Shown piece by piece: positions 1-64,000 of a stretch of 64,000 nucleotides of DNA; position 1 is the first letter of the stretch; the number at the start of each line of letters is the position of its first letter. Origin of the DNA: Edaphobacter lichenicola (GTDB lineage Bacteria > Acidobacteriota > Terriglobia > Terriglobales > Acidobacteriaceae); the NCBI RefSeq assembly GCF_025264645.1, contig NZ_CP073696.1, positions 1,116,001-1,180,000 on the forward strand. The letters are read 5' to 3'. The notes below the pieces were generated by a model that saw only the letters and a program-made list of their open reading frames with translations, had not been told where the DNA came from and did not search any database. A program made the translations under genes and the position numbers.

Positions 1-363
1 GTTATCGGGCGAAGCCTTGGGTCCGGCGTCGCCGTCTGGATAGCCAGTCAGAGGCCCCTCGCGCGCCTTATCCTGGTCACCCCCTTCGACAGTCTCGGGG
101 ACGCCGCCGAGGAGCATTATCCTTTCGTGCCGGTACGCTGGCTCTTGCGCGATAAGTTTGAATCGTGGAGATACGCGCCTCAGGTGACGGCTCCAACTCG
201 GATCATCGTCGCAGAAGACGACGAGGTGGTTCCACGCTCCAGCTCGGAGCGCCTGCGCACAAGATTTCGAGAGGGGATCGTTTCTTATGTTGTCGTGCCT
301 AAAGTTGGGCACAATACCATCCAGAACTACCCAGGCTATTGGGCTCTTCTGAACAGAGAATAG
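1..363 (+). CDS. alpha/beta hydrolase, C-terminal part (5' end outside window)
   Basis: The frame is open from base 1, so the N-terminus lies outside the window. The visible 120 residues hold the nucleophile elbow GRSLGSG at residues 3-9 (Ser5), an acid-loop motif AEDDEVVP, and GHN near the end supplying the histidine, in the order Ser-Asp-His expected of the alpha/beta hydrolase fold. The layout resembles BEM46-type serine hydrolases of about 250-300 residues. Substrate cannot be told. The gene ends 100 bases before the next one on the same strand; no terminator was seen. The first ATG at 127 is internal and not a real start. Confidence 0.85.
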   Translation, partial: VIGRSLGSGVAVWIASQRPLARLILVTPFDSLGDAAEEHYPFVPVRWLLRDKFESWRYAPQVTAPTRIIVAEDDEVVPRSSSERLRTRFREGIVSYVVVPKVGHNTIQNYPGYWALLNRE

Positions 364-463
364 GGACAACCGTTCTGAATGTCCTGCAAAGCCCCGCGGT
401 TACAACCGGCTCATACTGTCGGTAAATCAACAATAAGGGCTTAGAATCGTTTCGCGAGCTACT

Positions 464-1573
464 ATGCACACCATCCACCGCTTGCTTGGCCTTGCTCTCT
501 TCGTCCCGTCCGTCTGGGCATTCTCACAGGTCTCACCTCCCTCAGCATCGATTTCGAAGCCCGCTGCCGAGTATCTGAATCACGCCCTGGATCTAATACA
601 GCGAAATGCGCTCCATAGTAAGGAGATCGATTGGGCTGCAGTCCGAGATGGTGCCTTTCTTCATTCTGAAGGTGCACAAACCTCAGTCGACACGTATCCG
701 GGCATCTACTTCGTATTGACCCAACTGCGCGAACATCACAGTTTCCTACGCGTACCTGATGACCTTTCCAACGCAGATAAGAAGCGCAACAGTGCAGCAA
801 TGAGAAACATCCTCGGGCCTTGGGTTCGGGATGTAAAAGCACCCCCGCCATCGCCATTCAGCATCCGCAGCCAACCGGATGGGCATCTGGTGCACTTCGG
901 AAAGCGAGACTTCGCCTGGGTGTCTGTTCCAGCATGTAGCGGCAAGCACTCCAACTGGCAGGACAATCTCGCTAACTTCCGCACGTATGCGACCACCTTG
1001 CATAGCATCGCCGCTAATCTCTCGGCCGCTCACCCGAAAGGCTGGGTCATAGATCTAAGAGGCAATGGGGGAGGAAACATGTGGCCCATGCTCGCCGGAA
1101 TTGGTTTCGTGCTTGGCGAAGGCGTTGCCGGATCGTTTGTCTCTTCTGACGGCACAGTGCAGTCAGAATGGTCCTACAAACATGGTGAGGTGTTGCTAGG
1201 AACAAAGAGCATGAATGACTTCGTTGTCGACTCACCACTCACGTTGCCGCGGCCCCCGGCCGTAGCCATATTGATTGACAGCGGCACCATCAGTTCCGGC
1301 GAAGCCATCGCCGTTTCTTTTGCAGGCCGTCCACACACTCGGTTTTTTGGCACTCATACCTTCGGACTTTCGAGCGCCAATGAAATGTTACCGTTGCCCG
1401 ATGGGGCCTCCTTGTTCCTCAACAGCGCCGTCGACGCAGATCGAACTCATCACCGCTACGACGATGGCATCGAGCCCGATGTTACTTTCCCCGAACCATC
1501 TAGCTTGCCTGTTTTTGAGTCTACTGATCCGGTTCTACAAGCCGCCATCTCGTGGCTCGCATCTTTGAAATAA
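464..1573 (+). CDS. S41-family peptidase (C-terminal processing peptidase-like), secreted
   Basis: This 369-residue protein has a signal peptide at residues 1-20 (hydrophobic GLALFVPSVWAF). The core shows the S41 signatures: WVIDLRGNGGGNMWP around residue 194-208 and IDSGTISSGEA around 271-281, which carries the catalytic serine. HRYDDGIEPDV near the C-terminus is the usual end of the domain. No PDZ domain is apparent, so it resembles the short periplasmic S41 enzymes of acidobacteria rather than CtpA or Prc. The role is probably cleavage of exported peptides; the substrate is unknown. Confidence 0.85.
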   Translation: MHTIHRLLGLALFVPSVWAFSQVSPPSASISKPAAEYLNHALDLIQRNALHSKEIDWAAVRDGAFLHSEGAQTSVDTYPGIYFVLTQLREHHSFLRVPDDLSNADKKRNSAAMRNILGPWVRDVKAPPPSPFSIRSQPDGHLVHFGKRDFAWVSVPACSGKHSNWQDNLANFRTYATTLHSIAANLSAAHPKGWVIDLRGNGGGNMWPMLAGIGFVLGEGVAGSFVSSDGTVQSEWSYKHGEVLLGTKSMNDFVVDSPLTLPRPPAVAILIDSGTISSGEAIAVSFAGRPHTRFFGTHTFGLSSANEMLPLPDGASLFLNSAVDADRTHHRYDDGIEPDVTFPEPSSLPVFESTDPVLQAAISWLASLK

Positions 1574-1725
1574 CAGTCCAATGGTTGTGATGGCTGGTTC
1601 CGCGCCCGCTTCCCAATAGGGCTATCCGTTCACTTCAATCTAGGCTCCGAGATCCTGAAAACGGGGTTATCAGAAACTCTCGATTTTGGGATCTGCCTTT
1701 GCTCTCACCATTCTTTCGAAAAACA

Positions 1726-2733
1726 TCATCTCGCCGCAGTAATTGACTCTCGCACGGCAGCCAGCGGAGCCGTTGCATCGAACACCACTCCATTATTCGG
1801 ACCCGCACTCACACCCAACTCCTTCCATAACGCCGGCAGATCCACAGGCACCGGCTTCTCACTCCACTTCGCATACATATCCGTCAGCACCGTAGTCCCC
1901 GTAGCCCGATCCCCAATCTCCAACACCCGCGACAGCGGCCAATCCTTATCGATTCCACCCCCGCTATCCACAACCGCATGCAGAGCATCTCGAAGTCCCT
2001 TCTTGTCATTCGTCTGACGTCGAATCGAAACATCTGCTATCAAACAAAACATCGCCCCACCCCAGTACGTCCGCCCCCACGTCTGCGTCTCATTCATACC
2101 TCGATCGCCACGCTCGGGCTCACCATTGTGCATCTCATGCAAGAACTCCGCCCACACCCTCTCCTCGCTCAGCCTGCCCGTCTCCGCCCGCGCAATCGGT
2201 TCAACATAGGTCGCAAGCCCTTCTTCCATCCAGTGCTGATCATCCGGAAGATCCGGCAGCGCGGTATGCACCAACTCATGCGTCATCACCCAGTCATCCT
2301 TCAGGTCGTCTTTGCTCACATGCTGTCCCAACCGAATACGAGTCACCGCAGGAAACCCACCCATATCGCCCCACGTCGTACCGTGAATTGAACTCGAATC
2401 GTCCGCAATCGGATCAATCACCACCCGGACTCGCGCCACCGGAAATCTGCCGTAGAACTTCGCAACCGAGCGAGCCGACTCCTCAACCCAGGCCACCACG
2501 TCCGCTTGCGAAAGATCCAGACTCCCAGCCGCGAAATCAACCTGAATCGTAGCTCCTCCAACAGAAATGCTCTTTGAAGCAACAATCATCTCGCCGCGCC
2601 ATCCTCGATGATGACCTGCCGAAGTGTCACCCCCCTGCGCCAGCACGTTCGAAGACGTCAACAAAAACATCAGACTCGCGCACACTACGAGGAAGCTCCA
2701 CCCCGCCGTGCTTCGTCCCATCGTCCATCCCAT
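1726..2733 (-). CDS. secreted zinc metallopeptidase-like protein (HExxH)
   Basis: The longest frame begins at 2859, but the ATG at 2733 is preferred: GAGG lies about five bases upstream and the product then starts with a signal peptide (hydrophobic SFLVVCASLMFLL, cleavage near VLAQG). The mature part carries MTHELVHTALPDLP followed by WMEEGLATYVEP, a gluzincin arrangement with HELVH zinc ligands and the third ligand in EEGLATY. This matches secreted peptidase-like proteins of the M1/M61 superfamily. About 335 residues. It is convergent with the S41 gene. The catalytic assignment rests on motif only; the substrate is unknown. Confidence 0.7.
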   Translation of the reverse strand: MGWTMGRSTAGWSFLVVCASLMFLLTSSNVLAQGGDTSAGHHRGWRGEMIVASKSISVGGATIQVDFAAGSLDLSQADVVAWVEESARSVAKFYGRFPVARVRVVIDPIADDSSSIHGTTWGDMGGFPAVTRIRLGQHVSKDDLKDDWVMTHELVHTALPDLPDDQHWMEEGLATYVEPIARAETGRLSEERVWAEFLHEMHNGEPERGDRGMNETQTWGRTYWGGAMFCLIADVSIRRQTNDKKGLRDALHAVVDSGGGIDKDWPLSRVLEIGDRATGTTVLTDMYAKWSEKPVPVDLPALWKELGVSAGPNNGVVFDATAPLAAVRESITAAR

Positions 2734-3217
2734 TCGCACCTCGCAGAGTCTACGCCGAGCCAATCTCCTTAAGACTCTCCTCCGCCCCAAACAGTTACAG
2801 ACCACATCAAGGCCTTCTTTGCCTGTCCCGCAAAGCAGAGTCACGTGATCTGAAAGCATGCACAGGCAACGGCCGTCACGTCCTCACAAGCACTCAAAAT
2901 AAATCTCCAAAACGTGGCGTATTTTTCCGACCTGAAATAGTGACCGCTAACAGACCACGTTCACCATGCAACTCACCACAAAATGACCACAATTTACCAT
3001 CAACTTTCACCACAAAATTGCAAAAACCCCCTGTAAAAACCACGTTTCACCACCCAAAATTAAATCCGCAACAGAAGTATCCAAAAACCGCCTCACGAAG
3101 CAACTCCAACCAACCAACCCACCCAAGCCCGCGACCCACCCAACATGGTAAGATCGCAAGGTTGAGTAAGCCCGCAAAACACCGCAGGCACACGCTAAAT
3201 CACCACCGAGGTAGTCC
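2734..3217. promoter_or_regulatory. divergent intergenic region with helically phased ACCA repeats
   Basis: This 484-base region separates the metallopeptidase (minus) from yebC (plus) and must carry both promoters. Between 2954 and 3053 the plus strand holds eight ACCA tetramers, mostly followed by C or T, starting at 2954, 2963, 2975, 2986, 2996, 3009, 3039 and 3049. The spacing is close to one helical turn. The stretch is very poor in G on the plus strand. This resembles tandem-repeat operators such as those bound by MraZ, though no mraZ gene is present. A GAGG ribosome-binding site lies just before the yebC ATG. Confidence 0.4.
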
Positions 3218-3970
3218 ATGTCCGGCCACTCAAAATGGGCGACAATCAAGCATAAAAAGGGCGCTCTTGACGCCAAACGCGGCAAAATCTTCACCCGCCT
3301 CATCAAGGAAATCACCATAGCCGCCAAGACCGGCGGTGGCGGCGATCCCGACGGTAACCCACGCCTCCGCGGAGCCATCGCCGCAGCTAAAGCAGAGAAT
3401 ATGCCCGCCGACAACATCAAGCGCGCCATCCAGCGCGGCACCGGCGAGCTCGAAGGCGTCAGCTACGAAGAGATCACCTACGAGGGCTACGGCCCCGGCG
3501 GCGTCGCTCTCATCGTCGACGTCCTCACCGACAACAAAAACCGCGCCGTCAGCGAGGTTCGTCACGCCTTCTCCAAAAACGGCGGCAACATGGGCGCCGA
3601 AGGTGCAGTCGCCTGGATGTTCACCAAGAAGGGCGTCATCACCATTGCCAAGGACGCAGCCAGCGAAGACAAACTGACCGAGATCGTCCTCGAAGCCGGA
3701 GCCGAAGATCTCTCCGACGAGGGCGAAAACTGGGAAGTTCTCTGCGATCCAAAGGACTTTGAAGCCGTTACCGAAGCTCTCAAAGCCGCCAAAATCACCC
3801 CCGAACACGCGGAGGTCACGAAGATCGCCTCGACCTACACCAAGCTCGAAGGCGCTCAAGCCAACGCCATGATTCGCCTCCTCGAAACCCTCGAAGACCT
3901 GGACGACACCCAAAACGTCTACTCCAACTTCGACTTCGACGAAGCAGCCGTAGCCAATGCCAGTCACTGA
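3218..3970 (+). CDS. yebC: YebC/PmpR family DNA-binding regulator / translation factor
   Basis: The 250-residue product starts [15 protein letters not shown] and contains [15 protein letters not shown] and YEGYGPGG, hallmarks of the YebC/TACO1 family, and has the usual length. Family members bind DNA as transcriptional regulators (PmpR) and have also been linked to relief of ribosome stalling on proline-rich sequences. GAGG at about 3208 sets the start. A factor-independent terminator follows at 3996-4020. In many bacteria yebC sits beside ruvC; no ruv genes are visible here. Confidence 0.95.
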
Positions 3971-3995
3971 TTCTGAACGGTAGCTCAGCCCCAAC

Positions 3996-4020
3996 GGCCG
4001 CCGTTCATCGGCGGCCTTAT
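3996..4020 (+). terminator. rho-independent terminator after yebC
   Basis: A seven-base GC stem, GGCCGCC (3996-4002) with GGCGGCC (4010-4016), closes a seven-base loop and is followed by TTATT. It lies 26 bases after the yebC stop codon. Confidence 0.7.
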
Positions 4021-4054
4021 TCTGCACGCATCTTCCATACAACCGGAGACATCA

Positions 4055-4801
4055 GTGACGAAAAGCACGCAACGTATCGGAGCCATCACCATCTGGTCCT
4101 TCGCCCTTCTGTTGTCCGTTGCCCGCTACGCCTCCGGACAATCCGCGCCGAACAGCACCACGCCGTTCCGCGATTCCACCGGCCATCAACCGCTGGAAAT
4201 AGGCGCCATCGTACAGAGCGGCTTCGGCGTCACCGAAAATCGCGACGACTTCAAGTTCCTCCTGGCTGGGGTCCACGCTGGCAAAGTGCTCACCGACAAC
4301 GTCGGCCACGGGCCCCTCCGCGGCAACTTCGAGTACGCCGTCGAGGTCTTCCCCTTCTGGCAGTCCTACACGCCAAAGTTCCAGCGCCCAACCTGCATCA
4401 ACCCACCCGGCACCGTACCCGTATGCTCACCCTTCTACACGGTAGGAGGCACCTTCACTGGAATATCCATCACTCCCATCATTCTTCGTTGGAACGTAGT
4501 CGGTACCAAACGATTCTCCTTCTGGGGTCAGGCCGCTGGGGGGCTCCTCTGGACGAACCACAAGTATCCGGCATTCGGCGGCCCACCCTACAACGAGCAG
4601 AACGACGGCCCCAACGCCGACGCCAGCGTCTGGAACTTTACACCTCAGGGCGGAGTCGGTGTTCACTACTTCCTTCGCCCCCGCCGCTCCATTGACTTCG
4701 GCGCCAACGCCGTCCACATCTCCAGCGCCTCTCTCGGAGACCGCAACCCAGGCGTCAACGCCAGCGTCCAGTTCTCGCTCGGCTACACCTGGTGGAAATA
4801 A
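4055..4801 (+). CDS. acyloxyacyl hydrolase, PagL-like lipid A 3-O-deacylase
   Basis: The 248-residue outer-membrane protein has a signal peptide (SFALLLSVARYASGQ). The C-terminal part shows the PagL signature: NAVHISSASLGDRNPGVN, matching the family's HxSNa...pNpG pattern in which the His and Ser are catalytic. It ends with SLGYTWWK, a typical beta-barrel terminal strand with an aromatic near the end. PagL enzymes remove the 3-O acyl chain of lipid A in the outer membrane and alter recognition and permeability of LPS. The family is short and divergent, so deacylase activity is likely but not certain. It stands alone downstream of the yebC terminator. Confidence 0.7.
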   Translation: MTKSTQRIGAITIWSFALLLSVARYASGQSAPNSTTPFRDSTGHQPLEIGAIVQSGFGVTENRDDFKFLLAGVHAGKVLTDNVGHGPLRGNFEYAVEVFPFWQSYTPKFQRPTCINPPGTVPVCSPFYTVGGTFTGISITPIILRWNVVGTKRFSFWGQAAGGLLWTNHKYPAFGGPPYNEQNDGPNADASVWNFTPQGGVGVHYFLRPRRSIDFGANAVHISSASLGDRNPGVNASVQFSLGYTWWK

Positions 4802-4895
4802 CCGTGGTGCAGGGAATAGTGTGTTCACCATCAAATCCAAGTAAGCGTAGAACAGGACAAGCCAGGTCGTTGCAAATCCCTAATCCCTGCTCTAT

Positions 4896-5810
4896 ATGAA
4901 CCCAGAAGCCATCATCGAGTGCGTCCCAAACTTCTCCGAAGGCACCGACACCGCCAAGGTTAAGCAGATCGTCGCTGCCATGCAGGTAGAAGGCGTGCGC
5001 CTGCTCGACTGGTCGCTCGACACCGCTCACAACCGCTCCGTCGTCACCATTGCCGGCTCCCCCTCTGGCATCGTTGAAGCCGCCGTCCGCGCCGCTGGTA
5101 AAGCAGCCGAACTCATCGACCTCACCACCCAAAACAGCGTTCATCCCCGCATCGGCGCTGCCGACGTCATCCCCTTCATCCCCGTCAGCGGAGCGTCCCT
5201 CGCTGAGTGCGCCGTCCTCGCCCGTAACGCCGGCCTCCTCATCTGGCGCCGCTACGGCATCCCCGTCTACTTCTACGGAGCCGCAGCAGCCCGTCCCGAC
5301 CGGGTCCTCCTCGAGGACATCCGCCACGGCCAGTTTGAGGGCCTCCGCGACGCCGCACGCCGCGATGCCGCACGGCGTCCCGACATCGGCGGCCCCGAGC
5401 TTCACGAGACTGCTGGAGCAAGCGCCGTCGGAGCCCGCAGCTTCCTTATCGCCTACACCATCCACCTTCAGCAGCCCGACATCGCAGCGGCCCGCGCCAT
5501 CGCTCGCGACATCCGCGCCGCGAACGGTGGCCTCCACGGCGTCAAAGCCATCGGCGTGCTGTCCAACGGCCGCGCCCAGGTCAGCATGAACATCACCGAC
5601 TTCAACCTCACCCCGATGCGCCACGTCCACAACACCGTCCAGCATCTGGCCCAGCGCCACGGTGTCCTCATCGAAGACGCCGAACTCATCGGCCTCATTC
5701 CCCAGGCCGCATACGAGCCGGACGCCGAATGGATCCGCCAGATAACCGGCTTCAACCCGGATCACAAAGTGTTAGAGCGCAAACTCGTCGCGCCTATTGA
5801 ATGGCCATAA
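4896..5810 (+). CDS. ftcD: glutamate formimidoyltransferase
   Basis: The 304-residue product begins with ECVPNFSEG and continues with LLDWSLDTAHNRSVVTIAG, which are diagnostic of the formiminotransferase domain of FTCD. The length matches the stand-alone enzyme without the cyclodeaminase domain. It transfers the formimino group of N-formimino-L-glutamate to tetrahydrofolate, the last step of one histidine degradation route, in the cytoplasm. The HPRIGAADVIPFIPV segment is part of the folate-binding domain. No hut genes are adjacent in the window. There is no strong ribosome-binding site before the ATG, but the homology starts at residue 6. Confidence 0.92.
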   Translation: MNPEAIIECVPNFSEGTDTAKVKQIVAAMQVEGVRLLDWSLDTAHNRSVVTIAGSPSGIVEAAVRAAGKAAELIDLTTQNSVHPRIGAADVIPFIPVSGASLAECAVLARNAGLLIWRRYGIPVYFYGAAAARPDRVLLEDIRHGQFEGLRDAARRDAARRPDIGGPELHETAGASAVGARSFLIAYTIHLQQPDIAAARAIARDIRAANGGLHGVKAIGVLSNGRAQVSMNITDFNLTPMRHVHNTVQHLAQRHGVLIEDAELIGLIPQAAYEPDAEWIRQITGFNPDHKVLERKLVAPIEWP

Positions 5811-6002
5811 TCGAATAACGATCAACAAACGATACTGAACGATCTGGATCAGCAACCCTGCCTCCAAATCACGCCAGCTAACACGAAAGTAGCAAGTTTG
5901 CTAACAAATCACGGCCCATCCAGTCTTGATACTTGAGCGTATTCACGAAACAATAGAACTACTGACGCTACACTGTCTGTAGCAAATGGAGTAAAGGTAA
6001 CC

Positions 6003-6962
6003 ATGACATCGATCAAGCAGAATCTCATCACCGCGGCCGTCGCCCTCACGACCTTCATGGCCCCCACCTTCGCCACCGCCGCGCAGCTCTCAAGCGACGC
6101 CAAGACCTCCATCCTTAAAGATGTCCAGCAGCTCATCGTCGTCGATTATCGAGCCATGCAGAACTCGACCGCTGCCATGGACCTCAAAGACCGCGTCCTG
6201 CCTCCCGAACTCAAGCGCCTCGAGACCGCCCTCAAGAGCTCCGGCCTCAAGGTCGACCAGGATGCCGACGTTCTCGCCTTCGCCTCCTTCCGCGAGCAGG
6301 CCGGTCAGGGAACTCGCATCGTTGGCATCGCCCAGGGCCAGTTCCACACCCGCGAGATCATGGCCAACTTCACCAAGAACAAGATCAAGCCCAGCATGAT
6401 TCGCAACAACAGCGTCTATCCCATGGGCTCCAACGGCATGAGTGTCGTCTTCCTCAACCAGACCACGATGGTCTTCGGCGACAGGGAAGCCGTGAAGGAA
6501 GCGATGGACGCCCGCGATGGCATCGTCTCAAACTTCCTCTCCAACAGCGATATGGTCAACGATATGGCTGCAGTTGACTCCAAGGCAGTCTGGAGCCTCC
6601 TCGATGCCAAGGGCACCCAGACCATGATGAAGGGCGTCCTCGGTGATGCCTCTCAACTGGCCGACTACGACACCGTCAAAAACCGCATGAAGAGCAGCCG
6701 CTACACGATGGACTTCCAGAACGGTGTGAAGTTTGATTTGGCTGTCGTCATGTCCGACACCCTCACCGCCGCGACCGCAGCCACCCTGCTGAAGGGCGTT
6801 TCGATCATGCGCAAGACAGCTGGCTCACCGCTCGAAAAGTCCGCGCTCGATCAGACCACCATCGACTCCGGCGCAGGGACCCTGACCGTGGACTACTCCT
6901 CCTCGGACAGCCAATTCGCCAGCCTCCTGACCTCGCCGCTCTTCCAGTCGGTAGTCAAGTAA
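6003..6962 (+). CDS. exported protein of unknown function
   Basis: The 319-residue product has a clear signal peptide (LITAAVALTTFMAPTFATAA) and is otherwise soluble. GAG and AAAGG upstream of the ATG support the start. I recognise no catalytic motif. The body alternates charged helices with a repeated pattern (LVVDYRAMQNS; GREAVKEAMDARDG-like segment near residue 160). Its style matches a family of acidobacterial periplasmic proteins without assigned function. A strong terminator follows at 6994-7037. Confidence 0.7.
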   Translation: MTSIKQNLITAAVALTTFMAPTFATAAQLSSDAKTSILKDVQQLIVVDYRAMQNSTAAMDLKDRVLPPELKRLETALKSSGLKVDQDADVLAFASFREQAGQGTRIVGIAQGQFHTREIMANFTKNKIKPSMIRNNSVYPMGSNGMSVVFLNQTTMVFGDREAVKEAMDARDGIVSNFLSNSDMVNDMAAVDSKAVWSLLDAKGTQTMMKGVLGDASQLADYDTVKNRMKSSRYTMDFQNGVKFDLAVVMSDTLTAATAATLLKGVSIMRKTAGSPLEKSALDQTTIDSGAGTLTVDYSSSDSQFASLLTSPLFQSVVK

Positions 6963-6993
6963 GCTCCACAATTGAAATAAGCATCACGGTTAG

Positions 6994-7037
6994 ATCCCGA
7001 TCCTTCGTCTCAATCGCGAGGATCGGGATTTTCGTTT
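6994..7037 (+). terminator. rho-independent terminator
   Basis: A perfect 11-base stem, ATCCCGATCCT (6994-7004) with AGGATCGGGAT (7019-7029), is followed by TTTCGTTT. It lies 31 bases after the stop of the exported protein gene. Confidence 0.85.
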
Positions 7038-7493
7038 AACTCGATCAGTAGATCCACTCGGTATTCCGGTATAAGACGAAGTTCTTTTCGCACGGTAGTT
7101 TGATATGGCGAGATAGAGCGCGCTCCACGGTGTGAGTCATGCAGGCTCCGGCGCTGGGATACCCCCTCCTCCCTTACCCGCATGTAACTCACTTATAATC
7201 ACTTCTTTACGTACGTCAACGGTCTCTAAATTAATCCAAACAAAGGACTTGCGTTCAGATTCGTCTCAGCAAAGAAGTTGGGGGGAAGAGGTTCGTTCCT
7301 ACGATCCTTTGGGCCGGATTTTAGTGTTCTCCAATATAGAAGAGTGGGCGGGTTTAATGAGCCACACGTAACTCCCACTGTGACGTCGGTTTAGGGGAAT
7401 GGGGCTTGACAGGTTTTATGGGTGCTGCGATCTGACGACTGCGGTAAAGAGGTTCATGGCTGGGCGCAGCCATAACTGTTGTGCCGGTAAGTA
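7038..7493. other. intergenic stretch, no gene supported
   Basis: This is the space between two convergent genes, bounded by their terminators. Short frames at 7010-7192 and 7132-7371 have no recognisable product and no ribosome-binding site. I see nothing else in it. Confidence 0.5.
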
Positions 7494-7522
7494 AGAAGCC
7501 AGACCTTGGAGGTCTGGCTTCT
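7494..7522 (-). terminator. rho-independent terminator of the SYLF gene
   Basis: A perfect 12-base stem, AGAAGCCAGACC (7494-7505) with GGTCTGGCTTCT (7511-7522), closes a five-base loop 27 bases past the SYLF stop codon on the minus strand. A run TTACTTAC follows on that strand. Confidence 0.8.
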
Positions 7523-7548
7523 GTGCTGGCTGATAGCTTGAGTGCGAG

Positions 7549-8250
7549 TTAGTGCGCGCCGCTGGCGTGGAAGAGCTGATTGACGGTGCGGACGAAGTGG
7601 GCCGATGAGGGCTTCACGTGAACGCCTCCGCTGAGGATCTTTTCGTAGGAGACATCGGAGCCGTAGTAGGCCGTTGTGTCGTCAGTGTTTTGGTGGACTA
7701 CGTCGCCGGTTAGGTCAACTCCAGCAAAGATGCCTTTGTTGCGAGAGTAGGTGAGGAAGGCTGCGTTGGCGACTTCGGTGGTGTTGGCTGAGGTGCTGCG
7801 TCCGACGGGACCGGCTGCTACGGAGGCGTCGCCGCCCAGCTTGACTTTGTCGTGAAGGAGGCGCTGGAATGCGTCGCGGGTGGTGCCGACGAGGACGAGG
7901 TCGGTGGCCTGGCCGCCGGCCTGGAGGCCGAAGCTGGCGCCGGTGAGCTGGATGAAGGCGGGTGCGCTCCATCCGTGGCCGGTGCGGCAGGTTACGACGC
8001 CCTGACCGTACTGTGCGCCGACGATGAAGGCTCCCTTTTTGAAGCTGGGAACGACAGCGACGCAGGTGGCTTTCGCGGCAATATCATCGGGGATGCCTTT
8101 GTCCGGGGTACCCATCAGTTCATGAAGTACCTGATGGGCGGCTTCGATGCGGTCATCAAGTTTTGCTATGTCGGTGGCGGCGGAAGCGGCGACCGTCATG
8201 GATACGGATAAGGCCGCAGTGGTGCAGAGTGTCTGAATGAACTTTCGCAT
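7549..8250 (-). CDS. lipid-binding SYLF domain protein (Ysc84-like)
   Basis: The ATG at 8250 is chosen because the product then begins with a signal peptide (MRKFIQTLCTTAALSVS...ASAA), with GGGAG upstream; the longer frame from 8415 overlaps the divergent gene's leader. The 233-residue protein shows the SYLF fold: CVAVVPSFKKGAFIVG, GQGVVTCR, GWSAPAFIQLTGASFG and DLVLVG. Such domains bind phosphoinositides in eukaryotes and are common as exported proteins in acidobacteria and proteobacteria; their bacterial role is unclear. The Ysc84-like C-terminal half is complete. Confidence 0.88.
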   Translation of the reverse strand: MRKFIQTLCTTAALSVSMTVAASAATDIAKLDDRIEAAHQVLHELMGTPDKGIPDDIAAKATCVAVVPSFKKGAFIVGAQYGQGVVTCRTGHGWSAPAFIQLTGASFGLQAGGQATDLVLVGTTRDAFQRLLHDKVKLGGDASVAAGPVGRSTSANTTEVANAAFLTYSRNKGIFAGVDLTGDVVHQNTDDTTAYYGSDVSYEKILSGGVHVKPSSAHFVRTVNQLFHASGAH

Positions 8251-8413
8251 GCTGGATGGTTCTCCCTTTGGTTGCGAACTATCTGATTTTGGACGTCTCT
8301 TATGCGATGCAAGTTGACGGTGAGCGGTTGTGCTGAGCGAGGGTTGTGTTGTCGGGTATGCTTGCCGGATTGGAGTTATCTTCCCTGAATTCTCTTGCCT
8401 GGAGCTGTCTTCC

Positions 8414-9190
8414 ATGACGAATAAAAGTGTGTCGGCGATTTATCCGAGCCTCGAGGATCGATTGGTTGTGGTGACGGGCGGTGCGAGCGGTATTGGAGCG
8501 TCGGTCGTTGAAGCGTTTGCGATGCAAAAGGCACAGGTTGTATTTCTTGATGTTCAGGATGGTGCTGCGGAGGAGCTCAAGGAGCGGCTTGGTGCAATGG
8601 GAGCGAAGGTGCCGGTCTACTATCGTTGCGATCTGACCGATATCGAGTGGCTACAGCGGGCGGTGGCCTCCGTTATCGAGAGATTTCCGGCCATCCATGT
8701 GCTCGTTAACAACGCAGGGAATGATGCGCGGCACTCTGTTGATGAGGTGACTTCGACGTATTGGGATCAGGCGATGGCCATGAATTTGAAACACCAGTTT
8801 TTTATGACGCAGGCACTGATCCCATCGATACGTCGCGCTGGTGGTGGCTCGATCATCAATATGGGCTCGATCAGCTGGGCGATACCGTCTACGGATGTGC
8901 CAGTGTATGCGACGGCGAAGGCCGCGATTGTGGGGATGACGCGCACGTTTGCACATATCTTGGGTCGAGACAATATTCGCGTGAACTGTGTGATGCCGGG
9001 TTCGATTTCGACTGAGAGACAGAAGCGGCTGTGGCTCACGGAAGAGTACAAAGCTGAGGTGCTCTCTCGACAGGCGCTGAAGCGGCTGATTCTTCCGGAT
9101 GAGGTGGCGCGGTTAATCCTGTTTCTCGCGTCGGAGGACAGCTCGGCGATTACAAATCAGAGTTATGTGATCGATGGGGGATGGATTTAG
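8414..9190 (+). CDS. SDR oxidoreductase, D-xylose/aldose 1-dehydrogenase (XylB-like)
   Basis: The start at 8414 fits homology; the frame is open 84 bases further upstream. The 258-residue Rossmann protein has TGGASGIG (coenzyme binding), NNAG, a catalytic Ser in GSISW and the YATAK Tyr-Lys pair. Several stretches closely match, from memory, Caulobacter XylB, the NAD-dependent D-xylose dehydrogenase: AIYPSL at the start, RCDL, VLVNNAGND.RH, and GGGSIINMGSISW. It probably oxidises an aldopentose or related sugar to its lactone. It is divergent from the SYLF gene, with 163 bases between the starts. No other sugar catabolic genes are adjacent, so the true substrate is open. Confidence 0.8.
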   Translation: MTNKSVSAIYPSLEDRLVVVTGGASGIGASVVEAFAMQKAQVVFLDVQDGAAEELKERLGAMGAKVPVYYRCDLTDIEWLQRAVASVIERFPAIHVLVNNAGNDARHSVDEVTSTYWDQAMAMNLKHQFFMTQALIPSIRRAGGGSIINMGSISWAIPSTDVPVYATAKAAIVGMTRTFAHILGRDNIRVNCVMPGSISTERQKRLWLTEEYKAEVLSRQALKRLILPDEVARLILFLASEDSSAITNQSYVIDGGWI

Positions 9191-9214
9191 TCGTGAGGCG
9201 GAAGAACCCGCGCT

Positions 9215-10174
9215 TTACCAGCCGCGGGTCTGCATGAGGTCTTGCTCTTCGATGGCTGCTGCGGCGAGTCCCTTCATCGAGCCGATGACGGCTTCGCTGG
9301 CTTCGGCGACGATCTTGGGGTCGTTGAAGTGAGCTGTCGCGATGACGATGGCGCGGGCGCGGCTGACGGCCTCTTCGCGCTCCTTCGGATCGTTTTCGAC
9401 GTCGAGCGGGGTGGCGCGCTCTTTCATGAAGATGCCGGAGCCCACGAAGACAGTCTCAGCGCCTAGCTGCATCATCAGGGCCGCGTCAGCTGGGGTAGCG
9501 ATGCCGCCTGCGCTGAAGTTGGGGACGGGGAGCTTGCCTGCTTTGGCTACCATGCGGACGAGTTCGTACGGGGCGCCATGGACCTTGGCGGCGTTGTAGA
9601 GCTCTTCATCGCCGAGGACGGTGAGGGCTTTGATCTCACGGACGATCTGGCGCATGTGCTGGACGGCGTGGACGACGTCGCCGGTGCCGGGCTCGCCTTT
9701 CGTGCGGATCATGGCTGCGCCTTCGGCGATGCGGCGGAGGGCTTCGCCGAGGTTGCGCGCGCCGCAGACGAAGGGCGTGGTGAAGGCGTGCTTGTCGATG
9801 TGGTAGGTCTCATCGGCAGGGGTGAGGACTTCGGATTCGTCGATGAAGTCGACGCCGAGGTGCTGGAGGACCTGGGCTTCGGCGAAGTGGCCGATGCGGG
9901 CTTTGGCCATGACGGGGATGGAGACGGCGCCGATGATCTGCTTGATGAGCTTGGGGCTTGCCATGCGGGCGACGCCGCCTTCGGCACGGATCATAGCGGG
10001 GACGCGCTCGAGGGCCATGACGGAGATGGCTCCGGCTTCTTCGGCGATGCGGGCCTGCTCGACGTTCATGACGTCCATGATGACGCCGCCTTTGAGCATC
10101 TCGGCGAGGCCGAGTTTGAGGCGGAGGGATGGGGTGCCGAAGCTGCCGTTGCCGTTGAGGGTGTGATCTGACAT
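9215..10174 (-). CDS. pdxS: pyridoxal 5'-phosphate synthase, lyase subunit PdxS
   Basis: The 319-residue product has the near-invariant PdxS segments [57 protein letters not shown] and [16 protein letters not shown]. PdxS condenses ribose 5-phosphate, glyceraldehyde 3-phosphate and ammonia to PLP, in a 24-subunit complex with the glutaminase PdxT. AAGGAG seven bases before the ATG fixes the start. PdxT, often the next gene, is absent here and is presumably elsewhere. The lysines of DVMN..A and GTGDVVHA regions are conserved as expected. Confidence 0.97.
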
Positions 10175-10402
10175 GAGAGTGCTCCTTGTGCGCGGCGGTA
10201 GGGCGCTGCATTGGCTTATGTCCGCAAGACTTTTAAGTTTAGCAGTTTTGGGTAGGGAGAAGAGAGGTTTGAGGGTGTTGGCGAGTTTTGGGCGGGAGTT
10301 GTGGATTTAGCGGGAAATTCAACTGAAATTTATCGAGGAGATGGCGAGCGGGTTCAAGCTGCGCTTACGGGCCGGTGTGCGGGCCTCGACGGAGGCTCCT
10401 GC

Positions 10403-11122
10403 ATGGTTGCTGAACTGACGATCGTGATTCCTGCCAAGAACGAAGTGGCGATGCTGCCGAGGTTGCTGGAGTCGCTTTGTCGACAGGACTATGCAGGGTT
10501 GGTGCAGACGCGGGTGCTGGTGGCGGATGCTGGTTCGACCGATGGAACGGTGGAGGCGGCGTTGGCGTTTCGGGGTAGGTTAGCGGTTGAGGTGGTGGCG
10601 GGCGGGCTGCCATCGGTCGGTCGGAATGCGGGTGCGAGGTTGGCGACGACGAAGTATGTGCTGTTTCTAGATGCGGATGTGGAGTTGCCTGAGCCTACTC
10701 TGCTGCGAAGGGCGTTGTGGCGAATGGAGCGGCGGGGGCTGCACCTGGCAACTACGAATATTGCTTGTCGGGAGGGTAGTTTTTTTGACGATGTGTTGTA
10801 TGCGGGGAACAACTTGATGCAGAGGGTGGGGTCGTTTACGAAGCCGTTCGCTACGGGGATGTTTATGTTGTTTGACCGTGAGGTTTTTTGGGAGTTGGGT
10901 GGGTTCAATGAACGGGCGCTGTTTGCGGAGGATTATCTGCTGTCAAAGGGAGTGGCGCGGCAAAGGTTTCGGATTGTGCGGGGGCGGGTGTTGACGACGA
11001 ACCGGCGCTTCCAGAAACTTGGGCATTGGCGGATGGTTTGGATGTTCTTCAAGACAATGGTGCATACCTGGGATGAAGAATATTTTCTCGAGGATCAGGG
11101 GTATTGGGGTGAGGCTGGGTAA
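10403..11122 (+). CDS. glycosyltransferase family 2
   Basis: The open frame begins at 10301, but the ATG at 10403 has a perfect GGAGG seven bases upstream and starts exactly at the GT2 domain. The 239-residue product shows TIVIPAKNE (nucleotide-binding strand), DAGSTDGT and the FLDADVELP DxD metal site. GMFMLFDREVFWELGGFNE and AEDYLLSKG are the acceptor-side motifs. It is cytoplasmic, without the C-terminal membrane helices of synthases. It probably transfers a sugar to a lipid or polysaccharide precursor; donor and acceptor are unknown. It is convergent with the thioesterase gene. Confidence 0.85.
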   Translation: MVAELTIVIPAKNEVAMLPRLLESLCRQDYAGLVQTRVLVADAGSTDGTVEAALAFRGRLAVEVVAGGLPSVGRNAGARLATTKYVLFLDADVELPEPTLLRRALWRMERRGLHLATTNIACREGSFFDDVLYAGNNLMQRVGSFTKPFATGMFMLFDREVFWELGGFNERALFAEDYLLSKGVARQRFRIVRGRVLTTNRRFQKLGHWRMVWMFFKTMVHTWDEEYFLEDQGYWGEAG

Positions 11123-11128
11123 GGTCGA

Positions 11129-11686
11129 TCAGGGTTGCGGGGTCATGAGGCGCGACATGGTCAGGAGTTTTTCATCGATGGCGATGAAGAGGCCTTTGCT
11201 GCGGGCGAGGACGGTGCCGTCGGGGCGCTGAATTTCGGCCTGGTGGAAGAGTTTGCGGCCGGGCTTGCCGTCGGGCTGGGCTGGTCGACTAAGATGGCGG
11301 CTGACCAGGACTAGCGGTGCGTAGAGTGGGACAGGGCGGAGGTAGTCGACCTCCATGTGGCGGGTCATGGCAAGGACGTTGAGTGGGCGATTGAGCTTGC
11401 TCATGGCCTCGTCGAGGAGCGCGGCGACGATGCCGCCGTGGATGTGGCCCGGGGGCCCTTCATGCATTCGGTCGAGCTGGAAGTGGCAGGTGGCGGTGAT
11501 GGCTTCGGGGTTTGAGGTTTCGGTGGTGAAGGCGAGGTGGAGGCCCTGGGGGTTGGCGGGGCCGCAGCCGAAACAATGATTGGCGCGCTCGTCGATGGTG
11601 GGGTTACCGTCCATGGAGGCGGGGGTGTGGCGGGTGGTGTCGGAGGTTTCGGAGTTGCGTTTGGGGTCGATGTTGGATTCAGTCAT
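11129..11686 (-). CDS. PaaI-type hotdog thioesterase
   Basis: The 185-residue product carries the hotdog-fold signature GHIHGGIVAALLDEAMSK, with the HGG/xxDE catalytic segment of the PaaI family, and an N-terminal ANHCFGCGPANPQGL motif seen in a subgroup of these enzymes. It hydrolyses acyl- or aryl-CoA thioesters in the cytoplasm. The longest frame begins at 11746; the ATG at 11686 is a reasonable start, and an internal ATG at residue 23 of this form is also possible because no strong ribosome-binding site stands out. Confidence 0.82.
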   Translation of the reverse strand: MTESNIDPKRNSETSDTTRHTPASMDGNPTIDERANHCFGCGPANPQGLHLAFTTETSNPEAITATCHFQLDRMHEGPPGHIHGGIVAALLDEAMSKLNRPLNVLAMTRHMEVDYLRPVPLYAPLVLVSRHLSRPAQPDGKPGRKLFHQAEIQRPDGTVLARSKGLFIAIDEKLLTMSRLMTPQP

Positions 11687-11787
11687 GGCGTGGCTGGCTT
11701 GTCCTATCGGGACGTTAGCACAAAAGACGGCAAAATGAATAGTCATTCAGTCGTGTTGTTGACCGGATCAGGATTGAACGTTTGTGG

Positions 11788-12165
11788 TTATTTGGTGATC
11801 GGTTCTCCGATAAATACCAAGCAGTCGTTGGGGTCGGAGATGTGGAATTCGGTCATGCCGTACTCGCGGTCGAAGAGGTCTCTGATTTTGTAGCGATTCT
11901 TGAAGGTCTTTACGTGCTCCCAAAGCAAGTGGATGTTTGAGACCTCGATGTAGATCTCGGTGTGGCCGCGGACGCAGTTCATGACCTCTTCGGAGGCGGT
12001 TTTTTGGAAGTGGATGGTTTGGGCGTCTCGTTCCACTATGGAGTATGCCGACGACTTCATGATTGGTTTGAAGCCGAGAACTTTTTCATAGAAGGAGAGG
12101 GTTTCTTCCATGTCGATTATTGCAAGCATCGGGCTGATTCTCTTAGTCACAGTTACGTCGGACAT
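11788..12165 (-). CDS. VOC family protein (glyoxalase/bleomycin-resistance fold)
   Basis: The 125-residue product is a single vicinal-oxygen-chelate module: an N-terminal ISPMLAIIDMEETLSFYEKVLGF and C-terminal MTEFHISDPNDCLVFIGEP repeat the beta-alpha-beta-beta-beta pattern. GAGG six bases before the ATG supports the start. Members include glyoxalases, dioxygenases and antibiotic-binding proteins; the small size and lack of neighbours leave the activity unknown. It is upstream of the thioesterase on the same strand, 101 bases away, so cotranscription is possible. Confidence 0.75.
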   Translation of the reverse strand: MSDVTVTKRISPMLAIIDMEETLSFYEKVLGFKPIMKSSAYSIVERDAQTIHFQKTASEEVMNCVRGHTEIYIEVSNIHLLWEHVKTFKNRYKIRDLFDREYGMTEFHISDPNDCLVFIGEPITK

Positions 12166-12195
12166 CGTTGACCTCTATGATTGCGACCGAGCGCA

Positions 12196-12483
12196 TCATT
12201 TTTCTGTGAATACTGATGTTGGAGCTTTGATGATCCGTAATGCTCCGACGACCAGCAGTTCATAGAAGAAAAGGAACAGGCAGGTAGTGATGATGGAGGT
12301 GACGATGACGCCGATGGATGTGTGGGGAACCGCAGAATAACGATTGAACAGATGCTCTTGATGGGCAAGGAATGCCTCGCGGCCGCGCCGTCCCCAAACT
12401 GCATTGTTATGGTCAATGCGGAGCCCTGCGACCAGCCCTATGATTAGCGCGGCGATCAGTTTGCCCGAAAGAAGGCGGTTCAT
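12196..12483 (-). CDS. small membrane protein of unknown function
   Basis: The 95-residue product has two predicted membrane segments, LIAALIIGLVAGL near the N-terminus and IGVIVTSIITTCLFLFFYEL in the second half, joined by a basic, histidine-rich stretch. GAGG lies just before the ATG. I do not recognise it. It precedes the VOC gene on the same strand by 30 bases and may share its transcript. Confidence 0.55.
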   Translation of the reverse strand: MNRLLSGKLIAALIIGLVAGLRIDHNNAVWGRRGREAFLAHQEHLFNRYSAVPHTSIGVIVTSIITTCLFLFFYELLVVGALRIIKAPTSVFTEK

Positions 12484-12549
12484 TTGGCCTCGTGTCGCTC
12501 TAGGTTTTCTCTACAGCGCCAAGCCAGTTTACCTTATGCAGCGTGGAGA

Positions 12550-15372
12550 TCAGGTGGTGCAGACTTCGATGATTCCGGGGCCGAATTTTTCTACTTTTTC
12601 GAGGCCGAGGCCGTGGACGGCTTTGAGTTGAGTGAGGGTCTGCGGGCGGGCGAGGACTATGTTGCGGATCGTGGTGGAGGCGAGTACGAAGAAGAGTGGA
12701 AGGCCGAGACGCTCGGACTCGGCTTTGCGCCAGTTCCGGAGGCGCTCGTCGAGGGCTTGCTGCTCGGGGGTGAGGGAGTCGGTGTGTTCGGGCGCGGTGC
12801 GTTCACGAACATAAGTCTTTGCGGGTTCACGGGTGAAGACGCTATCGACGGCATTTTGGGCGCGGTTCGGTTGCTTGATCGGAGTCGACTCAGGATTGTA
12901 TTCGGCGACGCAGGCTGCGAGAAGCGATCGGAAGAACGAAGCAGGCAGATCCGCCCGAAGATTTTCAAGCCGTTCCAATTCAGTGAGCGTGCGTGGACGG
13001 AAGCGTAGGATCTCTGCGATTGCTGCCTCGGAAAGAAGTTTGGCTGCAGGTTGATTGAGCGTTTGAGATTGTGCCTTCGCGAAGACGCGAAGATCGTCTT
13101 CAAAATCAAGACGGCGATATGCTGATTGGTCGTAATCACTGGAGCGCTTACGGCCTGCCGCGGAAGACATGGAGAGAGGTTTGAGATTTTCGGCGACAAG
13201 TTTAAAGTTCTGCTTTGTTTGTTGCACCGCACTTAGCTTCCGAGTTGGAGGATTAGTGAGATTTGGCTGCATCGTTGGAGCGAGCGGTTGTTCTTTAGTG
13301 AGAGAGGAAGGTTGTATTTGACGGCAGAGGGCGATGATGTCTGCGCCGTAGCGGTCGGCTTTTTCCTGGCCTATGCCGGAGACGGTGAGGAGTTGGGAGA
13401 TGGTCTTTGGGGCGGCAACGACCAGATTGTGGAGGACGCTATCCGAGAAGACGATGAATGCGGGCTTACCGGTTTTGGCGGCTTCGTTTTTGCGCCAGTT
13501 GCGAAGATTGGCTTCGAGAGTTTTTTGTGCGGGGTTGTAAGTGGCGGTGGTTTGATCGCGCTCGGCTTTGAGGGAGGCTTTGGAGGGTTTGGTAGTGGTG
13601 CTTATTCCGGATTTTTTGCGGGATGGGGAGGTGGTGGTGCTGGCGTCTTTGAGGAGAAGGTCTGGTGGGAGCGGACCGGAAAGAGTGCGGCCTTCGTGGG
13701 TGAGAGAGGCTTTTTTGAAGGTGATGACGTTGCCTTCGGGGTTGGTCCACTGATCTTGATTTAGCGTGATCAACCCCGCGCGGGTTAGTGCGCCGAGGAG
13801 GGTGTCGAAGACTTTGCGGTCGGTGGCTGGAGTGCCGCGGAGGGCGCCGGTGGAGAGCTCGGTGTGGAGTTTGCCGGTGGTGCGGGTTTGTCCGTCGAGT
13901 GCACGGAGGATGGCGCGGAGTTGGCGTTCCTCTTCTGAGGTGGGTTGGCGGAAGGTTTGCGCGGTGGCACTTTGTGGGGCGCAGAAGTCGCAGTGGCCGC
14001 AGGGGCGAAGGCCGTCGGCGATGTCGCCGAAGTGTTGGATTAGGGCCGCCATGCGGCACTGCGCGGATTCGGCGAACTGTACCATCCTGTCTATTTGAGA
14101 GCGGCGAAAGTTGATCTGCTCGTCGTAGCCCTTGCGCCATGCGGTCTGGCGGGGAGCGTCTTCAGCGGCGCGGACGTTTCCGGCCATGTCGATGTTGGCT
14201 GCGCCCTGGGCGATGAGTTTTTCGACGGCCTTGTCGAAGGTCTCGGCGTCCATCTTGAGGCGTTGGCGGAGGAGGTCGGGCATCTGGTAGTCCTCGGTGA
14301 GGACGGCCTCGACTCGTGTGAGTTCGGTGATGGCGGGGTAGTCGCGCTCGAGGAAGAAGTCGTGCATTTTGCGGTCGGCGAAGGAGTGGAGGAGGACGGT
14401 GCGTGAAGGTTGCCCGTCACGGCCTGCGCGACCGATCTCCTGGTAGTACTGCTCGACGGAGCCGGGAAGGGCAGTATGGACGACGGTGCGGACGTCGGCT
14501 TTGTCGATGCCCATACCGAAGGCGATGGTTGCTACGACTACTTCGAGGTTTCCACTGAGGAAGCGGCGCTGGACGCGCTCGCGTGTGGCGGGGTCGAGGC
14601 CTGCGTGATAGGCGGCTGCGCTTCCTCCTAACGTCGAGGCCAAATCTTCAGCGGCTTTGCGGGACGGCGCGTAGACGATGGCGGGACGATTGGATTTTTC
14701 TTTGAGGAGGTTTGCGGTGAACTCATTGCGGCGGGGCTTGGAGAGCTCGACAACCTCGATGGCGAGGTTGTGGCGGCGGAAGCCGTGGATGAAGAGGTCG
14801 GGTTTGGTGAGCTTAAGTTGCGTGATGATGTCGCGCTGGACGGTGGGTGTCGCGGTGGCTGTGAGAGCGATGACGGGCGCGGGGCGCAGGGCGGGGAGGA
14901 AGTCGCCGAGGGTGCGGTAATCGGGGCGAAAGTCATGGCCCCAGGCGGAGATGCAGTGGGCCTCGTCGATGGCGATGAGGGACGGCTTGCGTCGAGCGAG
15001 CATCTCGGGGAAGTTGGGGACTCGCATGCGCTCGGGCGCGATGAAGAGAAACTGGAGGGTACCGTCGAGGTAGTCGCGGCAGGCCTGGCGGGCTTCATCG
15101 CGGGAGAGGCCGGAGTGGATGCGGGCGACGCGGAGGCCGGCGGCAGTGAGCTTGGTGGCCTGGTCGTCCATGAGGGCGATGAGAGGGCTGATGACGAGTG
15201 CGGTGCCGCCCCGGGCGATGGCGGGAAGCTGGTAACAGAGGGACTTTCCCGCTCCTGTGGGCATGACGAGCAGGACGTCACGGCCATCGGTGGCGGCGCG
15301 GCAGACTGCCTCCTGGTTGGCGCGGAACTGGGCGAAGCCGAAGGTCTGGTGGAGGAGGGTTTCGAGGTTCAT
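12550..15372 (-). CDS. recQ: RecQ family ATP-dependent DNA helicase with two HRDC domains
   Basis: The 940-residue product has the RecQ helicase core: motif 0 FGFAQFRANQ, Walker A PTGAGKS (38-44), DEAH box (136-139) with the aromatic-rich loop after it, and GRAGRDGQPS. A zinc-binding module follows (the CRMAALIQHFG and CGHCDFC segments supply the four cysteines). The C-terminal third contains two HRDC-like modules, around 600-690 and 868-940, each with a LRNWRK / PQTLTQL.vhGlG.EK pattern. The E. coli enzyme is 609 residues with one HRDC, so this is an extended form. It unwinds 3'-to-5' in recombination and repair. A long lysine/serine-rich linker joins the domains. Confidence 0.93.
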   Translation of the reverse strand: MNLETLLHQTFGFAQFRANQEAVCRAATDGRDVLLVMPTGAGKSLCYQLPAIARGGTALVISPLIALMDDQATKLTAAGLRVARIHSGLSRDEARQACRDYLDGTLQFLFIAPERMRVPNFPEMLARRKPSLIAIDEAHCISAWGHDFRPDYRTLGDFLPALRPAPVIALTATATPTVQRDIITQLKLTKPDLFIHGFRRHNLAIEVVELSKPRRNEFTANLLKEKSNRPAIVYAPSRKAAEDLASTLGGSAAAYHAGLDPATRERVQRRFLSGNLEVVVATIAFGMGIDKADVRTVVHTALPGSVEQYYQEIGRAGRDGQPSRTVLLHSFADRKMHDFFLERDYPAITELTRVEAVLTEDYQMPDLLRQRLKMDAETFDKAVEKLIAQGAANIDMAGNVRAAEDAPRQTAWRKGYDEQINFRRSQIDRMVQFAESAQCRMAALIQHFGDIADGLRPCGHCDFCAPQSATAQTFRQPTSEEERQLRAILRALDGQTRTTGKLHTELSTGALRGTPATDRKVFDTLLGALTRAGLITLNQDQWTNPEGNVITFKKASLTHEGRTLSGPLPPDLLLKDASTTTSPSRKKSGISTTTKPSKASLKAERDQTTATYNPAQKTLEANLRNWRKNEAAKTGKPAFIVFSDSVLHNLVVAAPKTISQLLTVSGIGQEKADRYGADIIALCRQIQPSSLTKEQPLAPTMQPNLTNPPTRKLSAVQQTKQNFKLVAENLKPLSMSSAAGRKRSSDYDQSAYRRLDFEDDLRVFAKAQSQTLNQPAAKLLSEAAIAEILRFRPRTLTELERLENLRADLPASFFRSLLAACVAEYNPESTPIKQPNRAQNAVDSVFTREPAKTYVRERTAPEHTDSLTPEQQALDERLRNWRKAESERLGLPLFFVLASTTIRNIVLARPQTLTQLKAVHGLGLEKVEKFGPGIIEVCTT

Positions 15373-15481
15373 CTGCTAGATCGAGTTTCGCATAATCTTC
15401 GCGCGAGAGCGAAGTGGTTTTGCGTGAGGCTCGAGGTAGACAGTTTGAGTCCTGGATCGGTTCCGGTTTGTCGAGATGGAG

Positions 15482-15985
15482 CTACCAGATCTGGTAGTTC
15501 ACTTCCACGTTCAACCGATACGGAACTGGAGTGCCTCGGTAGGTTGCGGGGTTAAACCGATGCTGCTCGACGACTTTGACAGCATTTTGGTCAAGGTCGA
15601 GGGCTGCCTCTCTTACTTTCTTCGGCACCGTTTCAGCGATTGATTTCGCAACGTGCACATCAGTTGTGGTGCCGTCCGCACGCACGATCAGAGAGACCAG
15701 ACAGTCGCCTCCAATCTTTTTCTTTCTCGCCTTCTCGGAGAATTCTGGCTCGACGGAGTAGATGAGCTTCGGAGCAATCACTCCGTCTCCGGCGTGATAG
15801 ATGCCGGAAGAGTCTGGATTTGGAGCAGACTTGCCGTCTGTAGCTGATTGCGTGGTGTTCGTCGCCGGCTCAACGTTGGGCGTTTGTTGTTGAGATATCG
15901 TTACAGGGGCCGCTCCTGCTGCGATTTGCAACACTCCATTGGCGATTAGTGCGGCGAGAAAGAGCTTTGACAGATTAGTGATCAT
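15482..15985 (-). CDS. TonB C-terminal domain protein
   Basis: The 167-residue exported protein has a signal peptide (FLAALIANGVLQIAAGA) and a C-terminal TonB-like domain: PEFSEKARKKKIGGDCLVSLIVRADGT is its first half and VEQHRFNPATYRGTPVPYRLNVEV the second. Such single-domain TonB-like proteins are numerous in acidobacteria. It lacks the proline-rich spacer of classical TonB, and its N-terminal signal looks cleavable, so coupling to ExbBD is uncertain. Confidence 0.75.
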   Translation of the reverse strand: MITNLSKLFLAALIANGVLQIAAGAAPVTISQQQTPNVEPATNTTQSATDGKSAPNPDSSGIYHAGDGVIAPKLIYSVEPEFSEKARKKKIGGDCLVSLIVRADGTTTDVHVAKSIAETVPKKVREAALDLDQNAVKVVEQHRFNPATYRGTPVPYRLNVEVNYQIW

Positions 15986-16193
15986 CGCCTATCAGACTCA
16001 GAGACACAGTAGCATGGAGCGACAAACTAATGATGTGTGGGTCTCCTCGTGGGGTCTTGCAAATGCGGGGCGAGTTTTCTGGGTCACTTTTTTCTTGGAC
16101 GTTTGCAGATTTAAGCGGATACGGCGTCTATTTCTTGTGGTGTTGTTCGTTATTGGCGTAGAAGGACGCCCAACAGGGCTTGAGGAGAATGCA

Positions 16194-16538
16194 ATGCCAA
16201 AGTACATGCTGTTGTTACACGATGATCGCAAGGCTTGGGAGAAGCTTGGTCCGGAGCAGATGCAGACGGCGGTTGGGAAGTATCTGGCGTGGAGAAATAA
16301 ACCGTTTGTCGTGGATGGGCAGCGCCTGGATGAGCAGACGGGGCGACTGATCCAGAAGAAGAACGGTAGTGTGAGTGTCACGAATGGGCCGTTCATGGAG
16401 GCGAAAGAGGTGTTGGGAGGCTATTACACGATTGAAGCTGCGAGCTTCGAGGACGCGGTGAAGCTGTCGAACGATCATCCTCATATTGATTTTGGAACGA
16501 TTGAGATTCGAGAGGTTGTTGTTCGACCTACACAGTGA
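16194..16538 (+). CDS. YCII-related (DGPF domain) protein
   Basis: The longest frame starts at 15939, but GAGGAG at 16182-16187 and homology place the start at 16194. The 114-residue product begins MPKYMLLLHDD and contains SVTNGPFMEAKEVLGGYYTIEA, the DGPF signature with N in place of D. It ends 10 bases before a sigma factor gene of the ECF42 type. In that group DGPF proteins are the typical partners and likely targets. The biochemical role is unknown; the fold is a ferredoxin-like dimer related to YciI dehydrochlorinases. Confidence 0.88.
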   Translation: MPKYMLLLHDDRKAWEKLGPEQMQTAVGKYLAWRNKPFVVDGQRLDEQTGRLIQKKNGSVSVTNGPFMEAKEVLGGYYTIEAASFEDAVKLSNDHPHIDFGTIEIREVVVRPTQ

Positions 16539-16548
16539 GGGATTTCCG

Positions 16549-17835
16549 ATGGAGCAGGTGAGCAGTCCGGCGTTGTTGGAGCATCTGTTTCGCAGACAGG
16601 CTGGCAGGATTGTCTCCAATTTGGCCGGGCTGCTTGGCTCTCAGCATCTGCAACTCGTCGAAGACGCGGTGCAGGAGGCGATGTTGCGGGCTGCACAGCG
16701 GTGGCCGTTTCAAGGGGTTCCGGAAAATCCTGAGGGGTGGCTGTTTCGTGTGGCGCATAACTACGCGATCACTGCGCTGCGTCGTGTGAGCAGTTTTGGA
16801 GACAAGACTGATGCATTGGTTGCAGCGCTTGAAAGCAATACTCGACGAGTGGACGACGTCGATGTTGAAGAGAGTTTTCGCGACGATGAGTTGCGCATGA
16901 TCTTTATGTGCTGTCATCCGGAGCTGTCGCAGGATGTGCGCGTTGCTTTGAGTTTGAAGCTGGTTGGGGGCTTCAGTGTGGGGGAGATTGCACGGGTATT
17001 TCTTGTCGAAGAGGGAACGATTTCGCAGAGGCTGGTGCGAGCCAAGCGGGTGGTGCGCGAACGAAGTTTGCCTTTGCGTATGCCGGAGCGGGCACAGGTG
17101 CGGCAGCGGCTCGATTCTGTGCTGGATGTGATCTATCTGATGTTCAGCGGGGGATATGCAGCGCATGCCGGGGAGGAGTTGATTCGGCGAGAGGTGTGCC
17201 TTGAAGCGTTGCGATTGGGGCGATTGGTGTGTGGCTCGTCGATGGCTGCGCCACGCGTGGACGCCCTGGTGGCGCTGATGGCTTTGCAAGCTGCACGGCT
17301 GCGGGCACGTACCGATGCGGCTGGGGATCTGGTTCTACTGGAGGAGCAGGATCGGAGTCTCTGGGATGACGAGTTGATTGCTCAGGGGTTTTATCACTTC
17401 GAACGGTCGACCGCGGGAGAAGAGATCTCCGTGTGGCATGTTCAGGCTGCGATTGCGGCGACTTATGCGGCAGCTGAAGGTTGGGAGACGATCGACTGGA
17501 GGACGATTCTTGAGCACTATGACCACCTAATGCAGATGACCGCGTCGCCGGTGGTGGCGCTGAATCGCGCGGTGGTGGTGATCAAAGTTCATGGCGCGGC
17601 GGCGGCTTTGGAGGCGCTGACTTCTGTGGAGGAACACCCAGCCGTTCGTGGGTATCATCTGCTTCCTGCGGTGCGTGGCCGCGTACTTGCGGAGCTTGGG
17701 CAGCTTGCTGAGGCCGAAAGGGCATTTTCTGCGGCGCTGGAGTGTGATTGCACGGAGCCGGAGAAGCGATTTCTGCGAAAACAGATTGAGTCAGTGCGGC
17801 TGCAAGCTCCAATTGCCAGTGGCACTTCGGCATGA
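16549..17835 (+). CDS. ECF-type sigma factor with long C-terminal extension (ECF42-like)
   Basis: GAGG at 16537-16540 supports the ATG at 16549; homology starts there. The 428-residue product has a sigma2 region (VEDAVQEAMLRAAQRWP..GVPENPEGWLFRVAHN) and sigma4 (LSLKLVGGFSVGEIARVFLVEEGTISQRLVRAKRVVRE), followed by about 240 residues with TPR-like helices (DUF6596-type). ECF42 members lack an anti-sigma factor, and the extension is thought to control activity. The upstream DGPF gene matches the known neighbourhood. Targets likely include the DGPF gene itself. Confidence 0.9.
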   Translation: MEQVSSPALLEHLFRRQAGRIVSNLAGLLGSQHLQLVEDAVQEAMLRAAQRWPFQGVPENPEGWLFRVAHNYAITALRRVSSFGDKTDALVAALESNTRRVDDVDVEESFRDDELRMIFMCCHPELSQDVRVALSLKLVGGFSVGEIARVFLVEEGTISQRLVRAKRVVRERSLPLRMPERAQVRQRLDSVLDVIYLMFSGGYAAHAGEELIRREVCLEALRLGRLVCGSSMAAPRVDALVALMALQAARLRARTDAAGDLVLLEEQDRSLWDDELIAQGFYHFERSTAGEEISVWHVQAAIAATYAAAEGWETIDWRTILEHYDHLMQMTASPVVALNRAVVVIKVHGAAAALEALTSVEEHPAVRGYHLLPAVRGRVLAELGQLAEAERAFSAALECDCTEPEKRFLRKQIESVRLQAPIASGTSA

Positions 17836-17945
17836 GCGGGGAGTTTATGCGGTAGTTCAGCCGAGGGAGATGATCTGCGAGTAAAATCTCAGCATCTTTC
17901 GGTATGGTGAATCAATCAGATTGTTCAGGATAGTGGAGGATCGTT

Positions 17946-18395
17946 ATGTATCTGATTGCTATTTGTGTAGTTGGATTTCTCGTGTTGGTCTTTAGCCTCT
18001 TCAGGATCAGGCAGTTGCGGCGGAGACGGGTGCTGGAAGCGCATAGCATCGACCCCGATACTCTGCACGATTTGATCTCGAAGAATCAGGATATTTTGGT
18101 GTTCGATGTCCGTCAGCCGCTTGATTTGTTGGCACATTCGGAGATCATTCCTGGGTCGAAGAGGATTGCGCCGAAGGAGGTGCTGGAAGAGGCGTCGTTG
18201 ATCCCCAAAGAAAAGGATTCAGTGGTCTACTGCACCTGCGTCAGTGAGAGTACGAGCCGGATGATCCTTGAGAAGGCGTTGGCCCTGCAGTTTACGCGGA
18301 TCAAGTTCCTCAAAGGCGGCCTGGCGGCCTGGAAGGAAAAGGGGTATCCAGTGGAACGATATACGACACCGTTCCACCTCGACACGGCCTCCTAA
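17946..18395 (+). CDS. membrane-anchored rhodanese-like protein
   Basis: The 149-residue product has an N-terminal membrane helix (YLIAICVVGFLVLVFSLF) then a rhodanese domain. ILVFDVRQPLDL is the first signature and VVYCTCVSESTSR the active-site loop, with the catalytic Cys followed by CVSEST and the anion-binding Arg. GGLAAWKEKGYPV closes the domain. It probably handles sulfane sulfur at the membrane face. It overlaps the convergent DUF1761 gene by four bases at the 3' end. Confidence 0.85.
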   Translation: MYLIAICVVGFLVLVFSLFRIRQLRRRRVLEAHSIDPDTLHDLISKNQDILVFDVRQPLDLLAHSEIIPGSKRIAPKEVLEEASLIPKEKDSVVYCTCVSESTSRMILEKALALQFTRIKFLKGGLAAWKEKGYPVERYTTPFHLDTAS

Positions 18396-18853
18396 TCGAC
18401 GTTGAGTGCACGAGCCGCTAACGTCGCTGACTTCTTCTTCCAGCCGCCGACGATTGCGCCGATGAGCATGAGATCGATGAGGAAGTAGCCGGTGTTGATG
18501 GCGAAGATCTCGAGGGTTCGGACCTCGAAGATGTACTCCTTGGCCCAACTGGTGGCTATGAAACCTATCCAGATAAGGATTGCGCAGATGACGCCGCGGC
18601 GGACAGTCTGTTCGCCAGTGGCTTGAATGGCGATGCTGAGGATGGTTGCGGCGATGATAGAGCAGAGAAGAGCGGTTGCGTATTGAACACCGGGCGAGAT
18701 GGTTGTGGTGGTGGCACCTTGCAGCCACTCCATTGTGCGGCCGATACCGTCCAGCCATTGTTTCATGAACACGGTGAACCAGATCGCCTCAAAGAGAAAT
18801 GAGACGATTGCCGCGACGAGGATTGCAAGCCAGTTGAGTTTTATGTTTTTCAT
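18392..18853 (-). CDS. DUF1761-type four-helix membrane protein
   Basis: GGGAG nine bases before the ATG at 18853 sets the start; the frame is open further upstream. The 153-residue protein has four hydrophobic segments (LAILVAAIVSFLFEAIWF, ATALLCSIIAATILSIAI, CAILIWIGFIATSW and FLIDLMLIGAIVGGW) and the layout of the DUF1761 family: a first helix ending in FEAIWFTVFMKQW. Function unknown. The stop overlaps the end of the rhodanese gene. Confidence 0.7.
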   Translation of the reverse strand: MKNIKLNWLAILVAAIVSFLFEAIWFTVFMKQWLDGIGRTMEWLQGATTTTISPGVQYATALLCSIIAATILSIAIQATGEQTVRRGVICAILIWIGFIATSWAKEYIFEVRTLEIFAINTGYFLIDLMLIGAIVGGWKKKSATLAARALNVD

Positions 18854-19067
18854 GAGTCTCCCGAACAGATCCCGTGATGCTCGAAGAATATGCGTGGACG
18901 CAAATGTCAGGCAAGGAAATTTGCTTGCTCCCACAACGAGACGGCAAGAATGCCAAGTCTGAGTTGCGGTGATGTCTCATCGTAGAAGCGTCTTGAGGCA
19001 TAGTGATGGTCCGGCAAAAAATGCGATACTCAGATGAAGGCAAAGAAGATCGGGATTGAAGAAAAGA

Positions 19068-20153
19068 ATGGACGCCCCTGGCGAACTCAACGAAATTGTT
19101 CTTCCGCAGACCGTGGTCGGTCCGCTTACGCGGTCGGCGATCTTTCTGGTGCTATGCGCCCAACAGGACGAAGATGCTTACACGCGCCTGCGCGACTTTT
19201 GCGCCGGTCTCTCCGGGCTGATTCGCGCAGTGGAGTTTCGCGACGTAGAGGCGGGCCTTACCTGCGTCGCCGGATTCGGGTCGGATGCATGGGACAAGCT
19301 CTTCGGAGCGCCTCGTCCCGCCGAGCTTCATCCATTTCGTAGGATTTGCTCCGGGGGACGCGATGCCGTCTCCACGCCGGGGGACATCTTCTTCCACATT
19401 CGCGCCAAACGAATGGATCTGTGCTTCGAACTGGCGACGCAGATCATGGACAGCATCGGCGACATCGTCTCCGTGGCCGATGAGGTGCACGGCTTCCGCT
19501 ACTTCGACGACCGCGATGTGATCGGCTTCGTCGACGGAACGGAGAATCCGCGGGGTGATGCGGCGCGCGAAGCAGCGGTCGTCGGCAGCGAAGACCCGGC
19601 CTTTACAGGCGGCAGCTACGTCATCGTGCAGAAGTATCTCCACGATTTGAAAGCGTGGAATTCGCTCCCGGTCGAGATGCAGGAACGCATCATCGGCCGC
19701 CGTAAGCTCTCGGACATAGAACTGAGCGACGCGGAAAAGCCCGCATACGCACACAACGCACTCACCAACATCGAGGAGAACGGACGTCAGCTCCAGATCC
19801 TGAGAGACAATATGCCCTTCGGGCGTCCTGGCCACGGCGAATTCGGAACGTACTTTATCGGCTACAGCCGCACGCCGCGCGTCACCGAGACCATGCTCGA
19901 AAACATGTTCGTGGGCCGGCCGCCCGGAAACTACGATCGGCTGCTCGACTTCAGCCGTCCCGTGACCGGCAGCCTGTTCTTCGCGCCGTCGGCAACATTT
20001 CTCGACAACGTCACGCCCGACGCGCCCGTCGCAGCGGAAGATGCAAAAGCACCATCCGCCGAACCGCCTTCGTCGCCACCTTCACCGGCACCCGGCACCG
20101 CGCACGACACATCACTCAAAATAGGATCACTAAAGGGAGAGAAAGATGAATAA
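19068..20153 (+). CDS. DyP-type peroxidase, encapsulin cargo
   Basis: The 361-residue heme peroxidase has GFVDGTENP (153-161) with the catalytic Asp of the GxxDG motif, the likely proximal His in YAHNALTNI (about His229), and the conserved Arg in ILRDNMPFG. A TTG at 19056 is an alternative start, but the ATG at 19068 follows GAAGAAAAGA. Beyond the catalytic domain lies a Pro/Ala/Ser-rich linker (residues about 320-345) ending in TSLKIGSLKGEKDE. This matches the known cargo-loading peptide of encapsulins (core xxLxIGSLKG). The stop overlaps the encapsulin start by eight bases, so the pair is translationally coupled. It oxidises dyes or phenols with peroxide inside the shell. Confidence 0.95.
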   Translation: MDAPGELNEIVLPQTVVGPLTRSAIFLVLCAQQDEDAYTRLRDFCAGLSGLIRAVEFRDVEAGLTCVAGFGSDAWDKLFGAPRPAELHPFRRICSGGRDAVSTPGDIFFHIRAKRMDLCFELATQIMDSIGDIVSVADEVHGFRYFDDRDVIGFVDGTENPRGDAAREAAVVGSEDPAFTGGSYVIVQKYLHDLKAWNSLPVEMQERIIGRRKLSDIELSDAEKPAYAHNALTNIEENGRQLQILRDNMPFGRPGHGEFGTYFIGYSRTPRVTETMLENMFVGRPPGNYDRLLDFSRPVTGSLFFAPSATFLDNVTPDAPVAAEDAKAPSAEPPSSPPSPAPGTAHDTSLKIGSLKGEKDE

Positions 20154-20958
20154 CCTCCATCGGGAGCTGGCACCGATTTCTGACGCGGCATGGGCGCAGA
20201 TTGAGGAAGAGACGACAAGAACACTGAAGCGGTATCTGGCCGGGCGACGCGTTGTGGATGTTCCTTCGCCGGGAGGAATCGCTTTTCCTGGAGTCGGAAC
20301 CGGGCACCTGAAGAACATCTCCGCTCCTGCAGAAGGCATCCTCGCGAGACAGCGTGAGGTGAAGCCGCTGGTGGAGCTCCGGGTTCCGTTCGAACTGTCG
20401 CGCCAGACGATCGACGATGTGGACCGCGGCTCCGATGACTCTGACTGGCAGCCTGCAAAGGACGCTGCGAAGAAACTAGCCTTCGCGGAAGATCGCGCTA
20501 TCTTCAACGGATACCATGACGCGGATATTCAAGGCATCCGCGAAGGCACCAGCAACCCCATCGATACACTGCCCGCGGATGTACGGGATTATCCGGATGC
20601 AGTGGCGCACGCGCTGAGCCAACTGCGACTGATGGGCGTCAACGGGCCCTACTCGGTTGTGCTGGGGGCCGAAGAATACACAGCGCTCGCCGAGACCCGC
20701 GATCACGGATATCCCGTGCTCGAGCATGTAAAGCGCATCGTGGACGGCAACCTGATCTGGGCACCTGCGATTGAAGGCGCATATGTTCTGACGACGCGAG
20801 GCGGCGACTTTGAGCTGAACCTGGGACAGGATGTTTCGATCGGCTATCTGAGCCATACCGATTCCGCCGTGCAACTGTATCTTCAGGAGACGTTCGTCTT
20901 CCGAGTGCTCACCAGCGAAGCATCGATTGCGTTGTCGCCGTCAAAGAAATCTTCTTGA
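20146..20958 (+). CDS. enc: encapsulin shell protein (family 1, linocin-M18-like)
   Basis: The 270-residue product begins MNNLHRELAPISDAAWAQIEEE, followed by LAGRRVVDV.GP-like PSPGGIAFPGVGTGHL, the usual start of family 1 encapsulins with an HK97-type fold. Length is standard for the 60-subunit T=1 shell. GAREGTSNP-like IREGTSNPI and DGNLIWAPAIEGAYVLTTRGGDFELNLGQD are further conserved segments. AAGGGAGAG precedes the ATG. It encloses the upstream DyP peroxidase through the C-terminal peptide of that enzyme. Function is probably oxidative stress defence. No terminator stood out after it. Confidence 0.95.
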   Translation: MNNLHRELAPISDAAWAQIEEETTRTLKRYLAGRRVVDVPSPGGIAFPGVGTGHLKNISAPAEGILARQREVKPLVELRVPFELSRQTIDDVDRGSDDSDWQPAKDAAKKLAFAEDRAIFNGYHDADIQGIREGTSNPIDTLPADVRDYPDAVAHALSQLRLMGVNGPYSVVLGAEEYTALAETRDHGYPVLEHVKRIVDGNLIWAPAIEGAYVLTTRGGDFELNLGQDVSIGYLSHTDSAVQLYLQETFVFRVLTSEASIALSPSKKSS

Positions 20959-21159
20959 CCGGAGATGGAGATATAGTCCAGGCTTATTTTCGATCGTCGG
21001 AGACGATTACTTCCGTAGATCTATCGTCTCGCGTGTTAATTAACCAGTAACTTCGGAATGCAGGTCAACTCATAAGGCACTTGTCTCAGGTCAACGTACG
21101 AGAAAACCCGTCACTCGGGCATGGGGATCAGCGGCCGCTCACAAGCTTACTTTTCCGAC

Positions 21160-21831
21160 TTATCGCGGAACGGCGCGAAGGCTGAAACTCGCGATGGAGG
21201 CGGGGCTGGAGTTCGGACGCACCTGGAGCGTGCCGAGGACTTCAGTCGCCGAGGGGGTCTGGTCGCGGAGTCGGAAGACGAGAACGCCGGGCTGTACCTC
21301 TTTGGCAGAGAGCAGGCTGAAGCCGCCGGTCTGCCGTCGGAGCTCGATCTGCGCAATACCCGCGGAGGCGAGTTCGACATTGGGCAGAGCATTACCAAGC
21401 GCGGCATAGCTCTCCTGGTTAAAGGCAGCGAGCCAGCCGTAAAGGAGGCGGCCGGCGGGAGTGTCAGGGATTAGACCTACCTGGTCGCCAAAGCGGGGCA
21501 GGCGAACGAGGATGGTGGGGTGAACGGGGCTGACGTGGTCTCCCAGGCGGGCGGGCACCGGAGCGTCGGCAGGATCGCCGAGGACGATGGTGTCGATCTG
21601 GGATGGATCGTCCTTCTCGTCGTCGGCCGAAGCGGCGGAACGGGCTGAGCCGGAGTTGCTGGAAGTGAGATGTGCGTATCCGGTATGACCCAGGACATAG
21701 AGGACCGAGGAAAGCGCACCGACGGCCGCCACGATGGCGAGCAGGATGGCTCCCGGGTTGAGCGGCTGGCGGCCGGTGATGTAGAAGCGGGGAGCGGTGG
21801 CAGGGACTCCGGTGCGAAGGGGATGCTGCAT
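21160..21831 (-). CDS. membrane-anchored protein of unknown function
   Basis: The frame is open to 21990, but the ATG at 21831 is more plausible: it is followed soon by a membrane helix (GAILLAIVAAVGALSSVLYVLG). The 223-residue product then has a disordered Ser/Asp-rich stretch and a soluble C-terminal part containing TPAGRLLYGWLAAFNQ and a domain resembling the N-terminal region of some acidobacterial peptidases. No catalytic residues can be assigned. It lies 201 bases from the encapsulin gene, convergent with it. Confidence 0.55.
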   Translation of the reverse strand: MQHPLRTGVPATAPRFYITGRQPLNPGAILLAIVAAVGALSSVLYVLGHTGYAHLTSSNSGSARSAASADDEKDDPSQIDTIVLGDPADAPVPARLGDHVSPVHPTILVRLPRFGDQVGLIPDTPAGRLLYGWLAAFNQESYAALGNALPNVELASAGIAQIELRRQTGGFSLLSAKEVQPGVLVFRLRDQTPSATEVLGTLQVRPNSSPASIASFSLRAVPR

Positions 21832-22079
21832 GGGTGAGTGGTCCTGAGTATTCCGAGGACGTCGGGGGCGGAGGAGGTTGGGCGGGTTGGCCACCACTGG
21901 TAGTGTAGACCGGTTGTCATAGAGTTTGAGTGAGCGAATTGTAGGATCGGCAATGGGATGGATACATATGTTGCTCTCCCGAAGCGACACCGAAGACGAG
22001 CTGGTCCCGATTGACCAATCGCAACTGGGAAAATGACGCTCTTGGTCGTCATTTTTAGATTCGGGACCGTGGCTCGTAT

Positions 22080-22240
22080 CTAATCCGCTCGCAATGCCTC
22101 CACCGGGTTAATAGAAGCCGCTCGTTGAGCTGGAATGATACTTGCCAGAAAGGCGCACAGACCCAGAGCAAGCATAGATCCGCACAATACGAGCGGATCC
22201 CATCCTTTCAGGATCCATAGATTGTAATAAAACTTCTCTT
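22080..22240 (-). pseudogene. 3' remnant of a MacB/FtsX-type ABC transporter permease
   Basis: Reading the minus strand from about 22240 to the TAG at 22080-22082 gives a frame that ends WDPLVLCGSMLALGLCAF, then LASIIPAQRAASINPVEALR, then AD and stop. That is the classic last membrane helix and tail of the MacB/ADOP permease family (consensus LAsyiPArRAa.idPm.ALR). The frame is closed upstream within 30 bases, so the remaining ~750 residues are missing. I infer deletion of a larger permease gene. Confidence 0.75.
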
Positions 22241-22357
22241 TTCCGTGTTTCTCTTAACACATGTCTCGAATCCGACGCCGCAAAGCGGAATCGCAAGGCC
22301 AGTATTACAGTTCGCACTGTGCTCGAAGCACAGTGGCAGAACTCCTAAGGTGCAGCA

Positions 22358-23305
22358 GTGACCACTGTTCTTCTCGACGCGCTCGTTCCGATCTTCGTCG
22401 GCCTGCTGTTGGGGTATCTTGCAGGCCGACGAGGCGTGATGGATAACGTGAATGTCCGAAACCTGATCGTGTTCGTCATGAACTTCGCGATTCCCTGTGC
22501 CTTGTTTTCAACCATTATCCGAACCTCAAGAGAAGATCTCGATCAGCAGATCCCAACGGCTCTGATGATCACACTCGTATTCACTGTGCTCTATACAGCC
22601 GGTTGTCTGTGTGCGCGGCGGTCACTTAAGATGTCGGTCTCCGATGCATCGGTGCTGGCTCTTACGATTGGATTTCCTAATTCGGCCGCGGTTGCTCTGC
22701 CTCTGTTTGCGACATCGTATGGTCCGGCATCCAGTGTCACAGCAGCGCTTTCCATCGCTGTGGGTGCCATTACTATCTCCCCACTTACAGTGGCTCTTCT
22801 TGAAGCAGACAAGCAGTCGCAGGGAACCGAAATCAACATTCGCAATGTGTTGCGTAACTTTGTTCGAGCTCTCGCCCGCTCGGTCGTATGGGCTCCAGCC
22901 TTAGCATTGGTGTGCGCTTATTTCGGTGTGCATTTACCGAGCTACGCAAACCGCACGCTCATGACCTTTGGAAGTGCGGCAACCGGTTCTGCGCTCATGC
23001 TTACGGGAGTGGTTGTCTCAGCACAACGCTTTCGTTTTAATAAGGACGTCTTCTGGATGACTCTCATCATCCTTCTAATCCAACCGATCTTCGCTCTCAG
23101 CATGACTCTCCTCTTCCATATGAGCCGCGATCATATTCGAGACATCACGATCATCAGCACAATTCCGGGCGGCTTCTTTGGCCTCGTTTTCGGCAAAAGT
23201 TTTGATGCGACGCCTAAAACGGCCAGTTCCGAATTGATTGCCTCCTATGGTGCTGGATGGCTTACGCTGGCGCTATGGATGCTGGTGATGGCGAAGTATT
23301 TTTGA
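22358..23305 (+). CDS. AEC family transporter (auxin efflux carrier / malonate type)
   Basis: The 315-residue integral membrane protein starts with GTG; AAGG lies about eight bases before it. About ten hydrophobic segments are visible. VPIFVGLLLGYLAGRRG and NLIVFVMNFAIPCALF are characteristic of the AEC family, with the repeat of the helix pattern after residue 175 and GFFGLVFGKSFDATP near the C-terminus. Family members export or import organic anions such as malonate; the substrate here is unknown. It stands alone. Confidence 0.85.
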   Translation: MTTVLLDALVPIFVGLLLGYLAGRRGVMDNVNVRNLIVFVMNFAIPCALFSTIIRTSREDLDQQIPTALMITLVFTVLYTAGCLCARRSLKMSVSDASVLALTIGFPNSAAVALPLFATSYGPASSVTAALSIAVGAITISPLTVALLEADKQSQGTEINIRNVLRNFVRALARSVVWAPALALVCAYFGVHLPSYANRTLMTFGSAATGSALMLTGVVVSAQRFRFNKDVFWMTLIILLIQPIFALSMTLLFHMSRDHIRDITIISTIPGGFFGLVFGKSFDATPKTASSELIASYGAGWLTLALWMLVMAKYF

Positions 23306-23698
23306 GGTCTTGTGGCTATTTATGATGCACCGCGCGTACATGATCTTCTGCTCCTGAAAGGAGGGAGAGTTCATCAAACGTGTATTGCTGAACCACCATG
23401 GGTACAGATGGCAATGAGGCGCAGCCCGTGGGTTGTTGTGCGGCGGGTATGGTGGTAGCCAGAGACGGCTGTGATCAGTGTTAGATACCGCTTTTCGGGT
23501 CCAACAGCCGAAACTCTGCTGAATCCCGTCTGGATCATGTCTGGGTCAAGCGTAGCTTATTGCTTTAGGTCGGGTTGGTGTAGTGATTCTCTCTGCCGGC
23601 GAGTCACACGTTTGGAATCTCTGACCTTTCGGTTCAAATAGTGATCGTCGCCCTTGCCACGATGATGGTGGCCTTCTCTTCTTAGGGTGGGATAAATA
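23306..23698. other. intergenic stretch, no gene supported
   Basis: 393 bases between the AEC transporter and the desaturase (convergent). No frame has a credible product. I see no strong terminator hairpin in it. Confidence 0.4.
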
Positions 23699-24550
23699 CT
23701 AAACAGGGCCGACTGATTCGACCTTCGTCACCTTCACGTCCCAAGCGAGGCCCACCATCCGCAAAGCTGATATTCCATACCAATTCGGATCGAATTCATA
23801 CCATGCCAGGCCGTGACGAGAAGACTGCGGATGAGCGTGATGGTTGTTGTGCCATCCCTCGCCAAAAGTTAGCAGCGCCACCCAAAAACTGTTGCGTGAG
23901 GTATCTCCCGTAGAAAACCGACGCGAACCCCACATGTGCGTGGCTGAGTTCACAAGCCATGTTGAGTGGAGTCCGAGAACAGTGCGGAAGAAGATGCCCC
24001 ATAACAGAAACGGCCACCCGCCGACAGCAAGGAGAATGACACCCAGGATCGTCATTGGCACCCAGTGCCAGCGGCTGATCCACACATGGAATTTGTCTTT
24101 GCGAAGATCGGGAACGTAGGGTAGCAGCTCTGCCGAATCGTTATGCATGGTCTGCCCTGTCAAGAGCCAGCCGATGTGAGCCCAAAAGCCGCCATCGTGA
24201 GGAGAATGCGGATCGCCTTCTTTGTCGGTGTTTTGGTGATGCATGCGATGTATGGCGACCCAAAAAATCGGTCCACCTTCCAAAGCCAGTGTGCCGCAGA
24301 CCGTTAGAACATACTCCATCCACCTTGGCGTTTTATAGCCTCGATGGGTAAGTAGTCGATGGTAGCCCATCCCGACTCCTGCACCACCTGCAACCCACCA
24401 CAAAATCATGGCAACCAAGAAAGCTTTCCAGTTGAAGAAGAACAGCGCTGCGATCGCTCCAAGATGAAAGGCCGCGATGAAGAAGGTTGTCACCCAGACG
24501 ACGGGCTGTGTAAACGTTCTATCGGTCCCAAGATTTCGCAGCATATGCAT
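23699..24550 (-). CDS. acyl-CoA / acyl-lipid fatty acid desaturase (delta-9 type)
   Basis: GAGGAA upstream of the ATG at 24550 sets the start; the frame is open to 24727. The 283-residue membrane protein has the three histidine boxes: HRLLTH, HRMHH and HNNHH, plus three to four hydrophobic segments (FFIAAFHLGAIAALFFF, TILGVILLAVGGWPFLLW). This is the stearoyl-CoA desaturase-like di-iron family, introducing a cis double bond into acyl chains at the membrane. The two-ferric centre is complete. It probably adjusts membrane fluidity. No redox partner gene is adjacent. Confidence 0.93.
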   Translation of the reverse strand: MHMLRNLGTDRTFTQPVVWVTTFFIAAFHLGAIAALFFFNWKAFLVAMILWWVAGGAGVGMGYHRLLTHRGYKTPRWMEYVLTVCGTLALEGGPIFWVAIHRMHHQNTDKEGDPHSPHDGGFWAHIGWLLTGQTMHNDSAELLPYVPDLRKDKFHVWISRWHWVPMTILGVILLAVGGWPFLLWGIFFRTVLGLHSTWLVNSATHMWGSRRFSTGDTSRNSFWVALLTFGEGWHNNHHAHPQSSRHGLAWYEFDPNWYGISALRMVGLAWDVKVTKVESVGPV

Positions 24551-25666
24551 GAGTTCCTCTTCTTTATTGGATGGATGAGGGAGGATGCGGGTATTGTGAC
24601 GTGACGTAATACTTCTGTAAGCCTGCCATGTCCGAAGGTCATCGCAAAGGGGGGGGGGCAGAAAGTATAAGAGAGAGGCAGCCCCGTTACAACTGAGCGG
24701 TTTCGGCAAACTTCCGTATCCTCGCAAAAATTAGCTATGCGCCGTTGCGTTCGTAAGGAGTAGCGTGGCGAGCATGGACGCGGACTCCGCGCGTTTTTAG
24801 CAATCCGAAAAGACTATTGCGATGCAGAGCGATGGATGAGGGCCGCAATTTCGCCGAGGAATCCTTTCGCAAAAGCTTCGGGAGGATGGATAATCAGCAT
24901 GTCTAGATCATGTACGTTTGTACGAGAAAGCCATTCTGTGGGAGATGGTCGAGTGGCATCGGAATCCTTCTTGAAGCTAGTCCTCCACTATGTGGGCTGC
25001 TCCCGTAACGGAAGGTCTCAGACAACTTGAATACTGAACCGCAAGATTGCCTCTTTTGAAGAGATCAAATCATGAGGTATGGGAAGGCCTTGTTCGCGCC
25101 ATGCGTTGAGGCCGTCTGCGAAAGCCGCAATATTTCGGACGTCATGCTCTTGAACTCGAGTGCCACACGAGCTGAGAGAGCGCAGTAAAGAACAACCTCC
25201 AAGTCGGAAGGAAACGGGACATTGTGAGTCTCACGGACCTTGCTCGCGTCCAAGTGAGCGGAAGTCGGAATTCCTTGTGTACCTGTTCTCGTCAAGAAGG
25301 GCACCGCGAGACATGAACATGTATCGCGATCGGAAGATGATTGCGCTTCTCAGGTCTGTTGAGATATCGCAGGTAGGTTTCCCGGCCTTCCGGCATTTCA
25401 ACGCTTTCACTATAGGCGCATTGCCATTCCGCTGGAAATGATTCAAGAGAGTCCGGGTCATGCTCTTACCGGCGTATTCACGTGGACAGCGGCTCGCCTG
25501 AATGGGACGAAATCAGGAAGCCGACGCTTGGCAGGTTCGGAGAATGAGAACGCCATGCGCAAGCTGAAGACGAACGCAGGTCCGCTCGGGTTGGCAGGCT
25601 ATTGGCTATTCAAGAAAAGAGGCTCGGAATCGTCATCTCGTAAGCTTTTTAATATTAGTGAGTTCT
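24551..25666. other. long non-coding or decayed stretch before the tRNA scar
   Basis: About 1.1 kb holds no gene I can support. A run of ten or more G at about 24648-24658 is notable. Short overlapping frames on the minus strand (25065-25304, 25231-25461) share no recognisable family and look like decayed sequence. Confidence 0.4.
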
Positions 25667-25711
25667 TGGTTGCGGGGGTAGGATTTGAACCTACGACCTT
25701 TGGGTTATGAG
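25667..25711 (-). tRNA. 3' half of initiator tRNA-Met (CAT), attachment-site remnant
   Basis: On the minus strand the 45 bases comprise the anticodon loop CTCATAA (anticodon CAT), the 3' strand of the anticodon stem CCCAA, a variable loop, a complete T arm (GTAGG, TTCAAAT, CCTAC), the acceptor strand CCCCGCA and ACCA. The pattern of A72-A73 before an encoded CCA and the CTCATAACCC loop matches initiator tRNA. The sequence on the 5' side does not form the other stem strands (expected TTGGG, found GGTCG), so only the 3' half is present. This is typical of the displaced copy left by a tRNA-targeting integrase. Confidence 0.8.
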
Positions 25712-26285
25712 CGACCCCCGGAACGCGTATGTTGTTGACTTTACGGCACGAATGGCGACTTAAAAGTACCGAAAAGTACGCATTGGACAGGGTATTGGGA
25801 GTCAGTTGGGAGTTTTCTTTGTTCGTCTCCTCTTCGCTTTTCAACAGGCCGATTGCACCCTTGTTGGTGCATGTTTAGGAGAAGAAATGGCGTAAATAGG
25901 CCACCAACCTTTGGGCGGATTTCCCAAGGGTGGCCCTTCCCGCCCGCGCCATATGCGGACTTCAGAAAAACCGCCTTTTTTATCGGGCGCTATTGGGAGT
26001 TCGCGGTCTTTTCCAGTCGCGAAAACAGGCCCGTTTTCATTGAGGATCGTGTCACTTCGCAGCTTACGAACGTTGGGTCGTCCATAGAGTGTGCGCTGGG
26101 TGGTCCCGTAGAGAATATCGGGTTGCTGTAAAAACTTTGAATTGGGGCGAACCTTTAATAGCGCGGCGCACTAGTAAAGGTTGGAGCGACCCGCCAGAGC
26201 GCCACGCGATCGGCCGGGTTCAAGGCGAACGACCGCAAAGTTCGGGAATAGGCTCTCTCCACACAAGGTGGGCTTCATTGAAAAG
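25712..26285. other. intergenic stretch beyond the tRNA scar, no gene supported
   Basis: About 570 bases between the tRNA fragment and the AbiE-like operator. I found no credible gene or integrase in it, although this side is the expected island edge. Confidence 0.4.
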
Positions 26286-26313
26286 TGTCAGAAGTAAGCA
26301 TATACTTCTGACA
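26286..26313. promoter_or_regulatory. palindromic operator upstream of the AbiEi-like antitoxin
   Basis: A perfect 11-base inverted repeat, TGTCAGAAGTA (26286-26296) with TACTTCTGACA (26303-26313), has a six-base spacer and ends 11 bases before the ATG at 26325. AbiEi antitoxins repress their own operons by binding inverted repeats at the promoter, so this is a likely autoregulatory site. Confidence 0.65.
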
Positions 26314-26324
26314 GTAGGTGAATC

Positions 26325-26921
26325 ATGGAACGCCTCACAGAAGCCATTCTCCAAAGGACGAGCGCACTCCCCGAGGGAGCGCCGGTTAGCGCCAAGATGC
26401 TCCTACATCTTGGCAGCCGCCCAGCGGTGGACCAGTCTCTCTCGCGGCTCGCTCGGAGTGGCAAGCTACTGCGGGCAGGACGAGGGATGTATGTTTCCCC
26501 GGTCAAGAGCCGGTTCGGGACTAATGCACCCTCCGCACATCGTCTGGTCGAAGAGCTGTCCGCGCAGCGCGGTGAGGCTATTGTGCCCTCGGGTGCTACG
26601 TCCGCGAATGCGCTTGGACTCACCACCCAGGTTCCCACCCAGATGATCTATTGGACCTCGGGCCGGAGTCGCAAGCTCCATCTCGGGAAGCTGGTGATCC
26701 AACTGGTGCATGTCCCGTCCTGGCAACTCGCCTTTGCCAAGGAACGCGCCGGAGAGATCGTTCGCGCGCTGGCATGGGCCGGCCCGGAGAGAGTTCATGC
26801 GGTTCTGAAGGAGATCGAGGGGAAGGTGCCCCGAACCGAGATCCAGAAGGTCGCGCAGCAAGTCTCAAGGTTTCCGAGTTGGATGGCGAGCGCCTTGAGC
26901 CGGAGTGTCGTCGATGCCTGA
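26325..26921 (+). CDS. AbiEi-type antitoxin (DUF6088-like)
   Basis: The 198-residue product has an N-terminal winged-helix segment (VDQSLSRLARSGKLLRAGRGMYVSP, about residues 32-60), typical of AbiEi antitoxins, and then a ligand-like domain with LVEELSAQRGEAIVPSG. In this type IV toxin-antitoxin family the antitoxin opposes the nucleotidyltransferase toxin without direct contact, and represses transcription. It overlaps the toxin gene by eight bases. The palindrome at 26286-26313 fits its operator. Confidence 0.8.
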   Translation: MERLTEAILQRTSALPEGAPVSAKMLLHLGSRPAVDQSLSRLARSGKLLRAGRGMYVSPVKSRFGTNAPSAHRLVEELSAQRGEAIVPSGATSANALGLTTQVPTQMIYWTSGRSRKLHLGKLVIQLVHVPSWQLAFAKERAGEIVRALAWAGPERVHAVLKEIEGKVPRTEIQKVAQQVSRFPSWMASALSRSVVDA

Positions 26922-27405
26922 TAGCTACTTCCAATTGAGCACAAAGAATCAGGCCAGTGCCATTGCTGCGGCGTCGGATGCCTCTGGCCGCGCGCCTTAC
27001 TTGCTGGAGAAAGACATCTGGGTCGTCTGGGCGCTTTCGACCCTCTTTCAATCTGAGTTGGGAGCCCATCTCGTCTTCAAGGGCGGTACGGCTTTGTCCA
27101 AGGCGCACAAGGTCATCACCCGTTTTTCTGAAGACGTTGACCTCACCTACGACATTCGAGCACTGGCTCCTGAACTGGTCCGTAGCGCTCCCAGCGGCAT
27201 CGACGCGATTCCGCCCAGTCGCAGCCAGCAGAAGAAATGGTCCGATGAAATCCGCGGGGAACTTCTTCCAGCTTGGCTTCGCAATCATGCTCATCCCATC
27301 ATCCAAACTGGGTTGGAAGGGATGAAGAACGTATCCAGCCGTGTCACTGAAGACTGTAGCTTCACTCTTTTACTGCTAATAAGAATTCTGTTGCCGCTCA
27401 ATTGA
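26914..27405 (+). pseudogene. AbiEii-type nucleotidyltransferase toxin, C-terminally truncated
   Basis: The frame starts at the ATG at 26914, coupled to the antitoxin. It contains the toxin core LVFKGGTALSKAHKVITRFSEDVDLTY (residues about 51-77 split over the GGTALSK motif and the SEDVDL metal-binding aspartates), as in AbiEii/Type IV toxins. Only 163 residues are present; family members usually run to 250-320. From residue ~143 on, the sequence (VSSRVTEDC...) does not resemble the family, so the gene was cut at about 27330-27350. The toxin is probably inactive, which would leave the antitoxin as an orphan repressor. Confidence 0.8.
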
Positions 27406-27671
27406 AATGAAAGGGGTGTTCGCCCAATAGAAGTGTCAGTATATAGCCCGTAGCCGTCGTGCGGTGCGTAATGTGGGAATCGCCGCACTTGGCGATTTAC
27501 AAGGGCTGTGGGAAGAGGGGGAGGGAGGACAGCTTCATCGTCCTGCCTTCCACGCTTTCCATCAGACCGTCATTTCCACCGCTGTGTTTTTGTGAAAACC
27601 GTTGAACAAACTTTCTTCACGATCTCCCAAGTCCTCCGAATACAATTGATCCCTCAGCCGGAGGTATTTCT

Positions 27672-29225
27672 GTGCGTAACCTTGGTCTATCCCTGACGCT
27701 TCTCGTCCTCCTGACGATTCCTTGCGCCGCTCTCGGCCAAGCCTCGATGTCGATTCAGATGAACAAGGCAGAGAAGACAGTCGTCGGGCTGCCATTCTCC
27801 GCCGATCAGAGCGTCCGCTCCGTGCAGCATCTTGCCGACGGTATGGCTCTAATTCACCAGATAAAAGGGCGCGTCTACCGATCAGCCGACGGGGTCGAAC
27901 GTTTCGAAGGCACTGCGGTCACAACCGACGCCTCGCAGCCCAGCCCAACCACATTGGTCTGGATCATCGATCCGATGAAGCATACCGCAATGAGCCTCAA
28001 TACAAACCTCAAGACTGCGATGCTCACCCATCTGCCCGAAAATGCAGCCGTAACGGTTCGCTTCCTTCCGCAACAGCAACCTGCGGGACCGGGCCGGGCG
28101 GTCCAGCCGACAGACCTGGTAACGACTGACCTGGGCCATCGTACCCAGGACATGCTGCCTATCGTCGGCAAGCGCATAAAGGGAATCATCGCCATCGACA
28201 AGATCGGAAACGAACAGCCGATCGAAGTCACCACCGAGTTCTGGGTCGCCCCTCAGCTAAAGCTCATCGTCAAACAGACGGATCAGGATCCTCGTATCGG
28301 AGAACGATTCTTCGAACTCAGCAACATCCGTAGCGAAGAACCGGACCCAAAGCTCTTCGAGCTGCCCGAAGGCTACACTTTGAAGGAACAGGGCAATTCC
28401 GTATTGAAAACCCTTATCCCTCCCGCTCCCCCAGTGCCAGACACTAAGACACCACAGATCGAAGAGGCCACGAACAGCCCAAACTCAGCTCTCAAGAATG
28501 ACGTAGCCTATAAGCTGGCCATGGATAACGCTCACCTTCCGTCCGCGCAATCACTCGCCGAGCAAGCTGTTTTGATGGAAGAGAAACAGACCGCCAACCT
28601 TGATCCAGAGCGCGCCAACGCCGAGGCCTTCTCCCATATGATGATCCTAAGCCGCTACTGGACCACCATTGGCTGGGTCTACTTTCGAGAAGGAAAACTC
28701 GCACAAGCTGAGGCCTTTACCCGTGCCGCCTGGGAACTTGCCCCGCAGGGCTTCGTCGGTGCGCATCTGGGACGCATCTACGACAAGGAACACCGTCCCA
28801 AGGACGCAATCGACATCTATCGCATGGCGCTCAACGCACCGGCATCTCCCTCTCAGCGGGAACAAATTCAGACTCGTCTTGTCGATCTCGGTGAAATTAA
28901 ACCAGATCCGCTTCCACTCGCCATCACCACGCCACTTCCATCGCTCAACCCCCAATTGCCGGGGTCTGACGGCGCAGCCGTGGTCGATATCATCCTCACA
29001 CACGACAACCCGCCAGCCGTCTTCTTCCTGCAAGGTTCCTCAACACTTCGAGAGCCGGTGACGAAAGCCATACAGACCGCGCTCGCCACAGCCCTTCCCG
29101 ACAGTGGACCCGAAAGAGTATTCCGCCGAGCCCGTATTACCTGTGCAGTTGGCGAAACCCCTGCGTGTATGCTTCACTTCGTCAGCTCAAGGGAGACTAG
29201 GACTGGCGAAGTTCCGCTCTTCTAA
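27672..29225 (+). CDS. secreted protein with TPR-like region, unknown function
   Basis: GGAGG seven bases upstream of the GTG at 27672 supports this start. The 517-residue product has a signal peptide (LGLSLTLLVLLTIPCAALG). The N-terminal half shows an outer-membrane-lipoprotein-like beta pattern (RVYRSADGVERFEGTAV; LFELPEGYTLKE). The second half contains TPR-like helices, with YWTTIGWVYFREGKLAQAEAF and GAHLGRIYDKEHRPKDAIDIY. Such proteins are common in Terriglobia and may be periplasmic scaffolds. Function unknown. Confidence 0.7.
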   Translation: MRNLGLSLTLLVLLTIPCAALGQASMSIQMNKAEKTVVGLPFSADQSVRSVQHLADGMALIHQIKGRVYRSADGVERFEGTAVTTDASQPSPTTLVWIIDPMKHTAMSLNTNLKTAMLTHLPENAAVTVRFLPQQQPAGPGRAVQPTDLVTTDLGHRTQDMLPIVGKRIKGIIAIDKIGNEQPIEVTTEFWVAPQLKLIVKQTDQDPRIGERFFELSNIRSEEPDPKLFELPEGYTLKEQGNSVLKTLIPPAPPVPDTKTPQIEEATNSPNSALKNDVAYKLAMDNAHLPSAQSLAEQAVLMEEKQTANLDPERANAEAFSHMMILSRYWTTIGWVYFREGKLAQAEAFTRAAWELAPQGFVGAHLGRIYDKEHRPKDAIDIYRMALNAPASPSQREQIQTRLVDLGEIKPDPLPLAITTPLPSLNPQLPGSDGAAVVDIILTHDNPPAVFFLQGSSTLREPVTKAIQTALATALPDSGPERVFRRARITCAVGETPACMLHFVSSRETRTGEVPLF

Positions 29226-29657
29226 AGCACTGCAATAACGCTAGAGGCTGTTATGAAGCGGCAAAGACCAACGTCACAATCTTCTTCGGAACTTGCAACG
29301 AAGTTCCTGTGAAACGAGGTTTTGAGAAACTTCGATGGGCCAACCGTTGGGCAGACTCAAAGTCCCGTTCAGTGGGGGCATGCCGACAGGATAGCTTGCT
29401 GTTCTCCCGGCGCACTAGCGTACTATTTTGGACGTTTGGTGCAGTGACCCCAAATACACCGTGTTGTGAAAATTAGAGCACACGATGCACGAATTGAGAC
29501 ACCACTCAGGAACGAGATGGGTGGGATAAAGCTTATGTCGGTTTTCTGTTCCGTTGCTACTCAAACCCCTACCCACAACGACTCCGGTCAGATAACAAAC
29601 CGCCAGCATCGAAAGAGTATGTCTCAAATCGTGCGATTTAGGAGATCGTCGACATCC
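29226..29657. other. intergenic stretch, no gene supported
   Basis: 432 bases between the TPR-like gene and the DUF6438 gene (convergent). No credible product in any frame and no strong terminator hairpin. Confidence 0.4.
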
Positions 29658-30767
29658 TTACCACGGCAAGGTTTGCCACTGCCCATCTTTGCGTTCCAAC
29701 ACGACCCAACTCCAGTTTCGGCATCGGCCTCCGCAGAACATCCCTGTCTCTGTCATCGCCAAAGTATGCGCACGGGTGAAGTAGACAGCGGTAAAACTAT
29801 GCATCCCCGCCGCGCCCCTAAACTCATCTGGCGGTGGAGGTGCTTGCATAATGTTGTTTTGTGGAGGCGTGTAACCTGCGACATGACTTACAAAACGCTT
29901 TCGCGCCTCTTCATCAAGCAATCGAACAGGCAATCTCAAATGAAACTGGGATGCGTCGATTAGATATCGGTCGTGACAGTGAGCGTCGTAATCGGCGAGA
30001 GCTTCGGCAAAGTCTGTTTGTCGTGGCTCGGGGGCCTGGATCGCTTCATGAGGGTTCATCATGCCGCCAGTCGCACAAGGGCTGTCGGGCGGCTCGGCCT
30101 TGGTTGTGTCCTCGATGAGCCAAAACGAACGCTGAACCTTGCCCCATTCAATCGCGTCACCGGGCAGCAGTTGCGAGTAGATAACGTATGAATCAGCCAC
30201 ACGGTCTTGTGGCATTGGCAACGGCTTCAACTGCGATGCGGCTGAGGTCGTCTGTTTCACCCCAATCAGTTTTTTTACCGAATCTAAGGCTGCTATTTTC
30301 TCCTGTAGCTTGTAAAGCCAAGAGGGCGCGTTGCTAGGGCCAGCATTGGAGACGACTTTTACCTGACCTCCGATCCTTAGTGTGGTGACGGAAATCCCGC
30401 CGTCAAGAGCACGCATGACGTATTCATCGCAAAGCCCTCCAAAGCCGCGTTGCCGGGCATCCGCGATGAGAGCTTTAGCTTGTGCCACGTTTACATTATC
30501 CGAAGCGTCACCGACTGAACTTACTACTTTCTCCCCATGCCACACCAACCTTCCGTCACCGTAAACGCGAACAGTATAGACAGGCCCATTGCTATATGAG
30601 GGCAGCTGATAGACTTCTATGAAGTCCTCGCCGGAGATGGAAACGCTTTCCGCGAACAGGGATTTTTCAGGACAACCTTTGTCGCCGAGGCCGGGCTTCG
30701 GTATCTGACCTGAAGCAGAGAGAGCAGTCATAGCGATGCTCACAATTGCAATAGCAATAGCTTTCAT
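29658..30767 (-). CDS. secreted protein with DUF6438 domain
   Basis: TTAGGAG eight bases before the ATG sets the start. The 369-residue product has a signal peptide (IAIVSIAMTALSASGQ). The N-terminal half matches the DUF6438 pattern: YTVRVYGDGRLVWHG, AKALIADARQRGFGGLCDEY, and a VTTLRIGGQVKVVSN strand. The C-terminal half is not recognised; it includes a Pro/Gln-rich segment. Function unknown. It is convergent with the TPR-like gene. Confidence 0.65.
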   Translation of the reverse strand: MKAIAIAIVSIAMTALSASGQIPKPGLGDKGCPEKSLFAESVSISGEDFIEVYQLPSYSNGPVYTVRVYGDGRLVWHGEKVVSSVGDASDNVNVAQAKALIADARQRGFGGLCDEYVMRALDGGISVTTLRIGGQVKVVSNAGPSNAPSWLYKLQEKIAALDSVKKLIGVKQTTSAASQLKPLPMPQDRVADSYVIYSQLLPGDAIEWGKVQRSFWLIEDTTKAEPPDSPCATGGMMNPHEAIQAPEPRQTDFAEALADYDAHCHDRYLIDASQFHLRLPVRLLDEEARKRFVSHVAGYTPPQNNIMQAPPPPDEFRGAAGMHSFTAVYFTRAHTLAMTETGMFCGGRCRNWSWVVLERKDGQWQTLPW

Positions 30768-31116
30768 TTCAAACTCCTAAGCGGTCTCAGCATCGGGACA
30801 AGCTGCTGGAGTGATTGACGCACCGGGCGACGATAAAGTAATGAAACGCCTTTGGGTTGAGTGGAGCCGGTAGTCACCCACGACACCCCGGTTGTCGAGC
30901 GAGCGTTAGAGACCGTACATCTTAGAGGTGAATTAGGACAGGATCAAGGTGCTGCTCTAACCCGGAAACGAACCGCTCGTACTCAGCCGGACGGGCTAGT
31001 AGCGGCTTGTCTAGGAGGATTGAAACTCTAATGGATCGACTATCCCATCTCCTAGCGTGGTAAAACACCAGAAGAAAGGCAGAGATAAATTGCAACAAGG
31101 GGCAGACCTCCGAAAT
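30768..31116. other. intergenic stretch, no gene supported
   Basis: About 350 bases with no credible gene. It lies between the DUF6438 start and the terminator after the truncated receptor. Confidence 0.4.
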
Positions 31117-31146
31117 AAAAGGGACCCACATGGGTCCCTTTTGTTT
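31117..31146. terminator. strong hairpin terminator after the truncated receptor
   Basis: AAAAGGGACCCA (31117-31128) pairs perfectly with TGGGTCCCTTTT (31131-31142), with a two-base loop. Flanking A and T runs make it usable in both directions. It lies 15 bases beyond the stop of the receptor remnant on the minus strand. Confidence 0.85.
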
Positions 31147-31160
31147 GCGACGGTTGATGT

Positions 31161-32258
31161 TTAGAAGGTGAACTTGCCCCAAAGGACCACATTGCGACCG
31201 TAGGTGAAGGGAGCATTTGGAGGGCTGGCTAGTCTAGCGTTTGAACGGTTGAGGAAAGCAGGGCTTCCAATATCGGCCACGTTGGTATCCAAGATACCTA
31301 CGTCGTTGTGATTGCCGATGTTCTGAACCTCGGCACGGATGATAAAGGCTCCGCGGTCGAGATGCAGATACTTTGTGCCAAAACCTTTTTCGAGCGCGAT
31401 GTCATTCGTGGTTGAACCTGGGTTTTCAAAGCTGTTTCGCCCAATCTCCTGGTGTAGGTTCTGATTGAACGGTTGATAGGGAATTAGCCAGTGGACCGAA
31501 CCTGGATCGACTGGATTCAAATTGCCGGCGGCGCTGTTTAGAGCGGCAGCAACATCGTAGTAAGTTCCTGCAAGGCTTGGGTCTAAATTACCCCCGTCGA
31601 TAGCTGCGGTGGCGATAGGGGCGTGAATGTTTCCGATTAGTGGACGATCGTTGAAGGCATTGCCATCGCCGTTCGTATCGAAACCTGCAATCTGGACAGT
31701 GCTGTAGCTTCCCGTCTGAAACTGCTCGACGCCGGAGATAGTCCAATGACGCGTAAGCAGACCTAGTGCGGCATTGGCGAAGCTATTGGTACTCGAGAAC
31801 CCGGTAGGGGCCCAAACATAGGCCACTGAGACGAAGTGACGATGGTCATAAGCGGACGGTCCCCACTCCTGGGCGAATCCATTCGGTCCCAGATCGGCCT
31901 GATAGGACGTATTGGGATTTGCTCCGGTGGAAAAGATCTCCGAGGAGTTGTCCAGATTTTTACTGAAGACGTAGTTCGCGCTTATAAGCAAGCCGTGTTG
32001 GAAGTTGTGAGTATATTCGACTTGCGCGCCGTTGTAGCTGGACGAGGCGAAGTTTCCGCGAGCATCGATGATACCCCGCGTCGTGTTGAGGCGATTGCCG
32101 CTGCCATCTGGAGCAAAGTAGTTGTACTGCTTGTTCGCGTAGAGTTTTTTTCCAAGACTGCCAACATATCGAACAGCGATAAGATTAGATCCTGGAAGCT
32201 GCCGCTCGACTCCAAGGTTGAACTGATACGTATAGGGATTGACCAGGCCCTTGACCAC
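31161..32258 (-). pseudogene. TonB-dependent Oar-like receptor, C-terminal remnant
   Basis: The 365 residues are the final third of an Oar-like TonB-dependent receptor: LVNPYTYQFNLGVERQLPG, RYVGSLGKKLY and a run of beta-strands ending NVVLWGKFTF with the terminal Phe of outer-membrane barrels. Full receptors of this family are ~1100 residues (compare 35953-39411). The carboxypeptidase-like domain, plug and most of the barrel are missing. The junction is at about 32260, where the receptor frame meets unrelated sequence. The remnant cannot form a barrel and is probably not functional. Confidence 0.85.
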
Positions 32259-32385
32259 GCATCGGCCTCAGTTATACAGTTCTCAATACGCATGAGTTCC
32301 TCAGTGCCATAATATTGGCGCAGGTGGATAATTCTTAGGATCAGCGTACTTGCAGGTTTCAGATTTATCTATGCCAAAATGGGCC

Positions 32386-33045
32386 TCAGATCCCATCGAA
32401 CAACCCACGCATCAGTGGCTCCGGTTTCTCTTTTTGCGGCTTAACCTTCGGCTCAGCCTGTAAAGGATCAATCTCAAGATCATCATCAGGAAGTACCCGC
32501 AACAGGTGAACAGGGGGCCTCTCATCTTCAGTCATCCACTCAGCATACTCACGCGGCTCTAGGATGACAGGCTGTCTGGTGTGGATCTCGCTCATCTTTC
32601 CATTGGGATCACTCGTGGTGATTGCGAATGTGTCTTCCCACTGGCCAGTCTTCGGATTCTGCCACGGTGCCCAGATGCCAGCCATGCCAAGAACATTGCG
32701 TCCTTTGGCTGTCAGCCGGTATTTGGGGCGTGGCTCAGATCCCGTCTTCTTCCATTCAAAGAACGAACTCGCAGGAACGATACAACGATTGTTTAGCCGT
32801 TCTTTCCAGAATGGAGAAGTGGTCAAGTTGTCCGCACGCGCATTGAATAGCAGACGATCAGGAAGCTTGAATCCCCAACGCATTTCAACGATCTCACGTT
32901 GACCATTAGCCATACGAATCACAGGCTGGACAGAGCCAGGAGCACATTCGATTCCTTCACCGAAATAGAAGTCTTCCAGATCAACAGAAACGTGGAACGC
33001 TTCAGCGATCTTTTGCTTTTGTCCTGCTTCGTATCGTCCACACAT
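32386..33045 (-). CDS. SOS response-associated peptidase (SRAP; YedK/HMCES-like)
   Basis: The 219-residue product begins MCGRY, with Cys2 that forms the thiazolidine DNA-protein crosslink with abasic sites after Met removal. FNARADNL, IVPASSFFEWKK and EIHTRQPVIL follow, carrying the conserved Asn, Glu and His of the active site. In the usual HxRMP motif, Met is replaced by Gln (HTRQP). The protein shields abasic sites in single-stranded DNA. Length is normal. It sits beside a relic of a second SRAP gene (33301-33372). Confidence 0.92.
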   Translation of the reverse strand: MCGRYEAGQKQKIAEAFHVSVDLEDFYFGEGIECAPGSVQPVIRMANGQREIVEMRWGFKLPDRLLFNARADNLTTSPFWKERLNNRCIVPASSFFEWKKTGSEPRPKYRLTAKGRNVLGMAGIWAPWQNPKTGQWEDTFAITTSDPNGKMSEIHTRQPVILEPREYAEWMTEDERPPVHLLRVLPDDDLEIDPLQAEPKVKPQKEKPEPLMRGLFDGI

Positions 33046-33246
33046 GGAGTTTTAGAGTCCCAGTATTGCTTTATTGTTTTCGATAGCCATGACGAGGTCG
33101 AGGACTCGGCTTAGACTTCTTCGGATTTGAGCGTTTCGTCTTCTTCGGAATACCGATTAGTCGCATGTAGCTATTGAGACACGCGGGACAAGCGATGTTC
33201 AAGGGATATGCAACATTTATTATTGACCCTGACTTCGGTGCAATCA

Positions 33247-33372
33247 CAGGTATTGACGCGCAGTCGCCGATAAGCAGGAGAGCGTTTTTCCCAACCCTGG
33301 TGGCAGTTTGCCAACCTTAAAGGCATCAGCAATCTTCTGTTTGTCTGAGTGTCTTTCGTAGCGTCCGCACTC
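33247..33372 (-). pseudogene. 5' relic of a second SRAP gene
   Basis: On the minus strand, from 33369 the frame reads CGRYERHSDKQKIADAFKV, clearly the N-terminus of a SRAP protein (intact copy nearby: CGRYEAGQKQKIAEAFHV). The initiator Met is replaced by GAG, and the frame runs into unrelated sequence and stops at a TGA at about 33246. It directly abuts the stop of the 33374 gene. DNA identity to the intact copy is only moderate, so this is an older or different paralogue. Confidence 0.75.
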
Positions 33373-33373
33373 C

Positions 33374-33772
33374 CTATTCTTCCTCCATCAATCGCTCCAT
33401 GCGCTCAAATGCCGTTTGCCAGCTTGCGTGTTGTTCGTTGCTTAAAGCTTCAAGCGTCTCCAATACCGATTTGGATGCGCCTTCTTTCTTCAGGAATTTG
33501 GTGAGAATTGCGATGTCATCGTCCAACCGATGAAGATTCTCGCTCTGGACGATGCGCACACGTTCCAATGCTTGGGCAGCGTCGAAAACAGACTCAGCAC
33601 TTGTGAAAGGATTCGAGGTTCTAGCGGGAGGCTTGCGATCAACAAATTTCAATGTGTCCGTTCTGACCCTAAAACGCTCCAGGTTGGTTCCCTCAAAGCC
33701 GAGGCGAACCTCATCTCCACGCGGACTGACTTGAGTGACCACCCATGTTGATTCGGAGCCTTCTGGAATCAC
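33374..33772 (-). CDS. small protein of unknown function, coupled to the STAND ATPase remnant
   Basis: The 132-residue frame starts at a GTG that overlaps the stop of the ATPase remnant by four bases (GTGA). The N-terminal half looks like a small beta domain (TWVVTQVSPRGDEVRLGF), and the C-terminal part is helical and acidic, with a predicted coiled coil ending in MERLMEEE. I do not recognise it. Because the ATPase frame stops here, the ORF may be part of a downstream gene joined by deletion, or a real operon partner. Confidence 0.4.
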   Translation of the reverse strand: MIPEGSESTWVVTQVSPRGDEVRLGFEGTNLERFRVRTDTLKFVDRKPPARTSNPFTSAESVFDAAQALERVRIVQSENLHRLDDDIAILTKFLKKEGASKSVLETLEALSNEQHASWQTAFERMERLMEEE

Positions 33773-34200
33773 TTTGTCACCCGCGTTGCCGTTGCGATGA
33801 CACTAGCAGGCAGCACGAGCTCTTCATAGCTGCTCCGAACGCTTACGGCGACAGCGATCCACGGCGATCTCGCAATCAGCTTGAGGAATGCGCTCATGTG
33901 GTCCGGCCAGATCGCTCTTCCTGCGCCTTCATTGAGCGCGTCGATCATGACCAGCACTCGTGCATTAGCCGCTTGCGCTACACACTCTAATGCACCCACG
34001 AAATCGCCCGCCGACCACTGCGCGAGATCCAGTTGCTGTAACGCCTGCGTCCAGGGTTCCGCCGGCTGCACAAACCGTTGCCCCATGAGCAGCACTGTGG
34101 GCAGACCGGCCTTCTGACGTTTCAGCGCAAGATCGCAGAAGAGATGCGTCTTGCCCATGCCCGCAGTACCGTTCAACAGAAGCAGGACGCCCAGTTCAAT
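33769..34200 (-). pseudogene. Avs-like STAND NTPase, internal fragment
   Basis: In the minus frame, beginning at about 34200 and ending at a TGA (33769-33771), the residues read VLLLLNGTAGMGKTHLFCDL with Walker A GTAGMGKT, then GLPTVLLMGQRF, a Walker B ARVLVMIDALNEG, and SPWIAVAVSVRSSYEELV. This is the conserved NTPase core of Avs (AVAST) and related antiphage STAND proteins, including the DALNEG and VRSSY motifs. Avs proteins are over 1000 residues; here both the effector and sensor parts are gone. An IS110 relic abuts the upstream side. Probably a dead defence gene. Confidence 0.75.
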
Positions 34201-34820
34201 GCGACTGCGCTCGATAGTTCGCCATATCGAGAGCCTGTCTGTGCAGAGCGCTCAGAATCAGAACCGTCTTCACGCGGCTCGCGGGTCCACTTCCACCCCC
34301 AGCTGCATTGTTCAAAATTTGAAGCGATCCGTGACGTCTCTAGAGTTACGTATCCGCAAACTTCGCCGCGAAGCCTTAACACTCGTCCGACAGGACGAGT
34401 TGCTCTGCAATCGATTTGAGCTGTTGGTAAGCATTCCGGGCATCGCACAGGTGAGCGCGATGCAATTGCTCGCAGAACTGTCTACACTGCCGTCAGACCT
34501 TACGGTACGAGAGTGGGTCGCTCATAGCGGTCTTGATCCCGCGCATGAAGTTTCAGGAAACTCAGTGAGGAAGGCGTCTCGCATCAGCCGTGCCGGAAAT
34601 CGTCACCTGAGAAGAGCGCCTTACATGCCGGCGCTTGTCGCATCTCGTTGCGATCCCCACGCAAAAGCGTTTTTTCGAAAGCCTGCTGGCTCGAAGGAAG
34701 GCCCGCCTACAGGCGCTCATTGCGGTGGCGAGGAAGTTGCTGCACGCCATATATGGGATATTTCGGAGTGGCCTGAAGTACGAGGGAGCAAAGCTGTTTC
34801 CAATGATCACGTTGTCCTGA
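34190..34820 (+). pseudogene. IS110-family transposase relic, frameshifted
   Basis: The plus strand encodes the C-terminal half of an IS110-family (Transposase_20) protein: FELLVSIPGIAQVSAMQLLAEL, REWVAHSGLDPAHEVSGNSV with the catalytic-Ser region, and SRAGNRHLRRAPYMPALVASRCDP. At about 34672 the frame shifts: the remaining tail FESLLARRKARLQALIAVARKLLHAIYGIF continues in another frame. The N-terminal DEDD nuclease domain is missing. It abuts the Avs-like fragment, which suggests that insertion or deletion here broke that gene. Confidence 0.8.
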
Positions 34821-35160
34821 CTTCAGAAGCGTTTGTGGTCATAAACCGGAGCGGATGAGTGCATTGGCCTGATATCGCCAACTGAGGTTCAACTTCCGGC
34901 TTGGCCTGTGAAGTACTGCGGCAGAGGACGTTGGGATCTCAGTTCTCGCTGCTTTGAGATAGTCGAAGTAGCAGGTGTGGAGAAGTGAGAAGTGGGTCAA
35001 GATCTCCATGCCCTTGCTGGTCAAAGTTTCAGCCATGTCTTTGTTCCCGCCCATACAGGAGCTGGTCCGTGGAGGGCCGAGACTGTATCGTTTCCTGGAA
35101 CGGCTGCCTGGCTGAAGCGGTGGATCCACCATAGACAACTACCCGGTCGGGCGACCCCCC
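34821..35160. other. intergenic stretch, weak minus-strand frame only
   Basis: A 99-residue minus frame (34839-35138) includes NKDMAETLTSKGMEILTHF, but I cannot assign it and it has no convincing start. No other feature is seen up to the terminator at 35161. Confidence 0.35.
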
Positions 35161-35185
35161 GCCGGTCGCGTTTGAGGCGACCGGC
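35161..35185 (-). terminator. hairpin terminator after the secreted protein gene
   Basis: GCCGGTCGC (35161-35169) pairs with GCGACCGGC (35177-35185) over a seven-base loop. It lies 15 bases after the stop of the 35200-35652 gene on the minus strand. The U-tract is weak. Confidence 0.55.
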
Positions 35186-35199
35186 GGCCTACTCGATCA

Positions 35200-35652
35200 T
35201 TACCGTACAGGGATAGCAACAGCCTCCACCACGTTCCCGGAAGACGAAGCTGATTTCGCCGCAATCATCGTCTGCTGTTCCCGTCGAGTCGGGTTCAGCT
35301 GGCTGAATTCACTCCTGCCTGGTATCCACACTTGGTACAAGTAGTGTTCATTGCCGTTGTACCTGTGAAAGAGCAGACGTCCGTCGGGCTGAATCTTCAT
35401 CAGTCCCATTGCAGACACGGGTAAAAGGCGATTCTGGTGGGTGGTGATGTTGGAGACAAGCAGCTCGAAGGCGTTGAGCGGCCTGATCTCATACTGGCCC
35501 GCATCGAACTGCTGATCGTTTGCCGAAAACGCAAACGGAACAACAGCGGTAACGATCGCGCGTTGGGCTTGCACGTTTGGCGAGGACGCGAAGGAACCCG
35601 CGATCAGTGACAGAGAAACAAAGAAACGGCCTAACGTGGATATCTGTGACAT
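35200..35652 (-). CDS. small secreted protein of unknown function
   Basis: GGAGGAG lies six bases before the ATG at 35652. The 150-residue product has a signal peptide (RFFVSLSLIAGSFASSPNVQA). The mature part shows a beta-rich pattern (TAVVPFAFSANDQQFDAGQYEIRPL, then LLFHRYNGNEHYLYQVWIPG) seen in a common acidobacterial family of small exported proteins. No function can be assigned. It lies downstream of the TonB-dependent receptor on the same strand. Confidence 0.65.
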   Translation of the reverse strand: MSQISTLGRFFVSLSLIAGSFASSPNVQAQRAIVTAVVPFAFSANDQQFDAGQYEIRPLNAFELLVSNITTHQNRLLPVSAMGLMKIQPDGRLLFHRYNGNEHYLYQVWIPGRSEFSQLNPTRREQQTMIAAKSASSSGNVVEAVAIPVR

Positions 35653-35952
35653 GGAAATCTCCTCCAATACGCCAGCGGCCGGTTGATCCTTTGTGACCGA
35701 TGATGTGTAACGAAGTTGCTCTGGAAAGATGATTCCCTCAATGCAATGTCGGTAAAATCCATATCAAATCGCGATCGTCAGCTAACTAAATCCTGGTCAA
35801 CACTTACGCGTCGAAATATAGCGACGAACACGCAGAGCCGATTCGGAACCTTGAATTTATGGGTCGGCCTAACTCGGGGTACTGGAGAGTCAGCTCCAAC
35901 AAACAACAGTCGCGGCGAGAACATCGGCGTCGCTATTGGCTTGCAATGACGG
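35653..35952. other. intergenic stretch, no gene supported
   Basis: 300 bases between the small secreted protein and the receptor stop. I see no credible gene or clear terminator. Confidence 0.4.
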
Positions 35953-38900
35953 TCAGAACAGAACTTTGAGGGCAAACTGATACTGCCGTGGGGTGTAGTT
36001 CGGATCGGTTGCCGAGATGGAGCCGAAGGCTGCGTTGCCAAACGCCTGGTTTCCGGCATTGTTATTTTGTATATAGAAGCTGGGAGTATTTGAGACATTG
36101 AAGGTTTCGACACGGAACTGCACGTTCACCCGTTCAGTAACGGAAAAGTTCTTGAATAGGGAAAGGTCCACGTGGCGGAAGTCGGGACCGAACAGCGAGT
36201 TACGTTGCGTGGTTCCAACCGTTCCGAGAGGTTGAGGTGCGAAGGCTGCCGTATTGAAAAACTCCGTGAGGGTTTTGTGACTGAGGCGGGCCTCCGCAAT
36301 CTGATTGGGACGATCCGAGCCTCCAGTGTTTAGCGGCACAGCCCGATTGTTGTACCCGTATTGCGTGGGTGTGGGAGCCGCAGGGCCGCTGTCCAGAGGA
36401 TTGTCCGCACCTTGGCCGGATTCGATGACCGAGAAAGGCTTGCCGCTTTGCCAGACCATAATCAAATTCGTCGTCCAACCGCCTAAGAAGACCTTCCTAA
36501 CGCCCGTGAACTCCTTACCATAGTGAAGTTCGTAGTTGAGCGAGAGAGCGAAGCGGTTTTGGAGATCGTTGTCCGCCTTACCGTACTCGATCTGACGAAT
36601 TTGGTTTGGATTCGCGTAACTCCAACCCTGGCTACCTTGCTGGGAGAAGCCACTGATATCGCTCAGGGCTTTGCCCCAGGTATAGTTCGCATCGAGTGAC
36701 AGACCTTTGCTAAAGCGGCGCTGGAGGGAGGTCTGGAGCGCACTGTAATTTGAGATGCCCTCGCTCTGGATATAACTTACGGTGCTCAGATTGTGAAGCT
36801 GGGTCTGAAGTTGATGTGCTCCTCCGGTCGGATTTTGGGCGCTGCCCGCCGGGTACAGCGGATTGAACGGTGACGGCTGATTGATGTTGTTGATCGACTC
36901 CGGCAGATGCTGGCCAATGTTGCCGACATAGCCGATGGTGAAGACGTTGTCGCCGACCTGCTGCTCCAACTGCAGATTGAACTGCTGGATAAGAGCCGAC
37001 TTGAAGTTGGGAGCTTCAGCTGCGAATCCCAGACCGGTAATTGACGACAGGGCATTGATGTTGGGTGCAGAAGGAGGCGGAATTGCCTCAGTGCTATTGA
37101 GGGCTCCGGGCGCACCGATCGTCACGCAGTCGGGGTTCTGCCCCACAAAGGCATTCTGGGCCATTTCGATCTGAACGGCCAGGGTTGACTGGCAGTTAGG
37201 GGTATAGATGGAGGTAAACGGAGCATTCTGGAGGCCGGCACTCGAGGTGTAGTTGCCGGGGAAGAAGCTAAGTCCGTAACCACCCCGGATGACGGTAGTC
37301 GGTCGCGCCGAAAACGAGAAGCCAATACGCGGAGCGACGTTCGAATGGTCCGTCGGAAGGTTCACCTGACTATTCACACCATTCACTGCAGCTATCTTCA
37401 ATGCGGACTGTATGTTTGCAGCGCTTAAAGTAATTGCCTCTGGGAAGTCGAAGTTCGAGATATGGTTGTGCGCTTCGGTGAAGGGCGTAAAGACGTCATA
37501 ACGAACACCGAGCAGCAGAGTCAGCTTTGGTTCTACCTTCCAACTGTCCTGCGCGAAGCCACTTGGCTCCCAGCTTCTATAGTCGGTGGGATATAGGTTG
37601 AAGCTGCGAATCTGCCTCGTAAACGCGCCGAGAAGAGTTGAGGCAAGCTGGTTGTTCTGGGTCTGCAACTGGGTGAAAGCGCTGTCGCTCGGCAGGTTGA
37701 ACTGATACGCACCGACTCCGAAGGCGCTTTGCACATTCCGTGCCTGCCTGCGAATCAAGGCAATGCCTGCCTTAATGTTGTGGTCACCCTTCGTCCAGCT
37801 GATCGTACCCCCGTACTGGAAGGTGTTGTCGATGTCCTGCAGTGGAACGTAAGTGCCGTCACCGATACCGCCGAACGGTCCAATCGAGACTGGCGTCAGC
37901 GAGTTTGCGTAGGGGCTAAACGAAGTCATGCTGGCGGGGAAGCCAATCACGTTCTGATCGACGTTCAGGCCATAGTTCAGCGGGAGCGAGAGATTGTTGA
38001 TTCGATTAAAACCCGCTCTAAGGTTCATCAAAAGAGACGGGCTGAAGATATGGGTAAAACCGAAAGCATACTGCTGCGCCGCATCGTTTGCGGGACCATC
38101 GAAGTTAAAACTTCCACCGCTGATCTGAACGCCATCTACGATTCCAAAATTCGGGGGTGTGAAGGTATCCACTCTATTGGAGGAATAGCGACCGAAGAAG
38201 AGATTGTTTTCGTTGAATTTATAGTCAACACGAGCGTCGTAGATGTTGTAGTTCTGCGTCTTATTTGAGCTGATGATGAAGTTATTCGCAAGATTGTCAT
38301 TGGTGGGTGCCGGAAAGAGCTTCAGGTAGTTCAGCATGAGCGGATTGATAGGGGCCCCTGCATCGTAGGCCTGAAGTGTCCCGTTGGACGTCGAAAGCAG
38401 CGCCAGGGGGGATCCGCCGTTTTGACTGTTGATGTCATTCCACTCCTGCGTGGTTGGCACAGTGCCTATGTATGTGATACCTGCGACCTGCTGGAATCCT
38501 TCATAGTCGAAGTAAAAGAACATCTTATTTTTAATGACAGGTCCGCCAATGCTACCCCCGTACTGGTTTTGGCGCAGTGCAGGCTTAGGTCCGGTCCTCT
38601 GAAAGAAGTTGCGAGCGTCAATGATGTTGTTGCGAAAGTACTCGTAGATCGAGCCATGGAACTGGTTCGTTCCAGAGCGGGTGACGATGTCGATTACACC
38701 CCCCGCCGTGCGGCCCGCCTCCGCCGCGTAGCTGTTGGTCTGGATCGTGATCTCCTGAATGCCTTCGACGTTGGGTTTGACGCCGATGGTGCCGATGATA
38801 CGTTCGTTGTCGTCAACGCCATCGATCACCCAGTTATTGAGTGTGTCATCCTGCCCGTTAACTGATAGACCAGCGGGATTCGTGCGACGGTCATCGGGAC

Positions 38901-39411
38901 GGTTACCACTACTCAGTCCCGTGCCGGGGCCCTCGTTAGCCCCAGGTACCAGTTGCACCAGCTGCACGAAGTTACGGCCATTCAGCGGAAGATTCTGCAC
39001 CGCTTTGGCGGTCACGGTCGAGTTGACCGTTGCGCTATCCGTCTGCAACAACGGTGTGCTTGCGGTCACCTCGACAACCGTCCTCTCTGACCCCGGTTGC
39101 AGCTGGACGTTGTTACGGGCATGGTCGCCCGCTTCAACGGAAAGATCCTTGGTGATCGACGTCGCGAACCCGGTCGCCTTTACGGCGATGGAATAATGTC
39201 CGACGGGAAGGAGCGTAAAAGAATAGTCGCCGGAGCGATTGCTCAGAGTACTGCGCTTTTCGTTTGTGCCCAGGTTGGTTAGAGTTACATCTGCGTTGGG
39301 AATAACAGCAGCGGTGGAATCGGTTACCGTTCCGAGAATGTCCGCGGTATTCAACTGCCCAGGGGCACCGGAAGTAAAGGCGAGAAACGTCAGCAGAACG
39401 AATCGCTTCAT
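35953..39411 (-). CDS. TonB-dependent receptor, Oar-like
   Basis: The 1152-residue outer-membrane protein has a signal peptide (FVLLTFLAFTSGAPG), an N-terminal carboxypeptidase-regulatory-like beta-sandwich (about 20-105: ILGTVTDSTAAVIPNADVTL ... SYSIAVKATGF-type), a plug (LPLNGRNFVQLVQLVPGAN; about 115-230) and a long beta-barrel ending in FALKVLF. This architecture is characteristic of acidobacterial and myxobacterial Oar-like receptors, thought to import oligosaccharides or peptides, or aid cell contact. It lies 26 bases downstream of the CadC-type regulator on the same strand, so the two are probably cotranscribed. The cargo cannot be told. Confidence 0.93.
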   Translation of the reverse strand: MKRFVLLTFLAFTSGAPGQLNTADILGTVTDSTAAVIPNADVTLTNLGTNEKRSTLSNRSGDYSFTLLPVGHYSIAVKATGFATSITKDLSVEAGDHARNNVQLQPGSERTVVEVTASTPLLQTDSATVNSTVTAKAVQNLPLNGRNFVQLVQLVPGANEGPGTGLSSGNRPDDRRTNPAGLSVNGQDDTLNNWVIDGVDDNERIIGTIGVKPNVEGIQEITIQTNSYAAEAGRTAGGVIDIVTRSGTNQFHGSIYEYFRNNIIDARNFFQRTGPKPALRQNQYGGSIGGPVIKNKMFFYFDYEGFQQVAGITYIGTVPTTQEWNDINSQNGGSPLALLSTSNGTLQAYDAGAPINPLMLNYLKLFPAPTNDNLANNFIISSNKTQNYNIYDARVDYKFNENNLFFGRYSSNRVDTFTPPNFGIVDGVQISGGSFNFDGPANDAAQQYAFGFTHIFSPSLLMNLRAGFNRINNLSLPLNYGLNVDQNVIGFPASMTSFSPYANSLTPVSIGPFGGIGDGTYVPLQDIDNTFQYGGTISWTKGDHNIKAGIALIRRQARNVQSAFGVGAYQFNLPSDSAFTQLQTQNNQLASTLLGAFTRQIRSFNLYPTDYRSWEPSGFAQDSWKVEPKLTLLLGVRYDVFTPFTEAHNHISNFDFPEAITLSAANIQSALKIAAVNGVNSQVNLPTDHSNVAPRIGFSFSARPTTVIRGGYGLSFFPGNYTSSAGLQNAPFTSIYTPNCQSTLAVQIEMAQNAFVGQNPDCVTIGAPGALNSTEAIPPPSAPNINALSSITGLGFAAEAPNFKSALIQQFNLQLEQQVGDNVFTIGYVGNIGQHLPESINNINQPSPFNPLYPAGSAQNPTGGAHQLQTQLHNLSTVSYIQSEGISNYSALQTSLQRRFSKGLSLDANYTWGKALSDISGFSQQGSQGWSYANPNQIRQIEYGKADNDLQNRFALSLNYELHYGKEFTGVRKVFLGGWTTNLIMVWQSGKPFSVIESGQGADNPLDSGPAAPTPTQYGYNNRAVPLNTGGSDRPNQIAEARLSHKTLTEFFNTAAFAPQPLGTVGTTQRNSLFGPDFRHVDLSLFKNFSVTERVNVQFRVETFNVSNTPSFYIQNNNAGNQAFGNAAFGSISATDPNYTPRQYQFALKVLF

Positions 39412-39437
39412 CCATCCCCCTGAAGTCTTGTCCTACT

Positions 39438-41450
39438 TCAATCGGATAAATCCACCCGCCGAAGCAGCTCGTGATAGCGCTTGTCGGTCCGAATGTCGTC
39501 AAGCAACGGGTCAACTTTTAGCCAAATCATAGAAGCGCAGCGCTGGTCGACCGCTCGGTTGAACCAGGAGAATGCAAGATCGCGGTCTCCCAAGCGAAGA
39601 TAGCTCACACCCAGCATATAAGGGACCCACCCATATCGCTCCGCATCGGGGGCCATCATATCGATGCGCGCTTGCCAATATGCCTTCCAGCCCGCATGCT
39701 GATAAATAGAACGAAGCCGCTCGACCTCGATTTGCGGATGATCTCCTGCCATCGCCATCAGCTCATGAGTGACGGCATCGTCCCGCATCCCTTTTTTTTC
39801 ATAGATCACACTGACCCAATTCTCGACGACCCCAACCAGGTTCGGCTCCATCTCGCCCGCGCGCTTGAGGTAGTAGAGTGCCTCATCGTAGTGACGCGCA
39901 AGATATAGAGTCGATCCGAGTTGCCGGTTCATTTGAAACGAAAGTGGGTCCAACTCCAAAGCCCGCCGCATGTGGGTTACCGCTTCCTCGGGACGATCGG
40001 TCGCGTCAAGGAGGATTGCATATCTCAACTCGGCATAGGAGTAGCTCGGGCTGAGCGCAATAGCACGCGTAAGGTCTCGTTCTGCTGCCGTCCAATTCCA
40101 CTCATAAGCGGTTTCAATGGCTCCCATTGCCGCATAGGCCTCCCCATCCTCAGGATCGAGTTCAACGGCGCGTTTCGCGGCCGCAAGGGCCTTCGGCATC
40201 CCATCCTGCGTTTTGGCATCCCCGAGGAGAGTCTGGGATTCGAACGAATCCGCGAGGCCCGCATATGCCGAAGCGTAAGAGGGATCGAGCGAGATGGCCT
40301 GTTGAAAATACGCAGCACTCTTGACTGCATCCCGTTTGCTCAGGAAGTAGCGTCCCCGCAAGTACGCATCATACGCAGCCGGATTGATGCGCATGCTGTC
40401 GTTTCTGTCAGCACGTGCCGCTGAGGCGAGCACAGTTTTTGTTTGAGAGGCAATCTCACGCGCGACGCTGTCCTGCAACAACAAGACATCACTCATTTGG
40501 CCCTCGAAGCTCTGTGCCCATAGGTGTTTATCGTTCCTGGCATCGATCAACTGGGCGGTAATGCGCACCCTATCTCCGGAACGCACCACCGAGCCTTCGA
40601 CGAGCGCATCGACGTTCAGTGCGCCGGCGATCTGCTGCAAGGATTTGTGGACGCCTTTGCCTTGAACCTGCATGACCGAAGTGCGAGATACGACGCGCAG
40701 GGCGGGAATTCGCGCCAGCTCGGTTATAAGTTCGTCCGTCATGCCGTCGGCGAAGTAGTCCTGCGCGGGATCACCGGAGAGATTGTCGAGTGGCAGCACC
40801 GCGAGGGATTTGATCTCGGGTTCTACCACGTGCCCCAGAAATCGATTCCTCCAACCGAGCGCTCCAAGGCTGATAGCAGTCACGAGGAGTGCAGGAACGG
40901 CCCCTACCCGGAGAGCGGCGAGCCAAGCCGGCCGGCGCGGACTGGGAGCCTTTGGCTCGCTTCGGGGATCCTTATCGCTGGCCGTCGGCTCCTGACTCGT
41001 CAGGGGATCGGAGAGTGCGGAGGCGTTTGCAGGTGGTCTCGCCAATTCAGCCGAAGGAGGGTCCGTCACGGATGCAACCCGCTCATCATCGGTTTTGACC
41101 GCAACTCGTTCCAGCGAAAATGGTGCGACAAAGCGATAACCCCTTCTTGGAAGAGTCTCAATGTAGAGAGGTCTGTCAGCCTTGTCGCCTAAAGCCTCTC
41201 GCAAGGTCATGACTGCGGTATTCAGGCTATGGTCAAAGTCAACAAAAGTATCTGCAGGCCAAAGAAGCTGGCGTAATTCCTCTCGCGTGACCATTTGACC
41301 TGCATGTTCCAACAGATACGCCAGGATACGGGAGGGTTGACCTCGCAGCCTGATCGGGATGCCGGCACGACGCAGTTCCATACTGTACGCGTCGAATTCA
41401 AAAACTCCAAAGCGCCAGATTTGCGCCGCTGTATTCGTCGGCATGCCCAT
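39438..41450 (-). CDS. CadC-type winged-helix regulator with TolB-like and TPR domains
   Basis: Several ATG codons are possible (41459, 41450, 41444); GAGG nine bases before 41450 favours it. The product has an OmpR-type winged helix (about residues 12-112: WRFGVFEFDAYSMELRR... PRRGYRFVAPF), a membrane helix (about 180-205), and a periplasmic part with a FlgO/TolB-like segment (SLAVLPLDNLSGDPAQDYFA) and at least six TPR-like repeats. There is no phospho-receiver, so activity is probably set by the periplasmic region. It directly precedes the TonB receptor gene and probably regulates it. Confidence 0.9.
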   Translation of the reverse strand: MGMPTNTAAQIWRFGVFEFDAYSMELRRAGIPIRLRGQPSRILAYLLEHAGQMVTREELRQLLWPADTFVDFDHSLNTAVMTLREALGDKADRPLYIETLPRRGYRFVAPFSLERVAVKTDDERVASVTDPPSAELARPPANASALSDPLTSQEPTASDKDPRSEPKAPSPRRPAWLAALRVGAVPALLVTAISLGALGWRNRFLGHVVEPEIKSLAVLPLDNLSGDPAQDYFADGMTDELITELARIPALRVVSRTSVMQVQGKGVHKSLQQIAGALNVDALVEGSVVRSGDRVRITAQLIDARNDKHLWAQSFEGQMSDVLLLQDSVAREIASQTKTVLASAARADRNDSMRINPAAYDAYLRGRYFLSKRDAVKSAAYFQQAISLDPSYASAYAGLADSFESQTLLGDAKTQDGMPKALAAAKRAVELDPEDGEAYAAMGAIETAYEWNWTAAERDLTRAIALSPSYSYAELRYAILLDATDRPEEAVTHMRRALELDPLSFQMNRQLGSTLYLARHYDEALYYLKRAGEMEPNLVGVVENWVSVIYEKKGMRDDAVTHELMAMAGDHPQIEVERLRSIYQHAGWKAYWQARIDMMAPDAERYGWVPYMLGVSYLRLGDRDLAFSWFNRAVDQRCASMIWLKVDPLLDDIRTDKRYHELLRRVDLSD

Positions 41451-41459
41451 GCGATTCAT

Positions 41460-41997
41460 CCTCGGGGCCGTTTCGGCGGACTATGAGATCTCTCGTGAAC
41501 ATCGAGATACTCGTACTCGAGTCGCGCCTGCCGCCGATTATAATCCCGCAAGCGCCTGGCGCTCAGACGGTTGAGGCCACGGGTTTCAATGTTTATAACG
41601 ACGAAGCGACAGCCTACCTGTTTTACCAAGTATCACCGCACCCAGATTTATTTTGAATCTGGCTTCTGAAATGAGATTCGTACCGATCGTGTATCCCCAA
41701 TGTCAATTGGTGCCAAATCGCCGAGTCACTCATTTAGCCGTGATCGGCAAGCGGAAATCGTATTTCGCCAGGGAAGTTCTTCGGCTGAGATCAGCAATCC
41801 GTCTGCTCTCATGATCTCCTGCGCTCACTCTGAAAAGAGAAATATCCCCTCTGGACACCCCTAAAGAGAAAAGAAAAGCCTAGACAAGCGAGAGAGAATC
41901 TCTGCGGGCCTGTTCCTACCCGCAACACCGTCCCCAAAAGTTGGCGTGCGTTCCGTACGCAATGAGGAAGACAAGCTTCGCTAAGGGGTGAGTGTAC
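41460..41997. other. intergenic stretch, promoter region of the regulator
   Basis: About 540 bases between the regulator start and the IS-like left terminus. It must contain the promoter of the regulator/receptor unit. No gene is supported. Confidence 0.4.
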
Positions 41998-42007
41998 CGG
42001 AACATGC

Positions 42008-42038
42008 GTTACATTGTGGACCTGAGACATCCGTTACA
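42008..42038 (+). repeat. IS481-like terminal motif, left copy
   Basis: 31 bases beginning GTTACATTGTGGACCTGAG (42008) match 22 of 31 positions of the motif at 46460-46490 in inverted orientation; conserved blocks are GTTACA, GACC.GAGACAT and TTACA. Both ends face inward. Such paired motifs are typical of IS481-family termini. Confidence 0.5.
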
Positions 42039-42117
42039 AGCCCCTTGCGGTGGCGATGGTTCGAGTTGCGGGAGCACGAAAAAACATATATATACAGTCG
42101 TCGAGGCCGTGGGAATG

Positions 42118-42197
42118 TGGGAATCCCGAAGGGATTTCCAAAGAGTGTGGGAAGGGTGGGAAGCCGGCTTCATGGCTTTCCACCCTTCCCACACTCT
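42118..42197 (+). ncRNA. 24-bp hairpin in the IS110 leader, possible bridge (seek) RNA element
   Basis: Between the left end motif and the transposase start, AGAGTGTGGGAAGGGTGGG (from 42142) through 42165 pairs with 42174-42197 over an 8-base loop, 23 of 24 positions complementary. A smaller hairpin (42118-42139, GGGAATCCC ... GGGATTTCC-like) precedes it. IS110-family elements transcribe a structured bridge RNA from the non-coding region beside the transposase, so this leader is the place to look. A palindromic repeat unrelated to the IS is the alternative. Confidence 0.4.
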
Positions 42198-42261
42198 GTC
42201 TACTGGAATGGTCCGCCGCTTGTTTTACAGCAGGATTATCTTGGCGGGTAGGAGGCTTACC

Positions 42262-43290
42262 ATGGAAATCACAACACTCGGCATTGACCTAAGCAAAACC
42301 ACCTTTCACGTTATTGGGCTGAACGCACGAGGTGAGATTGTGCTGCGGAAGAAGTTCTCGCGTAAGCAGCTTCTAGTCTTTACTGCGAACCGACAGCAGA
42401 TCCTGATTGGAACGGAAGCCTGCGGAGGCGCGCACTACCTCGCTCGTGCCCTGCGGGAACAAGGCCATGACGTCAGGCTTATGCCGGCACAGTACGTGAA
42501 GCCCTACGTCAAGACGAACAAAAACGACTACCTGGACGCAGAAGCGATCGCGGAAGCCGTGCAGCGACCGACGATGCGTTTCGTGCCGATCAAAACTGAT
42601 GAGCAGCTGGATCTCCAGGCCCTACACCGGGTGCGCGATCGTTGGGTAGCAAGGCGCACTGCGGTCATGAACCAGATGCGCGGCTTCCTGCTCGAACGCG
42701 GCATCACGATGCGCAAGGGGCCTTCTCACCTGGCTGCGCAGCTGCAAATCATTTTCGGAGAAGGCAATTGCTCCTTCTCAGGACGGACGCAAGGTTTGCT
42801 TTTGGAGTTGAAGCACGAGTGGGATGAACTCGAAAGGCGGATTGAGGAAGCAAGCGCCGAACTCCAGCGGATTGCGAAACAGGATGATGCCTGCAGTCGG
42901 TTGATGGAGATCCCCGGCATCGGTCCGTTGGTGTCGACGGCACTGGTAGCGTCGGTCGGCAATGCAATCACCTTCCGAAAAGGAAGGGATCTGGCTGCAT
43001 GGCTGGGCCTGGTTCCACGCCAACACTCTACCGGGGGCAGGCCGAAGTTATTAGGCATTAGCAAGCGAGGAAATGAGTATCTGCGACGCATGCTGCTGCA
43101 TGGTGCTCGATCGGTGATGATGCAGGTCGAGCGTAATCCTTCGGCTCTGGGAGTATGGATTACTGATCTATCGAAGCGAAAGCATCACAACGTGACGGCA
43201 GTCGCCCTGGCTAACAAGATGGCGCGCATTGCCTGGGCGATGCTGACTCGAGGTAGCCATTACTCCGCCTCTCAGCTGGCCGTTGCCTGA
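42262..43290 (+). CDS. IS110-family transposase, intact
   Basis: GGAGG eight bases before the ATG at 42262 sets the start. The 342-residue recombinase has the N-terminal DEDD domain: GIDLSKTTFHV (first Asp), IGTEACGG (Glu) and KTNKNDYLDAEAIAEA (Asp pair). The C-terminal Transposase_20 domain has LMEIPGIGPLVSTALVASVG, the RQHSTGGRPKLLGISKRG segment with the catalytic Ser, and YLRRMLLHGAR. All key residues are present. The non-coding leader holds the hairpin at 42142-42197. The exact ends of the element cannot be set, as IS110 elements have no obvious inverted repeats. Confidence 0.92.
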   Translation: MEITTLGIDLSKTTFHVIGLNARGEIVLRKKFSRKQLLVFTANRQQILIGTEACGGAHYLARALREQGHDVRLMPAQYVKPYVKTNKNDYLDAEAIAEAVQRPTMRFVPIKTDEQLDLQALHRVRDRWVARRTAVMNQMRGFLLERGITMRKGPSHLAAQLQIIFGEGNCSFSGRTQGLLLELKHEWDELERRIEEASAELQRIAKQDDACSRLMEIPGIGPLVSTALVASVGNAITFRKGRDLAAWLGLVPRQHSTGGRPKLLGISKRGNEYLRRMLLHGARSVMMQVERNPSALGVWITDLSKRKHHNVTAVALANKMARIAWAMLTRGSHYSASQLAVA

Positions 43291-43895
43291 GACGAGGGCA
43301 GGAAAAGACGCCCGTTGAGCGGGCTTGGAAATCAGAGAGACGATTTCCACTTTCCCAACCCTCCTGCTGCAACGATGTTTTAACACCCCTTCGGGTTTGC
43401 GAGACAAATCAATGTGTGTGTGAACGGTCAAAACCGGCGTTGCTCAAGTCTGTCTGGAAATGCGAACTTCTTGAGTTCGGCTGTCTTTGTAGACCAGCGA
43501 TGCGCGGACTCCATTATGGCCAGGAGCTTGTCTCCACAAACAGGCCGGATACATTTGCGCAGACCAACCCACCCACGACAACGATTCTGCTTGCAATCTC
43601 GCGGCGGACCATACAATTTCCATGGCCTGCTTTTCACCCCGGCAATGTTGGACAAACCGCTACGCCACCCAGCACAATGCGTCGCACCCGCCCCGAGACG
43701 CATACCGTGATCGCTTGTGAACGAGTGAATTGGCGATTTAGCGCCAAAACTGGCCGCGGCCGGGAAAACGCTCCGTCTTTCGATCTCCATTCGTCAAGAG
43801 AGGTATAATTCGTTCGAATCGGCTCCGAAGAATAAGATTAGTGTGTATCTGCCAACAACCCCACGAACATTCCCACATGAGAGCAAGGCGTTACC
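43291..43895. other. intergenic stretch after the IS110 transposase, small hairpins
   Basis: About 600 bases. Directly after the transposase there are hairpins: CCCGTTGAGCGGG (43312-43324) and GGAAATC..GATTTCC (43328-43352). These may be the right end of the element or a terminator. Beyond 43400 no gene is supported; the minus frame at 43428-43790 has no recognisable product. Confidence 0.4.
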
Positions 43896-45200
43896 TTGAG
43901 AGCTTCGTGCATCCATGCCATAGCCGCTTGCTTCTTAGCTGTTGCTTCTGCTCCTGGCTTGGCCGACATATGCAAGTTGCCTCCATCACAGCCGTATAAC
44001 CCCTATAATTACACCGGTAGTGCCACCGACGCATCTGTATACAATCCCTATACAAGCGCTACGAACGACATCGCCGATGTCAATCACAACCCGAAAGCAG
44101 CGGGCTCTGCGCCCGGCCACTGGGTGACCAAAGACTATTTGATTAGTTGGAATCTAGATATGCAGATGGTGGGAGATTCCGGGATTTCGGCAGTCATCAC
44201 GAACTCCAATGGCGACCCGGACAACACAGGAGATTTTGTATCGCTAGAGAGTAGTAGCTCTACCCCTGCATATTACGGGTGGTCAGGCGTGATCAATCAC
44301 AGAATCGGCCCCGGTGAAAAGCAGCGGTACACAGAAGAGATTCAACTCTACCAGCCGAAGGGTAAGCCGCGGACCCCTAACTCCCATGAGATCCATCTCA
44401 AATATTGGGTAGCTGATGGCTTAGCACCTACGTCGCTGCTAGAGTGCCCGACCATGGAAGCATATTTGCGATCGGCATATTTTCTTGACTCTCCAGTCCC
44501 TTCTCCGGGACTCTCTTATAAAATGCGGAAGTTTACACTGCACATCCCCAAACGATTTATTGACACAATAAATCTGAATGACGTGACGATCAGCGCGGAA
44601 ACCGACTCCGATGGCCCGGAATTAAGATTTAGAAACGTTGGTAAAACGTTGGCGGTTGTGAGGTGCGCAATAGAGCGCGCCGGAAACAAGCCCACTCCCG
44701 TAAGTTTGCTTCTCTATCCCGGCCAAGACAAGGAAATGGAGCACGCACTTATATCTTCAGATGGTGTTAATCAACTAATGTGTCTTACACTTGTCGCCCA
44801 AAATACAACCCTTGAAAAGAATGATGAGGCCACATCGGATCTGATTGCCAGCGTTGCTGGTGAATGGGAATCAGACAACGTTAGCTATCGTGTAACCGTG
44901 AGTGGCGACGGCTCTCAGCTTTTGATGGTCGAACGCGTCGACATAGGGTTTGGGCAGCAAGTTCTAGAGTGCAGAATGTCAGGCACTCCGATAGTTGGAG
45001 CCGGCGATCTTAAAAAGATAAGTGTGGTGATGCGATCAAGCTGCTCCACAATCTCCGGAGTTCGATACAACGGAGACTTGCCGGACGTGATTACGGCATC
45101 ATGGTACGTCGAATCTGATGGCAAGGCCAAAGTTTTATATCTTAAGGCGACTCTTGGAGATGATCTGGTTGATTTGTTCACTGCGAATTTTGAAAAGTGA
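43896..45200 (+). CDS. secreted orphan protein between two transposases
   Basis: The frame starts with TTG, with AAGG about six bases upstream. The 434-residue product has a signal peptide (HAIAACFLAVASAPGLADIC). The mature part has two regions: an N-terminal half rich in Asn, Ser, Thr and aromatic residues, and a C-terminal half with SVAGEWESDNVSYRVTVSGDG, suggesting a lipocalin-like or beta-barrel domain. I do not recognise it. Its codon use looks richer in A and T than that of the neighbours. It lies between the IS110 and IS481 transposases, 42 bases from the latter, so it may be passenger cargo. Confidence 0.55.
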   Translation: MRASCIHAIAACFLAVASAPGLADICKLPPSQPYNPYNYTGSATDASVYNPYTSATNDIADVNHNPKAAGSAPGHWVTKDYLISWNLDMQMVGDSGISAVITNSNGDPDNTGDFVSLESSSSTPAYYGWSGVINHRIGPGEKQRYTEEIQLYQPKGKPRTPNSHEIHLKYWVADGLAPTSLLECPTMEAYLRSAYFLDSPVPSPGLSYKMRKFTLHIPKRFIDTINLNDVTISAETDSDGPELRFRNVGKTLAVVRCAIERAGNKPTPVSLLLYPGQDKEMEHALISSDGVNQLMCLTLVAQNTTLEKNDEATSDLIASVAGEWESDNVSYRVTVSGDGSQLLMVERVDIGFGQQVLECRMSGTPIVGAGDLKKISVVMRSSCSTISGVRYNGDLPDVITASWYVESDGKAKVLYLKATLGDDLVDLFTANFEK

Positions 45201-45241
45201 CATAGACCATGGGCGGCAATGCGAGTCACTCATCGACGGGC

Positions 45242-46405
45242 TTAGACCACTCGCCGTGCAGCTCTAAAACGAAGCTCCTCCACATTGAGTTCTCCGATCT
45301 CCATGTCTCGAAAGAAAACTCTATAAAACCCTGGTGTCACCGACTCGAATCCCAACTCTTCGAAACGGAATACCTCGCTGATGAATATTCTTGTCTTGTG
45401 CCAACTGATGTCTCCGCTATTGTTCACCCTTCGCAGAAGAAGTCCCTTCGGGTAGTTGAACTCCGGCAACTTGCGTGGGAGTCGGACGGAGCTGGGCTGG
45501 TAGAAACTCGCTGGAACTTGGTTGTTCAGCCCTTCGTGCGGACGCTCATTGTTGAACACGTAGCGAAAGTTATCGAAGCGGGTCTGCTGCGCGCGAAGGG
45601 ATGCCGCAGGCGGTACGGTTGTATCCTCCTTCAGCGTGCGGTGCATCCGTTCATGGCGACCGTTCTGCTGCGGTCGACCTGCTTGAATGCGCTCGTGGAC
45701 GATCCCGAGCTTCATCCAGCCGAGTGAGAGCTTCGACAGACCGAGTAGCCCTGTTCCCGCAAACGGTGCCCCGTTGTCCGTCCTTATTCGTGCTGGAACC
45801 CCGTACTCCCGCATGGCTGCTTCGCAGATTGCTCGAACCTGGCCAAGGTCGATACGTGAGACGATCTGGCAACGAATCAAGTAACGGCTATGCGCGTCGG
45901 TGATGGTAAACGGATCGCATCGCTTGCCGTCGCCAGTCGCGAAGTAGCCCTTGAAATCCATGCACCACAGCTGATTCGGACCCGTAACCAAAGAGAACGG
46001 TTCTGAGCATGGCGTGGTGCGTTTTCTTCTTCTCTGCGGACTGGTCAAGCCCGCGCGGCTCAAGATGTTGCCGAATGTGCTAGCTGCAGGCCATACCACG
46101 TCTGGTTGCAGCATTTCCAGCCTTGCCTTGAGTTTGCGTGCGCCCCAGGACGGATGCTTGGCACGAAGGACGAGGATGGCGTTCTCCATCGGCTCGAGCG
46201 TCGCGTGCGAACAGGTATGCGGTCGGCGGCTGCGATCCACGAGTCCCTCTGGCCCCGTCTCGTTGTAACGGTTGATCCAACGGTAGGCCGTTGGACGTGA
46301 GATCCCATAGACGCGACACAGGTCCGCTACTGACATCTCTTCCTTCTGATAACTCGATAGAAACTGCAAACGTTGATCCAAGATTCGACTCTCTTTCCAG
46401 GGCAT
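45242..46405 (-). CDS. IS481-family transposase
   Basis: The frame opens at 46435; the ATG at 46405 is preferred on homology. The 387-residue DDE transposase has a helix-turn-helix N-terminus (MSVADLCRVYGISRPTAYRWINRY), a helical spacer, and an rve catalytic domain: MDFKGYFATGDGKR (first Asp), RTDNGAPFA (second Asp) and GRPQQNGRHERMHRTLKED (final Glu). These spacings match IS481. Length is normal and no frameshift is seen, so it may be active. Its upstream terminus lies at 46460-46490; no matching end was seen just beyond the 3' end. Confidence 0.92.
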   Translation of the reverse strand: MPWKESRILDQRLQFLSSYQKEEMSVADLCRVYGISRPTAYRWINRYNETGPEGLVDRSRRPHTCSHATLEPMENAILVLRAKHPSWGARKLKARLEMLQPDVVWPAASTFGNILSRAGLTSPQRRRKRTTPCSEPFSLVTGPNQLWCMDFKGYFATGDGKRCDPFTITDAHSRYLIRCQIVSRIDLGQVRAICEAAMREYGVPARIRTDNGAPFAGTGLLGLSKLSLGWMKLGIVHERIQAGRPQQNGRHERMHRTLKEDTTVPPAASLRAQQTRFDNFRYVFNNERPHEGLNNQVPASFYQPSSVRLPRKLPEFNYPKGLLLRRVNNSGDISWHKTRIFISEVFRFEELGFESVTPGFYRVFFRDMEIGELNVEELRFRAARRVV

Positions 46406-46459
46406 ACAACATCGTGAGGCGTGCCCAAATAGCAAGAATCCGTACCCGTCGCGCTCCGC

Positions 46460-46490
46460 TGTAAACCATGTCTCCGGTCTGTTTTGTAAC
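46460..46490 (-). repeat. IS481-like terminal motif, right copy
   Basis: On the minus strand, from 46490: GTTACAAAACAGACCGGAG continuing to 46460. It is 55 bases upstream of the transposase start, where the left end of an IS481 element belongs. It matches 22 of 31 positions of the inverted motif at 42008-42038. Confidence 0.55.
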
Positions 46491-46660
46491 GGAAGTGCTA
46501 AGTACGCTCAGGGGCGCTGCCCCGATCGCGCGGCGCAAGGGTATCCCCAATCTTCCGCGCTTCGCTTGTGCAGACCGGCCTTCGGCCGCCTCCGCTTTGC
46601 TCCGGTGGGGAGACCCCTCCCCTTGCGCCTTGCTACCCCCGCCTTCGCCAGGTGGCGTTC

Positions 46661-46688
46661 GGCATGTACATGCCGCGTTTCAACGCGG
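46661..46688. promoter_or_regulatory. paired palindromes upstream of ardC
   Basis: GGCATGTACATGCC (46661-46674) is a perfect 14-base palindrome and CCGCGTT TC AACGCGG (46673-46688) a perfect 7-base inverted repeat; they overlap by two bases and lie 34-62 bases before the ardC ATG. They are likely operator sites for the ardC-parB operon. Confidence 0.4.
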
Positions 46689-46722
46689 ACGTGCAGCAGC
46701 CAAACCCAAGGAGGAAGCACCC

Positions 46723-47634
46723 ATGAACACCACCAGCAGCGTTACCCCAATCAGCGAAACCCCTAAACAACCGCAGCAACGGCAGACCGCCAAAGACATC
46801 ATCGCCGCCAACGTCAAGAGCCTTATCGAACAGCTTGAGGCTGGACACTCGGATGCACTCACCGCCTACCTCGACGCAATGAGCCGATTCCACAACTACA
46901 GCTTCGGGAACATTTTGGAGATTGCACGGCAGAGGCCGGACGCAACCCGCGTTGCAGGTCTCTATGCGTGGAACCAGCTTGGACGCAAAGTGATGAAAGG
47001 GCAGAAAGGTATTCGCATTCTGGCCCCGATTATCGGCATCAAGCGCAAGAAGGACGAAGAGGCCGAGCGAGACATCACCAAGCAGAACACCCGCGTCCTC
47101 GTCGGTTTCCGCAATGCCTATGTCTTCGATGTATCGCAGACCGAAGGCGCGGAGCTTCCCACCATGCGCGAGATGAGCGGCATGGTTGGCGAGAACCGCG
47201 ACCGTCTCGTTTCGTTCATCAAGCATCAGGGCATCGAGCTCGTCTTTAGCGAGAAGATTGCTCCCGCACTTGGCATCAGCTACGGCGGACGCATCGCCAT
47301 CTACCCCGGCCAGTCCGAGGCCGAGGAGTTTTCAACCCTTGTCCATGAACTCGCGCATGAGATGTTGCACAAGGCCGAACGTCGTACGACGACAACCAAA
47401 GTCGTGAAGGAGACGGAGGCCGAGGCGATTGCCTTTGTCATCGGCAAGGCCGTAGGACTTGAAACCGGAACGGCGAGCGCCGACTACATCAATCTCTATC
47501 ATGGCAACGCCTCACTGTTGGCCGAGAGCTTGGAGGTTATCCAGCAGACCTCCGGCGTCATCCTCGCCGCATTGCAGCCGCCGACCGAAGAACAGGCGGC
47601 GATGCCCGATGCAGAACTGGCGAAGGTGGCCTAA
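46723..47634 (+). CDS. ardC: ArdC-type antirestriction protein (DUF1738, ssDNA-binding, zincin)
   Basis: AAGGAGGAAG upstream of the ATG at 46723 fixes the start; the frame is open to 46468. The 303-residue product has the ArdC N-terminal ssDNA-binding domain (HNYSFGNILEIARQRPDATRVAG, KGQKGIRILAPI; about 30-130) and a C-terminal metallopeptidase-like part with HELAHEMLH zinc ligands. ArdC proteins travel on conjugative plasmids and integrative elements and protect incoming single-stranded DNA. It overlaps the next gene by one base and belongs to an operon with parB. Confidence 0.9.
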   Translation: MNTTSSVTPISETPKQPQQRQTAKDIIAANVKSLIEQLEAGHSDALTAYLDAMSRFHNYSFGNILEIARQRPDATRVAGLYAWNQLGRKVMKGQKGIRILAPIIGIKRKKDEEAERDITKQNTRVLVGFRNAYVFDVSQTEGAELPTMREMSGMVGENRDRLVSFIKHQGIELVFSEKIAPALGISYGGRIAIYPGQSEAEEFSTLVHELAHEMLHKAERRTTTTKVVKETEAEAIAFVIGKAVGLETGTASADYINLYHGNASLLAESLEVIQQTSGVILAALQPPTEEQAAMPDAELAKVA

Positions 47635-48050
47635 TGCAGACCATCCTTCGCATCCTCAAACAGGCCGGAGGTTGGCACCACGGCCTGTACCTCAAGATCG
47701 AGAACCCGCCTTATATGGCGTTGGTGATCGAGGCAACGGACGAGTCAGGCCCATGCGGTCTACCTGCAATCTCTGTCTGTCACTACGGCGAACAGAACGG
47801 CGACCTCATGCGCGACCCGGAGATGTGTTTCGAGCTTGGATTCGCGGACGGACCACACCTGAACGCTTTCTATTACCGGAACGACTATGTAGGCGTGGAG
47901 CAGTGGAGCCGCAATATCGTCCGCGACCACTACGTTTACCTCGTCAGCTTGCACCAGCAGCATGAGCGATTCGCCAAGGTGTGGGACAACAACCTGCGAT
48001 TGCAGGGCTTCGCTGAGGCCTTTGAGCAGCAGCAGTCCCCAGGCGCCTAA
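47634..48050 (+). CDS. DUF6908-like protein of mobile elements
   Basis: The 138-residue product begins MQTILRILKQAGGWHHGLYLKIENPP and contains LPAISVCHYGEQNGDLMRDPEM, a pattern I associate with DUF6908-type proteins encoded beside ardC and parB on plasmids. It is soluble, without a signal or membrane segment. Its ATG overlaps the ardC stop codon by one base (TAATG), so the two are coupled. Function unknown. Confidence 0.7.
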   Translation: MQTILRILKQAGGWHHGLYLKIENPPYMALVIEATDESGPCGLPAISVCHYGEQNGDLMRDPEMCFELGFADGPHLNAFYYRNDYVGVEQWSRNIVRDHYVYLVSLHQQHERFAKVWDNNLRLQGFAEAFEQQQSPGA

Positions 48051-48131
48051 CCCTTTCCCGCCCGGAGCGGATAGGAGAGCGCGTCCGCTTCACAACACCC
48101 AACGCAGTCCAACCGCTCAAGGAGAGCAGCC

Positions 48132-49817
48132 ATGCAAGATAGCAGCGCATTCCAATTTCTCGCCATCGACACCATCCACGAATCCACCACCAACCCCCGC
48201 CGCACGTTCGATGAAGCCAAGCTCAGGGAACTCGCCGAGTCCATCAAGCACAATGGCCTCATCCAACCCATCACCGTCCGGCCCAACAACGAAGGCTTCG
48301 AGATCGTCGCGGGAGCAAGGCGATTCCGTGCCGCTCAGATTGCGGAGCTTTTCTCCATTCCCGCCCGTATCGTCGAGATCGACGATGCAAAGGCGCTCGA
48401 ATGGCAGCTAGTGGAGAACAGCCAGCGCGTGGACGTTCACCCTTACGAGGAGGCGCAGGGATTCCAGCGCTTGCTGGACATCCCCGGTTACGACGTTGCC
48501 GCCTTGGTCGAGAAGTCAGGCAAGAGCGCAAGTCACGTCTACGCCCGTCTGTCCCTCTTACAACTCATCCCCGCCGTGGCCGAGGCGTTCACCCAGGAGC
48601 GCATCACGGCCAGCCACGCCAACCTTATCGCCCGTTTGCCGCAAGAGAGCCAGGCCGACGCCTTCGAGCAGTGCTGGCGCAAGGACTGGCAGGACAAGGA
48701 GCCACACCTGCTACCCGCCAAGCATGTTGCCGCGTGGATACAGGCCAACCTCTATCTGCCCCTCGCGGATGCACCGTTCGACCGCGAAGACCCAACCCTC
48801 AACACCAGTGCCGGAGCTTGCGTCACTTGCCCCCGTCGCAGCGGATACAACACCGCACTTTTTGCTGACGTGGTTTCTGACCAGTGCCTTGATTCAAGCT
48901 GCTACCACAGCAAAGTTAAGGCTTTCCTAGACCGTGAGATTGCCGCTCATCCCGGACTTGTCCAAATCGAGAACGGCTGGCGCAACCCCAAGGAACAGCG
49001 ACCCGGAGCGGTGCAGCGCGGCCATGTTCGGGAGCTTGACGCAGTGATCGAAAACCCGGAGGCGGAACCCGTGATACCGTGCGAAGCCGCCAAACCTGCC
49101 ATCGTCGTCTACGGCAAGCAGCTTGGTCGCAAGTTGACCGTTTGCACCGACAAGCATTGCCCAGTCCATGACCCACAGGCAGCAGCCGAAGCAGCAGCCC
49201 ATCCCGTCCCGACAATGGCACCCGCACCGGAGATTGAGACGGAGGAGGAAGCCGCGCAACGCGAAGCCGAGCACGAACAACGCATGGCCGAGTATAAGGC
49301 GGAACAGGAACGCAAAGAGGAGGAGCGCAAAGCCGAGTTCGACCGTCAGCAGAAGGAATACGAGGCCGAGCAAGCCCGCCGCGACAAACAGCGCAAGGCG
49401 AGAGTTGCCACGTTCGAGCGCATCATCGAACAGGCTCCCGCGTCATTCAGCCCAGCACAGATGCGCGTCTTCCTTCGTTTGCTCATTCACTTGGACTACA
49501 GCTTCCTTGAGGAGGTGGCGTCTCACTTCGCAAACGGGGATGAGAACTCGCAACAGTCGGACGATGAGATCGTGTTGGCCGCATTGGACGGCACCGCAGA
49601 CGAGAAGCTGACTGGCCTCGCCTTGCGCCTAGTCCTCTCTGACCACGTCGGCATCCCTCACGAAAGCCAACCGGACTTGCTCACTGAGGCCGAGCAGGTG
49701 TTCGCACCGAAGAAGCCCAAGGCCATCAAAGCCAAGGCCGAAGGTTCCAACAAGCCGAAGCCAACAGCCGCGAAAGTTAGAGCAAAGAAAGAAACGACCA
49801 GAAAGAAAGCAGCGTAG
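48132..49817 (+). CDS. parB: ParB/RepB/Spo0J-type partition protein, large form
   Basis: The 561-residue product has the ParB N-terminal nuclease/CTPase domain: TNPRRTFDEAKLRELAESI, LIQPITVRP and GARRFRAAQIA, then ENSQRVDVHPYEEAQGF and a helix-turn-helix (VAALVEKSGKSASHVYARLSL). Chromosomal ParB is about 300 residues, so this is an extended plasmid/ICE-type protein. Residues 370-430 form a long charged helix rich in Glu, Lys and Arg (coiled coil), and a cysteine-rich insertion (CVTCPRRSG; DQCLDSSCYH) around 225-260 could bind zinc. No parA is adjacent. A strong terminator follows. Confidence 0.88.
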   Translation: MQDSSAFQFLAIDTIHESTTNPRRTFDEAKLRELAESIKHNGLIQPITVRPNNEGFEIVAGARRFRAAQIAELFSIPARIVEIDDAKALEWQLVENSQRVDVHPYEEAQGFQRLLDIPGYDVAALVEKSGKSASHVYARLSLLQLIPAVAEAFTQERITASHANLIARLPQESQADAFEQCWRKDWQDKEPHLLPAKHVAAWIQANLYLPLADAPFDREDPTLNTSAGACVTCPRRSGYNTALFADVVSDQCLDSSCYHSKVKAFLDREIAAHPGLVQIENGWRNPKEQRPGAVQRGHVRELDAVIENPEAEPVIPCEAAKPAIVVYGKQLGRKLTVCTDKHCPVHDPQAAAEAAAHPVPTMAPAPEIETEEEAAQREAEHEQRMAEYKAEQERKEEERKAEFDRQQKEYEAEQARRDKQRKARVATFERIIEQAPASFSPAQMRVFLRLLIHLDYSFLEEVASHFANGDENSQQSDDEIVLAALDGTADEKLTGLALRLVLSDHVGIPHESQPDLLTEAEQVFAPKKPKAIKAKAEGSNKPKPTAAKVRAKKETTRKKAA

Positions 49818-49831
49818 ACCCCTTTCATTCT

Positions 49832-49853
49832 GGCCCCGGATTCGTCCGGGGCC
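49832..49853 (+). terminator. rho-independent terminator of the ardC-parB operon
   Basis: GGCCCCGGA (49832-49840) pairs perfectly with TCCGGGGCC (49845-49853) over the tetraloop TTCG, and GGTTTGTG follows. It lies 14 bases after the parB stop. Confidence 0.85.
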
Positions 49854-50107
49854 GGTTTGTGTATCGACTGCCCCGAAATCGAGCTGGGAGACACCCCTTC
49901 GGTTTCTCCCAGATCGTTCTTCTGCAACTTCCCTAGTCCGCTGCGGGGCAATAGTGACACTGGACTGAACTCAAAAGGGCTACAAAGCTTTAGGCCCAAT
50001 TAGGCTTCTTAGCTCAACCGAAGAGCTATACCTTGAGGGTGCACGAGTATTGTGCTGGCGACGACTGTCACGTCCGCCAAACCGCCGCATCGTTAGAAAG
50101 GACCTCC

Positions 50108-50401
50108 ATGCCCGCCTTCGTTGTATTCATCCGCGAGAGCACTTCTAGCGAAGCTGAGATGGAGATTTACGGCAAGCTCGCGCTGCCTACCCTCGCCGGG
50201 CGGCCGGCGAAACCGCTGGCATTTTATGGCAAACTCGAGGTTCTAGAAGGGCCAGAATTTGAGGGCGCGGTGATTCTTGAATTTCCCTCTATGGGGGAAG
50301 CAAAGATGTGGTATGAAAGCCCTGAATATCAGGCCGCAGCGGAGCATCGTAAAGCAGCATCTAGCTTCAGAGTTTTCATTTTGGAAGGCAAGAACGTTTG
50401 A
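50108..50401 (+). CDS. DUF1330 family protein
   Basis: AAAGGA lies eight bases before the ATG at 50108. The 97-residue product has the DUF1330 pattern: MPAFVVFIRESTSSEAEMEIYG, FYGKLEVLEG, ILEFPSMGEAKMWYESPEYQAAAEHRKAAS. This is a dimeric ferredoxin-like (Dabb-type) fold without assigned reaction. It lies 47 bases from the stop of the convergent histidine kinase gene. Confidence 0.85.
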   Translation: MPAFVVFIRESTSSEAEMEIYGKLALPTLAGRPAKPLAFYGKLEVLEGPEFEGAVILEFPSMGEAKMWYESPEYQAAAEHRKAASSFRVFILEGKNV

Positions 50402-50448
50402 GCAGTTTCGCCAGCTGTCATAGGTGCGACGCCCAGACTCTTGATGCA

Positions 50449-53400
50449 TTAGCTTCCTTTGGTGAGAAAGATCGCCTTACCTGGAACGATCAAGACGATT
50501 TCAGTGCCTCCCGGCTGTGAAGTTTTTAAGTCCAGATAGGCTCCGATACGAGTTGCTCTGTCGCGTATGCAAGACAAGCCATAATGGCCCGCTTTGCCTT
50601 CGTGCAGAATGTCAGAGTCGATACCTCTTCCGTTATCCAAAATCCTTAAGGTCAAGTCTTGACCGTAAGATAGGTAGACCTGCAGAAGAGTAGCCTCCGA
50701 ATGCGTGAGGGCATTGCGTATGCCTTCATAGGCAATCCTATAAACCTCGTCGCACACAATCGGATGAATGTCTCTTACTGTCCCATCCACGAAGAGTTCC
50801 GCTTGCATCCGATCGTCTAGCAGACTTTCGTCAATTGCAGCACGAATCGCGTTAGCGAGATCGTTAGACGCTTTGTTCGAAATATGGAGCGAACTCAAAG
50901 CGGCCCTCCCCTCAGCCGCTGCTTGTCCGAGCAACTTAGAGAGATGTTGGAGCACAGATTTCATTCCGGCAATGTCATCCGACCGCTCGAGCGCCTGGTC
51001 CGTCGCGAGCTTACTGACGCTAATTGTTTGAAGCAGAGTGTCGTGCAGGTCGTGGGCAACGCGTACGCGCTCATCCAAGCGTTCGCTAAATCGTGCGCGC
51101 ATCGAGGCGGCGATTCTCTCGACCCTCAGGCGATATCCTTGCCAGACAATGACGAGTGCAACTAGCCCGCATAAGCAGCGGAACCAGATCGTCTGGTAGA
51201 ACGCCGGCAGAAGTGTCAGATTCACGCTCGCGCCAGTTTCGTTCCACAGTCCGTCACCGTTGGAAGCTAAGACCCGCAATCTGTAGCCGCCCGGAGGAAG
51301 ACCCGTGTAGAAGGCCTGTCGCCGTGTCCCGGCTTCTTGCCATTCTTTATCGTAATTCTCCAGTTTGTATCGAAATTGGACGCGTTCGGGAAACGCAAAG
51401 CTCGGAGCCGTATAGTTGATCTCCAGGTTCCCCGCGGATGGACTGAGGCGGAGACCGTTAGTGGCTAGATACGCGTGTCCTCCCGAAACGATTGTCTTGA
51501 TCGAGACCGGCGGCGGAACGTGGTTCATCTTTGCGTCGAAATCTGCTGGATTAACCCAGAACAGCCCTTTCGAAGTGACGAACCAAATTTCACCGGTCGC
51601 CGACTGAACCATCGACGGTTCCGGCCATCTTTCTACGGCAAGGCTGGGAAGACCATCAGTGAAATCTATCCGATCCGCCGATATCGCATAGTCTGGGCGA
51701 GCAAGCCATTTCTTTAATTCGTCTTTCGGAACGCGTAGTACTCCGGAGGTCCCGTTTGCCCAAAGCTCTCCGGCCGCGGTTTCAACCAGACCGTTCACTT
51801 TTCCCGGGTTCTGCGCGTCCTTCCAGCGCATGAATTGGAATTTCCCGTCCGAAAAGAGAGCGATTCCGAGAGACCCGCCCATCCATACGTGGCTGCCCCG
51901 CACGGCGATCGCAAAGACTGGAAACATTGGCTTATCGTCTGGGAATTGATATCGATGGTATTCGCTGCCGTCCCACTTCACTAACGTTCTCGAGAATGCG
52001 AACCAAACGTTACCGTTGGCATCATCTGTCATTGCTCCAATTACGCCGGGCTTTCTTCCCAACAGTTGGGTCAACTTTGTCCAGCTATTACCGACTCGGT
52101 GGTACGACTCGGGAGTGAATGTCGAAATCCATACCTCGTGGTTTTTGTCGACTGCTATATCCGCTGCACTCTGAACGTCTCCCACGGGAAAGGCCACCGG
52201 TAAAGGAGCACCTCGTTCAATCCGCCACAGATGCTCCTGTCCCGTGCCGGACGACCAAATTGTTCCATCGGATGTTCGACGAAGAGCGATGCAGTTCTTG
52301 GTCTCGGGGAAGATTTGTATGTGGCCGTCACTGAAGAGGTGAGATAGTGGCTGCTCTCGACTTCCGAACCAGACGCCTCCGTTATCGTCAGCAGCTATAG
52401 CAAGCTGGCGTTCTGGGGAGGTAGGGAGGGCAACCGTGGTGAAAACGTTCCTACGTAGTTGGTCGAGACCTGAAAAGGTGGCGACCCAGATGTTGCCTTC
52501 TTTGTCGAGTAGCAAATCTGAGACCACACTTGAACTCAGACCCTGCTTGACCGTGAACGCCTGTGAATCGACCGCTCTGAGCGGCTCCTCCATCTTGTAC
52601 TGCTCTACGCTCACGAAATGACTTAGGCCTGTGGGAGACCCGGCCCAGAGGCTTCCATCCGGAGAAAACGTGAAATCTCCGAATTGAGACGGCGGACTGA
52701 GATCCCTAGTTGGGGAAGCTCTCGGACTCGGACCATTCGAGGACCCTGCCACTCGACGTAATCCTCCGAGATCCGAGAGCCAGATGGAGCCGTCAGGAGC
52801 CTGTTTCAGGAACGCGCGTTGGCCGCTCGTTCCTGCACCGGCCAAGGTTTGCTCAAACCTGGCCTGGCCCCGTGGCAGAAAATACAATCCACCAACCGGC
52901 CACTTGACCCAGAGTGTCCCCGCCCGATCCAGAAGAATTGCCCACGGAAAGCCGGCTGGAAATGAAGGATTGTTGCGAATCGCTTCGCATGTTCCGTTTT
53001 TCAAACGGTAGAGCCCGGACGAGCCCGCAATCCAAAGAGTTCCGTCATCGTCCTCCTCTATGTTTCCAGTCTTCGCTTGTGCAGGCGTACATCGCCGGTC
53101 GGGATACCGAGTCACCGTATTGTTTTTCCATCGAAGCAAACCGCTGTTTACTGTCGTCAGCCAAACGTTTCCCGAAGGCGATGCATACGCGTAATCGATC
53201 TCTGCATTGTGGACAGCCCCATTGGTGACTTCGTCCAGGGATTCGAAACGCACACCGTCAAATCGAAAAACACCTTTCGCCGTTGTCAACCATAGAAAGC
53301 CATCGGGGGCTTGCTGCGCAGCGAAGACCGCACTGAGACCTTTCTCGACAGTCCACGAAGTATGGTGAAATTGTTCAACATCCGGGACCTGAGATTGGGC

Positions 53401-53493
53401 ATACTCAACGACGAGACCGATCAGAGCGAATGCGCATAGAGAAGCGGGTGCGATGCGCCATACGGAGTTCGATCTCTTCGCTCTATTTGGCAC
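50449..53493 (-). CDS. two-component sensor histidine kinase with beta-propeller (Reg_prop/Y_Y_Y) sensor
   Basis: The open frame extends to 53805, overlapping the divergent lysR; a GTG at 53493 with AGAGG upstream is the most likely start, and an ATG at 53607 is possible. The 1014-residue form has a signal/anchor segment (PASLCAFALIGLVVEYA), two seven-bladed-propeller-like sets of Reg_prop repeats (WLTTAKGVFRFDGVRF, GTLWIAGSSGLYRL and others, about 30-650), a Y_Y_Y domain (FRYKLENYDKEWQEAG), a membrane helix (TIWFRCLCGLVALVIVW) and a HisKA_3 kinase (DLHDTLLQ with phospho-His; NGRGIDSD in the ATPase). No response regulator lies beside it. It probably senses an extracellular polymer or sugar. 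Confidence 0.9.
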   Translation of the reverse strand: MPNRAKRSNSVWRIAPASLCAFALIGLVVEYAQSQVPDVEQFHHTSWTVEKGLSAVFAAQQAPDGFLWLTTAKGVFRFDGVRFESLDEVTNGAVHNAEIDYAYASPSGNVWLTTVNSGLLRWKNNTVTRYPDRRCTPAQAKTGNIEEDDDGTLWIAGSSGLYRLKNGTCEAIRNNPSFPAGFPWAILLDRAGTLWVKWPVGGLYFLPRGQARFEQTLAGAGTSGQRAFLKQAPDGSIWLSDLGGLRRVAGSSNGPSPRASPTRDLSPPSQFGDFTFSPDGSLWAGSPTGLSHFVSVEQYKMEEPLRAVDSQAFTVKQGLSSSVVSDLLLDKEGNIWVATFSGLDQLRRNVFTTVALPTSPERQLAIAADDNGGVWFGSREQPLSHLFSDGHIQIFPETKNCIALRRTSDGTIWSSGTGQEHLWRIERGAPLPVAFPVGDVQSAADIAVDKNHEVWISTFTPESYHRVGNSWTKLTQLLGRKPGVIGAMTDDANGNVWFAFSRTLVKWDGSEYHRYQFPDDKPMFPVFAIAVRGSHVWMGGSLGIALFSDGKFQFMRWKDAQNPGKVNGLVETAAGELWANGTSGVLRVPKDELKKWLARPDYAISADRIDFTDGLPSLAVERWPEPSMVQSATGEIWFVTSKGLFWVNPADFDAKMNHVPPPVSIKTIVSGGHAYLATNGLRLSPSAGNLEINYTAPSFAFPERVQFRYKLENYDKEWQEAGTRRQAFYTGLPPGGYRLRVLASNGDGLWNETGASVNLTLLPAFYQTIWFRCLCGLVALVIVWQGYRLRVERIAASMRARFSERLDERVRVAHDLHDTLLQTISVSKLATDQALERSDDIAGMKSVLQHLSKLLGQAAAEGRAALSSLHISNKASNDLANAIRAAIDESLLDDRMQAELFVDGTVRDIHPIVCDEVYRIAYEGIRNALTHSEATLLQVYLSYGQDLTLRILDNGRGIDSDILHEGKAGHYGLSCIRDRATRIGAYLDLKTSQPGGTEIVLIVPGKAIFLTKGS

Positions 53494-53629
53494 GTCCCGG
53501 AATCCTCTAACTCGCTCAAAATTAGAATGATGGCGATAACTAAAATCTAGTCGTTGTTGCGCGGGGCAGCCATACTTTATAAGCTTAGCGCTATGCTTTC
53601 CAAGCATAGTGGATGCCGTGTAGGAAATT

Positions 53630-54553
53630 ATGGAACTCAGACATCTCAGATATTTCGTTGCCGTTGCCGAAGCCGGTAGCTTCAAGGTCGCTGCGGAGAA
53701 AAAGTTGCACACGACGCAGCCTTCTCTGAGCAGGCAGATTAGTGATCTGGAGGATGAAATTGGCGCCAGGTTGGTCATACGAACCTCAAAGGGAATTGAG
53801 CTCACGTCAGCCGGACAGGTCTTCCTCGATCACGCCAGGGTAGTTCTTTCGCAAATTGAAGTGGGCGTGGAAGCCGCGCGCCGTCTTGCGGACCCGGCCA
53901 AGCCCTATTTTGTGCTCGGCTTTCTGACGGGACATGAATCGACTTGGCTGCCCGCAGCGCTGCAACTCTTGAGGGATCAACTTCCTGGTGCTCATGTCGT
54001 CGTCTCTAGCCAGGTGTCTCCGCACTTGGCCGTTGCGATTTCAGGTGGACGCATGGACGCAGCGTTCATGAGGAGGGAGGAGGGCGCATCCGATCTTGAG
54101 TTCCGTCTCCTCGCGAAGGAACCGCTGGAGGTGTTTATGCGAAATGACCACCGCCTGGCTGCGATGAGTGAGATAGATCCGAGAGAGATCGTCAACGAAA
54201 CATTCATCAGTGTGTCGGGAAAGGCTCTGAGCGGCAAGGGAACAGCTCCCGCATTACGAGTAGTGATCGATCGGTACCTCAGCGACTGTAGATTACATAT
54301 CAGGCCGAGCCACGAGGTGGACAATCTTGCGGGGGCTATGTCTCTGATTGATTCAACCCGCGGGGTCGCGCTGCTGCCGGTATACGCAAAGAACCTGCTA
54401 TCCGGTCCCGTAACGAGTCGGCCTCTTATTGATAAGGCTCCGACAATCGATCTCTGCCTCGGCTTCAAGAAAACTAATGAATCACCTCTCCTGAAACACC
54501 TACTATCCCGTCTAGATGAACTTATCTCGCGGGCCTCCTCGGGAACGCGTTGA
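53630..54553 (+). CDS. LysR family transcriptional regulator
   Basis: The 307-residue product has the LysR helix-turn-helix at residues 1-60 (MELRHLRYFVAVAEAGSFK, AAEKKLHTTQPSLSRQISDLE) and a substrate-binding domain of two Rossmann-like lobes (90-300). TAGGAA lies before the ATG. It is divergent from the histidine kinase gene and adjacent to the TetR gene (54626-55186), with which it is convergent. Its inducer is unknown; the redox array beside it is a candidate target but that is inference. Confidence 0.92.
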   Translation: MELRHLRYFVAVAEAGSFKVAAEKKLHTTQPSLSRQISDLEDEIGARLVIRTSKGIELTSAGQVFLDHARVVLSQIEVGVEAARRLADPAKPYFVLGFLTGHESTWLPAALQLLRDQLPGAHVVVSSQVSPHLAVAISGGRMDAAFMRREEGASDLEFRLLAKEPLEVFMRNDHRLAAMSEIDPREIVNETFISVSGKALSGKGTAPALRVVIDRYLSDCRLHIRPSHEVDNLAGAMSLIDSTRGVALLPVYAKNLLSGPVTSRPLIDKAPTIDLCLGFKKTNESPLLKHLLSRLDELISRASSGTR

Positions 54554-54625
54554 TGAATTACTCGGAGGGCAGTTTCAATCGGCTTCGAGATTCTAGTTAC
54601 GGGAAAGCTCTTCTCAGGTAAGCGA

Positions 54626-55186
54626 TCACTTGGACTCAGCAAGGAATTCCATAAACTGATCGATCTTCTTCTTGGTTGACGCCGGCACCACGGATGAATT
54701 CTCTTCGAGACAAAGGCCAGAGAAAAACGTAAAAATCATATCGCTTAGCAGTCCAGGATTTGACTTGGTTGGGTCGGCGGCCTTTACATTGGCTGTGAGC
54801 AGACGCCTAAGTTTTGCATTGTTCTCGTCGATGATTCTGCGTGCCTCCGGGGGCAATCTGGAGGCATCGCGAAGGGAGTTGACCGAAAAGCATCCTCGGC
54901 GTCCTGAGTAGCATGTATGACCGATCTCCAGGAACCTGCGAACGTTGTTCCAACTCTTCGGTTCTGAAGACAGAATCTCAACGCCACCGCGAGTATTCAG
55001 ATAGTGCCGAAGGCTCTCAAGAAAAATATCTTCCTTGTCTTTGAATTCGGCATAAAGGCCGGACTTGTTGACGCCGGTAGCCCGCTCCAGATCCTGCAGT
55101 GTCGTATCCGACAGCCCTTTCTCCCAGAAAAGGACAATCGCCTTCATCAGAACATCTTCGCGAGTAAAGAGTTTCGGTCTGCCCAT
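54626..55186 (-). CDS. TetR/AcrR family regulator, last gene of the redox array
   Basis: The 186-residue product has the TetR helix-turn-helix (VLMKAIVLFWEKGLSDTTLQ, DLERATGVNKSGLYAEFKDKEDIF; about 10-55) and a ligand-binding domain. A Cys in RRGCFSVNS falls in the region where the E. coli NemR sensor carries its redox Cys, but this GC motif is common in the family. It is the sixth gene of the array and presumably represses it. No strong ribosome-binding site precedes the ATG. Confidence 0.85.
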   Translation of the reverse strand: MGRPKLFTREDVLMKAIVLFWEKGLSDTTLQDLERATGVNKSGLYAEFKDKEDIFLESLRHYLNTRGGVEILSSEPKSWNNVRRFLEIGHTCYSGRRGCFSVNSLRDASRLPPEARRIIDENNAKLRRLLTANVKAADPTKSNPGLLSDMIFTFFSGLCLEENSSVVPASTKKKIDQFMEFLAESK

Positions 55187-55258
55187 AAATCTTAGATGAG
55201 CTCAGTCTATTCCAAGCTCAAAAAATCGGCAGCCAAAATGACCAGCCCCAATGCGAGT

Positions 55259-55291
55259 CGGCAAGCCCCTGTCGCTGATGGAGGCTTGCCG
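55259..55291 (-). terminator. hairpin between OYE gene and tetR
   Basis: CGGCAAGCC (55259-55267) pairs perfectly with GGCTTGCCG (55283-55291) over a 15-base loop. It lies 42 bases beyond the first OYE stop on the minus strand. There is no U-tract, so it may attenuate rather than terminate. Confidence 0.45.
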
Positions 55292-55332
55292 CACTTGACT
55301 GCAAAATCAACGTTGCAGTCAGCAAACTAGGC

Positions 55333-56478
55333 TCATGCGGTGGTGAGCATGGAATCAGGAACACTTTGAGTTGCATAAGCCTGGAAATCTGTGTAGAAGC
55401 GCTCAGTCCCACCCCAAAAGGCGGAACGTTCATACGCGGTGAGCGGGTAGCCCTGCTTCAGCCGTTCCGGTAGGTCCGGGTTGGAGGTGAAATAACGTCC
55501 AAAAGCTACCAAGTCCGCGTCGCCTTTGGATATGATTTCGTTGGCAGATTCGCGATCAAAGCCGCCGGCTGCGAGAAGCGTGCCGCGATAGATTGTCCGA
55601 AGGTACTTCGAGGCAACGACTTCGTCGTTCTCCGCATTTTGCTTGGTGACATCACCAGCGACGCGGGGCTCGATGACGTGCAGATAGGCCAAGTCGAACG
55701 CGTTCATCTGCTCAGCAACGTAACCGAAAAGAGCGAGAGGATTACTGTCGCTCATCTCGTTAAACGTACCGCTGGGACCGATACGAACTCCAACTCTTCC
55801 TGGTCCCCAGACAGACACCGCGGCTTTAGTGACTTCTAGTAGGAATCGAGCACGGTTCTCTACGGAGCCTCCATAGGCGTCCGTACGCTTGTTAGAGCCA
55901 TCCTGGAGGAATTGATCCAACAGGTAGCCATTGGCGCTGTGAATCTCAATACCATCTACGCCGGCAGCCAAAGCACGCGCAGAAGCACTTCGAAACTGCT
56001 CCACTACATCTTGGATGTCAGCGATCGTCATTTCGCGTGAGGGAGAAACGGCAACGAACTCCCCGTTGAGGAAGGCGTGGCCATGATACGGAACGACCGA
56101 GGGTGCCAAGGGCGACTCGCCATTGGGTTGCAAGTCAATGTGGTTTGTACGACCTGTGTGGATGATCTGGGCAAAGACAATTCCGCCCTTGGCGTGGATC
56201 GCGTCCGCAATTCTCTTGAATCCGGGAATATGTCGATCGTCATAGATGCCAGGCATCCCCTGATACCCAGATCCTTTGTCGGAGACAGCAGCCGCCTCGA
56301 TAATGATCAAGCCGCCCTTCGAAGTACGTTGCTCATAATGCGTGACCATCATGTCGCTCGCGCTCCCATCCGCCTGCGCGCGAAGTCGAGTCAACGGCGG
56401 CATCACGACGCGATGCGACAGAGAGTATGGGCCAAGTGTCAGCGGTGAAAATAAGTCTTGGGCTGATGTGTTTCTCAT
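55333..56478 (-). CDS. alkene reductase, Old Yellow Enzyme family (NemA-like), copy 1
   Basis: AAAGGAG lies eight bases before the ATG. The 381-residue FMN enzyme has PLTLGPYSLSHRVVMPPLTRLRA at the N-terminus, the substrate-binding His-Asn pair in EIHSANGYLLDQFLQDGSN and the catalytic Tyr in GYL, RTDAYGGSVENRARFLLEV and a C-terminal AFGRYFTSNPDLPERL. It reduces C=C bonds of alpha,beta-unsaturated carbonyls, nitroesters or maleimides with NAD(P)H. It lies between the MDR gene and tetR in the same array; the second OYE (57648-58784) is a related but diverged copy. Confidence 0.95.
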   Translation of the reverse strand: MRNTSAQDLFSPLTLGPYSLSHRVVMPPLTRLRAQADGSASDMMVTHYEQRTSKGGLIIIEAAAVSDKGSGYQGMPGIYDDRHIPGFKRIADAIHAKGGIVFAQIIHTGRTNHIDLQPNGESPLAPSVVPYHGHAFLNGEFVAVSPSREMTIADIQDVVEQFRSASARALAAGVDGIEIHSANGYLLDQFLQDGSNKRTDAYGGSVENRARFLLEVTKAAVSVWGPGRVGVRIGPSGTFNEMSDSNPLALFGYVAEQMNAFDLAYLHVIEPRVAGDVTKQNAENDEVVASKYLRTIYRGTLLAAGGFDRESANEIISKGDADLVAFGRYFTSNPDLPERLKQGYPLTAYERSAFWGGTERFYTDFQAYATQSVPDSMLTTA

Positions 56479-56534
56479 TTGTGATCTCCTTTGCTAATGC
56501 GGTCGTCTATTGCCATTCATCGCTCCCATGATTG

Positions 56535-57530
56535 CTAGAGCGTGACGACTAACTTTCCAAACTGTTGGTTCGACTCAAGGTACCTGTGAGCCTCGATGAT
56601 GTCTTCGAAGGGGAAGGATTTGGCGATGACCGGCTTCAAGCGGCTCTCCTCTAAACCTTTAAGAACGAAGGATTTGGCCTTTGCGAGTCGCACCGGATCG
56701 CCGGAGGTCGTCCAAATTGTGTTCGCGTGTATGGTGACATGCTTCGCAAGCATTTCCAGAATGGGGAGAGCAGTGGGTTCCTCACTCAACGCACCGTATA
56801 AGATTAGGGTCGCTCCCGGGCTGGACGCGGCGAGAAGCTTCGTGAAGGACGGGCCCCCTACAGGATCGAATACAACACGCGCACCTTTACCGTTCGTAAT
56901 TTTGAGGATCTCCAAGACAAGGTCTTGCTCCTGTGTGGCGATGACGTGCCGCGCGCCAGCCTCAAGAAGCGGCGCTCGCTTCGCTCTCGTGCGGGTTAAC
57001 GCAATCGAGGTCGCCCCAACCATGTTGGCTACCTGAATCGCTGCAATTCCCACGCTGCTAGAAGCCGCCGGAATCACCACGGTCTCTCCAGCCAAGAGGC
57101 CGGCTTGGTCCACCAATGCCCCGTAGGCGGTAATGAACATCATCCATATCGACGCGGCTTCCTCAAATGACAGGGACGGCGGGTTTTTGACTACGGCGAA
57201 CGTTGGTGCCAAGACCAACTCTCCGTACATACCGTACTGGTTTTGAGAAAACGCGGGAACCACACTCACCGCTTCGCCAATTGTGAAGCCGGTCTCGCCT
57301 TCTCCGATAGCTTCGATGATGCCAGCAGCCTCATAACCGAGCCTTGCAGGGAGTATCGGCTCTTCGATGTACTTCCCAGATCGCCACATCGATTCGGCGC
57401 GATTGAGTCCCAGAGCCCTCGCGCGGATCCTGACTTCATTTGGTCCCGGTGCTGGGATGTCAATGTCGTCGATCCTAAGGACTTCGGGTCCTCCTGTTTC
57501 CATGAAGCGAACGGTTCTCGACATTGTCAT
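56535..57530 (-). CDS. zinc-free MDR oxidoreductase, quinone-reductase-like
   Basis: Start at the ATG at 57530 (another at 57524); the frame is open to 57611. The 331-residue product has the medium-chain dehydrogenase fold: RLGYEAAGIIEAIGEGE, a glycine-poor coenzyme motif AASSSVGIAAIQVANMVGA, and VVFDPVGGPSFTKLLAASSPG. It lacks the zinc-binding cysteines of alcohol dehydrogenases, as in quinone oxidoreductases and enoyl reductases. It probably reduces quinones or unsaturated carbonyls with NADPH. It sits between the two OYE genes, 56 bases upstream of the first. Confidence 0.85.
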   Translation of the reverse strand: MTMSRTVRFMETGGPEVLRIDDIDIPAPGPNEVRIRARALGLNRAESMWRSGKYIEEPILPARLGYEAAGIIEAIGEGETGFTIGEAVSVVPAFSQNQYGMYGELVLAPTFAVVKNPPSLSFEEAASIWMMFITAYGALVDQAGLLAGETVVIPAASSSVGIAAIQVANMVGATSIALTRTRAKRAPLLEAGARHVIATQEQDLVLEILKITNGKGARVVFDPVGGPSFTKLLAASSPGATLILYGALSEEPTALPILEMLAKHVTIHANTIWTTSGDPVRLAKAKSFVLKGLEESRLKPVIAKSFPFEDIIEAHRYLESNQQFGKLVVTL

Positions 57531-57596
57531 ATTCTTGGAACTTCCGAAGCGGCGGTAATAAAGGGGGGCACAAACGCACTCCATCCAAGCGAGGCA

Positions 57597-57624
57597 CCTG
57601 TGACGGACCAAAGTCCGTCACAGG
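57597..57624. promoter_or_regulatory. perfect 12-bp hairpin between OYE copy 2 and the MDR gene
   Basis: CCTGTGACGGAC (57597-57608) pairs perfectly with GTCCGTCACAGG (57613-57624) over the tetraloop CAAA. It lies 24 bases beyond the stop of OYE copy 2, within the array, and has no U-tract. It may stabilise upstream mRNA or partly terminate, or be a bound operator. Confidence 0.5.
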
Positions 57625-57647
57625 ACGCGGCTTCGCTCGAGTTGGGA

Positions 57648-58784
57648 CTATTTGGACGCGTACTGCGTGGAGTAAGCCGGATAGTCGTTGTAGCCTTTGG
57701 GATCAAATGTGTAGAAGGTACTCCGATCGTACTCAGCGAGTGGGAGCCCTTCCTCAATTCGCTTTGGAAGATCAGGATTCGAGATGAAATGACGACCGAA
57801 CGCCACAGCATCCAGCACACCTTTTACGATCGACTCCTCAGCCGTGTCAGGCTCGAAGCCACCAGCTGCGATGATCTTGCCCTTGAAAATCTTACGGAGA
57901 CGCTCGGACGCAACGGGTCCTTGATTTTCGTGGATTACGATATTGCCCTTGACTCGCGGTTCGATGATATGGAGATAAGCCAGGTTGAACTGATTCAACT
58001 GCTCAGCCACGTAGGCAAATAACGGCTCCGGATTGCTGTCGTGCATCGCATTGAATGTGCCGCCAGGACCGATGCGGACTGCGACCCGATCGCCACCCCA
58101 TACTGAAACCAGGGCAGCCACCGCCTCGAGAAGCAGACGAGATCGGTTCTCATATGAACCACCATATTCATCCGTGCGCTGGTTGCTGCCGTCTTGTAGG
58201 AACTGATCAATCAAGTAGCCGTTTGCAGCATGGAGTTCGACCCCATCGAAGCCAGCGTCTTTTGCGCGCTGTGCGGCTTTGCGATAGTCCTCGACGATTG
58301 CAGCGATCTCTTTGACCTCAAGTGCGCGGTGAGGGGAGGGCTGAATCCATCCATCCGGCGTAGATACAACCTGATTAGGATTCTCCCAGTAAGTTGGGTT
58401 TACGGAGGCGGTTACGGGCGTGGCCCCGCCTGTCATCGTGACATGTGATGCGCGCCCCGTGTGCCAGAGCTGGGCAAACATAATGCCGCCTTTGGCGTGG
58501 ACACCCTTAAGTACCCTCTTCCAGCCTTCAACATGTTCAGCCAAATAGAGACCCGGCGACCCAAGCCAGCCGCGACTCGTTAGGGAGATGTTGGTGGCTT
58601 CGCCGATAATCAGCCCGCCATCCGACGCCCGTTGCTTATAGTAATCGGCCATCAGATCACCAGGAATTGAATTCGGCTGGATTGATCGCGAACGGGTGAG
58701 AGGGGCCATCACGACCCGATGTTTCAGCGAGACCGCTCCAATCTGTAGCGGGGTGAAGAGAGCTTGTTCCTTTGACGTTTTCAT
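57648..58784 (-). CDS. alkene reductase, Old Yellow Enzyme family, copy 2
   Basis: GAGG six bases before the ATG supports the start. The 378-residue FMN enzyme shows PLQIGAVSLKHRVVMAPLTRSRS, the active-site ELHAANGYLIDQFLQDGSNQ with the His-Asn pair and catalytic Tyr, RTDEYGGSYENRSRLLLEAV and AFGRHFISNPDLPKRIEEGLPL. It is related to copy 1 along its whole length (active-site segment HxANGYL.DQFLQDGSN), but clearly diverged, so the pair is a long-standing duplication. It comes after the zinc ADH gene in transcription order, 62 bases away. Confidence 0.95.
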   Translation of the reverse strand: MKTSKEQALFTPLQIGAVSLKHRVVMAPLTRSRSIQPNSIPGDLMADYYKQRASDGGLIIGEATNISLTSRGWLGSPGLYLAEHVEGWKRVLKGVHAKGGIMFAQLWHTGRASHVTMTGGATPVTASVNPTYWENPNQVVSTPDGWIQPSPHRALEVKEIAAIVEDYRKAAQRAKDAGFDGVELHAANGYLIDQFLQDGSNQRTDEYGGSYENRSRLLLEAVAALVSVWGGDRVAVRIGPGGTFNAMHDSNPEPLFAYVAEQLNQFNLAYLHIIEPRVKGNIVIHENQGPVASERLRKIFKGKIIAAGGFEPDTAEESIVKGVLDAVAFGRHFISNPDLPKRIEEGLPLAEYDRSTFYTFDPKGYNDYPAYSTQYASK

Positions 58785-58846
58785 TTCTTACCTCGTGAGT
58801 TGCTTTTGACTTTCGGTTTAGGTCTGCTGATATTCCTCTCAGAGCA

Positions 58847-59932
58847 CTACGCTTTGTTTGGCGATCGAAGCGATTGCATATCGATCACAAATCTGTACTT
58901 GACGTCACTGCGCTGCATGCGGGTAAAGGCAGCTTCAATTTGATCGATCGGGATCGTCTCAATATCCGCCAGGATGCCGTGCTTTGCGCTGAAGTCAAGT
59001 AACTCCTGGGTTTCAGGAATACCGCCTACGAGAGAACCGGCCAGACTTCGCCGGCCAAAGATCAAATTCGTAGCTGATGGAGAAGGGTGCGACTGAGCCG
59101 GAACCCCGACCAGTGCCATCGTGCCATTCAAGCTCAGAAGACTAAGGTACGGGTCAAGATCATGCGCTACTGCCACTGAGTTGACGATCAGATCGAGGCT
59201 GCCCGCCTGCCTTTTCATTTCATCCGCGCTCTTGGAAAGCACTACTTCGTCGGCTCCCAGAGCGAAGGCGTCCTGGCGCTTTTCTTCAGATGTTGTAAAG
59301 GCAACAACCTGAGCTCCCAAAGCGTGAGCCAATTTGATTCCCATATGCCCAAGGCCGCCGATTCCTACGATTCCGACGCGCTTACCGGGGCCGGCGTTCC
59401 AGTAACGAAGAGGTGACCACATGGTGATACCAGCGCACAAGAGAGGCGCCACGGCTGCCAGTTGAGCCTCCGGATGGCTAACACGCAGCGCAAATTCCTG
59501 CCGAACAACGATCAAATTCGAATAGCCACCAAGAGTGTTCTCTCCACTAATGCGATCAGGGGCGTTGTAAGTCCAGGTTGCGCCCTTCTCGCAGAATTGT
59601 TCGAGTCCCATCTGGCAGTGCGCACACGTTCTGCAACTGTCAACCATCGTCCCGACGGCCACAAGATCGCCGACTTTCATCGTGCTAACGTCCGTCCCGA
59701 CGGCCTTTACGCGTCCGACAATCTCATGGCCAGGAACCGCTGGAAACAAAGTCCCGTTCTCGTATACGGTGCCGTCCCACTCACCGCGCGCAGTGTGCAG
59801 ATCCGAGTGGCACACACCACAGTAGAGGACTTCGATCAGTAGATCGTTGTCTCTTAGTTCTCTCCGCGCAAACGTGAATGGCTCGAGTGGACTGGAACTT
59901 GATTGAGCAGCATAACCGTGGGCTTCGTACAT
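58847..59932 (-). CDS. zinc-dependent alcohol dehydrogenase (YahK/CAD-like)
   Basis: AAAGG eight bases before the ATG at 59932 favours it over the GTG at 59941. The 361-residue product has catalytic zinc ligands (CGVCHSDLH, PGHEIVG), structural zinc cysteines (CRTCAHCQMGLEQFCEKG) and the NADP motif GIGGLGHMGIKLAHALGA. This is the cinnamyl-alcohol/aldehyde reductase group (YahK, AdhC type), reducing aldehydes with NADPH. It lies between the NmrA-type gene and OYE copy 2, consistent with aldehyde disposal after ene reduction. Confidence 0.93.
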   Translation of the reverse strand: MYEAHGYAAQSSSSPLEPFTFARRELRDNDLLIEVLYCGVCHSDLHTARGEWDGTVYENGTLFPAVPGHEIVGRVKAVGTDVSTMKVGDLVAVGTMVDSCRTCAHCQMGLEQFCEKGATWTYNAPDRISGENTLGGYSNLIVVRQEFALRVSHPEAQLAAVAPLLCAGITMWSPLRYWNAGPGKRVGIVGIGGLGHMGIKLAHALGAQVVAFTTSEEKRQDAFALGADEVVLSKSADEMKRQAGSLDLIVNSVAVAHDLDPYLSLLSLNGTMALVGVPAQSHPSPSATNLIFGRRSLAGSLVGGIPETQELLDFSAKHGILADIETIPIDQIEAAFTRMQRSDVKYRFVIDMQSLRSPNKA

Positions 59933-59963
59933 AATCTTCACCTTTCCTTTGAACCAGCGTCAC

Positions 59964-60842
59964 TCAATAGCTGAAAACGCTTGAGTTTTTCTCGATGAAT
60001 TCAGCGAGAGTCCGAGGCTGTCTGCCGACGATCGATTGGAAGTTGCTCTGCACCTCGTCGCCGATCAATTTGCCTGTGGCGAAGTCCCGGTAGCATTCGT
60101 ATACGCACTTCATGTAAGCAGGCTCGCCACCAGCTGCCAAAACATTCTCGAGAAACTCTGTAGCCGGATGCGACTGGTATCGAAACGATTTACCCAGGAG
60201 CTTCGTCATGAGCTCGGCGATTTCGTGATAGCTCTTGGCCTCATAGCCCATTCGGTATGTCTGTCCGTGGTGCTTCTTTGGATCGAGTAGGGCCGCGGCG
60301 GCAGCGGCGGCAACGTCATCACAATCTACCCAGCTCAGACGCGCGTCACCGATATATTGGTGAATTACGCCTTGTTTGACGAAGCTCTCCCCTCCATACC
60401 CAAGAAGATTTTGCATAAACATCTCGGGACGAAGGTGCGTGTAGAAAGGGATCCCAGAGGAAGAAATGTATCGTTCGATGAACTGATGCCATCCGTAGTG
60501 TCCAACGTGCGTGTCATCATCTCCGCAAGCACCGAGGTGAACAATCTGTTCAACGCCAGCTTTCTTGGCAACGTCAACTACGTCTTTGCTCTGTCGCAGC
60601 ATGTCGACGGTATAGCCGGTCATGAGGAAGATTCTGTCCACACCTGTAAACGCAGGCATCATGGACTCTGCGTTGTCCAGATCGAGGTACACGGAGGGTA
60701 TCCCTAACGCTGTAGCCTTCTCTGGAGAACGCGCGCCTGCAACGACTTCAACCGACTTGTCCTTCAGCAGGTAGGGAAGGAGCAGCCCCCCTACTTGTCC
60801 TGTGGCTCCCGTTACGAGAATCCTCTTCTTTGCTGCACTCAT
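59964..60842 (-). CDS. NmrA-type NAD(P)-binding oxidoreductase
   Basis: AGGAGA nine bases before the ATG at 60842 sets the start; the frame is open to 61025. The 292-residue product has the extended-SDR N-terminus (RILVTGATGQVGGLLLPYLL), a PSVYLDLDNAESM stretch and DDVAAAAAAALLDPKKHHGQ, like NmrA/azoreductase-type proteins such as QorB. They act as NADP sensors or quinone reductases. It is the first gene of the array, so the promoter should lie upstream between 60843 and about 61000. Confidence 0.85.
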   Translation of the reverse strand: MSAAKKRILVTGATGQVGGLLLPYLLKDKSVEVVAGARSPEKATALGIPSVYLDLDNAESMMPAFTGVDRIFLMTGYTVDMLRQSKDVVDVAKKAGVEQIVHLGACGDDDTHVGHYGWHQFIERYISSSGIPFYTHLRPEMFMQNLLGYGGESFVKQGVIHQYIGDARLSWVDCDDVAAAAAAALLDPKKHHGQTYRMGYEAKSYHEIAELMTKLLGKSFRYQSHPATEFLENVLAAGGEPAYMKCVYECYRDFATGKLIGDEVQSNFQSIVGRQPRTLAEFIEKNSSVFSY

Positions 60843-61279
60843 AGTTGATCTCCTGCCTTGCAAGCGTTGTTCTGAAAACCCGTTATTCTTTCCCATCGCA
60901 GTCTTTGATTCGCGTAATGAACCAATGGGTTCAAAATAAATTGGGCTGTCTCGCGTGTATCGATGATCGACGGGTGCTGTGGTACTCCAAAGTTGTCCTA
61001 TCGCATCGATCTCAAGGCTTTTCATCCATCGCCTCGCTCAGTACGGTCTGAGTCTCTCTACGTCGACCTACAGTCAGGAAGGGGAACGGCGAACCTGTGT
61101 TTGGTTCATCACTCCGAACGGCAGACTCTGGTTTTACAACTTCTTCACTCGCAGTTATGCAAGTCGAGCATATGACTTTCTTCAATCAGATTTATGAATG
61201 TGTCCCGTGTACTGTGAAGATGATGATCTCTCTGCCTTGGCTCATTGAGAAGCCTCAATAGGGCCAAACCGGTCATGCT
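60843..61279. other. intergenic region upstream of the redox array
   Basis: About 440 bases should carry the promoter and any operator for the six-gene array. Short plus-strand frames (60845-61051, 60979-61197) overlap each other and match nothing I recognise; one reads VWFITPNGRLWFYNFF, which might be a decayed gene. No clear operator palindrome was found. Confidence 0.4.
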
Positions 61280-61909
61280 CTATCGAGCCGGGTATTTAGT
61301 CAAGATCGCTCCGCTTTGGCCTTCGTGAGAGAAAGGCCGATTTTGAGGGATGCCGAGTAGGCGGTGGATAGTTGTGACGAGTGAAACAACGTTGACTGGC
61401 TTCGCCTCGAGGTGCACGGCCGCTTTGAGCGAGCGAACCTGCTGGCGCACCTCAGTTTCATGACTTCGAGCCGAAAGAAGAAAGATGGCGCATTCCGGAG
61501 TCAAGTCGAGTATCTTCGCCGCTAATGCGATGCCGTTCATCTTCGGCATTGATATATCACTTAGCAAAAGGTCGGGTCGGCAAGCGATAAAGAAATCGAG
61601 TGCTTCAGTCGGACAAGAAAACCACACCGCGTCGAAGCCGTGTTTCATGAGGATTTCAGCCAGGGTGATTGCAATAACCGGCTCGTCGTCGACCACAGCA
61701 ATCAGCGGGCGCTCGAATGGGATAGCACCGTCTCGCCTCAAAACATGGCAGTCGGCCTGTGGCGAGCGGTTCGGATGGGTGGTGATGAATAACTCTAAAC
61801 GTGCATTATTCTCAGAGCTCTTCGTTTCAAACCAACTCAAATGAGCTTCGGAGGCGGTGAGCACTCCGGATCTTTGGGAATGCTGAGCTAAGACGACGGC
61901 CATGTGCAT
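61280..61909 (-). CDS. single-domain response regulator (receiver)
   Basis: GAGG lies seven bases before the ATG. The 209-residue product is a CheY-like receiver with an N-terminal extension of about 70 residues: AVVDDEPVIAITLAEILMKHG (acidic pair), DLLLSDISMPKMNGIALAAKIL (phospho-Asp) and the conserved Lys in LEAKPVN. There is no output domain, so it acts by protein contact or as a phosphate relay. It is not next to a kinase. Confidence 0.85.
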   Translation of the reverse strand: MHMAVVLAQHSQRSGVLTASEAHLSWFETKSSENNARLELFITTHPNRSPQADCHVLRRDGAIPFERPLIAVVDDEPVIAITLAEILMKHGFDAVWFSCPTEALDFFIACRPDLLLSDISMPKMNGIALAAKILDLTPECAIFLLSARSHETEVRQQVRSLKAAVHLEAKPVNVVSLVTTIHRLLGIPQNRPFSHEGQSGAILTKYPAR

Positions 61910-62098
61910 GAGGAGACCTCAACGGGCACATCGGTCCCTTGGCCGGACGCTAACAGCTATCCGTGAGATGGACTGTGGCCGAGACACGAATCTATCCCTC
62001 TCCAACGACGGCAGACAGACGAATTAGGGGCAATTTGCGATAGCTCTTCTGGGCTCTTGGCGGTGGCCATATTCCTGATCGACTCGCTACTCTACCAA

Positions 62099-62725
62099 TT
62101 AGAGATCGATGTAGCCGCGCCGGGCCGCAATGATGACGGCCCCTGTGCGATCGTTCGCGTCAAGTTTTGAGAGGATGTTCTTGATGTGATTCTTAACAGT
62201 ATGTTCCGCAATGGACAAATCGCACGCGATCAGTTTATTTGGGCTTCCTTGCGCAAGACCGCGGAGTACGTCGAGTTCTCGGGGCGTTAGAGCATCGTCC
62301 GCTGCGTGTTGTGCGAGCTGCAATGCGATCTCTGGCGGTATCCGACGCTCTCCCATATGGACGCGACGAATTGTGTCGATCAATTCCGTACGGAGTGTGT
62401 CCTTGAGTAGGTATCCAACGGCCCCAGCTTTGAATGCGCTCAAGACCTTGATATCGCCTGCCCAAGTCGTCAACACGACGATCCGTGCTCGGGAAAACTC
62501 AGAACGGATGGCCGTTATAGCTTCCAAGCCTCCGACATGGGGCATACGAAGATCCATTAGGGTCACATCTGGCCGATGAGTTCGGAACAGTTCGATCGCC
62601 GCTTTTCCATCGGAGGCCTGCGCCACAACCGCCATATCGGACTGAGAGTTGATCTCTGAAGTAATGCCGGCCGTCATGAGGGGGTGATCGTCGACGGTCA
62701 TGACCCGGATCTGCCGTTCACCCAT
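62099..62725 (-). CDS. NarL/FixJ-type response regulator
   Basis: GGGAGG lies six bases before the ATG. The 208-residue product has a receiver domain (VMTVDDHPLMTAGI; phospho-Asp in DVTLMDLRMPHVGG; K in GYLLKDT) and a C-terminal LuxR-type helix-turn-helix (LTPRELDVLRGLAQGSPNKLIACDLSIAEHTVKNHIKNILSKL split over residues 147-190). It is divergent from the propeller sensor gene at 62911, so the two are the likely cognate pair. Confidence 0.93.
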   Translation of the reverse strand: MGERQIRVMTVDDHPLMTAGITSEINSQSDMAVVAQASDGKAAIELFRTHRPDVTLMDLRMPHVGGLEAITAIRSEFSRARIVVLTTWAGDIKVLSAFKAGAVGYLLKDTLRTELIDTIRRVHMGERRIPPEIALQLAQHAADDALTPRELDVLRGLAQGSPNKLIACDLSIAEHTVKNHIKNILSKLDANDRTGAVIIAARRGYIDL

Positions 62726-62910
62726 AACGTTCCTCCCTCATCTGGAGGCTTTGTGCCAACCAGAATGGCTACGTATGTTCATCGTAGCTCTAAAACCGAA
62801 GGAAGAAGTAGCCCAAAAGGGCCAGGTCCCCCTGTGTCAATCGAGTATTGTCGAACCGCTTGGCGAGCCATAATCTGATTTCTCCACACCGCAGGAACAG
62901 TCGAAGCATC

Positions 62911-64000
62911 ATGACGCACCAGCGTTCTTTGCCTTTCCCTCGAATCTCTTCCAAGAAGCCGGCGGCAAACATGCCTGAGCGTCCGATCGTATTCTCGAAG
63001 ATCATCCTGCTGATTGTCGTTATACTTCCGACTTCATTGGTCGCACAAAGCCTTCCTCTTTCTCACTTTCAACATACCGCCTGGACCCTCCAGGACGGGG
63101 CTCCCTCTCAAATCGACGCCCTCGCTCAAACGAAGGATGGCTACATTTGGTTAGGCACCGTTAACGGTCTGTTTCGTTTCGACGGTGTCAGATTCGAACA
63201 GTACAAGCCGTCGCGAGGTCAGCAGCTTGCCCACACTGGCATTCGAGCTCTTACTGCAACGGACGACGGCGGTCTCTGGATCGGGTACACCATGGGGGAC
63301 ACGAGTTTCCTCAAAGACGGGATCATTACGAATCACCTGTTCCACCACATAAAGCGAGGGGGCGGTACCGTCTTTTCGATCGTTGTGGACCAAGATCGCA
63401 GTGTGTGGGCCGCGGCCTATGAGGGTCCTCTGCACTTCGTTGCCGGAAAATGGCAAGACCCTGAGGAAGACGAGGGATTCAACATAAAAGCTTCCTACAA
63501 TCTCTACGGGGATAACAAGGGCACCATGTGGCTGGCCACGGACGACTTCGTCTACCGTCTCGATCATGGTTCCAAACGATTCGTGAACACTGGGATCAAC
63601 GGCGGTACAGACGCTGTCTTCACGGACGGCCCAGACGGGACCATTTGGATTGCAGATCGAAATGGTTTATACCGGGTTTCGGATCAGCAGAGACCAAACC
63701 GACCTCCTCGCTCCATCATTCCTTACAAAGATACGGCAACGGCCCTTCGCTTCGACAACACCGGAGCACTCTGGACACTCGGTGCAAAGACCGGCATAAC
63801 CCGTATCCGCCAACCGAACGATGCTATCAAGCTAACCCCACCCGTTATTCCAGGAGACGTGGAAAACTTCAGCCTAAAGGATGGACTTAGCTCCGAGCGA
63901 GGATTGGCTTCCTTGAAGGACCGTGAAGGAAACATCTGGATCGCCACATCGGACGGTCTGGATCGATTCCGCGTGATGGCTTTTAATCCTGCTCCGCTAT
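62911..64000 (+). CDS. sensor histidine kinase, beta-propeller N-terminal part (3' end outside window)
   Basis: The frame from the ATG at 62911 (or an internal ATG at 62971) is open to the window end, so the kinase part is not visible. The visible ~363 residues have a membrane/signal segment (IILLIVVILPTSLVA) and Reg_prop repeats: HTAWTLQDGAPSQIDALAQT, YIWLGTVNGLFRFDGVRFEQY, WIGYTMGDTSFLKDG, WLATDDFVYRLD and WIADRNGLYRV. This matches the architecture of the kinase at 50449-53493. It is divergent from the NarL regulator and probably phosphorylates it. Confidence 0.85.
   Translation, partial: MTHQRSLPFPRISSKKPAANMPERPIVFSKIILLIVVILPTSLVAQSLPLSHFQHTAWTLQDGAPSQIDALAQTKDGYIWLGTVNGLFRFDGVRFEQYKPSRGQQLAHTGIRALTATDDGGLWIGYTMGDTSFLKDGIITNHLFHHIKRGGGTVFSIVVDQDRSVWAAAYEGPLHFVAGKWQDPEEDEGFNIKASYNLYGDNKGTMWLATDDFVYRLDHGSKRFVNTGINGGTDAVFTDGPDGTIWIADRNGLYRVSDQQRPNRPPRSIIPYKDTATALRFDNTGALWTLGAKTGITRIRQPNDAIKLTPPVIPGDVENFSLKDGLSSERGLASLKDREGNIWIATSDGLDRFRVMAFNPAPL

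Follow-up and report, generated by a model that had tools for sequence, protein, structure and literature searches.

How does the 3' half of an initiator tRNA gene come to lie by itself, with no 5' half beside it? The window analyzed here (the whole stretch of 64,000 nucleotides from Edaphobacter lichenicola, G000:C1:1116001-1180000, in a genome, G000, of 5.66 Mb on a single contig) carries such a fragment at position 25667, which the initial annotation had taken for the scar of a tRNA-directed integration. We conclude that the fragment is almost certainly the far end of a ~50.3-kb integrative island (window 25667 to ~75998) that its own tyrosine integrase placed in the initiator tRNA-Met gene.

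The displaced tRNA half and its intact counterpart

ARAGORN detected no tRNA in the window. In L004, a stretch that extends beyond the window end (L004 position plus 62,000 equals window position), it found a sole tRNA-Met(CAT), on the minus strand at window-equivalent 75999-76075, with an RF00005 score of 63.5 bits. Inspection of this gene by eye revealed that A1 and A72 do not pair and that the anticodon stem is GGG/CCC, features that we take to define an initiator tRNA and on which we base the name used here. The two ends of the proposed island are as follows.

25667-25712, minus strand: attL, the 3' half of initiator tRNA-Met (nt 32-77, CCA included) in its displaced position; left end of the island
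L004 13999-14075, minus strand: attR, the intact, rebuilt initiator tRNA-Met (ARAGORN, RF00005)

Window positions 25666-25712 are identical to L004 13998-14044 (G000:C1:1191998-1192044) at 47 of 47 nt, in the same orientation. The tRNA portion of this repeat comprises 46 nt, beginning with the base that closes the anticodon stem and ending with the encoded CCA. The identification of the fragment as the 3' half of initiator tRNA-Met thus stands, as an exact copy of the last 46 nt, but the end first given to it, 25711, was one base short of the true end at 25712. It was also correct that only the half from anticodon loop to CCA is there: where the 5' half would lie, 22 of 31 positions are unlike the tRNA 5' part, and the immediately adjoining base already differs. 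A 21-nt piece of the fragment, with up to 3 mismatches allowed, occurs once in the window and in none of 100 shuffles. The intact gene had been expected to the right, on the same strand and with an identical 3' half, and that is where it lies, beyond the window, at a repeat-to-repeat distance of 50,332 bp.

A whole-genome tRNA search returned one intact copy of the initiator tRNA-Met in G000, which has 48 RF00005 matches in all; the other matches to the gene were the scar and one 26-nt piece. The latter, part of the 3' half at 96% identity, is isolated and intergenic (G000:C1:2254435-2254460; L005 4435-4460), and no integrase was found near it, either in the 501 bases around it or among open reading frames of at least 120 aa at 2500-6500 of the 10-kb stretch. 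At the scar itself, a 90-codon open frame (window 25438-25710) enters the tRNA fragment and terminates in LVAGVGFEPTTFGL, which is the plus-strand translation across the fragment; frames of this kind are prone to mis-annotation as proteins.

The unoccupied site and the displaced terminator

Insertion of an island predicts that the DNA to the left of the fragment once came after the tRNA.

25431-25665, minus strand: chromosomal sequence that originally flanked the tRNA gene on its 3' side, by homology to G052 and G002; terminator remnant in about the last 50 bases

Two relatives, each with one match to the tRNA in its genome, display the unoccupied site. In G052 the intact tRNA is followed directly by a homologue of 25431-25665 (flank-only score of 113 versus a control maximum of 64), and in G002 a homologue of 25508-25655 lies directly 3' of the intact tRNA (78 versus 34); these scores exclude the tRNA, and the maxima come from 2000 control pieces with the true region left out. 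Removing the island yields the site seen in these relatives, over a match limited to ~235 bp (G052) and ~150 bp (G002), and the proposed comparison with relatives lacking the insertion supports the reading over this short stretch. Farther left, gene order is not conserved in G052 or G002, and the comparison turned up no near-identical relative lacking the island. Large-scale gene order was useless as a test of the unoccupied site, since a search with 19.65 kb of the left side against 11 relatives gave scattered matches: those in G012 and G011 were collinear and lay to the same side of the tRNA, at a distance of more than 100 kb, and those in G014 lay on the opposite side. A desaturase left of the scar was likewise rejected as a syntenic anchor; it looks accessory, with close matches (84% and 79%) in only 2 of 41 genomes. 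Elsewhere in the window, at 19056-20958, the gene for an encapsulin (Linocin_M18) directly follows that for a Dyp-type peroxidase, and the two make up an encapsulated-peroxidase pair.

In G052 a terminator-like hairpin lies right behind the tRNA (-16.9 kcal/mol, z -3.0), and this hairpin is lost in the displaced window copy (-4.2 kcal/mol, z +1.1). The decay would fit relaxed selection after separation from the tRNA. It also bears on whether the fragment is an expressed tRNA half or a regulatory RNA that has been retained for function, for which the preserved exact identity with the tRNA 3' half could speak. Such identity, however, is expected if both copies come from one recombination event, and a functional RNA would have to be reconciled with the decay of the old terminator, with the lack of any Rfam match at the site at an E value of 0.5 or better (two matches over the window are both under their gathering scores), and with scars elsewhere that have diverged, to 93% identity in G023 and 91% in G010. 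We regard retention for function as extremely unlikely.

The integrase end

That the fragment is the scar of a tRNA-directed integration is supported at the other end, where a tyrosine integrase and an excisionase-like gene adjoin the intact tRNA with its identical 3' half.

L004 12255-12578, plus strand: excisionase-like HTH gene, 107 aa (PF12728; TIGR01764 over its cut-off)
L004 12551-13924, plus strand: tyrosine integrase, 457 aa, with a zinc-finger insert (PF00589 3.2e-19, PF24623, PF14659)
25793-25812, plus strand: predicted arm-type sites of the integrase, a pair of TTGGGAG copies 11 bp apart; another copy lies at 25991-25999

The integrase converges on the intact tRNA and is preceded by the excisionase-like gene. 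It keeps the GLRVSE, HTFRHT and VYG blocks and is not of the Xer or integron type, the XerA, XerC, XerD and integron models scoring far under their cut-offs and PF00589 above its own. Its zinc-finger domain (PF24623) occupies residues 341-382, inside the catalytic half. The insert is present in 7 of 12 aligned integrases adjacent to tRNA-Met, that of G000 counted, and in neither of the 2 adjacent to tRNA-Ala; it is therefore dispensable for the tRNA-Met target.

The motif T[GAT]GGGAG occurs at +82 and +93 past the core, inside the left end. Both offsets (+82/83 and +93/94) are occupied in the window and in L035, L038/L069, L148 and L150 (genomes G011, G021, G043 and G065); L034 (G003) has the +82 copy alone, L076 the +93 copy alone, and L042, L065 and L086 have the motif at neither offset. 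On the integrase side it lies 56 to 58 bp outside the core in 30 of 84 rows, G000 counted, a set that contains repeated places and tRNAs without islands, and TATTGGGAG is likewise found close to the island's other end. These recurring motifs may be integrase arm sites. Arm-type repeats at both ends, together with the excisionase-like gene, suggest that the island once could, and perhaps still can, excise.

A BON-domain gene lies on the 5' side of the tRNA in G000. Among 20 relative loci fetched, tRNA-Met is intact in 13, and a BON homologue stands beside it in 12 of these, 5' of the tRNA in 11 and 3' of it in G002. In the latter genome (L028 16312-17924), the orientation of the initiator tRNA and its 3' flank with respect to the BON-domain gene is the reverse of that in the other 11 loci compared, which suggests that a small segment was inverted at the hotspot. 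We also considered whether the island supplies a replacement terminator; the integrase side of G000 folds at -16.4 kcal/mol, but the corresponding values in G003 (-7.7), G011 (-4.4) and G021 (-7.2) indicate that this is not general, and the idea was dropped.

Recurrence at the same gene in related genomes

A scan of genome contigs for the integrase gave 68 loci, mostly from Acidobacteriaceae or Acidobacteria by record title, a few others being MAGs that carry the labels Rhodanobacteraceae or Verrucomicrobia. In 54 of the 68 loci the integrase is next to the initiator tRNA or its 3' half: within 500 nt downstream of the integrase match there is an intact tRNA-Met in 40, a 3' half only in 13, and in 1 a half after which the contig ends. 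In 5 loci tRNA-Ala stands beside the integrase, with integrase identities of 40 to 42%, and no tRNA core was seen in 9, of which 4 had 2 to 123 nt examinable and 5 had 203 to 500 nt. The tRNA-Ala loci and these last 5 weigh somewhat against the proposed explanation. G000 itself harbors, outside the window at G000:C1:1524782-1526130, an integrase relative (38% identity) ~130 bp from a different tRNA gene, and a second tRNA island in this genome is therefore likely.

Across 62 genomes of the genus, its own included, an intact copy of the initiator tRNA was found in 57 and at least one scar in 27. The rule used gave 34 scars, with 7 other partial matches set aside. Of the 34 scars, 21 share a contig with an intact gene, and 20 of these match it in strand and are found 3' of it, at distances from 15.6 to 251 kb. 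The one irregular case belongs to G058, where the scar is 1.16 Mb off and on the opposite strand; this genome also has a second, regular scar. The direction count excludes the other 13, for which the intact copy is on a different contig or is lacking from the genome. Twenty-five of the 34 scars stop at one anticodon-loop base (query position 46); that of G000 stops at 47. Just past the scar in G021 lies a second integrase (62% identity), which can be read as a tandem island.

Such uniform borders matter for another explanation, in which part of the tRNA gene was duplicated by homologous recombination or transposition and no integrase took part. The isolated 26-nt piece elsewhere in G000, with no island signs seen nearby, could be a product of that kind. 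The copy at 25667, in contrast, is bounded by CCA and the anticodon loop, where most scars of the genus stop at the same base, its native 3' flank moved along with it, and a tyrosine integrase lies at the other end. We consider duplication highly improbable and retain insertion by the integrase as the explanation of the fragment.

Cargo of the island

The initial annotation had pointed to accessory genes, defense relics and insertion sequences following the fragment, and all three kinds lie between it and the intact tRNA.

25667-64000, no strand assigned: island part inside the window; the remainder is in L004
26325-26921, plus strand: AbiEi-like antitoxin gene (DUF6088), first recognized cargo at the left end (PF19570; PADLOC PDLC02226 5.7e-60)
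26905-27405, plus strand: truncated AbiEii toxin gene, 166 aa, covering profile positions 3-118 of 309 (PF08843; PADLOC PDLC02289)
32386-33045, minus strand: SRAP-domain (SOS-associated peptidase) gene (PF02586)
33769-34176, minus strand: Avs2 defense gene fragment, 135 aa against a 1504-position profile (PADLOC PDLC02164 3.1e-54, profile 350-473)
34151-34858, plus strand: IS110 transposase, partial (PF02371; NF033542 below cut-off)
41992-43290, plus strand: IS110-family transposase (PF01548, PF02371)
45242-46435, minus strand: IS481-family transposase (NF033577, 227.7 bits, cut-off 224)
46468-49817, plus strand: ArdC-N / DUF6908 / ParB gene block (PF08401, PF21849, PF02195, PF17762)
50449-62725, no strand assigned: accessory cargo, comprising a sensor kinase, LysR, TetR, two old-yellow-enzyme oxidoreductases, two alcohol dehydrogenases, an NmrA-like gene and two response regulators (Pfam)

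Further cargo includes outer-membrane beta-barrel proteins, between the AbiE pair and the SRAP gene, and an M13 peptidase, to the right of the dehydrogenase genes. The GC content of the island (54.6%) differs little from that to its left (57.1%) and right (56.8%), a point against the island reading. Some of this content recurs in islands of relatives. AbiEi-homologous sequence adjoins the scar in G003 and L076, and the ArdC-N / DUF6908 / ParB block is common to relatives' islands at the same tRNA, with identities of 83%, 70% and 38% in G021 and, for the ParB protein of G003, 89% over residues 241-561.

Linkage of the two ends

Whether the scar and the integrase belong to the same element is best addressed by L076, a contig of the MAG Umea_bin-08653. 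It is also the nearest approach to a case that could have spoken against the scar reading, having the same fragment minus most of the cargo; since it keeps both island ends and integrase sequence, it supports that reading instead. In L076, sequence equivalent to window 26208-27296 (AbiEi and truncated AbiEii, 89% identity) runs with a 6-bp overlap into the equivalent of 74455-75311 (91% identity, covering the excisionase-like gene and integrase), which brings the two ends within 2.3 kb of each other; identity is 93% over 25666-25812. Sequence left of the L076 scar has no match to the left flank in the window. Whether L076 lost cargo or G000 gained it, this arrangement shows the window's left end and the integrase end to go together. 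In Umea_bin-08653 (L076 8394-10701 and L072 1-904), the AbiEii frame passes through the 6-bp overlap and joins, without a frame shift, the end of the excisionase-like gene; this hints that the MAG has a mini-island of ~3 kb, although both contigs stop inside the integrase.

It is nonetheless conceivable that two or more islands have merged, the scar coming from an older element, the tRNA-side integrase from a younger one, and the cargo being composite. Multi-scar arrays are common in the genus, with two scars in 7 of the 27 scar-bearing genomes, G021 has its second integrase just past the scar, and several transposases and two LysR genes lie within the island. The linkage of both ends in L076 argues against a merger, as does the joint occurrence of the same left end and an integrase 79 to 88% identical in G003 (on two contigs), G011 and G021. 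Moreover, no extra core was found between the ends in the whole-genome search or in the window search allowing 3 mismatches, none of the 9 integrase-like matches in the genome itself lies beside the scar, and the 600 nt outside the scar contain no HxRH-type motif. We therefore regard a merger as unlikely and continue to treat the island as one element. In the group as a whole, the 130 bp on the island side of the core are alike (0.53 to 0.78) in 10 of 25 other scar rows and score at most 0.24 in 15 (L038 and L069 are one place among the 10, L060 and L149 one among the 15), and some scars accordingly belong to islands with other left ends.

Proposed mechanism and relation to known systems

In the model that we propose, an attP site with a copy of the tRNA 3' half would have been recombined by the integrase with the same segment of the chromosomal gene. 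The copy brought by the island would have completed the tRNA gene at the integrase end, and the chromosome's own 3' half, with its native 3' flank and terminator, would have been shifted by 50 kb to become the fragment at 25667, after which the displaced terminator decayed, as its comparison with G052 shows. The crossover presumably fell within the shared 46 to 47 nt, probably in the anticodon region, given the common anticodon-loop base at which 25 of the 34 scars stop; both copies being identical, the exact exchange point is unreadable.

This island is a tRNA genomic island of the Islander type, with an anticodon-centered (A) subsite and in the 3'-fragment class: an intact tRNA and a displaced fragment of the same tRNA lie on the same replicon and strand, the fragment on the 3' side and a tyrosine integrase between them. 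In the Islander catalogue (PMC4383910), a 3' fragment is present in 3760 of 3919 islands and an anticodon-centered site in 2083, and tandem arrays are also described. Islands in that account share with the one in G000 a tyrosine integrase, a regenerated tRNA, a 3' fragment at the far end, the required orientation, and a crossover segment that starts from the anticodon loop. The G000 island differs in its Acidobacteriaceae-relative host, in having the only detected intact initiator tRNA as its target, in the zinc-finger insert in the catalytic half of its integrase, and in a displaced native terminator that has visibly decayed, none of which makes it a separate kind.

Other classes of mobile element resemble the island in part. 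Integrative and conjugative or mobilizable elements (ICE/IME) share the integrase, an excisionase-like gene, ParB and ArdC-like genes and site-specific insertion in a tRNA. In G000, however, the genome has no PF03432 relaxase, its single match to the PF02534 coupling protein (at 2565576) is outside the island, and the Pfam scan of the 47 island ORFs, some of which overlap each other and to which the search for other relaxase families was confined, returned no relaxase, coupling protein or type IV secretion genes. With no PF03432 relaxase found, the island is probably not self-transmissible, and since no transfer genes were found, movement between cells would require a helper element, a phage or DNA uptake. 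A prophage in a tRNA gene would share the phage-type integrase (PF00589, PF14659) and the organization of the att sites, but no capsid, terminase, portal or tail family was found by Pfam in the same 47 ORFs. For Sinorhizobium, published accounts describe inserted sequences in which tRNA-fMet is involved (PMC11476347, PMC10460002); in PMC11476347, phage-related sequences of S. meliloti are inserted site specifically in tRNA genes, and several carry a tRNA-fMet gene. In S. meliloti, a member of another phylum, these are whole extra tRNA genes inside phage-related sequences, whereas G000 has a host gene restored by a 3' half, and its scanned island ORFs gave no virion genes. Solibacter has candidate islands close to tRNA genes, noted in an account whose available text does not name an initiator-tRNA site (PMC3174227). 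Our search of the open-access literature, which gives weak evidence of absence, returned no paper on initiator-tRNA islands in Acidobacteria.

The mechanism is an ordinary, textbook one, and its recurrence at one initiator tRNA gene across the genus is the most interesting part. To our knowledge, the mobile elements of this group of soil bacteria are little described, although this is an impression and not a count. A short, easily overlooked fragment has here led to an island with exact boundaries and to a recurrent integration hotspot. It is quite possible, if somewhat short of probable, that an Acidobacteriaceae island family with one chassis (shared attachment arms, an excisionase-like gene, an integrase whose catalytic half often bears a zinc finger and, in 3 or more genomes, a left-end AbiE pair) uses the single initiator tRNA gene as a genus-wide dock, with ~15 to 250 kb of cargo stacked, swapped and deleted while the chassis persists, and that every insertion separates the start tRNA from its native terminator. 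Because the target is the gene for translation start, detected as one intact copy, insertion must restore it exactly. With its native terminator lost, the G000 case offers a testable natural experiment in how an essential tRNA tolerates the rewiring of its 3' end.
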